DNA of 33,306 bases from a virus. The stretch is from positions 1-33,306 of IMG/VR virus record IMGVR_UViG_3300017917_001338; one strand, 5' to 3'. Shown piece after piece: positions 1 to 33,306 of this stretch. Numbering within the stretch: position 1 is the stretch's first letter; each line of letters opens with the position of its first letter. The notes beneath the pieces are model-generated. The model was not told where the DNA came from. It saw only the letters and a program-made list of their open reading frames with translations, and ran no database searches. The position numbers and the translations under genes are program-made.

Positions 1-594
1 ATCAATGACATTGAACTTTGAAATAGCCACGTTTGCTGATGTGATGTTGAAAAATGCAAATGCCGCAGTTCGAGCGTTGTTTGATTTTGCCCAAGTTTCA
101 CCATCTTGTGTTGGTGTACCTGATAAGTTCCAACCACCAGAAATAGTTGTACCTGTTGTTGACACAGTTACGGCGTTGGCGGCTGCTGTACCAGTAGTTA
201 CAAATGTAGCTTTGAGACAGTTGGTGGTTGTACCAGTTGTACCTTGATGTTTTGAGTTGAGAGTAATGGTTGTAACACCAGAACCAAATGAGCGAGCAGA
301 CACACGATAGAAGGTATCTATCGTACCCTGTGCAACAGTCGGCTTTCCAATGTAATCACCAACGGCAATAGAGGCAGTTACGTCTGCGTTTGCAGTTACA
401 GTCAAGCTGTTTTGTGTCCATGTGAATGTAGTTGTACCGCCACCGACTGTTGTGTGAGCAGACGTTTTTGCGACACGAATATCGTGCGGACCAGATGCTT
501 TTGCGATTGCAGCGTTGATAGTCAAAAGAGGAGAACCTGCTGTTCCTGCGTTTGCGTCATTTCCGCTGCTAAGGTCGATGTAGTAAATGCTCAT
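1..594 (-). CDS. Beta-helix tail fibre/spike, N-terminal part (cut by contig start)
   Basis: This is the N-terminal 198 codons of a gene that runs off the left end and continues at 33207-31978, because the contig is circular (99-bp terminal repeat). The ATG at 594 lies just after the stop of the upstream fibre gene. Residues 8-25 (LSSGNDANAGTAGSPLLT) followed by INAAIAKA are the entry motif of right-handed parallel beta-helix proteins of the pectate-lyase/DUF1565 type. The frame stays open to base 1 and joins the right-hand piece in phase, giving 607 residues in all. The composition is rich in Thr, Ser, Gly and Asn, as in phage spikes. The likely role is receptor binding or surface-polymer degradation at the tail; no catalytic residues can be assigned by eye. 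Confidence 0.8.
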   Translation of the reverse strand, partial: MSIYYIDLSSGNDANAGTAGSPLLTINAAIAKASGPHDIRVAKTSAHTTVGGGTTTFTWTQNSLTVTANADVTASIAVGDYIGKPTVAQGTIDTFYRVSARSFGSGVTTITLNSKHQGTTGTTTNCLKATFVTTGTAAANAVTVSTTGTTISGGWNLSGTPTQDGETWAKSNNARTAAFAFFNITSANVAISKFNVID

Positions 595-598
595 ATGA

Positions 599-2560
599 TT
601 ATACGATGTTAGTACCCCTTACTTGTAATGTGATTTTTCCTGTCGTTCCTGTAACACTCTTCACCGAAATGACAAGGTAATCTTCTATATCTATTGCATC
701 CCACGTACTTGCATCACCCTCTGCGTACGAGCCAGCAGAGATAATTGTTGGATACACAGAGTTGCAAATAGAATCGCTACTAAAAACGGGGAATGATGAT
801 GCGTTTCGCCATACATCAAGTTCAATGTCGGTTACGTTATCACCGAATAAATACCACTCTGTTGGTTGGAATGATTTTGTCGCTTTGAGTTTTACGGTTG
901 TACCTGCATCAATACTGTTACCTGCCCCTGCGTCTATGATGACACCGAACCCACCTTTGTAATCTGTCTTATTTAGTTTAGCGTTTAGCTGTGTTTGGAT
1001 GGAACTTGTAGCACCTTTTACATATGACAATTCTGTAAGGGTTGGATATGTCGCTGTATCTGCACTGACCACATTTTTAGATGCGTCAAAGATTGCCACC
1101 CGTGAAGCTGTTTGCCCTGAAATGTTTAATGCTGGTGTCGTAACTGTTCCTGTAAATGTAGGCGAAGCGAGTGGTGCTTTTGCATCTAACGCATTTTGCA
1201 AATCTGTCTGGTCTGAAAGTGTACCTGTGATTGAACCCCAAGTGCCACCGCCTGAACCTCCAAGACTAGGGACTTCAAGTCGTGCATCTGTATTGTCATC
1301 AAAGTGCAAATGAATAGTTGCTGTTGATGAGAGCATTACACCATAAATCTTCACCACTAATCTATCAGTTGCATTGAGGTATTTTACAGATGAGTTATAA
1401 GCAACAACTGTGTTTTGAAGTTCGTTGTTTGACGCACTTTCACTTGAACTATCAGTTGTTAAAAGTAGTGTCTCTGTACCACCTGCTGTTCGTTTGTAAA
1501 TCTCTGCATATGTGTAGTAGTTGTTTGAACCTGCTACTTTTTCTGTCTCATAGTGAACTGTGAAAAGACCGACTGGGATAGCCGTTACGTTAGGGTTGTT
1601 TGGTTCGGTTGCGAATACTCCGAGTAGTGTAGGTGTTGTACTGACTCCTGCGGTTGAAATGTCTCCGAGTGTTGTAGGTGTAAATCCTGAAAGGGAAACG
1701 GCATCGTAATAGGTTGCAATATCCGAAGCGACATTAGCGAACATATACACGTTGTTACCGACCGTTGGGAGTGCTTGCCAATCTGGTGCAGATGACACTG
1801 AACCATCTCCTCGTTGTGTAAGGACTTTTAACGCTGTGGTTGTATTACCTGCAAGGCGTGTAGGTGTACCTGATACTCCGCCATAGATAGTGTCACCTAG
1901 TATTGTCATTGGGTTACGCATATCTCCTCCATTACCACCACTTCCACCTGTTGTGGCGATCACAAATGATGATATATACTTATCCAAATTCTTTATATAC
2001 TTGGCATCTAATCTTTGAGAGCCTGTGAGTGTTTCGAGTTTATCTCGTATTTCAAGTGCAGTAAGTTCAGGTGATTCTTGTGCTTTTACATATTCAAATA
2101 GCTTGGCTGTTACTTTATCAACGTATGACTTCATCTTGTCATTACGAACCTGCATATACCCTTTTATCTTGTCTTCGTTTTTATCAATATACCTTTTGAC
2201 TTTAGTATAATCAACCTGACCGTCTTTGCCGGGTGGTACAAGTTTTGTAATTTGTTTGACTAATGTCTTTATCTCTTTATCAGTCCAATAATCAACACCC
2301 TTTTTAGGCATTGATTTTGTAACCCAATTCTTTACAGTTTGAAATGCTGGATAATCCTTGTCAGCAATAGGTGTAGAACCATCCTTGCCTTTTAGATCAT
2401 TGTTGTCTATCTCTAACTCGTACTCTAATTTGGATTTTTTTTTTACTTCTTTTGCAAGCTCGTCAACAGAATGTTTGTTAGCTTCCAAGTCATTACGAAT
2501 CCCAATCAAGAGAGGGGCGATTTGAGTTTGTATTAGTTTTTTTAATGCTTTATCATCCAT
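599..2560 (-). CDS. Tail fibre protein (653 aa)
   Basis: A long fibre-like protein. Residues 1-130 are charged and helical (coiled-coil-like), with short GKDG turns. Residues 130-190 are also helical, followed by a Gly-rich hinge (TTGGSGGNGGD). The distal part is Ser/Thr/Gly-rich beta structure and includes WGSITGTLSDQTDLQNALDA followed by KAPLASPTFTGTVTT, wording typical of phage tail-fibre shaft modules. The ATG at 2560 lies 4 bases past the portal stop; the longer frame beginning at 2584 would overlap the portal and starts with an unlikely peptide, so 2560 is preferred. It sits directly after the portal, away from the tail genes, and pairs with the beta-helix fibre that follows. Function as fibre is inferred from composition and motifs. 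Confidence 0.75.
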   Translation of the reverse strand: MDDKALKKLIQTQIAPLLIGIRNDLEANKHSVDELAKEVKKKSKLEYELEIDNNDLKGKDGSTPIADKDYPAFQTVKNWVTKSMPKKGVDYWTDKEIKTLVKQITKLVPPGKDGQVDYTKVKRYIDKNEDKIKGYMQVRNDKMKSYVDKVTAKLFEYVKAQESPELTALEIRDKLETLTGSQRLDAKYIKNLDKYISSFVIATTGGSGGNGGDMRNPMTILGDTIYGGVSGTPTRLAGNTTTALKVLTQRGDGSVSSAPDWQALPTVGNNVYMFANVASDIATYYDAVSLSGFTPTTLGDISTAGVSTTPTLLGVFATEPNNPNVTAIPVGLFTVHYETEKVAGSNNYYTYAEIYKRTAGGTETLLLTTDSSSESASNNELQNTVVAYNSSVKYLNATDRLVVKIYGVMLSSTATIHLHFDDNTDARLEVPSLGGSGGGTWGSITGTLSDQTDLQNALDAKAPLASPTFTGTVTTPALNISGQTASRVAIFDASKNVVSADTATYPTLTELSYVKGATSSIQTQLNAKLNKTDYKGGFGVIIDAGAGNSIDAGTTVKLKATKSFQPTEWYLFGDNVTDIELDVWRNASSFPVFSSDSICNSVYPTIISAGSYAEGDASTWDAIDIEDYLVISVKSVTGTTGKITLQVRGTNIV

Positions 2561-2564
2561 AGTT

Positions 2565-4586
2565 TTAATCTTCAAATACTGCAACTACCGAACATCGGCA
2601 ATTTACGTGTTGTGGTGGTCGGTCTGCACCTGCCGGGAATGACTTACCAATTTCACGAATTTCACCGTCATTTTGCTGACACTCATCTGATGTTGTGTCA
2701 TCTAAAATTGCTACCCACTCCAGCGAATTAACACCTGCTTGTTTATATGCATCTACTGCACCTGTGTTTAATGATGCACTTACTTCTGTGCGTGCAATTG
2801 CGTCAGTTCTGTATGCTTCTGCATCTTTATAGATATTCTCAATACGTGCTTTAATGTCTTCAAACCCTTCACCTGCTTTCACACCCTCATTAATTGATGA
2901 TACCAATGCAGTTGCAGTTGTGTCATTAATGGATTCTGAAAAGAATTTAGCACGTTCTTTAATAAAGTTTAATGCTTCAGGGCTATTAGGGTTATATGTT
3001 CCACCTGTAAATGCATCTGCCATTTCAGCACCCTCTGAAAGGAACTTGCGAATATGTGGTGTTATGAGAGAAATACCTGTAGCAAGTGCTTTCTGTTTAT
3101 CAAAGATAACGTCATTAACACCCTTAAGTTTATACTCCTTTGGCTTTAATCCTCTGTATTCCTGCTCAAGATTCTCTAATACTTCTTTTTCTTGATCCGC
3201 AAAGTAGGCTTTCACGTCTTTAATCAAAGCCTTTTCGTTTGCATCAAATCGTTTAAGATATGAATCTTTATACATATCTTTTTGCCCAACACTTAGTCTG
3301 CGAAGTGTCTTCTTCTTAGGTAATGTAGCGATAAAATCTTCAATGGTCTTATCAACCTTAGTCTTAGCTGACACTCGTTGTGCAGTCTTTTGTACCGGTT
3401 CAACCACATTGTCTGATACAACTTCTGAAAATTGAGAGTAGAAAACGTCACCATTTTCAGATGGAGTAAGTCCTTCTTCACGGCGAATATCATTACGTGA
3501 TAACCATTTACCAAAACCATTAGTGTATTCTTGAATTTCAGCAAGACGATCTTCAGGTGTAGGGTCTTCAAATTCGAAGTAAAGATTAGTGTCAAAGTAC
3601 GGCAATAAGTATTCATTAAGCACTGTAACAAATGACTTCATAAGCGGTTTGATTGTTCTCCGTGCAAATACATAATCTGAAGCCTCGGCATTGGCTCGAT
3701 TCACATCATCTGTAATACCAACGACTGTTTTAGGAACTCGGAATAATGAAAGTATTTCATCACGTGAGAATGTACGCTGTGCGATAAAGTCCATATCCTT
3801 TTGAGTTTTCGATATATCTTGCCACTTCAAACCATTTTCAAGGATTGCAGTCTTACCATTGTTGTCTGAACCTCGGTGTGCTTGATTCCATTGGTCCTTC
3901 ATACGAGTAAACTGTGCATCAGTGATAGCACTTTCAGTTGTCAAGATACCATCAGGCTTAGCTGAGTTCTTGAAAAATGAATAGTTCCAAGTGCGTGCCT
4001 CGTTATCAGTTTCAATAGCCCATAATGCACCTTGCACAACACCTACACCTTTATGTGGTGCTGGTTGATTACCACTAGGGTTAAAGTTCTTAAAATGAAT
4101 AATATCCTCTGGTGTAAAAGGAATCTGCTCACGACCATTAGTCCACACATACCCTGTGATTTGCAAAGCGTTGTCTTTACTTGTAACAATGCTCATCTTA
4201 TCAGGTGACAATAGGTATATTTGTCGTATCTTCTTTTGAGTATCACGTACTAAATACCAAAATGCATTACCTGTTAGATCGAGGAATGCTTGTGTACCGA
4301 AAAACAAATCGTACTTCGTTGAATTAGGATTAACATCATTAAGCAATGTGAGCACATCACTTGATTCAATTACTTCATCACTTCCTTTCTTTTTCAAGAT
4401 AAGTTCAATTGACGCTAATTCTTCTGCACGTGCATTGATACACGCATACACCCAGTTCTTATATTCTTTTAATAAATCCGCTGACTTATGTGATGAACTG
4501 AAATGATACTTGAATTGATTAACTAAACTGCTAAAACTTGGCACGACTAATTCTTTTTTCCCGAAAATGTTTTTGATGAAGTCCAT
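2565..4586 (-). CDS. Portal protein fused to MuF-like head morphogenesis domain
   Basis: The 673-residue protein has two parts. Residues 1 to about 400 read as an HK97/lambda-type portal: an NWVYACINARAEELAS helix near residue 45, later FSRDEILSLFRVP and NRANAEASDYVFARRTIKP, which are standard portal wording. The C-terminal ~250 residues are a Mu gpF-like domain ending in SLEWVAILDDTTSDECQQND, then FPAGADRPPQHVNCRCSVV (paired Cys and the PP.H.NCRC signature). Fusions of portal and MuF are known in phages. The portal ring is the DNA entry and exit vertex; MuF domains are minor head proteins. It follows terminase and the RNase H remnant, and its own promoter (4597-4625) precedes the start. Confidence 0.92.
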   Translation of the reverse strand: MDFIKNIFGKKELVVPSFSSLVNQFKYHFSSSHKSADLLKEYKNWVYACINARAEELASIELILKKKGSDEVIESSDVLTLLNDVNPNSTKYDLFFGTQAFLDLTGNAFWYLVRDTQKKIRQIYLLSPDKMSIVTSKDNALQITGYVWTNGREQIPFTPEDIIHFKNFNPSGNQPAPHKGVGVVQGALWAIETDNEARTWNYSFFKNSAKPDGILTTESAITDAQFTRMKDQWNQAHRGSDNNGKTAILENGLKWQDISKTQKDMDFIAQRTFSRDEILSLFRVPKTVVGITDDVNRANAEASDYVFARRTIKPLMKSFVTVLNEYLLPYFDTNLYFEFEDPTPEDRLAEIQEYTNGFGKWLSRNDIRREEGLTPSENGDVFYSQFSEVVSDNVVEPVQKTAQRVSAKTKVDKTIEDFIATLPKKKTLRRLSVGQKDMYKDSYLKRFDANEKALIKDVKAYFADQEKEVLENLEQEYRGLKPKEYKLKGVNDVIFDKQKALATGISLITPHIRKFLSEGAEMADAFTGGTYNPNSPEALNFIKERAKFFSESINDTTATALVSSINEGVKAGEGFEDIKARIENIYKDAEAYRTDAIARTEVSASLNTGAVDAYKQAGVNSLEWVAILDDTTSDECQQNDGEIREIGKSFPAGADRPPQHVNCRCSVVAVFED

Positions 4587-4596
4587 ATATACCCAA

Positions 4597-4626
4597 AGTA
4601 TATCACTTATCTTTTACAATATACAA
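4597..4626 (-). promoter_or_regulatory. Promoter for portal, near-leaderless
   Basis: On the minus strand there is a TTGTAT box, an 18-base spacer and an extended -10, TGATATACT (the -10 hexamer is at 4597-4602). Ten bases separate the -10 from the portal ATG at 4586, so the predicted 5' leader is only a few bases and has no Shine-Dalgarno sequence. The box similarity is seen in the sequence; activity is inferred. Confidence 0.5.
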
Positions 4627-4639
4627 AATTGGTTGTGTA

Positions 4640-5000
4640 TTATGTCAGGTTTTTGATATGGTCCTTTTCAAATTGTTCATTAAAATGACCTGCTAAGTTT
4701 ACTTCTCGTGATTCCCATATTAGGTCAATGTATTTGGATTCAATAAGTTGTTTTGCTTCTTGTATTTGATTAAATAAATCTTTACGTGGTTTACTCTTAC
4801 CTTTTCTGATCCACGCAATTATGCACATACTATCTGTTGATATTTCATCATACATTTGACAGATTCGTGCCGTCTCTAAAACGCCAAGTAGTTCGCCTTC
4901 ATTATTCGTAAAACCTTGTTTTGTTATATCTTACGGTAAATCCACCACCAGTATCGCTTGGGTTAGTCTTTATTGTAAAACCATCTGTAAAATACTTCAT
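4640..5000 (-). pseudogene. RNase H-like gene split by a +1 frame change
   Basis: The start at 5000 gives MKYFTDGFTIKTNPSDTGGG then FTVRYNKT, the first strand of an RNase HI fold with the catalytic Asp in TDG. This frame stops after about 31 codons. The next frame continues without a gap: GFTNNEGELLGVLETARI (Glu of the TNN.AEL motif), STDSMCIIAWIRKGK (second Asp), and WESREVNLAGHFNE at the end. Removing one A from the run in AACAAAACAAGG would join the parts into a ~119-residue RNase H. The three acidic motifs are therefore all present but in two frames. It is a real pseudogene, a programmed +1 shift, or a sequencing error in a short A run. It lies between TerL and portal. Confidence 0.8.
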
Positions 5001-5468
5001 ATTATGTGTTGTATTGAAATCGCTTGCGGTAATGAATTGGAATGTTAAAAGCCTGTATGAATACAAGGACAGTTAGAATATAAGCATAAGCAAATCCGTT
5101 TTCTCTCGGTATATTCGCATTCCCACTATCAGACGATGCCGTGAAGTACGGGTCGCTGTGTGTTTTAATGGCTGGGAAATTACACTAGACCATTAAGTGA
5201 CTCTTGCGTATAAAGAACTTGGAATCCTGTCCAAGACATCAGTCAACAAGTCCACATTATTTAAGTTGGCATCCAATAGACGGCTAATGTGGTTCGCCTC
5301 ACCGTGTTCTATCAGTAAACTAAAAACACTCTTTCAGTGAGTCCCGACATTTAAGTCAGAAAGCTCTGAAAAAGTGTTTCCTGAACTTTCAACTCACTGG
5401 TAACCTACTGGTTACAGATGTAATCATACACCTTGTTACAGATAATACCATATCCAGTTATCCCCAAC
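5001..5468 (-). other. 468-base gap with many hairpins; possible structured RNA or gene debris
   Basis: No intact gene fits here. The minus strand can form several stems: GTAACC/GGTTAC near 5410; CACTTTTTCAG/CTGAAAGAGTG (11 pairs, one G-U) at about 5323-5373; CCACATTA/TAATGTGG enclosing TTGG/CCAA; CTTGGA/TCCAAG; TTAATGG/CCATTAA. The region looks less AT-rich than neighbouring genes, as structured RNA often is. Against this, short protein-like frames without good starts exist, one reading LIEHGEANHISRLLDANLNN and another SDPYFTASSDSGNANIPREN, so decayed coding sequence is the alternative. I cannot match it to a known RNA family. Confidence 0.45.
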
Positions 5469-6629
5469 CTAAAGAACCCTGATATTTGGTGCTTTTGTTT
5501 TATTATCAATGTATGTATGGATAGCATATCTGAGTGCATCTACGGCGTCATCGTTGATCTTAACAGGCTCATCAAGTATCTTGCCATCGCTTGTTGTCTT
5601 CCACGAATAGCCACGTGATTCTTTAAGAAGATTAATACTTCTTTTTGTGATAAATACCTTCTTGCTTTTCACGGTATCAATACCTTTGCTTACATCCTTG
5701 TTTGAGTGGTGCACATTGTACCCGGCACGTTTAATTTCTTCAATACGGTTTTTGTCTTCATTATCAGCAAATATATATTTATTCCTATCTATCTTCAATA
5801 TACCGAGATTCTCAATTAACACACTATTCACCCAACCTGATTGATAGATAAGTTCATCAACATAAAATGCGTCATCTGTTTCACGTACCTCAACCATAGC
5901 AGTAGGGTGATTGAATCCAAAGTCCAATCCGTAAAACTTTTCAATATAGTTTTCCGGCATTTCGTCACATAACTGAAAATGATTATAAATACGACTGACT
6001 GCAAGCCCCATAAGCCCAAGTCCATACACACGCCACAAGTTAGGGTCTGCCTCTTTTAGTCTTTCGATTTCATTAATAACTTCCTTTGTGTTGAAAGGGT
6101 TATCCTTGTACGTTGAGTGCAATACCGCTACATCATTACGTGTCTTAACCTTTTCCTCAATCCAATGAAACTGATCGTGAGATGGGTTATAGTCCATATA
6201 AATCTGCTTAGTAGTACGAATAGCAAGTTGTGTGAAATCATCATACGATAATTCATTTGCTTCGTTGCAAAAAAGGTAATCACGCTTACGCCCTTTCACT
6301 TTCTTATAATCATCAACCGATATAAACTCAATCTCATTGCTTTTGAAAACATACGTCAAATCACTTTTGTTGTGGCTTGCCGAGTTGTATGCGTTTGCTT
6401 TTTGCAGTATTTCAATGAAGTCTTTGTACGCTGTTGCTTTAAGGGCTGGGAGTGTCTTACGGACAATAGTGAACACCTTGCCTTTCTCTTGGCACATCTT
6501 CATAAAGAATAGTTGGCAGATTGAATAGGTCTTGCTTGAACGTGAACTACCCTCATTGATAATAATACGTGCATCACCTGCATCGAGAGTCTTCTCAAAT
6601 ACTTCTGTTGCGTCAAGAACTGCTTTCAT
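5469..6629 (-). CDS. terL: Terminase large subunit
   Basis: This is the packaging motor and nuclease. The 386-residue protein has the Terminase_3/PBSX-like layout. The ATPase Walker A-like GSSRSSKTYSI lies near residue 26 and the Walker B DYLFCNEANE near residue 123. The nuclease half begins at YGLDFGFNHPTAMVEV, continues with IFADNEDKNRIEEIKRAGY and ends with the acidic NDDAVDALRYAI motif. The ATG at 6629 is chosen because it overlaps the end of TerS by 17 bases and precedes a normal N-terminus; the longer frame from 6668 would add 13 unlikely residues from within TerS. It packages concatemeric DNA through the portal. Confidence 0.96.
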   Translation of the reverse strand: MKAVLDATEVFEKTLDAGDARIIINEGSSRSSKTYSICQLFFMKMCQEKGKVFTIVRKTLPALKATAYKDFIEILQKANAYNSASHNKSDLTYVFKSNEIEFISVDDYKKVKGRKRDYLFCNEANELSYDDFTQLAIRTTKQIYMDYNPSHDQFHWIEEKVKTRNDVAVLHSTYKDNPFNTKEVINEIERLKEADPNLWRVYGLGLMGLAVSRIYNHFQLCDEMPENYIEKFYGLDFGFNHPTAMVEVRETDDAFYVDELIYQSGWVNSVLIENLGILKIDRNKYIFADNEDKNRIEEIKRAGYNVHHSNKDVSKGIDTVKSKKVFITKRSINLLKESRGYSWKTTSDGKILDEPVKINDDAVDALRYAIHTYIDNKTKAPNIRVL

Positions 6630-7029
6630 TTGTTTTCTTATTTCGTACAATATTAATTTCAAGTGCACTCACATCGTCATCAAATGAAATCTTGGTTGCT
6701 GGCTTACCGAATAAACGATTGTTAAGTGCTTCCCAAAAATAAAAGTCTCCATTAAGTGCTTCGAGCACACCTCGCTTAACCAAATCTACTTCTATCTGTT
6801 CCATTGTCATACCTTTTGAATTGGCAATAACTTTAATAGCTTCATCAAAAAGAGTTGCGAAATTCTTACGCCCTTTTGGTCTGCCGTTAGGATTAAGCGA
6901 TGGTTGATTAGGCAATAACCTACCCTTATCATCACGTAAAATACCAGCTGGTTTCTCACTAGTTTTTTCAGGATTTTCAACCTTATCAGGTATCACAATT
7001 ATTTCTTTGTTATCGCCTGAATCTGACAT
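6613..7029 (-). CDS. terS: Terminase small subunit-like protein
   Basis: This 138-residue protein directly precedes and overlaps TerL. It has an acidic disordered N-terminus, then PNGRPKGRKNFATLFDEAIK, the DUF5681-type motif seen in many small terminase subunits, followed by helices and EALNNRLFGKPA. The protein probably recognises the packaging start site and recruits TerL. Its start follows the ParB-like stop by 5 bases, with no Shine-Dalgarno sequence. Identity rests on the motif and position. Confidence 0.87.
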   Translation of the reverse strand: MSDSGDNKEIIVIPDKVENPEKTSEKPAGILRDDKGRLLPNQPSLNPNGRPKGRKNFATLFDEAIKVIANSKGMTMEQIEVDLVKRGVLEALNGDFYFWEALNNRLFGKPATKISFDDDVSALEINIVRNKKTNESSS

Positions 7030-7034
7030 ATGTT

Positions 7035-7553
7035 TTACTTTAATTTAGCACCAGAATACCGGTCAACGATTGCCTGTATTTCCACACGTGCATTTTCTAA
7101 ATCTTCGGTTGAATTAAAAACTATTGAAATCTTATTCTTAGTGTCATTTCCCACTTCTTCTTCGTCTTGTTCTTCATCATTAAAATAATCTTCTAACCCC
7201 TCCATACCCCAATCCTCAAGCTCGGACATATCGTATTCAGATGACAATAGATCATAGTCCCAAGTTCCATTTGATAAGTTATCTTTTACAATAAATCTAC
7301 GCTTGGTTTCAGAACTCCAATCAGTTGCGTCAAATATATTAACTTCTTCATAACCTAAGGAACGTAATGCTTTAAGTCTCATATTACCCCCGATTACCAC
7401 ATACGAATCACCTTGTTTTTCAACCACCAATGGTTTTGCTTCCAATATTTGTGGGTCTTCTTTGATTGAGTTTTTTAATTTCTCAAACATAACCTCCGTA
7501 ATCTTACGAGGATTCTGTGGATTTTCTTTAATCAAGTTTATGTTTACTTGCAT
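7035..7553 (-). CDS. ParB/Srx-fold protein
   Basis: The 172-residue protein opens with a ParB N-terminal domain: NPQNPRKITEVMFEKLKNSI, then IGGNMRLKALRSLGYEEVNI, then the KDN..NGTWDYDLL segment. The GG.MR motif is the nucleotide-binding signature of the ParB/sulfiredoxin fold. Residues 125-140 form a Glu/Asp-rich linker. Phage copies commonly sit just upstream of terminase, as here, and may act as DNA-binding or nuclease accessory proteins in packaging. No ParA is present, so plasmid-type partition is unlikely. It overlaps the HU gene by 10 bases. Confidence 0.85.
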   Translation of the reverse strand: MQVNINLIKENPQNPRKITEVMFEKLKNSIKEDPQILEAKPLVVEKQGDSYVVIGGNMRLKALRSLGYEEVNIFDATDWSSETKRRFIVKDNLSNGTWDYDLLSSEYDMSELEDWGMEGLEDYFNDEEQDEEEVGNDTKNKISIVFNSTEDLENARVEIQAIVDRYSGAKLK

Positions 7554-7726
7554 ATTTGATTTTTCAATGCCAATGATGGCTTAAACTTTACCCTGTTCTT
7601 AAATACTTTCTTATCTCCAAATATACCGTGAACCGCACCTTTCCTGCGTGGTACAACCGAAAATGTGCCGAATCCACGTACCACCACCTTCTTATTCTTT
7701 TTTAATTCTTGTATTATCTCGATCAT
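7544..7726 (-). CDS. Truncated HU/IHF-like DNA-bending protein (60 aa)
   Basis: The sequence reads RGFGTFSVVPRRKG near residue 18 and VKFKPSLALKNQI at the end, the beta-arm base and C-terminal helix of DNABII proteins. A normal HU has about 90 residues; this one lacks most of the N-terminal helix pair that forms the dimer core and starts at the equivalent of the second helix. The ATG overlaps the RusA stop (ATGA), so a longer in-frame start is not available. It may bend DNA for packaging or recombination, alone or with host HU. Family confidence is good; fold integrity is uncertain. Confidence 0.8.
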   Translation of the reverse strand: MIEIIQELKKNKKVVVRGFGTFSVVPRRKGAVHGIFGDKKVFKNRVKFKPSLALKNQICK

Positions 7727-8058
7727 ATGTTTTCTAATGTCACCCTTATAAACTCTTTGTTTTTACTTGGATACTTGTATGCGTGTATTTCGTATATAAA
7801 CCTATCGTCATCAATTATATTGCATTCCTTGAGAGTATCGTTAAGTGATTTGAAAAAATTATCAATGTCACTCATTTTATCGTTTTTAATGTAAAACTCT
7901 GCTGTGAGTGATATTTTACCTGATGTTGGTGTTTGTTTTCCAACAAGCCGGGCGAAGTCTCGTTGCCATTTTTTATATTCCCACGTCTTGAATCTACGCC
8001 CTTGCCATGCCTTACTTACTGTTAATGGTTTTATGTCAATTTGAATCTGCTTAATCAC
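7723..8058 (-). CDS. rusA: RusA-like Holliday junction resolvase
   Basis: The 111-residue protein carries the RusA signature KMSDIDNFFKSLNDTLKE followed by CNIIDDDRFI, with the conserved acidic residues that bind metal. An N-terminal strand and a basic TWEYKKWQRDFARL segment also fit. RusA proteins cut four-way junctions; in phages they resolve branched DNA before packaging. The start is GTG at 8058, overlapping the HNH stop (GTGA), which implies translational coupling. Neighbours (HNH, ParB, terminase) form a DNA-processing block. Confidence 0.92.
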   Translation of the reverse strand: MIKQIQIDIKPLTVSKAWQGRRFKTWEYKKWQRDFARLVGKQTPTSGKISLTAEFYIKNDKMSDIDNFFKSLNDTLKECNIIDDDRFIYEIHAYKYPSKNKEFIRVTLENI

Positions 8059-8369
8059 CTTATTATTATAGCACTATACTTTTGCTTGTGTACAGAATAA
8101 AAGTTTATATCTTCTTCATTGAGTGAATAATGTTCACGTAATAAAAAACGCATTGTGATTTGTAGATAAGTACTTTCCTCATCAAATGAGTGTCCACACT
8201 TGCTATGGCAGTCTAAACATAATGGTATTGCATTAAGCGGTGAATCAGATGTTCGCCCGGTTATATGATGAAGTTGTAATCCACGATCTGAACGACTACA
8301 ATCCATACACGAATACACATATAAAAATATGTTACGTGTTTGTTCAGAAAATGGATTACTTAGTTTCAT
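8055..8369 (-). CDS. HNH endonuclease
   Basis: A small nuclease with zinc-binding Cys pairs and an HNH core: SCMDCSRSDRGLQLHHITGR, then NAIPLCLDCHSKCGHSFD. The first HH of LQLHHITGR and the CLDCH segment match the HNH beta-beta-alpha metal site. The ATG at 8369 gives 104 residues; a TTG seven codons upstream (8390) is possible but weaker. HNH proteins next to terminase assist cohesive or pac-end cutting in HK97-like phages, the likely role here. Confidence 0.88.
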   Translation of the reverse strand: MKLSNPFSEQTRNIFLYVYSCMDCSRSDRGLQLHHITGRTSDSPLNAIPLCLDCHSKCGHSFDEESTYLQITMRFLLREHYSLNEEDINFYSVHKQKYSAIIIR

Positions 8370-8394
8370 CTTTTGTGTTGGATTTATCAACAGG

Positions 8395-8541
8395 CTAGTT
8401 AAAAAATAATTTCCATACTACCCATATGATTGCGATGATAGGGAGTGCTGGCAAAAGGAATATGCCGACTGCTCCAATAACTCCTATTATACCAAGTACG
8501 GTCATCATTACTGCAAACTGTATCCATTCGAGTATTTTCAT
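8395..8541 (-). CDS. Small membrane protein (48 aa)
   Basis: The frame MKILEWIQFAVMMTVLGIIG continues into a second hydrophobic stretch with a Pro hinge (FLLPALPIIAIIWVVW), so one or two membrane spans cover almost the whole protein. The ATG overlaps the previous frame by three bases (TAATATG). No family recognised. Small hydrophobic proteins like this in phages act as holins, inhibitors or superinfection-exclusion factors; nothing here selects one. Confidence 0.65.
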   Translation of the reverse strand: MKILEWIQFAVMMTVLGIIGVIGAVGIFLLPALPIIAIIWVVWKLFFN

Positions 8542-8542
8542 A

Positions 8543-8782
8543 TTATTGCTTTAAGATTTTAATAACTTCTTCTCTATTCAAATACTCACCATTTTCATAT
8601 TCAGCCATATAATAATCCTGTATATCTAATCGTGGCATATTCTCCACCTCCTTAACTTTCTCCTCTAATGCGAGGGAGAGTTCTTTGAGCCACCAGTCGG
8701 CAATTTTATCAACTGTCCATAATGCATATTATTCCCATTCTCTCCATCGTTTTCTCAACTCTTTTTCTCGTTCTTGTGTCAT
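8543..8782 (-). pseudogene. 79-codon frame interrupted by an in-frame TAA
   Basis: From ATG 8782 the frame reads MTQEREKELRKRWREWE, then TAA (8729-8731), then YALWTVDKIADWWLKELSLA and on to a stop at 8543. The peptide on both sides of the stop reads as one helical, charged protein, so a single codon change from GAA or CAA to TAA is plausible. Alternatively the 17-codon piece is a leader and translation restarts at ATG 8638, which has a perfect AAGGAGG eight bases upstream and yields 31 residues starting MPRLDIQDYY. The family is not recognised. Confidence 0.55.
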
Positions 8783-8783
8783 G

Positions 8784-9413
8784 TTATTTTTTAATTAACA
8801 CCCAAAAATAGGTGTGAATTTTTCTAAGATGGCGTTGTTTTGTATTCGGATTTGTAACCTTGTTCGGTTTTACAAGTATCGCTAAATCTTTTGCGTAAAA
8901 TCCTAATTCCGTAGCCCAATTCATGACCATTACATGTGTCATTGTCGTTTTGCTATCAGTGTAGTCCTGACACTTAAAAACACATAGACCATTCTTACCC
9001 AACACTCTATGCGCCTCTTTAAGAATACCCTTGTAACAATTTTCTAATTCGGAGAAGTCCTTTAACATTGTGTGCGTCATAGCGGAATAATATCTCTTTT
9101 GAGATGCTCTATTCCCAATTAAGAATGGTGGGTCTAAAATAATACTTTGTATTGAGCCACTTTCGAGAGGTAGGTTTTTGGCATCAGCTTGTACTATCCA
9201 TTTCTCTTGCGGGTTTATGTCAAATACTAGCTTCGGCATATCTATTCCGTCTTTATAAAATTTCCCTTTGAAAAACATCGGGTCGCAGTCAAAGATTTTA
9301 CCTTGATTGTGTAATTCCATAATCGCACATAGTAAATAAACTTCATCATCAAAAACAGATTTGAAATGCTTTTTCCTTTCTTCGTTTATTGTTTTTTGTA
9401 TTTGTATTTCCAT
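8784..9413 (-). CDS. SAM-dependent DNA methyltransferase (N6-A/N4-C type)
   Basis: The 209-residue protein has a CDPMFFKGKFYKDGIDMPKL block followed by FDINPQ, ADAKNLPLESGSI and the catalytic IILDPPFLIG (DPPF motif IV of amino-methyltransferases). A helical region, then GKNGLCVFKCQD, completes a small Rossmann fold. This layout matches short orphan methyltransferases common in phages and lacks the usual FxGxG motif. It may protect phage DNA from restriction or mark it. The ATG at 9413 is chosen because it follows the upstream stop; the longer frame from 9497 would overlap the 104-aa gene. Target sequence is unknown. Confidence 0.85.
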   Translation of the reverse strand: MEIQIQKTINEERKKHFKSVFDDEVYLLCAIMELHNQGKIFDCDPMFFKGKFYKDGIDMPKLVFDINPQEKWIVQADAKNLPLESGSIQSIILDPPFLIGNRASQKRYYSAMTHTMLKDFSELENCYKGILKEAHRVLGKNGLCVFKCQDYTDSKTTMTHVMVMNWATELGFYAKDLAILVKPNKVTNPNTKQRHLRKIHTYFWVLIKK

Positions 9414-9414
9414 T

Positions 9415-9729
9415 TTATTTTTGTTTAAGTAAGTTGATAACTCTCTCTTTACAATTATCGAAGCCTTGCCGCGCAAACTCCGCATAATTACCGTCAATAT
9501 GTATTTCCATATTCTCTATCTCCGCAATCAGAAGCTCGACAATGGTGGGGATAGAGTCATTCGTATGCTCTCTGCATAGGTTATAGCCCCAATATATTAA
9601 GTCTGCGTCTGCATCGCTACTCGCTCGGCGACGAAATGCTGATTTTGTTTCTAAGTCTAAATTACTAAACCATTCTCTATGGTCGGCTTCCTTCGGCAAA
9701 CATTGTTCTATGATGGTGTGGAGGGTCAT
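9415..9729 (-). CDS. Hypothetical protein (104 aa)
   Basis: The family is not recognised. It is helical and acidic, with WFSNLDLETKSAFRRRA early and a C-terminal GNYAEFARQGFDNCKERVIN segment. It starts 5 bases after the zinc protein stop and ends just before the methyltransferase ATG, so it belongs to the same transcript. Confidence 0.7.
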   Translation of the reverse strand: MTLHTIIEQCLPKEADHREWFSNLDLETKSAFRRRASSDADADLIYWGYNLCREHTNDSIPTIVELLIAEIENMEIHIDGNYAEFARQGFDNCKERVINLLKQK

Positions 9730-9734
9730 TTGAG

Positions 9735-10112
9735 TTAAATTGATTTTAATGTTGATAAAACTATTTCTGCCTCGTCTATACTTCTAATATCTGCTGTGTG
9801 ATACTTTTTGCCAATTTTATTTCCGAGCAACCGATAAAGCACATTCCTATCATATCTTCCACTTTTCCACATTGGGTCAAGTATCGAGTGTATATCCATC
9901 CTCTTATTCTTTATTTCCTGCGTTGCGATAACCCCCAATGGCTTTGTGCGGTTAGTGGTTTTATGATGACAACCGACAAACAATTTGCAGGTGTCACATA
10001 TCCAAAAAGGTAATTTGTATAAATCAGGTCTATGTGGGTACACTTCTGAACCGTCTGTCAACCGAGCCTGTATGTCTTTTGTACAACCGCAGCAATATAT
10101 TTGCTTTTGCAT
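9735..10112 (-). CDS. DUF3268-like zinc-finger protein
   Basis: The protein starts MQKQIYCCGCTKDIQARLTD, with a Cys pair, then LPFWICDTCKLFVGCHHKT with a second Cys pair and His residues, then KPLGVIATQEIKNKRMDIHS and DPMWKSGRYDRN. This ordering (Cys pairs, VGCH, PLG, R..H..DPLW) is that of the DUF3268 zinc-finger-containing family found in phages and bacteria, whose role is unknown. The ATG at 10112 is used in place of an upstream TTG (10130) that would overlap the preceding gene further. Confidence 0.75.
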   Translation of the reverse strand: MQKQIYCCGCTKDIQARLTDGSEVYPHRPDLYKLPFWICDTCKLFVGCHHKTTNRTKPLGVIATQEIKNKRMDIHSILDPMWKSGRYDRNVLYRLLGNKIGKKYHTADIRSIDEAEIVLSTLKSI

Positions 10113-10113
10113 A

Positions 10114-10629
10114 TCAGCGTACCCCAGCAACCACCTTAAGGTTGTGGGATTGGTTAGCTATTAAGTCTAGGGCGAGTTCTTTTGATTTAAGATATGGAAT
10201 CACTATCATCTCCGCGTGGATTAGTGTGCTGGCGACTACAAACTTCTTTGTTTTATAATTATAACTAATAAAGAATTTCTCCCAATTATCATTCCAATCT
10301 ATATTTTCTAACGCCATATCAATCTCCGCAATATACTCATTTATCTCCGCAAGGGCGTTGATGTATGCGAGTTTTTCTTCGGCTTCTGTTTTGGTGCGGA
10401 AACAGTTATTTGTATTTACTAGTGTCTTAATCTTACCAGTTTCAGACTGTATGTTAATTCCTTCCGATAGACCATTCTGATTTACAATATTTCCGCAAGC
10501 TGTAACATAATAATATCTATCGCCACGGGACGGCTTCCATCTCTTACTCCCACAAAACTCCTTAACCAATTCATCATATCGGTCATCGGGGATTTGTATT
10601 GTTTTGTTTTCGATTTGTATTGATTTCAT
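10114..10629 (-). CDS. Hypothetical phage protein (171 aa)
   Basis: The central part has RWKPSRGDRYYYVTACGNIV and NCFRTKTEAEEKLAYINALA, wording common to phage proteins of unknown role (WKP..G..YYY...G with a later F.TK.EAE helix). The C-terminal half may bind DNA or form a small regulator; this is not clear from sequence. A good ATG follows the upstream gene by two bases. Confidence 0.7.
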   Translation of the reverse strand: MKSIQIENKTIQIPDDRYDELVKEFCGSKRWKPSRGDRYYYVTACGNIVNQNGLSEGINIQSETGKIKTLVNTNNCFRTKTEAEEKLAYINALAEINEYIAEIDMALENIDWNDNWEKFFISYNYKTKKFVVASTLIHAEMIVIPYLKSKELALDLIANQSHNLKVVAGVR

Positions 10630-10630
10630 G

Positions 10631-10771
10631 TTATTTTCTCTTTACTGTTAATTTCCAATTTATAAACAACGGTATTAACAACCACCAATAACTGTAATCT
10701 CGGTACTCAACGAGCCAAACGAATAAACCGAACCACAATATGTTTAATATAATTAATGCTAGGTATTTCAT
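10631..10771 (-). CDS. Small membrane protein (46 aa)
   Basis: MKYLALIILNILWFGLFVWL is a clear membrane span, followed by a short charged loop (VEYRDY) and a second span SYWWLLIPLFI, then a basic end. It resembles a two-span holin-like or superinfection-exclusion peptide, but it lies in the accessory block, not next to a hydrolase. Function unknown. Confidence 0.65.
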   Translation of the reverse strand: MKYLALIILNILWFGLFVWLVEYRDYSYWWLLIPLFINWKLTVKRK

Positions 10772-10776
10772 ATTAT

Positions 10777-10941
10777 TTAGTGGTTAATTGCAAGCCATAC
10801 AAGTGTTACATCGAATGCAAAAACAAACATAGCCATAAGTATTTTCGAGCGACTATATGTTTCTTTATTAAGGTAATGTGATAATGTGCTACCAAATCTT
10901 GCTCCTTGTATTACCAACCAAATTGTAAATGCGATGTTCAT
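10777..10941 (-). CDS. Small membrane protein (54 aa)
   Basis: The frame MNIAFTIWLVIQGARFGSTL has a hydrophobic start and the C-terminal half ILMAMFVFAFDVTLVWLAI is a second span. The start ATG overlaps the preceding TGA (ATGA), a coupling arrangement. Function unknown. Confidence 0.6.
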   Translation of the reverse strand: MNIAFTIWLVIQGARFGSTLSHYLNKETYSRSKILMAMFVFAFDVTLVWLAINH

Positions 10942-11084
10942 ATAATCTTAAATATTAACTTCGGAAATAATCTCTTTGCTTCTGATAATATATCTTCTTT
11001 ACTTCGTGCTACTGACTTTTGACCTGCTAGTGTGTATATATAGCCCCAACCGCAGGGGATTGCTGTTATGAGGTTGAGTTTCAT
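10938..11084 (-). CDS. Hypothetical small protein (48 aa)
   Basis: MKLNLITAIPCGWGYIYTLA is followed by a basic amphipathic helix (SKEDILSEAKRLFPKL). No family recognised. Coupled by overlap to the next gene and placed just after another short gene, in one transcript. Confidence 0.55.
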   Translation of the reverse strand: MKLNLITAIPCGWGYIYTLAGQKSVARSKEDILSEAKRLFPKLIFKII

Positions 11085-11085
11085 A

Positions 11086-11238
11086 TTATTTATCACACAT
11101 TATTTCAATTTCTCGTAACAAAAACTTTACCAATTCTTTTTTGAGCGATTTATCACCTATTTCTATCTTTTGAGTTTTAACTCCGCCACACTCATCTTCT
11201 TGTGTGATTACTACGCAATACTCTTTTGCTTTTGCCAT
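11086..11238 (-). CDS. Hypothetical small protein (50 aa)
   Basis: MAKAKEYCVVITQEDECGGV is followed by KTQKIEIGDKSLKKEL and a short helix. No family recognised. Its A-rich leader is nearly identical to that of the 59-aa gene upstream (see findings). Confidence 0.55.
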   Translation of the reverse strand: MAKAKEYCVVITQEDECGGVKTQKIEIGDKSLKKELVKFLLREIEIMCDK

Positions 11239-11251
11239 ATATTTTTATTCT

Positions 11252-11431
11252 TTATATGCTGTTAATCTCATCTTCTAACTCCTCAATTCTTTCCATATTG
11301 TATGTTTTATATCCCTCCGCACTGGCATAGCTTCCGTTTTCCTCCATTTCTTTTCTGTCTAAATCTGTTTCTTTTAATCGGTTGATTTCCAACTTTATGT
11401 CAATCAATCTTAATATTTGTTCTTTGTTCAT
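11252..11431 (-). CDS. Hypothetical small coiled-coil protein (59 aa)
   Basis: MNKEQILRLIDIKLEINRLK and a C-terminal NMERIEELEDEINSI give heptad-like helices. The ATG at 11431 is favoured over an upstream frame start at 11464 because it lies just past the preceding stop and has the shared A-rich leader. Function unknown. Confidence 0.6.
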   Translation of the reverse strand: MNKEQILRLIDIKLEINRLKETDLDRKEMEENGSYASAEGYKTYNMERIEELEDEINSI

Positions 11432-11435
11432 ATTT

Positions 11436-11600
11436 TTATTCTTTATATCTGTTAGTAACTTCACCTTTATATTCTGCTAGTAATTCTTTTGGCACAAGTT
11501 TCTTCAATGTGTGCTGTAACTGTCCGTGTTCATCTTCGAGGGTTACGATTTCAGATCCATCTTTACCTGTATCTATTCTCACAATTTTATTTTTATTCAT
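11436..11600 (-). CDS. Hypothetical small protein (54 aa)
   Basis: It reads MNKNKIVRIDTGKDGSEIVT and later LEDEHGQLQHTLKKLVPKEL. First gene after a promoter (-10 at 11635-11640); the 5' leader can form a six-pair hairpin TGTGAT/ATCACA. Function unknown. Confidence 0.6.
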   Translation of the reverse strand: MNKNKIVRIDTGKDGSEIVTLEDEHGQLQHTLKKLVPKELLAEYKGEVTNRYKE

Positions 11601-11634
11601 GTTTATACTTATGTGATATTTATATAATCACACT

Positions 11635-11640
11635 ATTATA
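11635..11640 (-). promoter_or_regulatory. -10 box (TATAAT) of the 8.4-11.6 kb small-gene transcript
   Basis: The hexamer sits in a palindromic TATTATAATA context that recurs at 14430, with close variants at 15835 and 17535. The predicted transcript starts near 11628, 28 bases before the ATG, and the leader has the TGTGAT/ATCACA hairpin. A -35 box is not clear. Confidence 0.45.
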
Positions 11641-11788
11641 ATAACATAAACTAGTACAATAATGCAAAGTTATCCACTTTTTTATAACCAATAGTCCGAC
11701 ACGGATAGTACGGGGATGCACACAAGTTCAACATGAATGAATTTGAATCCGTGCCGGGCTACCAGTTACAAAGTAACCGGTATTTAAT
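11641..11788 (-). other. Non-coding gap with two hairpins after the SSB gene
   Basis: On the minus strand ACCGGTTAC-TTT-GTAACTGGT (9 pairs, one G-U; about 11762-11782) is followed by CCGGCACGGAT paired with ATCCGTGTCGG (11 pairs, one G-U; about 11695-11757) with inner TTCAA/TTGAA. No U tract follows, so these are not ordinary terminators. They could be mRNA 3'-end structures or part of a small RNA. Confidence 0.5.
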
Positions 11789-12634
11789 TTAGAATGGGAT
11801 GTCTTCGGGATTTATTTCATCTTCTGGATAGTCGATTGGTTGGACATCGTCTTGTCCTGATGGAATCTCATCAACTCCTTCAGCAACAGGTGTTTTTCGC
11901 TTTTCAAACTTTTCTTTTCTTACTTTATCTTGTTCAGATAAGATGTCATGCATTTCAATTAAAGCACTATCTGCAATTTTTTGTGTAGTCTCATCAAGTC
12001 TAGTACCTTTAATAAAATTAATGCAGTAATAGGTTTTCTTGCTTTCCTCTTTAATTGCTTTAAGAATAGTTACATGATTTCTGAGGTGCTCATCGTTGGC
12101 ACGATCAAAAGATGCGACATAGGTATAAAATGTATGTACACCATCTTGCTTAGCTTCTGAGCCAAGAGATGCCCCTTTTATGCGTATTTTGACCTTCTGT
12201 GGGCTTTTTCCATCTTCTAATAGCAAACCATACACGATTTGAATTGTACGCAAATTAGGGTACTTTTCACGTAAATTACGGGCACTTGCGATTTCAGTCG
12301 CTTTGCTTTCAGATGTACCAAGTTCTACTACATCATCTGCAGTGTTGTGTTCATTGGTCCAACGAATAACCTTGTCTCCACTTCTCTCTTGCAGTACACG
12401 TCTGATTTTAAGAAACACTACTTTCACCTCTGATCCGAGTTTTACTTCTTCAGGCTTTTCATTTTTCTTTTGTTGAGAAGTTAGAGCTAGTCTAAAATAT
12501 CCACCTTGCGGTACATATTTACCGTTTACTTCCTTGATGTCTCCGTCACCATTGATAGAGAGAGTATCGAGTGTGAGTCTCTTGTTTGAATAATTTGATG
12601 CACCTGTCATTTCGTCTAAGTTTCTTGTTTCCAT
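11789..12634 (-). CDS. SSB-like single-stranded DNA-binding protein
   Basis: The 281-residue protein ends DDVQPIDYPEDEINPEDIPF, an acidic tail with the terminal DIPF of bacterial SSB proteins, which docks repair and replication partners. The body is mixed beta with FYTYVASFDRAND and KTYYCINFIKGTRLDETTQK, plausible as an OB-type fold, but no full family match can be made by eye. Together with the nuclease upstream it points to phage replication or recombination. The start is preceded by the A-rich AAACAAAAAACATGG. Confidence 0.65.
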   Translation of the reverse strand: METRNLDEMTGASNYSNKRLTLDTLSINGDGDIKEVNGKYVPQGGYFRLALTSQQKKNEKPEEVKLGSEVKVVFLKIRRVLQERSGDKVIRWTNEHNTADDVVELGTSESKATEIASARNLREKYPNLRTIQIVYGLLLEDGKSPQKVKIRIKGASLGSEAKQDGVHTFYTYVASFDRANDEHLRNHVTILKAIKEESKKTYYCINFIKGTRLDETTQKIADSALIEMHDILSEQDKVRKEKFEKRKTPVAEGVDEIPSGQDDVQPIDYPEDEINPEDIPF

Positions 12635-12643
12635 GTTTTTTGT

Positions 12644-12784
12644 TTAATTGTTTTTGTTTTGAATAAAAGTTTTAATACCACTAAATACTAACATCAATCC
12701 TAATAGCCACTCCGTATTGCTAACTCTTTCATTTGCTAATACAAGTATACCCAATACCATTTCGATTAATGCGATAGCTTTCAT
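12644..12784 (-). CDS. Small membrane protein (46 aa)
   Basis: Two hydrophobic segments, MKAIALIEMVLGILVLA and TEWLLGLMLVFSGIKTFI, joined by a short charged loop. Located between the exported Cys protein and the SSB-like gene, overlapping neither. Function unknown. Confidence 0.6.
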   Translation of the reverse strand: MKAIALIEMVLGILVLANERVSNTEWLLGLMLVFSGIKTFIQNKNN

Positions 12785-12785
12785 A

Positions 12786-13094
12786 TTACAAGCATTGATT
12801 GATTAGATCGGTTTGTACGCTTTTAGGTAATTCCATTGATTCACCTAATTCTATAATCCCGGCGACACCATACTTACTTTCAAGGTATGTGTACGCACAT
12901 GAACAGAAATCATACATTGCATAATCTCCATCAACACAACCTCCTACAAATTCTGTACGTGCGTAATCAATTGTCGTTTCTGTGTTTGTATCACTAGGAA
13001 CAACCGAATCATTGAAAATAGTATGTACAGTTGACCATACAACTACACCAACAACGATTGATATTGCTACCCACATTTTACTTTTCTCACTCAT
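12786..13094 (-). CDS. Membrane-anchored Cys-rich protein (102 aa)
   Basis: A short N-terminus (MSEKSK) precedes a span MWVAISIVVGVVVWSTV, then an outer domain with GGCVDGDYAMYDFCSCAYTY and a final NQCL. Four Cys could form disulphides outside the membrane. From memory, similar FC.CAY..L patterns occur in small exported proteins of uncultured Patescibacteria; I cannot verify this here. A surface role such as superinfection exclusion is a guess. ATG 13094 is used because the upstream extension is unlikely. Confidence 0.65.
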   Translation of the reverse strand: MSEKSKMWVAISIVVGVVVWSTVHTIFNDSVVPSDTNTETTIDYARTEFVGGCVDGDYAMYDFCSCAYTYLESKYGVAGIIELGESMELPKSVQTDLINQCL

Positions 13095-13152
13095 GTTTTT
13101 TGTATTATTTAATAAATGCAATTATTTATCCGAACTTTGCGAAACGGAGTTA

Positions 13153-13290
13153 TTATTTTGTAAAAATTATATACACCATAAATACTACAAACAATGTTAC
13201 AAGCACCACATCAACGCACTGTCGCATATACACTAATCGTTTTTCAAACATATACATCTTTCTATTACGCTCATTGAAAATGTTTTTCAT
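13153..13290 (-). CDS. Small membrane protein (45 aa)
   Basis: A charged N-terminus (MKNIFNERNRKMYMFEKR) is followed by one span, VDVVLVTLFVVFMVYIIF. The ATG overlaps the nuclease stop (ATGA). Function unknown. Confidence 0.6.
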   Translation of the reverse strand: MKNIFNERNRKMYMFEKRLVYMRQCVDVVLVTLFVVFMVYIIFTK

Positions 13291-14063
13291 TTGTTTTTAT
13301 TTTTTAATTTTTTCTCCCACTCAGGCTTTGCCTTGTTAATATATCTATACAACGTCAACGCTGCTAAAAATGATTCCTTGCAATCGTCAGTATTATATAC
13401 ATACTTAACCTTTCGTTTTGCCTCACCTTTTTTATTAAGATTCTTAGGTATGTTTATAACACAGTAACCCTTCAGATCATTGAGCTTACCAAGTTCTTCA
13501 AAGCAAATATGATACCCTGCCATTTGCAGATAGTTTGTTGAGAATATATCCTTCGCTGTCTTAATGTCACCGATATATTTCTTACCATCTTTTTCAAATA
13601 CAATATCAACCGTACCTGCATACCAATGCTTCTCAGAATAAATCTTTTGCTCAGAAAGTAAAAACTTTATGTTTTCAGTTTCAGACCATTCAATAAACTT
13701 CTCAACCATATTCTTAACCTGTGTGTTTTCATAGATAACAGGAAATGGTTTATTTTGCATTTTACTCTTAACATAATTTTCAATATGGCGGTGTACGATT
13801 TTACCAATATCACCTGCACTATCACGGTTTTTTGACCATGCAGTACGTGCTAGTTTTAATGTGTCCTTTGATACAAGTAACCCATTTGCATCTTTTGTCA
13901 TGTAGTTTTTCTCTACATAATCAATAGCCATATTTGCAGACCATCCAACTAATGCCGGCTTATCAATAACGCCAAGTATAGAAGTAACTCCAGTAAGGCG
14001 AACACCATTTAATTTGTAAATATGTCCTTCATCTGAAAACGTAAAATTATTTTTTGTATTCAT
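13287..14063 (-). CDS. PD-(D/E)XK exonuclease (RecB/Cas4-like)
   Basis: The 258-residue protein holds the nuclease motifs GDIGKIVHRHIENYV (His motif), WYAGTVDIVFEKDGKKYIGD (Asp) and DIKTAK (D.K), then NYLQMAGYHI (the Q..Y helix). This set is typical of phage RecB-like exonucleases used in recombination or DNA degradation. It overlaps the preceding small gene by 17 bases and lies with the SSB-like gene, suggesting an end-processing pair. Confidence 0.9.
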   Translation of the reverse strand: MNTKNNFTFSDEGHIYKLNGVRLTGVTSILGVIDKPALVGWSANMAIDYVEKNYMTKDANGLLVSKDTLKLARTAWSKNRDSAGDIGKIVHRHIENYVKSKMQNKPFPVIYENTQVKNMVEKFIEWSETENIKFLLSEQKIYSEKHWYAGTVDIVFEKDGKKYIGDIKTAKDIFSTNYLQMAGYHICFEELGKLNDLKGYCVINIPKNLNKKGEAKRKVKYVYNTDDCKESFLAALTLYRYINKAKPEWEKKLKNKNK

Positions 14064-14235
14064 GTCCGTTGATTAATTTATAAATTAGTTTTGATGTTCC
14101 TTTCGGATCGTATTGTTTTCCTGTGGCTTTTGTATAACTTTCAAGCAAACCAATTGGTACATTGTGTCCGTGTGATACATACCACTCCATCATTGAAACT
14201 AATTGTTGTATTTCTTTCTTAGTCATTCTTTTCAT
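14047..14235 (-). CDS. Hypothetical small protein (62 aa)
   Basis: MKRMTKKEIQQLVSMMEWYV then YTKATGKQYDPKGTSKLIYK. No family recognised. The start could be M1 (14235) or M4 (14226); both overlap the upstream gene. Overlap with the nuclease gene suggests co-translation. Confidence 0.55.
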   Translation of the reverse strand: MKRMTKKEIQQLVSMMEWYVSHGHNVPIGLLESYTKATGKQYDPKGTSKLIYKLINGHEYKK

Positions 14236-14398
14236 TTTCCATTACTTCGTCACGACCAATATGATAATCAATGTAGTTTTGAGCATCCCATTCAAACTCG
14301 AATCCGTGTAACATTTCTTCATTTTTATAGACAATAAATAACTTCTTATTTTTATCGTGTACTAATCTGTACACACCTTTTTTTAATAATTCATTCAT
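14219..14398 (-). CDS. Hypothetical small protein (59 aa)
   Basis: MNELLKKGVYRLVHDKNKKL then FIVYKNEEMLHGFEFEWDAQ. No family recognised. The ATG 14398 has the same 15-base context as the 173-aa gene (ACACAAACAACATGA). A hairpin TTGCA-GTA-TGCAA lies in its short leader. Confidence 0.55.
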   Translation of the reverse strand: MNELLKKGVYRLVHDKNKKLFIVYKNEEMLHGFEFEWDAQNYIDYHIGRDEVMENEKND

Positions 14399-14430
14399 GT
14401 TGTTTGTGTGTTGCATACTGCAATCACATT

Positions 14431-14436
14431 ATTATA
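14431..14436 (-). promoter_or_regulatory. -10 box (TATAAT) before the 11.8-14.4 kb genes
   Basis: Hexamer in the TATTATAATA palindrome. The predicted start is near 14424, about 26 bases before ATG 14398, with a TTGCA/TGCAA hairpin in the leader. The -35 box is unclear. Confidence 0.45.
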
Positions 14437-14458
14437 ATAGCATATTGTTAGTAATCTG

Positions 14459-14980
14459 TTAAGCAGTTATCCACTGTTGCTGACTGTGGTCACGCCGTAC
14501 AACGTTTTGAATAACACGAAACCCTGTTTGATTATATTTATCATCACCATAAAGACCTTTGAATATAATAGGGTCTGGGTGAATACGTGTCGGGTTTTCA
14601 GTAAAGAACTTAAGTTGTAATTCAGCAACCTGCTTCTTAAAGTCCATTGATTCATCTTCAAGTCTTTTACCTGTCATTGTGTAATGAAACAATTTCACAA
14701 ATCCAAAACGCAACGCCTTTTCTTTTGCTGTTAGTTTACGAATCTGTGCGTGCTCTTTTATATAATCACCTAAGTCTGTATTCTTCTTTGCTGAAACATC
14801 TGGTGAGTATTTTATACTACGAATATCCGAAACCATACCGTGCCACCCATTAATTTCAATTGGGTTGTTACGTTTCTTATCTCGTTGATAGTCTTGCCAT
14901 GCTGATAGCAAACGTGCACCCCTAGTATCTTCTACATCCATTATTTCTTGATCACCTTTCACTTTAATTAAGTATGTCAT
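14459..14980 (-). CDS. Hypothetical protein (173 aa)
   Basis: No family recognised. MDVEDTRGARLLSAWQDYQR then KKNTDLGDYIKEHAQIRKLT; largely helical and basic. Follows the initiator by 11 bases and precedes a promoter, so it is the last gene of the initiator transcript. It could be a replication accessory such as a helicase loader, but no motif supports that. Confidence 0.65.
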   Translation of the reverse strand: MTYLIKVKGDQEIMDVEDTRGARLLSAWQDYQRDKKRNNPIEINGWHGMVSDIRSIKYSPDVSAKKNTDLGDYIKEHAQIRKLTAKEKALRFGFVKLFHYTMTGKRLEDESMDFKKQVAELQLKFFTENPTRIHPDPIIFKGLYGDDKYNQTGFRVIQNVVRRDHSQQQWITA

Positions 14981-14991
14981 GTTGTTTGTGT

Positions 14992-15678
14992 TTAAATTAC
15001 AATAATCTCCATCCCCTTATCACTTTCTAGTTTCTTTTTAATCTTCACCCATTTCTCTTTTAATTCATATGGTGTTGTTACTTGTATCGGATACTCCATA
15101 TTTGCAATCGCCGGCAAGTCCTCCTTGATGACACGAACCACCTCATCGAAACCAAACTCTTTGATTAAGAAATCGCACGCTGAACGTTGGGTCTTGTTAC
15201 CATAGTAGGTTTTGCAAACGGGATTGATGCTTTCAAACATCTTTATTAGTGAGACAATCTGCGAGCTTTCTTGCTCGCCAATATTGTTAGTTTGTTTTAG
15301 TTCTAAATGAGTATAGTTCTCTATGTCGTTTTTGTCCCCACCCCTAGTGTCGTTTTTGTCCCCACCCTGGCGACATAATTCCACTACCCCATCATTTTCA
15401 ACAATTAAAACCTGATAAATGTTAGAGAGGTTCTTCTCACCTTTTTTCCTTATTTGTTTCGTCATCAAACCCTTTTCTATAATCCTTTCCATAGCACGAT
15501 CAACAGTCTTTATTGACATACCGCAGTCTTTTGCTAAACGACTTCTTGATGGAAAGCACCAACCCTCATCATTCACATAGCTACAAATCCACATAAACAC
15601 AGCTTGATCAGATGGTTGCAATCCTTTAATTGCCAACTTATTCGGTACTAATATGAAGTCTCCCTTTACATAATTCAT
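14992..15678 (-). CDS. HTH replication initiator-like protein
   Basis: Residues 20-95 form a winged helix: GLQPSDQAVFMWICSYVNDE, GWCFPSRSRLAKDCGMSIKT and VDRAMERIIEKGLM. This is the helix_turn_helix_36-type domain of phage O/DnaD-like initiators. A low-complexity linker holds two GGDKND units, encoded by two identical 20-bp repeats, and the C-terminal domain (KMFESINPVCKTYYGNKTQR) resembles the partner-binding end of such proteins. In lambda-like phages the origin lies inside the initiator gene, so the repeats may be iterons. It has a long structured leader. Confidence 0.75.
   Translation of the reverse strand: MNYVKGDFILVPNKLAIKGLQPSDQAVFMWICSYVNDEGWCFPSRSRLAKDCGMSIKTVDRAMERIIEKGLMTKQIRKKGEKNLSNIYQVLIVENDGVVELCRQGGDKNDTRGGDKNDIENYTHLELKQTNNIGEQESSQIVSLIKMFESINPVCKTYYGNKTQRSACDFLIKEFGFDEVVRVIKEDLPAIANMEYPIQVTTPYELKEKWVKIKKKLESDKGMEIIVI
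15324..15367. repeat. Two identical 20-bp direct repeats (candidate iterons)
   Basis: The plus-strand word TGTCGTTTTTGTCCCCACCC occurs at 15324-15343 and again at 15348-15367, period 24, in phase with codons (GGDKND twice). Origins of lambdoid and related phages often carry such iterons in the initiator gene. Only two copies are present, so a simple in-frame duplication is the alternative. Confidence 0.6.
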
Positions 15679-15694
15679 GTGTTTATAAATTAAA

Positions 15695-15773
15695 AGTCCT
15701 TTGATTAGAGGGCTGACATATAGGATGATACGATATCCTAATGGGCGTGAACCCTCCCTCTAATCAAAAGACT
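15695..15773 (-). promoter_or_regulatory. Long hairpin in the initiator 5' leader
   Basis: The arms 15756-15773 and 15695-15712 pair over 18 positions (one G-U). The loop holds a second perfect stem TAGGAT/ATCCTA (15721-15740). The 3' arm ends 17 bases before the initiator ATG, so folding could control translation or act as an attenuator (it is followed by a TTTTAATTTAT tract). A further stem CAGTAA/TTACTG lies upstream near 15803-15827. Confidence 0.6.
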
Positions 15774-15834
15774 CTTGATAATTTCGTATCTTAAACTACC
15801 AGTAACTTATAGTCAATTCATTACTGATACTATT

Positions 15835-15862
15835 ATTATAATATAATAATCTGTATTGTCAT
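15835..15862 (-). promoter_or_regulatory. Promoter of the initiator operon
   Basis: Minus strand ATGACA (15857-15862), 16-base spacer, TATAAT (15835-15840). The predicted start near 15828 gives a 150-base leader that contains the hairpins above. This is one of the best sigma70-like matches in the window. Confidence 0.6.
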
Positions 15863-15909
15863 AAAAAGTTATGCACATTTCAAACTTAAGTTTGCTTAAT
15901 TTAGATCAT

Positions 15910-15940
15910 AAATAAAACGCCTGTCGGCATCACAGGTCGT
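15910..15940 (-). terminator. Intrinsic terminator
   Basis: Eight-pair stem with one bulge, loop CGGCATC-like, then TTTTATTT on the minus strand. The mirrored AAAACG side gives a TTTT tract on the plus strand too, so it may work in both directions. Confidence 0.6.
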
Positions 15941-15994
15941 TTTACCACGTTTATTAGTAACCTTATTGTGAATAAAGTTAGACCCTTTCGGGCT
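15911..15994 (-). ncRNA. Candidate small RNA 2 (about 80 nt)
   Basis: A -10 TATAAT at 16001-16006 predicts a start near 15994. The RNA would begin with a GAAA-loop stem (CCC-GAAA-GGG), then TTATT-CAC-AATAA, and end at a terminator: ACG-CCTGT loop ACAGG-CGT with a bulge (15917-15940) followed by TTTTATTT. It carries no frame with a good start. The alternative is a read-through leader with a terminator. Confidence 0.45.
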
Positions 15995-16010
15995 AGTTCC
16001 ATTATACCAA

Positions 16011-16046
16011 ATAAAAAAGGGCATCTGTGCAGAACACATAGCCCTT
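16011..16046 (-). terminator. Strong intrinsic terminator after the three-gene cassette
   Basis: Minus strand AAGGGC...GCCCTT (16017-16046) with inner TGTG/CACA and a six-U tract (TTTTTTATTT). It closes the tiny-gene cassette. Confidence 0.8.
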
Positions 16047-16051
16047 AAATG

Positions 16052-16135
16052 TCATCGTTGGAGGTATTTCCTCCAATAGTACCAACGCCAACGCAGTCTC
16101 CACAAAAGCCATTTCAGTTTGCCTTTGATGGTCAT
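16052..16135 (-). CDS. Tiny basic Trp/Arg-rich peptide (27 aa)
   Basis: MTIKGKLKWLLWRLRWRWYY and a short end: half of the residues are Trp, Arg, Lys or Tyr. It has AGGAG six bases before ATG. Such a cationic, aromatic peptide could bind nucleic acid or the membrane; no family recognised. A TTGGAGG/CCTCCAA hairpin overlaps its 3' end. Confidence 0.5.
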   Translation of the reverse strand: MTIKGKLKWLLWRLRWRWYYWRKYLQR

Positions 16136-16180
16136 TTGCGTCTCCTGTTGATGAATTGATGACGGCGATACAGACACCGC

Positions 16181-16348
16181 CTAGTCTTGGTTTTCATTGA
16201 TAGCCTCCCGACCACCATTGAAAAGCATGAAAAACTCAACCAGATTCTCCATCGACTGTTCCTTTGCAGGATAGTGGGCGGAAAAATCTGCCCTGTTGCT
16301 GACTGAAAGTGCTTGCAACAGTACCCATTCCTTGTCTCTCGTGGTCAT
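16181..16348 (-). CDS. Small protein of the SD-rich cassette (55 aa)
   Basis: MTTRDKEWVLLQALSVSNRA then YPAKEQSMENLVEFFMLFNG. AAGGAGG lies six bases before ATG 16348, favouring it over ATG 16354, which abuts the SD but overlaps the previous stop. No family recognised. Confidence 0.6.
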   Translation of the reverse strand: MTTRDKEWVLLQALSVSNRADFSAHYPAKEQSMENLVEFFMLFNGGREAINENQD

Positions 16349-16350
16349 CG

Positions 16351-16497
16351 TCATCCTCCTTGTGGTTTGCACAACTTGTAAAACTCAAAGAGTTCACTTG
16401 TTGTGGGTTCTCGTTGAAAATGCTCACGGAAGTATTGGCGGTATTGCTCCGACAACGCTTCTTGAAGCATTTGGTTTGTCCATAAATAAAAGAACAT
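16351..16497 (-). CDS. Small protein of the SD-rich cassette (48 aa)
   Basis: MFFYLWTNQMLQEALSEQYR then YFREHFQREPTTSELFEFYK. AGGAGG with 6-base spacing precedes the ATG. It is the first gene after the -10 at 16515-16520. No family recognised; a short helical regulator or inhibitor is possible. Confidence 0.6.
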   Translation of the reverse strand: MFFYLWTNQMLQEALSEQYRQYFREHFQREPTTSELFEFYKLCKPQGG

Positions 16498-16514
16498 AAG
16501 TCACCTCCTCTTAT

Positions 16515-16520
16515 ATTATA
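16515..16520 (-). promoter_or_regulatory. -10 box of the tiny-gene cassette
   Basis: TATAAT on the minus strand; predicted start near 16508, giving an 11-base leader with AGGAGG. The best -35 (TTGATT) is at a short 14-base spacing, so an activator may be needed; the inverted repeat at 16550-16582 is suitably placed. Confidence 0.5.
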
Positions 16521-16549
16521 AACCTTTTTATTGTAATCAAATAGCCGAG

Positions 16550-16582
16550 TTTGTTTACATTGATGATGTGAATGTAAACAAA
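16550..16582. repeat. Perfect 12-bp inverted repeat (possible operator)
   Basis: Arms TTTGTTTACATT (16550-16561) and AATGTAAACAAA (16571-16582) with a nine-base centre. It lies just upstream of the cassette promoter and just after the sRNA 1 terminator, so it may be a binding site for a dimeric regulator. A hairpin role is the alternative. Confidence 0.6.
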
Positions 16583-16612
16583 AAACCGCACTCCCTTCAA
16601 AGGCTTACGGTT
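16577..16612 (-). terminator. Intrinsic terminator of candidate small RNA 1
   Basis: AACCG...CGGTT (16584-16612) with inner CCTT/AAGG, followed by TTTTTTGTTT on the minus strand. The U tract overlaps the inverted-repeat arm. Confidence 0.7.
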
Positions 16613-16660
16613 CTTTGTACCAATCAGTCATTGCTGACTAATCTAGCACTATAAGTGCAT
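16580..16660 (-). ncRNA. Candidate small RNA 1 (about 80 nt)
   Basis: An extended -10, TGATACAAT (hexamer at 16667-16672), predicts a start at 16660, downstream of the terminator that closes the 70-aa gene. The RNA would fold GCACT-TAT-AGTGC (16646-16658), TTAGTCA-GCAA-TGACTGA (16624-16641) and the terminator hairpin. This is a self-contained transcription unit with no good frame. Function unknown; base-pairing regulator or decoy are possibilities. Confidence 0.55.
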
Positions 16661-16676
16661 AAAGATATTGTATCAC

Positions 16677-16702
16677 AAAAAGAAAACCACTATTGCTAGT
16701 GG
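16677..16702 (-). terminator. Intrinsic terminator after the 70-aa membrane gene
   Basis: CCACTA-GCAA-TAGTGG (16687-16702), six perfect pairs with a GNRA loop, then TTTTCTTTTT on the minus strand. It closes the long late transcript of structural and lysis genes. Confidence 0.8.
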
Positions 16703-16711
16703 CGTTCTTAA

Positions 16712-16924
16712 TTAGTCTTTTATACCGTGTACCTTTTTATAATTGTTCCATCTTGCGGCATAATCATTGTATGGTTGTTCAAATATCATTGACTTTATTG
16801 AATCTGCGAAAAGACTAATCAAAAGAAATACAATTACTGGTACACACCAGATTGGTACAGTTACGCATACGATAAATGTTACTATATTTTTTTGTGTGTT
16901 TGTTAGTTTTGTATTCGGGAACAT
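16712..16924 (-). CDS. Membrane protein after lysozyme, candidate holin (70 aa)
   Basis: One hydrophobic segment, VTFIVCVTVPIWCVPVIVFL followed by LISLF, flanked by a basic N-terminus and a charged C-terminus ending HGIKD. It starts four bases after the SLT lysozyme gene and is the last gene before a terminator. Position and topology suit a holin or spanin-like helper; sequence alone does not decide. Confidence 0.6.
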   Translation of the reverse strand: MFPNTKLTNTQKNIVTFIVCVTVPIWCVPVIVFLLISLFADSIKSMIFEQPYNDYAARWNNYKKVHGIKD

Positions 16925-16928
16925 ATTT

Positions 16929-17312
16929 TTATTTTATTTTTCCATAGCACACCCACGCCGTGACTCCTTGTACATCATAAATATGTCGGGCAAGTTTTAG
17001 ATTATCGAGCATATTGTTCTGATAGTCTAAGCCCATTTTTATAGATGTTTCGTGCCACGTTTTACGATTGATTTGCATAAGCCCATAATCGTGTGTCGGC
17101 GAAACTACTACACTACCATCTGCTTTGAATTGTTTTAGACCGCTTTCACATTTCGCTATCGCTACCATCAAATCTGGTTGCTCTGGGAAAGTCTGACGGA
17201 TTAAATCTTCGGTGGATAATTCAACTACTGTTACTGCTAATTCTTCTTGTGGTGCTGGCGTGACTGGTTGCTGGATAAATAAAGCTATTATTGTTTCAAG
17301 TATATGTTTGAA
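16929..17312 (-). CDS. SLT-type lysozyme/transglycosylase without a clear start
   Basis: The core is MVAIAKCESGLKQFKADGSV, with the catalytic Glu in CESG, then THDYGLMQINRKTW and ARHIYDVQGVTAWVCY, as in lytic transglycosylase (SLT) domains. The first ATG in frame (17168; TTG at 17171) falls inside the domain, too late. The frame extends upstream to 17312 through a Pro/Glu linker and IALFIQQPVTPAP, which may be an export or anchor segment, but it has no ATG, GTG or TTG and begins right after an in-frame TAA. Non-AUG start, stop read-through from the 39-aa frame, or mutation are the options. It cuts peptidoglycan glycan strands. Confidence 0.75.
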   Translation of the reverse strand, partial: FKHILETIIALFIQQPVTPAPQEELAVTVVELSTEDLIRQTFPEQPDLMVAIAKCESGLKQFKADGSVVVSPTHDYGLMQINRKTWHETSIKMGLDYQNNMLDNLKLARHIYDVQGVTAWVCYGKIK

Positions 17313-17432
17313 TTAAGGGGCGTTCTGAAATGTGCAGGATACTGAATATGCTCCGACCATTGGACTACGTTTGGCGGTATCAGCCAACTCTAACCTTGCA
17401 TGGTCATATATTTTGGTATCGTAGTTTAACAT
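17313..17432 (-). CDS. Small frame in phase with the lysozyme (39 aa)
   Basis: MLNYDTKIYDHARLELADTA then KRSPMVGAYSVSCTFQNAP and TAA. The lysozyme frame continues directly after this stop in the same phase. It may be a separate small gene, or the N-terminus of a lysozyme reached by TAA read-through. Its DNA mimics part of a tRNA D-arm, which I reject as a tRNA. Confidence 0.45.
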   Translation of the reverse strand: MLNYDTKIYDHARLELADTAKRSPMVGAYSVSCTFQNAP

Positions 17433-17535
17433 ATCCAGTTTTCTACACACTTCTATCCGTATCTCGTGCCGTCTTTATACACCCGACTAGGGTGTGAGGA
17501 CACTGTGCCGTGCTGTAACTACCTACCTGTTATTA
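17433..17535 (-). promoter_or_regulatory. Leader with hairpin before the 39-aa/lysozyme frames
   Basis: A TATAAT -10 at 17535-17540 overlaps the stop of the 37-aa gene. The leader contains ACACCC-TAGTC-GGGTGT (17479-17495). This may give lysozyme its own promoter. No SD is present before ATG 17432. Confidence 0.45.
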
Positions 17536-17649
17536 TTATAACTTATAAAGATACACCCCAAACATAATTAATCCACATATACCGATCACTATTTTACTAT
17601 ACTGAATCACTCTTGTTTCAAAAGCACCAATTGATTTTTCGTCTTTCAT
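17536..17649 (-). CDS. Small membrane protein (37 aa)
   Basis: MKDEKSIGAFETRVIQYSKI then a span IVIGICGLIMFGVYLYKL. Coupled to the previous gene by ATGA overlap. With its neighbour it forms a pair of single-span proteins upstream of the lysozyme, possible lysis helpers. Confidence 0.6.
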   Translation of the reverse strand: MKDEKSIGAFETRVIQYSKIVIGICGLIMFGVYLYKL

Positions 17650-17828
17650 ATATTATGCCGGTTATAAAATTCACTCTCTGAAATTCTTTTTGCTAATTCG
17701 TTATCATACTTTTCACGTTTTTCATCAGTTAAATCTTTTGTCATTGAATAGTATACAAACATATGTATTATGGTAAACGCAAGTATAAATATGGTTATAG
17801 TTAAGATAGCCCCGATTATTTCAAACAT
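17646..17828 (-). CDS. Small membrane protein (60 aa)
   Basis: An N-terminal span MFEIIGAILTITIFILAFTI and a charged helical tail (MTKDLTDEKREKYDNELAKR). It overlaps the 296-aa gene by 13 bases. It resembles i-spanin-like or holin-accessory topology (N-in anchor, helical tail); that is inference only. Confidence 0.6.
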   Translation of the reverse strand: MFEIIGAILTITIFILAFTIIHMFVYYSMTKDLTDEKREKYDNELAKRISESEFYNRHNI

Positions 17829-18706
17829 TTGTTTATTTCATTAAGAGTAACTTTTTTTGGTTTAGGTTCATCTTTAATCATTGCCATACGTTCATCATAA
17901 CTCTTACCAAAGAAATTGTAATCGGTTCTTATGCACACCCAATATGTATCATCCTCATCAAATCCCATTCTTGATACATCAATACTTTTAATTGCATTTA
18001 GAAAAGCATTTCGTATTGTTTTAGAAAAAAGCATTACTGATAATATCCATTGAATTGATTTGAATTTATGCACGACAGTAGTATTCGTATCTCTTTGTGC
18101 CATTAATAACATTAATCGTTTTAATTCCTTTCTTGGATTTGCAATCAATCGTTCCTTACTAGTCTCATTAAATATGTCTTGTATTCTGTAACGATACGCA
18201 TTATCGTACTGGATCATATGTGATACTACACGTGCAAATTGTATGCCAGTATTTATTTCAGTATTCAATCCCATCTCCTCATAAAGGACACATATAAACT
18301 TACGCAACTCTTGAGATAAAGGACATAGGAACTCCGACTTAAATATAAAACCCTCCATAGGACCATATGCAATACGTGTGTAAGCGTCTAAAATGCCCTG
18401 TATTGCACGCAAACGTGCTTTATGCGACATTACACACATAGCTGGAATAAACGCAACAAATGGCATTTTTACAAGTAATTTGACGTTCTCAATAAAATAA
18501 CGCTTTGCCATGTTTGTAGCCCATAATGCTTGTGGATCAGCAAAACCTTTTTGCGGTCTTGGAACTCCTTGTAAATATACGAATATACCTTTGTCAATCA
18601 CAACCTGTTCGGTGGCATAAAACTCACTACTTTCATTTGCGATATTATGTACGGATGGTTGATGTTCGTACATGAACTGTGGGAATCTTGTATTTTTGGG
18701 TGTCAT
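17816..18706 (-). CDS. Hypothetical protein (296 aa)
   Basis: No family recognised. Helical and basic: YFIENVKLLVKMPFVAFIPA, FICVLYEEMGLNTEINTGIQ, LKRLMLLMAQRDTNTTVVHK. The start overlaps the HTH stop (ATGA). Between the peptidase and lysis genes, it could be a late regulator or minor virion protein. Confidence 0.65.
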   Translation of the reverse strand: MTPKNTRFPQFMYEHQPSVHNIANESSEFYATEQVVIDKGIFVYLQGVPRPQKGFADPQALWATNMAKRYFIENVKLLVKMPFVAFIPAMCVMSHKARLRAIQGILDAYTRIAYGPMEGFIFKSEFLCPLSQELRKFICVLYEEMGLNTEINTGIQFARVVSHMIQYDNAYRYRIQDIFNETSKERLIANPRKELKRLMLLMAQRDTNTTVVHKFKSIQWILSVMLFSKTIRNAFLNAIKSIDVSRMGFDEDDTYWVCIRTDYNFFGKSYDERMAMIKDEPKPKKVTLNEINKCLK

Positions 18707-19032
18707 TGAATTATAAACGCATCTTGTTGCATATGCGTGATTGGTTGTTTAAGTGATCTACGAAGTCTCGCAATTTCTGATTTTGCAAACTGCACATTTT
18801 CAGGTTCATACTTTCCGTTCCTTATTTTTTCTTCAATGTGAATTATACTATTAATCAAGTAATCTTTGTAGCATGTTGGCTTTGCTACTTTCTTTGTTTG
18901 ATTAATTAATGCGACATAGTTATATACTGACTTGATACTAATGTTATACGTTCCTGCAATATCTCGCACGTGCACACCACGTGCATACAGCAGTGCTACA
19001 TGATGTATTTCTTTATCATTTAGCTTGGTCAT
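18703..19032 (-). CDS. Helix-turn-helix DNA-binding protein (109 aa)
   Basis: Residues 5-45 read NDKEIHHVALLYARGVHVRD then IAGTYNISIKSVYNYVALIN, a clear HTH as in resolvase/transposase-type or sigma-like domains. A basic helical tail follows. It starts inside the end of the peptidase gene (17-base overlap) and is coupled to the next gene. It may be a late-gene regulator or a terminase-like accessory; position favours regulation. Confidence 0.7.
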   Translation of the reverse strand: MTKLNDKEIHHVALLYARGVHVRDIAGTYNISIKSVYNYVALINQTKKVAKPTCYKDYLINSIIHIEEKIRNGKYEPENVQFAKSEIARLRRSLKQPITHMQQDAFIIQ

Positions 19033-20074
19033 CAGTAATTAATTTATTCATGTGAGTCCGAGTTGCTCGATGAAAGTTTCCAGTACCAGATGTATAACCA
19101 AGTGGTGTTAATATTTCTGCTTTGTAGTGTTCTTGAAATCGAATCACCGCACGAAATGTCTCGCCCAAGAAGTTACCGGTACTTGGTACATCTTTATCCA
19201 TAAATCCAAAATACTTGAGAGCGTCTTGCAGGTGCACAACTTCAGGATTTTTACGCATACCATACGTAAGGTTTACATTAAATATATGAGTTGGCTTATT
19301 TACTTCAGATTGTTGTGATAGTTCAACAACAAAACCAATACCGTGTGTTCGTTTGTTTATAAACTCTTGATCTAACCAGCGTTCCGAGATGCCACCGAAG
19401 TGTGCTGAATCTTCAATCTTTATATACTTCACACCATTGATAAGTCCGTAATCAACACCGGCAATTCCGTGCAATACTGTTGCGTCTTGTATTTGTAGAT
19501 TAGGTGTAATAGGTTTTGGAAACTTTTGCGACCACTCTTCGTGTGTTGCATACACTACAATTGCAACTCCTTGCCCTGATTCCAAAACACTTGCAATCTC
19601 GTCAATGTTTTTTGAAAGTACAAAACCATATTTTTCAGGTTTATATTCTTGAGAAATCTTATCATCTTGTTCATTCCATTTTAATGCCTCCGTTTCTATT
19701 TGTGCATCGCTTTTAAGGAATTGAGATTTGATACGTGATTCAAATGTAACTTTATTTTTATTGCACGCAATGTCGAGTGCATCATTCAACCACATACCTT
19801 TAGGGTTATTTGGATCTAACTTGTTACGTCTCGAGTTGTAAATAGGTGATGCAGAAAATACCTTGTCAGGGTAATTCTTTTCAATCAACTTGGCAATTGT
19901 TTGTGCCATACAAGTATTGGTCCTTGTTTGATTACGTTCTTTGTATGTGAGCCACTTTGTTTTTTCAATCCAATTAGGTGCAGATGAAAATGTTAACTCC
20001 GAAAAGTCAGTGTCTTTTTTTTCATCTCGTTCGCTTCGCTGTGGTATATATGCACCTTGGTATTTTGTATCCAT
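19016..20074 (-). CDS. Papain-like (C1) peptidase with peptidoglycan-binding domain
   Basis: The 352-residue protein has Q49 and C55 in NQTRTNTCMAQTIAKL, the papain spacing of oxyanion Gln and catalytic Cys; H202 in TVLHGIAGVDYG; and D222 in YIKIEDSAHFGG in the place of the usual Asn. Residues ~275-348 form a PG_binding_1 domain: VVHLQDALKYFGF, FRAVIRFQEHYKAEILTPLG and TSGTGNFHRATRTHMNKL. The last phrase is characteristic, in my memory, of Parcubacteria cell-wall proteins. It probably cuts wall cross-links during entry (it follows tail-tip genes) or lysis. No signal peptide is seen. Confidence 0.88.
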   Translation of the reverse strand: MDTKYQGAYIPQRSERDEKKDTDFSELTFSSAPNWIEKTKWLTYKERNQTRTNTCMAQTIAKLIEKNYPDKVFSASPIYNSRRNKLDPNNPKGMWLNDALDIACNKNKVTFESRIKSQFLKSDAQIETEALKWNEQDDKISQEYKPEKYGFVLSKNIDEIASVLESGQGVAIVVYATHEEWSQKFPKPITPNLQIQDATVLHGIAGVDYGLINGVKYIKIEDSAHFGGISERWLDQEFINKRTHGIGFVVELSQQSEVNKPTHIFNVNLTYGMRKNPEVVHLQDALKYFGFMDKDVPSTGNFLGETFRAVIRFQEHYKAEILTPLGYTSGTGNFHRATRTHMNKLITDDQAK

Positions 20075-20084
20075 ATATTTTTAA

Positions 20085-21107
20085 TTAAGAGAACTCAGTA
20101 TTCTTTTCAATAATTGATAGACCTGCTGGACCATTAGCACCAGAAGCTCCCGGACTAAATGAACCTGCATTACCTGCCTGATAATTTGCACCACTTCCAC
20201 CTGAATATCTAGTACCGGTTGGTGTTGAACCCGCAGCAAATCCTGTGTTACCTGTTCCACCAGATGTTGTCACCGTTCCTGATGCGGATGTTAAAGAGTT
20301 ATAACGCATACAAAAGAACCCACCAGCACCTCCTCCAGATCCAAATACGTTATAGTTTGACCCAGTAAAACTTGCAGCACTTGGTGAACCCCCAGCGACT
20401 GATATACCACTAGCTGTTGTAAAGTTTAATGCACCTGCACATTCAATAAATAGTGTACCACCTCCACGCCCTCCGTTTGATGAAGTTGCTGTACTTGTTG
20501 TTCCTGCTTTTGCAGCACCAGAAGCTCCTCCTGCTGCAACAAAGGCTGTTGGATATTTACTTGCTAAAAGTGACAGATAAGTTGACGGGTATGCAATAGT
20601 GGCAGCGGATGCAGTAGCACCATCATTTGTACCTTTATTTGTTGTTGGTAAGAACGTGAAGCACTTTCCATCCGTACCATTACTACCATCACTCTGTGAT
20701 GATGCTCCAACAGATACTCCAGTACCACCAATTGCACCTAATGCACTAGCATTAATCATTGGTGCTGTCGATGAAGTTAATGTAACATTACCAACACTTT
20801 TTAGAATTACAACTGTCCCGTTTGCGTGTGGGTTTGAAAAAGTAAGTGAACCTGTCCCAGTAATTGAAATAGATGAGTAGTTTTTAATAACGACCTGAGC
20901 ACTTCCTAAGTCAATGTTAGTCGCACCAGATGTAATTGTAAGAGCACCATCCGATCCGTCACCACCAAACTTAAAAGAACGCTTGAAAAATGTCTCGCTT
21001 AAATATCCTTCCGAACCTAACTTTGGTGCTTTACCGCTATCACCTGCACCTGCACTCGTTGTTACAAAGTCTCCTTGTACTACTGTCTCTCCGTTTAATA
21101 ATCCCAT
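20085..21107 (-). CDS. Gly/Ser-rich tail-tip or fibre protein (340 aa)
   Basis: The N-terminus VQGDFVTTSAGAGDSGKAPK then LGSEGYLSETFFKR is like tail-fibre attachment regions. The rest is low-complexity beta structure with many GG pairs (NGGRGGGTLFIECAG, FGSGGGAGGFFCMR) and ends PAGLSIIEKNTEFS. It resembles Gly-rich phage adhesins. It precedes the peptidase gene with an identical 18-base start context. Receptor-binding role is inferred. Confidence 0.7.
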   Translation of the reverse strand: MGLLNGETVVQGDFVTTSAGAGDSGKAPKLGSEGYLSETFFKRSFKFGGDGSDGALTITSGATNIDLGSAQVVIKNYSSISITGTGSLTFSNPHANGTVVILKSVGNVTLTSSTAPMINASALGAIGGTGVSVGASSQSDGSNGTDGKCFTFLPTTNKGTNDGATASAATIAYPSTYLSLLASKYPTAFVAAGGASGAAKAGTTSTATSSNGGRGGGTLFIECAGALNFTTASGISVAGGSPSAASFTGSNYNVFGSGGGAGGFFCMRYNSLTSASGTVTTSGGTGNTGFAAGSTPTGTRYSGGSGANYQAGNAGSFSPGASGANGPAGLSIIEKNTEFS

Positions 21108-21113
21108 ATATTT

Positions 21114-21599
21114 TTAATTAATTTCAATAATAAACTCCAATGTCGTGTCTTCACCTGTTGCCTTAGTGTACACACTACCAAACAACAACCTATCAAAAAT
21201 CTGACCCGTATCTACCGATGCAGTACCATCAATAAAAAGACCTGTCTCATAGTAATCATCGTCAGGTAAGTCTCCGTCTGCAAAAAAGAATCTAAGCACT
21301 AACTCATTACCTGAAATTGAGCCAGTTGCTTTTGCTGTACGTGCTGAAGCTGACCCAAGTGTGGTATCAGCAATTGTAGGTGCAGTATTATCAGTACCAA
21401 TATCGCAGTAATTTATATTAAGTGTGTATGTATTTGTTCCATTCAACCTATCAAGAATCAAATCGATACCTGTATCAGTTCCTCTCATAACAAGGTTGTC
21501 ATAAAATGGAGTTGTTAAAATGACATCACCCGTCTTGGAATTGGTTTTAATAATTCGACACTTACCTTTTACTGATGTTTGTTTTTCTTGTAATTTCAT
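21114..21599 (-). CDS. Tail-tip protein (161 aa)
   Basis: No clear family. Its content (KTGDVILTTPFYDNLVMRGT and YYETGLFIDGTAS) resembles small tail/baseplate proteins that describe a particle surface in many phages. It lies between the tail hub and the Gly-rich fibre. A -10 box TATAAT (21608-21613) lies eight bases before ATG. Confidence 0.65.
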   Translation of the reverse strand: MKLQEKQTSVKGKCRIIKTNSKTGDVILTTPFYDNLVMRGTDTGIDLILDRLNGTNTYTLNINYCDIGTDNTAPTIADTTLGSASARTAKATGSISGNELVLRFFFADGDLPDDDYYETGLFIDGTASVDTGQIFDRLLFGSVYTKATGEDTTLEFIIEIN

Positions 21600-21607
21600 T
21601 TGATTAA

Positions 21608-21613
21608 ATTATA
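21608..21613 (-). promoter_or_regulatory. Extended -10 box close to the 161-aa gene
   Basis: TGATATAAT on the minus strand, eight bases before ATG 21599; the predicted transcript is leaderless or nearly so. -35-like TTTACA is at 19-base spacing. Confidence 0.45.
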
Positions 21614-21623
21614 TCACAACATA

Positions 21624-23036
21624 TTATCCCATTGTAAAGAAACCAACAATTGCAGTTGATCCAACATAGTATGGTGGTGATGTTGTGACTGGTGTATCCA
21701 CCGAATCTGTTACTGTAAGTGATTCGTCAGATTGTTTAATGCGAGCAACCACTTCATCAGCGGAAATATCAATACTGTCGCTCGGATTCTTTACTAGCAA
21801 CTTGGTAAGTATGTCATTAATACCAATATCATCAGCTGTGGTACATTCCATTTCGTGAGTTAATTCATCAGTATCAGGTGTCTTCAAATATGAACGTATT
21901 GATTGGATCTTAAAGTTTTGACTAATATTACGAATTGTACTTTGTATATTTATAATCTGTCCTGTTGCAAATGTATTTGCATAAGTTGTAAAATTAGCAG
22001 TCTTTAATGGCTGGCTATATTTTATCAATTCTGCTCTTGCACGTAATGTAGCAGTATCCAGGTCACGAATTGTCTTATCAATAATTATGAATTGATATAA
22101 TCCGTACAATCCTACACTGTCCTCGTCACGTCTTTGTAATATAAGAGGATACTGCGGATACTGTGTTACAACAATATTATTTGTACCTGCTGATGGTGCA
22201 GATGCAAATTTCAATGACTTCTCATTGTAGTTCCACAATGCAGTAAATGAAGCCGGGTTATCCAAGAAGTCTACACCAACTGTAATTGGTGATCCGTTTA
22301 CTGTAACAGTTGGCAAGTTTGCAAACTTCGTAGCAAGAGGAAAAATCAAACGTGTACCATCACCTGACCAATACTCAGTCCGTAATGTTTCGCCAGTAAG
22401 TAATCCACCACGTACAATGATTTCATTACGCAATTGATGTGTATCTTCACGTACAACAAGAGAGTTATATACATAGTTACCTGAAGTGTCAGTCAAACTA
22501 ACTGTCGATGTGTCAGCATCAACAAAAAAGAAATGTATGTCTTTGTTATAGTCAGCATACCAATCATACCCACTAACAATTTCTGTTAGCTTTTGTAAAC
22601 ATTGAGAGACAGGTAAATAGTTGAATTGAATCTTCTCAATTTCAACTGCACACGAAACGTTCGTATACGTAAAGTCAGGTGCAAACGTATCAATCAAGTC
22701 AGCGATAATATCATCGACCGTTTGATTATTGTATGTCTTTGAAACCAAATATCTATCGAGAGTTTGAGTATAATCTTTGCAAGTTATCTTTAAGTATTCG
22801 ACACGCCCATCGACTTCTTCTTCAATTTCAATAATGTAACCTCCAAATTCCTTAGTTGCACCGACTGTCAAAACGACCTCATCACCTGCCAATGGCTTAT
22901 AGGTTTGACCATTGTGACGCTTGATAAGAAAAGTCAAAGAGTTAGGTTCTCTTGTAAGTACCTCCTCTCGCTTAACTGATTTCCAGTTTACGATACTTGC
23001 TTTATTTACTCCGCCTATCGTAAGTGTTGTTGCCAT
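21624..23036 (-). CDS. Tail hub/baseplate protein (470 aa)
   Basis: The N-terminal half (EVVLTVGATKEFGGYIIEIE, then ITCKDYTQTLDRYLV and NQTVDDIIADLIDTFAPDFT) is the gp27-like hub wording of siphovirus tail proteins downstream of the tape measure. The middle contains YDWYADYNKDIHFFF and the C-terminal part is beta-rich with LRARAELIKYSQPLKTANFT. It probably forms the ring at the tail tip that joins tube and fibres. Confidence 0.82.
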   Translation of the reverse strand: MATTLTIGGVNKASIVNWKSVKREEVLTREPNSLTFLIKRHNGQTYKPLAGDEVVLTVGATKEFGGYIIEIEEEVDGRVEYLKITCKDYTQTLDRYLVSKTYNNQTVDDIIADLIDTFAPDFTYTNVSCAVEIEKIQFNYLPVSQCLQKLTEIVSGYDWYADYNKDIHFFFVDADTSTVSLTDTSGNYVYNSLVVREDTHQLRNEIIVRGGLLTGETLRTEYWSGDGTRLIFPLATKFANLPTVTVNGSPITVGVDFLDNPASFTALWNYNEKSLKFASAPSAGTNNIVVTQYPQYPLILQRRDEDSVGLYGLYQFIIIDKTIRDLDTATLRARAELIKYSQPLKTANFTTYANTFATGQIINIQSTIRNISQNFKIQSIRSYLKTPDTDELTHEMECTTADDIGINDILTKLLVKNPSDSIDISADEVVARIKQSDESLTVTDSVDTPVTTSPPYYVGSTAIVGFFTMG

Positions 23037-23039
23037 AAT

Positions 23040-24428
23040 TTAGAATCTTACTATCTTCTTAAAGTTTTGGATTATCTTATCACCAATCATTTCAGCAACT
23101 CCTTCATCGAGGTATGTGCCACCATTCATATTAACAATGACAGTATTACCTCCACCCCCTTGCAATGCATAGTTAGGTGTTATTGATCCATTAGATGCCG
23201 GTGTAAACAATTCAGGTCCTTTCTCTCCAACAATATATGACCCACCTGTTTGTACACCACCACCTGTCGCACGCCCACCATCATCACCAAAACCGAACAA
23301 TTGCTGTGCCTTTTCAAATGCCCTATCAATCTTGTCTTTAATCTTATCAATTGCTTCAGTAAGAGGTTTGAAAAAATCAGTTATATTATCAATTGCTGTC
23401 TTGAATACATCTTGAATACCATTCCAAATACCCTTGATTGTTTCTTTGAAAGTATTAAAAATACCGACAACGTACTCAACCCAATTTGCAAACATAATCT
23501 TAAATCCATCCCATATCATAGTCCCAGCGATTTGTAAGTCAGACCAGTTTTTATATAGGTATACGAACGCCGCAATAAGTGCTGTTACTGCTAATGTGAT
23601 AGCAGTTATAGGGCTGAATAGTATTGCAAAACCTGTTGCTATTGTAGGTAATATTAGTCCAATAGTACCTAATACAATTGATAGACCTCCGAGTATTGCT
23701 ACCACTTTCACTATACCCTCAAATAGTTTCGGGTTTTCTTGTGTCCATTGTACAAATGAATTAATAATAGGAGTAAGTTGTTGGAGTAGGCTCGTAATCA
23801 CTGGCAACAAAGCACCACCAATTGATTCAGTAATCTCACCAGTTGTCGCCTTCAATACTTGCATTTGACCTTTCAAACTCTTTGCAAATTTATCTGATTG
23901 ACCGGCAACAAGTTTTTGTGCTTTCTCCAAGTTCTGCATTGGGGTTAAAGTATCGTCAATTTCAACACCCAAATCACGAAGTACTCTCGTATTACCCATC
24001 AATGCTTTACCGACTGCATCTGTCGCTTGATCCAAAGATATGTTCTTGAACCGTGCTAAGTCCATAGCAAGGTTATTCAACTTGTGTGCCTTAGTTAAGT
24101 CACCAGTTCGTTGATACAGTTTTGTTATAGAAAGTGCTGCATCTTCATTATCAAATCCGAGTTGTAATGTTGCGTCAGCTAATTTCTGTATCTCTTTATT
24201 TACAGTAGGTGTATTTTTACCCATCGTATCAAGGATGGCACTAACTTTACCCATTGCAACCTCTGCATCTCCTGCTGCATTTACTGCAAGTGCCAAAGCA
24301 CCTGTTACTGCACCACCTACCGCAACCATGCCTTTAGAAAAACTCTTAATAGAAGCAGTCATGCTTTTAATCGTTGCCGATGCTTCGTCTTTTGCTTTTA
24401 TTACTATTTCGAGTTCTTTATTTGCCAT
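23040..24428 (-). CDS. Tail tape measure protein (462 aa)
   Basis: Starts MANKELEIVIKAKDEASATI, typical of tape measure N-termini, then GFDNEDAALSITKLYQRTGD and ALMGNTRVLRDLGVEIDDT. A hydrophobic core of two to three spans lies at residues ~240-310 (ILGGLSIVLGTIGLILPTIA). The end GGSYIVGEKGPELFTPASNG is a common tape-measure C-terminal signature. At about 0.15 nm per residue (general rule) the tail would be near 70 nm. The ATG at 24428 overlaps the T frame of the chaperone. Confidence 0.93.
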   Translation of the reverse strand: MANKELEIVIKAKDEASATIKSMTASIKSFSKGMVAVGGAVTGALALAVNAAGDAEVAMGKVSAILDTMGKNTPTVNKEIQKLADATLQLGFDNEDAALSITKLYQRTGDLTKAHKLNNLAMDLARFKNISLDQATDAVGKALMGNTRVLRDLGVEIDDTLTPMQNLEKAQKLVAGQSDKFAKSLKGQMQVLKATTGEITESIGGALLPVITSLLQQLTPIINSFVQWTQENPKLFEGIVKVVAILGGLSIVLGTIGLILPTIATGFAILFSPITAITLAVTALIAAFVYLYKNWSDLQIAGTMIWDGFKIMFANWVEYVVGIFNTFKETIKGIWNGIQDVFKTAIDNITDFFKPLTEAIDKIKDKIDRAFEKAQQLFGFGDDGGRATGGGVQTGGSYIVGEKGPELFTPASNGSITPNYALQGGGGNTVIVNMNGGTYLDEGVAEMIGDKIIQNFKKIVRF

Positions 24429-24947
24429 GTTTTTTGTTTGATACTTCGTTTTCAACTGACCACTTTAGCAATAATGTTTTTATAAAGTATATCGGTTGCT
24501 CTCTATATTCTTGAAAAGTCCACCCCATCTTATCGCACACGATCGCCATTGTTACATCGTCAGAAAGGTCTGTCTTATCGCCGTTCAAAAGCACCTTCAG
24601 CGAATACTCTATTTCTGACCTTCTGCTAAAAAATCGCTATCGTTTGAAATCTTATCTACTTCTGATTTCAGAAAGTCGTAATCTTTCACTCGCAAATCAT
24701 TGATAGTAGATACAATGTTTTCTTTGTTGCCATTGATTGATACCACCAATAAATCGAACGCCTTATCATTTGCTGATAAAAGCGTTTCGATTGAAATGTC
24801 TTTGACATTGGTATCACCCATATCAACCTTTGAGCCTTTCAACAAGAATCTCATCAATTCTTGTTTTTCACCACCGGTAATATACGTCTTCAATTCAACA
24901 ACTGCTTTGCTAACTGGTAATGTGATTTGTTTTGTTTCTCTTGTCAT
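24418..24947 (-). CDS. Tail assembly chaperone GT, made by -1 frameshift
   Basis: The G frame (24609-24947) contains the slippery heptamer T-TTT-TTA (24633-24627 read on the minus strand). A -1 shift leads into an open frame that has no start of its own at the join and ends at 24418: DVTMAIVCDKMGWTFQEYRE then QPIYFIKTLLLKWSVENEVS. The fusion is 176 residues (107 + 69). The G/GT pair directly before the tape measure is a near-universal arrangement in siphoviruses (lambda gpG/gpGT); GT coats the tape measure during tail assembly. Confidence 0.88.
24609..24947 (-). CDS. Tail assembly chaperone G (112 aa)
   Basis: MTRETKQITLPVSKAVVELK then YITGGEKQELMRFLLKG, the small chaperone product that terminates normally. 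ATG 24947 is used; the longer frame from TTG at 24968 adds an unlikely seven residues. TACAAT lies nine bases upstream. Confidence 0.85.
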   Translation of the reverse strand: MTRETKQITLPVSKAVVELKTYITGGEKQELMRFLLKGSKVDMGDTNVKDISIETLLSANDKAFDLLVVSINGNKENIVSTINDLRVKDYDFLKSEVDKISNDSDFLAEGQK

Positions 24948-24968
24948 ATACCAATTATTGTAGCACAA

Positions 24969-25952
24969 CTAATAACTTGCAACGTCGTTAACTAATACAC
25001 ACTCAACCATTTTTGAATCTGCGATTGAATAAAAACCTTCAAAATTAACTGTTTGCATTACAATTTCATCGTTACCAATTGACTTTGCAACCTCTTGGAA
25101 TTTAATCTTGTTGAAATTAAAAGTAATGCTTGGGTTCGTTGATGCACCAATTGTCTTGTTAGTGTTTGTGAACTTAATTTGCAAAGCACGTGATAAGTTT
25201 GCAAGCATATAAGTGTCAGTAAATGTACGTGCATCATATACTAATTCCATTGAGCCAGTTACTTGGAACTGTCGGTTTAATCTGTCTGTGACTGATACTG
25301 AGCCAATGTTGTGATCGTCTTCAACGTTCTTTGAAATGTTGACATTAGCCTTGCGGATTGATACTTCTGTACCAGATGAAAGGTTTGCATATGTATCTGC
25401 GATTTTAATAACTCCATCTTGTGGTCTGAAGTTGTCAGGTGCAGTATATGAAACGCTTGCGGTTGTCGAACTAGTGATGTTCGATATGAATCCGAATGAG
25501 TATGTAGGATACTGTCCTACTTCAAAATTAAGTTCAAGCGAATCAATAACAGTAAGAGGGAATCGGAGTGAAGATGAACCTGTAGCATTTGGCTCTGAAA
25601 CATTAACTGTCAATGATTGGTGTTGTGCTGATTGAGCAACGGTGAATGTGTGAGTATATGCACTGTCAGATGGTCCTGATGTGTTTACAGTTCCGAAAGT
25701 TGAGTATAAAACAAGTCCAATAGTATCATCGTTGACAATACCTGTGAGTGAACCTTCAGCAAATTTCTTTACTACATCCGCATCTGTTTGATTTTCAATA
25801 ACACCCATTACGCTCTCATCTTTTACTTGCTCAATTTTTTCATCGAAAGTAAGCTCTGTATGTGGCAACCAATATGTAGAAGCAACACCTGTGCCTCGCA
25901 CACTTTCTTTACCAATCCCGATATTGTATTTTCTTCCTATAAATTTGCTCAT
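24969..25952 (-). CDS. Major tail tube protein (327 aa)
   Basis: Begins MSKFIGRKYNIGIGKESVRG then TGVASTYWLPHTELTFDEKI, the start of many siphovirus tail tube proteins. Beta-rich body with SLELNFEVGQYPTYSFGFIS and RQFQVTGSMELVYDARTFTD. Placed directly before the G/GT chaperone and tape measure. Hexameric rings of it form the tail tube. Confidence 0.87.
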   Translation of the reverse strand: MSKFIGRKYNIGIGKESVRGTGVASTYWLPHTELTFDEKIEQVKDESVMGVIENQTDADVVKKFAEGSLTGIVNDDTIGLVLYSTFGTVNTSGPSDSAYTHTFTVAQSAQHQSLTVNVSEPNATGSSSLRFPLTVIDSLELNFEVGQYPTYSFGFISNITSSTTASVSYTAPDNFRPQDGVIKIADTYANLSSGTEVSIRKANVNISKNVEDDHNIGSVSVTDRLNRQFQVTGSMELVYDARTFTDTYMLANLSRALQIKFTNTNKTIGASTNPSITFNFNKIKFQEVAKSIGNDEIVMQTVNFEGFYSIADSKMVECVLVNDVASY

Positions 25953-25956
25953 TGTT

Positions 25957-26118
25957 TTATTTGTTATTAATAATTTCTTGTAACTTTTCGTTTGCTTCTT
26001 CTATACTCTCGGCTTCGACACTGACTGAATAGTCCGGGAATGAATAAATTTGTTTATGCTTTTTTATTTCCGGCTTACTTCCAATCTTTTTGTTTTTTAC
26101 CATTGTTTCATCTATCAT
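25957..26118 (-). CDS. Small protein before tail tube (53 aa)
   Basis: MIDETMVKNKKIGSKPEIKK then YSFPDYSVSVEAESIEEANE. A basic N-terminus and an acidic end. The -10 TATAAT (26125-26130) sits six bases before ATG 26118, a leaderless spacing. No family recognised; not in long-frame lists because of its size. Confidence 0.6.
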   Translation of the reverse strand: MIDETMVKNKKIGSKPEIKKHKQIYSFPDYSVSVEAESIEEANEKLQEIINNK

Positions 26119-26124
26119 ACATTT

Positions 26125-26130
26125 ATTATA
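26125..26130 (-). promoter_or_regulatory. -10 box at leaderless distance before the 53-aa gene
   Basis: TATAAT, six bases, ATG: the predicted start is the A of the ATG itself. The same spacing occurs before the prohead protease. Confidence 0.5.
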
Positions 26131-26133
26131 CAC

Positions 26134-26565
26134 CTATGGGTTTACACTGCTAGATACATTAACTGTAATATCAAACTGTTGTGCAAACACTTGCCCATTT
26201 GGAGTGTCAATTTGTGATCGTGGTCCAACCACGGGTGAAATCCAGTCTACCTCACCATCTAATGCCATGTTGGTCTTAGATCTAAGCAATGTCATTGCAC
26301 TGTCTGTAATAGTATCGAGCATATCTTTTGAATCTTCAATACCTGAAACTTTAATATCAGTCATTACGTATGCAGTAAATACTATCTTATTAAGATTTTC
26401 ATTATTAGTTAAGAACGCATCTGTGTTAGATGATATATCAAATATGATTGCTGGATACCCAGATACATTAGGCTCATAGTAATCATACACAACGGCAACT
26501 TGTGTGCTAGTAACTAAATTAGTCAATACTGTTTTTAATTCTGATCTTATGTTTGCGATGTTCAT
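26134..26565 (-). CDS. Tail terminator-like protein (143 aa)
   Basis: MNIANIRSELKTVLTNLVTS then YYEPNVSGYPAIIFDIS, with later LDTITDSAMTLLRSK. Length, position (after gp10-like, before tail tube) and the PAI.F strand match tail terminator/head-tail completion proteins. It overlaps gp10 by four bases. Confidence 0.75.
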   Translation of the reverse strand: MNIANIRSELKTVLTNLVTSTQVAVVYDYYEPNVSGYPAIIFDISSNTDAFLTNNENLNKIVFTAYVMTDIKVSGIEDSKDMLDTITDSAMTLLRSKTNMALDGEVDWISPVVGPRSQIDTPNGQVFAQQFDITVNVSSSVNP

Positions 26566-27023
26566 ATATCTTTTATTATACCATCAAGTGCCTTATCAAA
26601 TTCTTTTTCAATTGCATCTTTTTGTGAAAGTATAGCACGCTGGAAAAATGGATTGGCACGTGTACCTTTTCTACGGATAGATTTTGCGACTGCGTATGGA
26701 TTCAAACCTTTCTTAATAGCCCAAGGACCTATGTCACGTGCGGATATAAAGAACGGTTCACGACCCATTTCAACATCATAACCATAGTATCTTCCGTCTT
26801 TGCTTTGCATTATGTTCTTCAAAGACCCTTCAAAACGACCGACTCTGATTAGCCATTTACCTTTCAATTGCCCAGTCGCACCAACAGGTGTTTCATCAAT
26901 CGCTTGATTCCTAATTCTTCCGAGTGCCGAAGCAATTGCTTTATTGATATGCTTTTCACTAACTGCTGGATACCTGTTAGCCATATCCATCAAAGTATTC
27001 AGCCCTCGTATTTCTATTTCCAT
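26562..27023 (-). CDS. HK97 gp10-like head-tail joining protein
   Basis: MEIEIRGLNTLMDMANRYPA then SALGRIRNQAIDETPVGATG and QLKGKW, the family's TPV.TG.L signature, and a C-terminal ANPFFQRAILSQKDAIEKEF. ATG 27023 directly follows the previous stop; the longer frame start at 27044 is a TTG-type extension. It forms part of the connector at the head-tail junction. Confidence 0.88.
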   Translation of the reverse strand: MEIEIRGLNTLMDMANRYPAVSEKHINKAIASALGRIRNQAIDETPVGATGQLKGKWLIRVGRFEGSLKNIMQSKDGRYYGYDVEMGREPFFISARDIGPWAIKKGLNPYAVAKSIRRKGTRANPFFQRAILSQKDAIEKEFDKALDGIIKDI

Positions 27024-27024
27024 A

Positions 27025-27336
27025 TTATACTTGTGGCTTAACAACTAACGCTCGCACATATGGTGTGTATGTGCCACGATCGTGGTTCGACACACCACGA
27101 ACAGTGTAATCTTCACTATCAATAACCAACTTATCGTCAATTCGTATATCAACGCCCGGCTCAAAGATAGCGTTGTATGGTGTACCGTACTGTGATGCAT
27201 TAGTTGAACTCTCACTATCAGATAAAGGTCTTAGATAACATGTTGATGTTCCGACTGTAGTAAAAGAAGATATGTTACCCACATAGAGTAACCGTTTAAT
27301 CGCAGTCACTGTTTTTTGTCCTGTGAAATAATACAT
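27025..27336 (-). CDS. Head closure-like protein (103 aa)
   Basis: MYYFTGQKTVTAIKRLLYVG then CYLRPLSDSESSTNASQYGT, and later DKLVIDSEDYTVRGVSN. Position between the connector and gp10, size and beta composition fit the SPP1 gp16/HK97 gp7 head closure family. Confidence 0.75.
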   Translation of the reverse strand: MYYFTGQKTVTAIKRLLYVGNISSFTTVGTSTCYLRPLSDSESSTNASQYGTPYNAIFEPGVDIRIDDKLVIDSEDYTVRGVSNHDRGTYTPYVRALVVKPQV

Positions 27337-27340
27337 ACTT

Positions 27341-27940
27341 TTATATATTAAAGTTTCGGAACTGTGCTAAACGCTTTGTAAGATATGCGTCATCAATCTC
27401 GGTGTCCGCTGATTTGAATGTAACAGATTGTCCTTCGGTTGTCTCAGATAATATACCCGATGTCTTTCGTAAATTAAAGTTTTTAGCTACAAACTCTGTG
27501 GCAATTTGTGTGAGTGATGCCGGTAATGTGTGTGCGGTTGGATCTAATTCGTCTGTGAAATCAATCAAATAACCACCAGTATAAACAACTTTCAAATACC
27601 TCTCGGCATCTGGTAACTTAAATGCAAAACTTATTTTGCCATTTTCATTGAGTAAATAGTCATTTGAGTTAAGTGCAATCCAACTTGGATTACCAAAAGT
27701 ACCTGAACGTGTTGATACAGATGTTATTGATTCAAGAGGGTATGCTTTTACAAAGACCTTAGTATCGCCATATGCCGTATCAAAGTATTCAGTATAATCA
27801 TCTTGCTCAAAATTCCTATTACAAAATACTTCAATTTGATTAGATATATTTTTAATAATCTCATCTAATAATGTATCGTAAGTAGTTCCTGATAAACCAA
27901 GATATGTTTTGACTTTTTCTTTTGTTGTTAAGTTTGCCAT
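27341..27940 (-). CDS. Head-tail connector protein (gp6/gp15-like)
   Basis: MANLTTKEKVKTYLGLSGTT then DTLLDEIIKNISNQIEVFCN and RNFEQDDYTEYFD: the helical start of Phage_connect/gp6-like adaptors. ATG 27940 is chosen; the longer frame begins inside a hairpin. The ring of it sits under the portal. Confidence 0.87.
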   Translation of the reverse strand: MANLTTKEKVKTYLGLSGTTYDTLLDEIIKNISNQIEVFCNRNFEQDDYTEYFDTAYGDTKVFVKAYPLESITSVSTRSGTFGNPSWIALNSNDYLLNENGKISFAFKLPDAERYLKVVYTGGYLIDFTDELDPTAHTLPASLTQIATEFVAKNFNLRKTSGILSETTEGQSVTFKSADTEIDDAYLTKRLAQFRNFNI

Positions 27941-27957
27941 ATTGTGTTTGCTAATTA

Positions 27958-27979
27958 TGTAGCCCACGAATGAGCTACA
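27958..27979 (-). promoter_or_regulatory. Nine-pair TTCG hairpin between decoration and connector genes
   Basis: TGTAGCTCA-TTCG-TGGGCTACA on the minus strand (one G-U pair), a very stable RNA hairpin with no U tract. Probably an mRNA stabiliser, processing site or attenuator. Confidence 0.6.
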
Positions 27980-27985
27980 TTGTAA

Positions 27986-28402
27986 CTACGCAATATCTTC
28001 AGAGTTCAATCCGCTTGTTGCTGTTTGTGGTCGCACCAAGAGAGTTGCACCTACGATTGCTGATACAGTTCCACCATTAGAAGTTGTATCTACTTGAGCT
28101 CGGACATAAAGACGATCTGTCTTGTCGAGAGTAATAGGCAACGCACCAACTTTGTAAGCATCTGAACTTGTGGTGAACGAATCGAATGAATCGAGTGTTG
28201 TGTATTCACCACCTACTGCTGTTGAACCTTGAATGTTTACAACATAAGTTGCAGCAGTCGATGTGATTGCACCTGTTTGTAGAATAACCAAGGCATCTGC
28301 CTCATACGCTTCAACTGCGACACCTGTACCGTTTAAGTCTGCGGTGACTGTTGTTGATGCCAAGAGATTTAATACTTTGTATTCTTCGTTTAATTTGAAC
28401 AT
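27986..28402 (-). CDS. Capsid decoration/head fibre-like protein (138 aa)
   Basis: Ala/Thr/Ser/Gly-rich beta protein, MFKLNEEYKVLNLLASTTVT then YEADALVILQTGAITSTAAT. It follows the major capsid gene, the usual place of decoration proteins. It is isolated between hairpins on both sides. Family assignment is by position and composition. Confidence 0.6.
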   Translation of the reverse strand: MFKLNEEYKVLNLLASTTVTADLNGTGVAVEAYEADALVILQTGAITSTAATYVVNIQGSTAVGGEYTTLDSFDSFTTSSDAYKVGALPITLDKTDRLYVRAQVDTTSNGGTVSAIVGATLLVRPQTATSGLNSEDIA

Positions 28403-28484
28403 ATCTTATTTATTAATTAATAATCTTCACTAAGCAGTCACCTGCTTAACCCAACCCCTATAAAGGAGTTGAATAAACATACAA
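28403..28484 (-). promoter_or_regulatory. Tandem hairpins between capsid and decoration genes
   Basis: CAACTCC-TTTATA-GGGGTTG (28452-28471) and AAGCAG-GTGA-CTGCTT (28432-28447, six perfect pairs, GNRA loop). No U tract follows. They could protect the capsid mRNA 3' end or tune downstream expression. Confidence 0.55.
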
Positions 28485-29666
28485 CTACGCTGCGTTTGTT
28501 TTCAATACTGCAAATGCTTTTGGCAAACCAACTGCGATACCATGTCGAGCAACTACTCGTACACCTGACATGTTTTGGTCAATCAAGTTGATTGAACCTA
28601 CTGTACCTGAGCTGAAGATATCAAGAGCAAGTTCTTGTCGAACACCATAGAATACGTGCTTCAAGTTACCAAAGATAACGTATTTTGTAGAGTTAGCACT
28701 GTCAGCGATTGCTGGCATTTTGTCTGACAAGTAAACTGGGTATCCCCAAAGGAAACCTGCAGCTGCTGTTGGGTATCCTTGTGGAACTCCAACAATAACT
28801 GGATTTGTAGCAGCACCAAAGTAATCACCAGTAGTATCACCTACTCGCAACTTTTGGATTGTACCCCAAACAGTTCGGTGCATAACATAACCTGCACCTT
28901 GCAAAGCCCAAGGCTTTACGTTTGTAATCAAGTCACGGTAATCACCTAAATCTGCTTCCGCAAATGTGTTTTTACCGCTAGCCATTGTAACAACAGTAAC
29001 GTCTGTGTTTCCAAGGATACCTGTAAATGGTGATCCAGTTCCTGTAAGAGCTTGATCATCAACTTCACCTGCAATAGCTTCAGCAAACAATGTAGCCAAT
29101 AGGTCTACAACTGAAACGTTAGCGTCAGCAAGCAATTCGTTAGACATTGCTGTCAAACCGATGCAAGATTTTGCTAAGAGTTGTACTTGAGCTAACACTG
29201 GTTGGCTTTCTGTACCTGCTGTTGCTTCTCCCGGGTAGCTAATAGATACTGATGAAGAAATTGTAGGAATATTCATTGTATCTGAACCCATTGTGATTCG
29301 AGTAGCCATTTTTGCTACCAAACCAAAATCTTCTACGATACGGAATACTTCTGCTGAAAATTCTTCAGGTACTACGAAACCTCCTGCTGAACCTGTACCT
29401 TCTGTCATTGCCTTTCGGAATGAAGCAAGTTGTTCTCGGTCTCGGTTGTAAACTGCCTTAATAAAAGTAGCAGTTTTCTTTTTCATATCCATCTTGCCGA
29501 TTTCATCAGCTGAGATAGAAGAACCAACCTTTGCAAACTTTGATTCGAGGTTATCGAGTCCAAGGTTTTTTGCGTGTGCTGCAAAAGTTTCTTCTGCTAC
29601 TGTTTTTGATGCACTCTTAACAACTTCTGTAAGTTGTTCGAGTGTCATTTCTACTTTCTTATCCAT
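28485..29666 (-). CDS. Major capsid protein, HK97 fold
   Basis: The 393-residue protein has a charged helical N-terminal ~95 residues (delta-domain scaffold), then TEGTGSAGGFVVPEEFSAEV, the start of the mature HK97-type capsid protein, and DDQALTGTGSPFTGILGN, FLWGYPVYLSDKMPA and VARHGIAVGLPKAFAVL, all standard. The neighbouring protease would cut off the delta domain near residue 90-95. It assembles the icosahedral shell. Confidence 0.96.
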   Translation of the reverse strand: MDKKVEMTLEQLTEVVKSASKTVAEETFAAHAKNLGLDNLESKFAKVGSSISADEIGKMDMKKKTATFIKAVYNRDREQLASFRKAMTEGTGSAGGFVVPEEFSAEVFRIVEDFGLVAKMATRITMGSDTMNIPTISSSVSISYPGEATAGTESQPVLAQVQLLAKSCIGLTAMSNELLADANVSVVDLLATLFAEAIAGEVDDQALTGTGSPFTGILGNTDVTVVTMASGKNTFAEADLGDYRDLITNVKPWALQGAGYVMHRTVWGTIQKLRVGDTTGDYFGAATNPVIVGVPQGYPTAAAGFLWGYPVYLSDKMPAIADSANSTKYVIFGNLKHVFYGVRQELALDIFSSGTVGSINLIDQNMSGVRVVARHGIAVGLPKAFAVLKTNAA

Positions 29667-29678
29667 AATATTTAATGG

Positions 29679-30476
29679 TTATTTAATAAAACCCTTTAAG
29701 TCGGCTAAAATCTTTTCACCCAACTTATCGTGAAACTTCATATTGCTTTGTAGTGCAATAAGAAAATCTTTTGGCACAATGATTGTTTTAGAATCATTGT
29801 CTCCAGCATCTTCATTGGTTTCTGATGCCCCTAATGAAAGGAGTCCTTCGATCGCCAACGACGCTGTTTTCAAAGATTCCAAAGCAGTTTCAAGTGCTTT
29901 ACGATTCTTCTTACTAATAACCGCACCTGACTTTGTTTCCACTTCTTCCTCTTCAGCTGGTACTACATCTTCAACTGCATCTGCAACTTCATCTGCTTCA
30001 CTTCCTAAAACATCCTCAATGTCTTTTTTAAGAGCAATGTCCATATTTTTATACGCTAATGCGAGAGCATCTTGATTAGCCGGGACTGGTACAATAGATA
30101 TTTCAAGTAATTCTGCACGTGTAATAACATTACCGTTACGTTCCTTAGGAATAAAACCAACTGACACGGCATTTAAGATACCGTCATCAACCAATTTCTT
30201 TACTTGTTGTGCTTTAGGATTTGACTCCTCATCAGCAAAAACAATCTCTGCTTCCAAACCACTTTCTGTTACCGATAATTGTATTACCTTACCCAATGGC
30301 AGTTCATCATAGCGATGAGCCCAAAGAATAACCGGATTGCCCATGAAATTCTTTAGCTCCCAACCACTCTGATCTATACTATCGCCTTGTCTATCAATCG
30401 AAGATGTTGATGCAAGAAAACGATATGTTTTTTCACCTGCCTTTTCGATGTGGGACTTTATAAATATCTTATTCAT
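29679..30476 (-). CDS. Prohead protease (S78-like) with C-terminal extension
   Basis: H54 in ILWAHRYDELPLGK and S105 in GILNAVSVGFIP are the catalytic pair of the HK97 prohead protease family; RAELLEISIVPVPAN follows. Residues 150-265 are Glu-rich and helical, an extension that may act as scaffold. Directly upstream of the capsid gene. Its -10 box is at 30483-30488, six bases before ATG. Confidence 0.93.
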   Translation of the reverse strand: MNKIFIKSHIEKAGEKTYRFLASTSSIDRQGDSIDQSGWELKNFMGNPVILWAHRYDELPLGKVIQLSVTESGLEAEIVFADEESNPKAQQVKKLVDDGILNAVSVGFIPKERNGNVITRAELLEISIVPVPANQDALALAYKNMDIALKKDIEDVLGSEADEVADAVEDVVPAEEEEVETKSGAVISKKNRKALETALESLKTASLAIEGLLSLGASETNEDAGDNDSKTIIVPKDFLIALQSNMKFHDKLGEKILADLKGFIK

Positions 30477-30482
30477 GGTTCA

Positions 30483-30511
30483 ATTATAGTCTTAATTATT
30501 TACAATACCAA
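30483..30511 (-). promoter_or_regulatory. Promoter of prohead protease, leaderless spacing
   Basis: TTGGTA, 17-base spacer, TATAAT, six bases, ATG 30476. The transcript would start on the ATG. The best of the leaderless candidates. Confidence 0.55.
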
Positions 30512-30836
30512 AAAGTTCGTCTTCAAGAACGATTACATACTCAGCAAGTGTCGCTGTAAATAATGCATTATCACTCTTGAAAGCACCTTGCAAGAAGTTT
30601 AACTCTAAGTCAGTGAGTTCAATTTCAAATGTTTTTGAATCCATTGCTTCGTTAATCTTGGATTGAATACGCCCAAATACTCGGCGAAGTTGACCATTTA
30701 ATCCTTTTGGATAAGCACCAGTTACTGCAACTTCAATGTAGCTTTTAGATAATTCAGCTTTTGCAGTATCCACTTTTTCTTTTGGATCATCTGTTTTCTT
30801 TACTCGATAATCAACGTTCAACTTAATTTTTTTCAT
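30492..30836 (-). CDS. Hypothetical protein (114 aa)
   Basis: MKKIKLNVDYRVKKTDDPKE then LNGQLRRVFGRIQSKINEAM and LTDLELNFLQGAFKSD. No family recognised. It precedes the protease gene; it may be a small head-assembly factor. A TACAAT and AT-rich leader lie upstream. Confidence 0.6.
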   Translation of the reverse strand: MKKIKLNVDYRVKKTDDPKEKVDTAKAELSKSYIEVAVTGAYPKGLNGQLRRVFGRIQSKINEAMDSKTFEIELTDLELNFLQGAFKSDNALFTATLAEYVIVLEDELFGIVNN

Positions 30837-30881
30837 TATTATTTTTTATTAACCTATAATGCTATTATTGTAACACAACAA

Positions 30882-31142
30882 TTATTTTGACAAGAACTCA
30901 ATTAAGAATAATGCACCTGCCACCATACCACCCCAAAGCTCTAGTCTGCGAAGTCTTAACTCGTAATCATTGTGAGCAGTGTCATTGTCTTCTTCTGATT
31001 TTACATATTCTATTTTCTTAACATAAACATCGTTATCAAGTTTATTGTCAATATTTTTTACTGTATTGCTTAGACCCTTTACTTCTAGTTTTAGGGCTAT
31101 AATTGCGTCTCTATCATTTTGTGTAAATTGTACCTGTTCCAT
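30882..31142 (-). CDS. XhlA-like membrane protein, candidate holin (86 aa)
   Basis: A helical N-terminal region (IIALKLEVKGLSNTVKNIDN) and one C-terminal span, RLRRLELWGGMVAGALFLIE. This heptad-rich body plus C-terminal anchor is the layout of the XhlA/hemolysin family holin partners. It follows the NlpC/P60-like hydrolase, making a second hydrolase-membrane pair. Confidence 0.7.
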   Translation of the reverse strand: MEQVQFTQNDRDAIIALKLEVKGLSNTVKNIDNKLDNDVYVKKIEYVKSEEDNDTAHNDYELRLRRLELWGGMVAGALFLIEFLSK

Positions 31143-31146
31143 ATTA

Positions 31147-31593
31147 TTAAATTACTCGATCTAACTTGGTACAAATATCGCTAGGCAATATCCCTCGGTT
31201 AAGGTGTGAGAAATCTAGTTGCAACCATCTCGATGTACCTCTCGAACAAAATCTTTGTGCAGATTGTGTATCAAAGAATGGTGCGAGCAATGCACCACTC
31301 ATATCATAATCCTTTCCTAAATCTTCCGCCAACTTTTTAGGGGATAATTTACCACCACGATATAGTTGTAATCCTTCTTTTGTAAATCTTTGAGATGCGA
31401 GCATTATCCTAACACCTACACCTTCTATTGCTTCAACTGCAAACACTCTCTTATTCCAAATTACAAATACTCCAACGTGCGAAACTTTTGAGCGTGTGAA
31501 GAATCTAATCAATCGAGAAAATAATGCAGGGCTTGCTGTTGCGAATGTATCGCCGTGTTGTATGAGATGTCTGATGTCTTTATATTTGTTCAT
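31147..31593 (-). CDS. Permuted NlpC/P60-type (YiiX-like) cysteine hydrolase
   Basis: H39 in RSKVSHVGVFV comes first and C116 in QRFCSRGTSRWL later, the order of permuted NlpC/P60 papain-fold enzymes; FAVEAIEGVGV supplies the acidic partner. The start HGDTFATASPALFSRLIRFF is the usual GD....S...S.LI. pattern. Such enzymes cut peptide or lipid bonds, here perhaps wall peptides. Between a 78-aa gene and the XhlA-like gene. Confidence 0.78.
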   Translation of the reverse strand: MNKYKDIRHLIQHGDTFATASPALFSRLIRFFTRSKVSHVGVFVIWNKRVFAVEAIEGVGVRIMLASQRFTKEGLQLYRGGKLSPKKLAEDLGKDYDMSGALLAPFFDTQSAQRFCSRGTSRWLQLDFSHLNRGILPSDICTKLDRVI

Positions 31594-31816
31594 ATGTTCC
31601 TGTTATGCTGTCCGCTACTAATTTGACTCGTTCGCCGTCAACATTGTAAGGGTCTAATAATGTAACTATCCACGGGGATACGTGCTTTTTAAATAGTTCT
31701 GTAACGTGAGCCGTAATCGCTATAAGGTCGCTCGTGTCGCCTGTATAGCCAGTACGCTGTGCCACGTGTATAAGTCTTGCTTCATCTATTGGATATTGGT
31801 ATTTAAGTATAATCAT
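31580..31816 (-). CDS. Hypothetical protein (78 aa)
   Basis: MIILKYQYPIDEARLIHVAQ then LIAITAHVTELFKKHVSPWI. No family recognised. Overlaps the hydrolase by 14 bases. Confidence 0.6.
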   Translation of the reverse strand: MIILKYQYPIDEARLIHVAQRTGYTGDTSDLIAITAHVTELFKKHVSPWIVTLLDPYNVDGERVKLVADSITGTYEQI

Positions 31817-31820
31817 ATGT

Positions 31821-31973
31821 TTATTCCCACCAAGCGTAGGTTCGTAAGTTTACGTTAATAAAAGTAAGGACATAACCTGCTGAACGTAGCATAAAGCCCT
31901 TACTGCCAAAAAACCATTTGTCGGTGGTTGTAGGGCTTGGTACGAAGAATCCTTTGTCGTGAAATATCATCAT
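31821..31973 (-). CDS. Small protein after the beta-helix fibre (50 aa)
   Basis: MMIFHDKGFFVPSPTTTDKW then FFGSKGFMLRSAGYVLTFIN. No family recognised. It starts five bases after the fibre stop and may be a fibre chaperone or cap by position. Confidence 0.55.
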   Translation of the reverse strand: MMIFHDKGFFVPSPTTTDKWFFGSKGFMLRSAGYVLTFINVNLRTYAWWE

Positions 31974-31977
31974 ATAG

Positions 31978-33306
31978 TTATGGGGTTACGCAATCAGCGT
32001 CATCAATGTAACACGCTGTGGTGTTAGCGTTCGGGATAATTAACAACTCGATACGCCCTGCTTCTGTGATTGTACCTGCTGTAACCGTAACAGTTTTTTG
32101 TACCCACGAAGTTGTAAGTGATGTGATGGTTGTCTCTGTTTGGATAAGTTCGCCGTTTAATCTGACAATCGGAATGATTTGCCCTGACCAACCAGAGTTT
32201 GCTTTGACCCAGTATGTGAATGTTTTAGCAACACCACTTTCTGTATATGCCTGACAGATTGGTACTTCGGATAGAATGTTGTTTGCTGATGCTGTGTTAA
32301 ACTGCAATCGGAATGATGAACCTGAACTGTGAGTAGTCGATGAATCTTCAACGAAATAGAAATAAGGGAAATAATACCCATCCGAGAATGCTGTACCTCC
32401 GCTAGTGTTTACGTTTTTTGCAATCAATGTCGGATGCGTTGGGTTCCAGCCTGTTGGGTTATTCCAGATTCTTGATGCTGATGTACTGTCAATTGTAACA
32501 TTAGACATATACATTGTTGTCGCTGTGGCGGTAGTGAACAAGAACCAAGACGCAGGTGCAGTTGTAGTACAGTTTACAATTTCGATGTTTCCTGCGTATT
32601 GGTCCATAGCAATATCGTTTGTGTTTGCTGTTGTATTTCCAAACGTACAGTTTTCAATTCTTCCACTAAACCATCGGTCTGCAATACCGTTTGTGTTACC
32701 GTTGAATGTTGCACCAGATACATAGATACCATTGACTGTGTTTCCATACACACCAGTAGTGTTAGATGTGAAGTTACCACCTTTGATACGTGTACCAGAA
32801 GGACATACAAGACCAGTCGAACAGTGCCGTATAGTTGTATCAGACAAATCAACATAAACAGGTGCAGTTGCAAATGTCATACCAGATGTACCACCTGCTA
32901 TTACTGTACCGTTTGAAAGCGTAAAGTTACTTGTGGTTGAACCCATACCTGCTGATTGTGCCACACCCATACGAAGTCCTACTGTTCCATTAAATATCCA
33001 GCAGTTATCAAATGTCTTTTGGGTAGTTGAGCCGTTAGAGAAATAAATCGTTTCTCCAGCTGGTTCGTTTTGAAAGTTTGTTCTTGTCGCAATAATATCT
33101 GATGTAGTAGGGTTAAGGAACGCAGAACGGTTGAATGATACAAAGTTACAATCAGTTGTTGTTAGCCCAGTACAAGTACCCGAAACAGCGCTGACGGGAT
33201 AGTAAGTATCAATGACATTGAACTTTGAAATAGCCACGTTTGCTGATGTGATGTTGAAAAATGCAAATGCCGCAGTTCGAGCGTTGTTTGATTTTGCCCA
33301 AGTTTC
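31978..33306 (-). CDS. Beta-helix tail fibre/spike, C-terminal part (cut by contig end)
   Basis: This is the rest of the 607-residue fibre begun at 594; bases 33208-33306 duplicate 1-99. Repeating short strands such as FTLSNGTVIAGGTSGMTFA, IYVSGATFNGNTNGI and IEIVNCTTTAPASW form the rungs of a right-handed beta-helix. The last ~130 residues are a jelly-roll, carbohydrate-binding-like domain: SFRLQFNTASANNI, TFTYWVKANSGWSGQIIPI and ACYIDDADCVTP. The methionine at 33237 is internal, not the start. Likely a receptor- or glycan-binding spike. Confidence 0.82.
   Translation of the reverse strand, partial: ETWAKSNNARTAAFAFFNITSANVAISKFNVIDTYYPVSAVSGTCTGLTTTDCNFVSFNRSAFLNPTTSDIIATRTNFQNEPAGETIYFSNGSTTQKTFDNCWIFNGTVGLRMGVAQSAGMGSTTSNFTLSNGTVIAGGTSGMTFATAPVYVDLSDTTIRHCSTGLVCPSGTRIKGGNFTSNTTGVYGNTVNGIYVSGATFNGNTNGIADRWFSGRIENCTFGNTTANTNDIAMDQYAGNIEIVNCTTTAPASWFLFTTATATTMYMSNVTIDSTSASRIWNNPTGWNPTHPTLIAKNVNTSGGTAFSDGYYFPYFYFVEDSSTTHSSGSSFRLQFNTASANNILSEVPICQAYTESGVAKTFTYWVKANSGWSGQIIPIVRLNGELIQTETTITSLTTSWVQKTVTVTAGTITEAGRIELLIIPNANTTACYIDDADCVTP
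33208..33306. repeat. 99-bp direct terminal repeat (circular contig overlap)
   Basis: Bases 33208-33306 equal bases 1-99 at every position. An assembly overlap of a circular or circularly permuted genome explains this; a true short terminal repeat is unlikely because it cuts a gene in half. Confidence 0.95.

Follow-up and report, generated by a model that had tools for sequence, protein, structure and literature searches.

A complete tailed-phage genome from a lineage that probably infects Patescibacteria, with a papain-fold enzyme joined to a peptidoglycan-binding domain

The window, that is, the whole stretch of 33,306 nt analysed here (IMG/VR record IMGVR_UViG_3300017917_001338), is in our reading the complete genome of a tailed phage whose lineage infects Patescibacteria (CPR), with a kit for lysis or wall entry made of a papain-fold enzyme, held on peptidoglycan (PG) by a PG-binding domain of the CPR type, and an SLT/lysozyme also of that type. 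We put the probability of this reading at about 85%. Patescibacteria are tiny, mostly uncultured bacteria. To our knowledge, their phages are known almost solely from sequence, mostly through rare CRISPR spacers, and genetic or lytic tools for these cells are all but lacking.

The window spans the virus record in full, and its 99-bp direct terminal repeat marks it as complete. Nearly all genes of this 33-kb genome lie on the minus strand, and portal, terminase, HK97 capsid, tape measure and tail genes were recognisable with Pfam or PHROG. The genetic code is the standard one: TGA is the stop codon of 8 of the 33 genes, and an alternative code of the Gracilibacteria/Absconditabacteria type was rejected on this ground. 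The structural genes used below are:

2565-4586, minus strand: portal-MuF fusion (PHROG 2662, 3e-121), the protein used for the tree
21624-23036, minus strand: baseplate/distal tail protein, 36-38% identical to CPR proviruses
24969-25952, minus strand: tail protein, probable tail tube, 33-38% identical to CPR proviruses
28485-29666, minus strand: HK97-type major capsid protein (PHROG 10, 7.8e-45), the marker for relatives and CPR proviruses

Portal and capsid searches yielded about 40 IMG/VR contigs of the window's lineage. The capsid profile also found four CPR genomes, with E-values of 2.7e-54 to 7.8e-77 against a best of 7.6e-25 in the Acidobacteriota control. All four (G177, G189, G233 and G249; loci L095-L100) carry colinear proviruses that share the portal, protease, capsid, connectors, tail tube and tape measure, together with the baseplate where the contig stretch read extends far enough. 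Host genes were seen on both sides in two of the four. Judging by gene names read from translations, the G177 provirus, on a 263-kb contig, is preceded by secA and followed by an integrase, a UDG, an M1 aminopeptidase, secD and secF, and the G189 provirus, on a 74.5-kb contig, is flanked by GAPDH and, at its other end, by an integrase with rpiB, rpe and a transketolase. Most proteins of the window are about 30-38% identical to those of the CPR proviruses; one part of the protease reaches 52%. When bit scores were compared at equal database size, the CPR proviruses exceeded the best isolate phage for the portal (252-313 versus 210), the tail tube (191-215 versus 55, isolate phages reaching 25% identity at best over the full length) and the baseplate (241-258 versus 112). 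Furthermore, a portal tree that took in isolate phages and, as its only proviruses, those of CPR, placed the window's clade together with the CPR proviruses and apart from the isolates (100/100, on long branches). A portal profile run over approximately 85,000 species genomes gave 168 pattern matches and no close relative.

The initial annotation had placed two wall enzymes in this genome, and both were confirmed, on the minus strand, the peptidase by Pfam and fold matches and the SLT by Pfam; the amino-acid wordings that it quoted (EILTPLG.TSGTG, CESG.KQF..DG and DYGLMQIN) are exact. The region that they occupy contains the following features:

16929-17309, minus strand: SLT/lysozyme-like domain in a 126-aa open frame (PF01464, reading frame)
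17310-17550, minus strand: non-coding, stably folded stretch of about 240 nt between the membrane ORF and the SLT domain
17536-17649, minus strand: 37-aa membrane-helix ORF (MKDEKSIG...LYKL), from reading frames
17816-18706: gene between the peptidase and the SLT domain
18703-19032, minus strand: HTH DNA-binding protein (PF02796/PHROG 4151)
19016-20074, minus strand: papain-like peptidase (N-terminal) with PG_binding_1 (C-terminal), 352 aa, candidate endolysin (Pfam, AlphaFold, alignment)
19319-19927, minus strand: its papain-fold catalytic domain, residues 50-252 (alignment and VIA-align range)
19019-19309, minus strand: its PG_binding_1-type domain, residues 256-352, containing EILTPLG.TSGTG (PF01471, structure match)
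20085-21107: fibre-like gene adjoining the peptidase gene

The two enzymes are separated by the HTH gene, the gene at 17816-18706 and a 60-aa membrane ORF, and the HTH gene also comes after the peptidase gene in two relatives (L019 and L029). In the window's peptidase, PF01471 (PG_binding_1) scores 26.7 bits, above the cutoff of 23, and PF00112 (Peptidase_C1) 17.1 bits, below the cutoff of 20.7, which is passed by two relatives (L029 and L047) and by two provirus loci (L096 and L099). The AlphaFold model was built from a 5-sequence alignment and has a modest mean pLDDT of 62; at this modest confidence, its residues 50-252 match papain-like proteases, with VIA-align Z-scores of 12.4 for xylellain and 11.1 for PeiR. 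The papain-fold match has a Foldseek E-value of 3e-5 at probability 1.00, and a VIA-align Z of up to 12.4 over 160 residues. Residues 255-352 match the PG-binding domains of CtpB (Z 12.6) and SleB (Z 11.7). Cys55 and His202 are invariant in nine aligned sequences, the window's and those of eight relatives, and the oxyanion Gln49, just upstream of the 50-252 domain, is kept in most of the nine. The position of papain's Asn is occupied by Asp222 in the window and in close relatives, and by Asn in the CPR proviruses. A single-sequence search of GenBank phages and IMG/VR found no close relatives of the peptidase.

The SLT frame runs from 16929 to 17171 when counted from an ATG, GTG or TTG start, but it is open back to 17309. 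PF01464 scores 25.5 bits against a cutoff of 21.3, and the catalytic Glu is present (ES in CESG, codon 17145-17147). The domain begins upstream of the listed start, which is not real, and no ATG, GTG or TTG lies ahead of it; CPR homologs align with the window's SLT from the linker onward. The 37-aa membrane-helix ORF is a possible candidate for the missing N-terminus of this protein, given that LyZ1, a homologous phage protein, has an N-terminal membrane helix followed by a linker. The stretch between them (17310-17550) has stop codons in all three frames. Compared with dinucleotide-shuffled sequences it folds more stably, at z-scores between -3.8 and -3.9 in its best registers and weaker ones in others; values elsewhere in the genome go as low as -4.2. 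It has no Rfam match beyond chance, even at E-values up to 10, and a group I or II intron or a known riboregulator was hence rejected, as was a tmRNA, since no tRNA or tmRNA was detected. Blastn found no relative of the stretch among phages, and the nearest SLT genes of viral contigs are too remote for it to be aligned.

The initial annotation had likened the wordings of both enzymes to ones specific to Parcubacteria-like genomes and guessed a Patescibacteria host on this basis. The likeness proved right, and the guess is supported by a scan for the SLT wording, by enzyme profiles and by the four colinear CPR proviruses. The scan used a degenerate DNA pattern for CESG..QF..DG over one genome from each of about 85,000 species. 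It returned eight matches, of which one, in Acidobacteria, was due to chance and seven were real SLT genes. Six of these seven are from CPR (Parcubacteria, three Zambryskibacteria, Doudnabacteria and Levybacteria), and the seventh lies on an 11.4-kb contig of a MAG labelled 'Thaumarchaeota'. Among them the Doudnabacteria protein is the closest to the SLT of the window (35% across 103 aa), with a PG-binding-like sequence as well, and two further CPR SLT proteins score about as high. An SLT gene of contig G004 (L042/L048) was set aside as a different SLT type. Searching bacterial genomes for both enzymes with profiles, with Acidobacteriota as the one other phylum serving as control, showed CPR matches to be far commoner. 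The SLT profile matched 17 of 380 CPR genomes versus 1 of 247 Acidobacteriota, with a best E-value of 1e-53 for a sequence that is itself in the profile and of 3.5e-38 for a genome outside it. The peptidase/PG-binding profile matched 98 of 380 CPR genomes (best 6.7e-28) versus 4 of 247 Acidobacteriota (best 1.4e-7); its CPR matches are nearly all through the PG-binding half, often several per genome. By sequence comparison, the wall enzymes are most like those of CPR.

Since both the wall enzymes and the particle genes are closest to Patescibacteria genes and integrated viruses, Patescibacteria are most likely the host of this phage itself. The host could have shifted, since most proteins share no more than about 30-38% identity with their counterparts in the CPR proviruses. 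A spacer-type search of bases 1-20000 against 44 CPR genomes, a small test, gave short, chance-like matches only, and the best of them (G038) lies outside any repeat array. Should the phage instead infect another phylum, such as Bacteroidota or a Firmicutes lineage, its enzymes would have been acquired from CPR or be of an old common type. The terminase speaks for this, as its best isolate matches are Bacteroides and Parabacteroides phages (Bacteroidota, 35-37%), and so does the portal, whose best isolate is Geobacillus phage GBK2 (29%). The terminase also stands apart in having no match in the four CPR proviruses. We nevertheless consider such a host improbable, because, beyond the enzymes, the entire structural module has its nearest counterparts in proviruses of CPR chromosomes, and the PG-binding type, the SLT type, the capsid, the tail and the baseplate all agree on CPR. 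CPR cells are attached epibionts of other bacteria, and some phages carry enzymes of their host's neighbours; the phage could on these grounds infect a bacterium carrying a CPR cell, and use CPR-like enzymes for attacking or passing the epibiont. The integration of its relatives in CPR chromosomes, among housekeeping genes, makes this reading very improbable, more so than an outright different phylum.

The lysin slot was read in two of the CPR proviruses, where a papain-like protein is combined with an M23 peptidase (G177) or with DUF5675 (G189). The fusion of a papain-like domain to PG_binding_1 is found in six IMG/VR relatives (L008, L014, L019, L029, L047 and L054), and two contigs further removed within the capsid lineage (L021 and L023) carry Amidase_2 with the same kind of PG-binding domain. 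The initial annotation had called a papain-type peptidase joined to a PG-binding domain unusual in phages: the papain-like domain is indeed rare elsewhere, but it recurs in this lineage. Swapping of catalytic and anchoring halves is the pattern of endolysins, which is why we read the window's protein as a wall endopeptidase and the SLT as its glycan-cutting partner. As infection ends, the SLT enzyme would cut the glycan strands, and the papain-like enzyme, through Cys55, His202, Asp222 and the oxyanion Gln49, would cut the peptide cross-links while its C-terminal PG-binding domain holds it on the wall. The domains and the gene slot of both enzymes suggest a role in cutting PG and in lysis, and it is probably with the papain-like enzyme that the phage bursts its host.

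The endolysin reading has a serious competitor in that of an entry enzyme carried by the virion. The papain-like protein could be a protease of the virion or baseplate for opening the wall at entry, or a protease for the maturation of particle or host proteins, lysis being left to the SLT alone. Its gene adjoins the fibre-like gene and, in one relative (L029), directly follows a fibre gene and a coiled-coil membrane gene, and the same fold is found in true proteases. On the other hand, the PG-binding domain targets the wall, the wider capsid lineage joins Amidase_2 to the same kind of domain, the partner in one CPR provirus is an M23 peptidase, and endolysin families from PHROG hit the PG-binding portion in relatives. 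We hence judge the entry or maturation protease rather unlikely, and retain the candidate endolysin. A more specific proposal is that this lineage of Patescibacteria phages uses a PG endolysin of the C1-papain type, with Asp as third residue in some members and a C-terminal half swapped between PG_binding_1, M23 and DUF5675; we make it tentatively, at odds short of even. If true, it would be a type of wall-lysis enzyme adapted to CPR cells, and none such was found among described phage lysins.

The host was reached here through the type of wall enzyme and through syntenic proviruses, a route that is applicable to the many other contigs of the lineage. The candidate papain-like lysins are short enzymes that could be tried as tools for opening or killing Patescibacteria cells. 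Complete phage genomes for such hosts, described as few in the initial annotation, are no longer so few: complete Roizmanbacteria phages identified through spacers measure 30.8, 31.8 and 34.7 kb (PMC6509639), an Absconditicoccaceae phage has 39 kb (PMC13059738), and groundwater has yielded 644 Patescibacteriota vOTUs ranging from fragments to complete genomes (PMC12911398). With hundreds of CPR phages already predicted, a CPR host is a further case of a known kind, and of the two it is the C1-like lysin that was less to be expected.

Compared with the CPR proviruses, the window has colinear structural genes, and G177 and G189 have a papain-like protein in the lysin slot as well. These two proviruses carry an integrase, whereas none was recognised in the window, and the C-terminus of their lysin is M23 or DUF5675 instead of PG_binding_1. 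Outside the lineage, Caudoviricetes sp. ctPCi537 (MW202577, 39.6 kb, Manatee Spring) has the same pair, a protein of peptidase-PG_binding_1 layout and an SLT (LyZ1), encoded about 0.6 kb apart and 27-30% identical to the window's; none of the portal, capsid, tail-tube and baseplate proteins of the window has a match in this phage, and its GenBank record gives no host. The pseudomurein endoisopeptidase PeiR and CHAP endolysins share the papain-like fold and a Cys-His pair for cutting wall peptides. Both stand outside the C1 family, while the window's model aligns equally well or better with C1 proteases; the part of a survey of papain-like peptidases that we draw on treats phage lysins under the CHAP-type and pseudomurein groups (PMC10318531). 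Finally, the Roizmanbacteria and Absconditabacteria phages, likened here by their descriptions only, are also complete, with circular genomes of 31-39 kb and CPR hosts (PMC6509639, PMC13059738). For them, the host was deduced from spacers or from an altered genetic code, whereas the window uses the standard code.

On the minus strand of the window, the frame encoding the SLT/lysozyme-like domain has no start codon; upstream of it, within 17310-17660, lie a 37-aa membrane ORF and a non-coding stretch of ~240 nt that folds stably. This region looks like a gene interrupted by an unknown intron, or like some other unusual expression signal. A stretch of about 1 kb on the same strand (15700-16710), whose ORFs are all tiny, is possibly a control region: it holds terminator-like hairpins, and TCTTTTGATTAGAGGG ... 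CCCTCTAATCAAAGGA make up an imperfect hairpin pair. A CPR-type SLT gene is also carried by the 11.4-kb contig L059 (JAGWFS010000022.1), which was assigned to a Thaumarchaeota bin and is probably a misplaced CPR contig.

At window 31147-31593 and 30882-31142 (minus strand), weak similarity to the permuted papain-like amidases of C92 (E 0.02) is seen next to a coiled-coil protein with a single C-terminal membrane helix. Membrane genes with comparable coiled coils stand ahead of the lysin in two viral relatives and a CPR provirus locus (L008, L029 and L099), and ahead of the amidase in the more distant contig L021, so their products may be holin-like partners.

Among the relatives, L005 (about 4734-7635) and L006 (about 2596-5497) each carry two copies of the first ~208 aa encoded by their counterpart of window gene 599-2584, which suggests duplicated receptor-binding genes. 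In L003 (IMGVR_UViG_3300001097_001725), the terminase large subunit (484-2385) is split by an intein-like insert that begins with Cys, ends in ...VVVKN|C and contains, in a different reading frame, a 177-aa HNH-type endonuclease ORF (1740-2273); the arrangement in L004 is similar.
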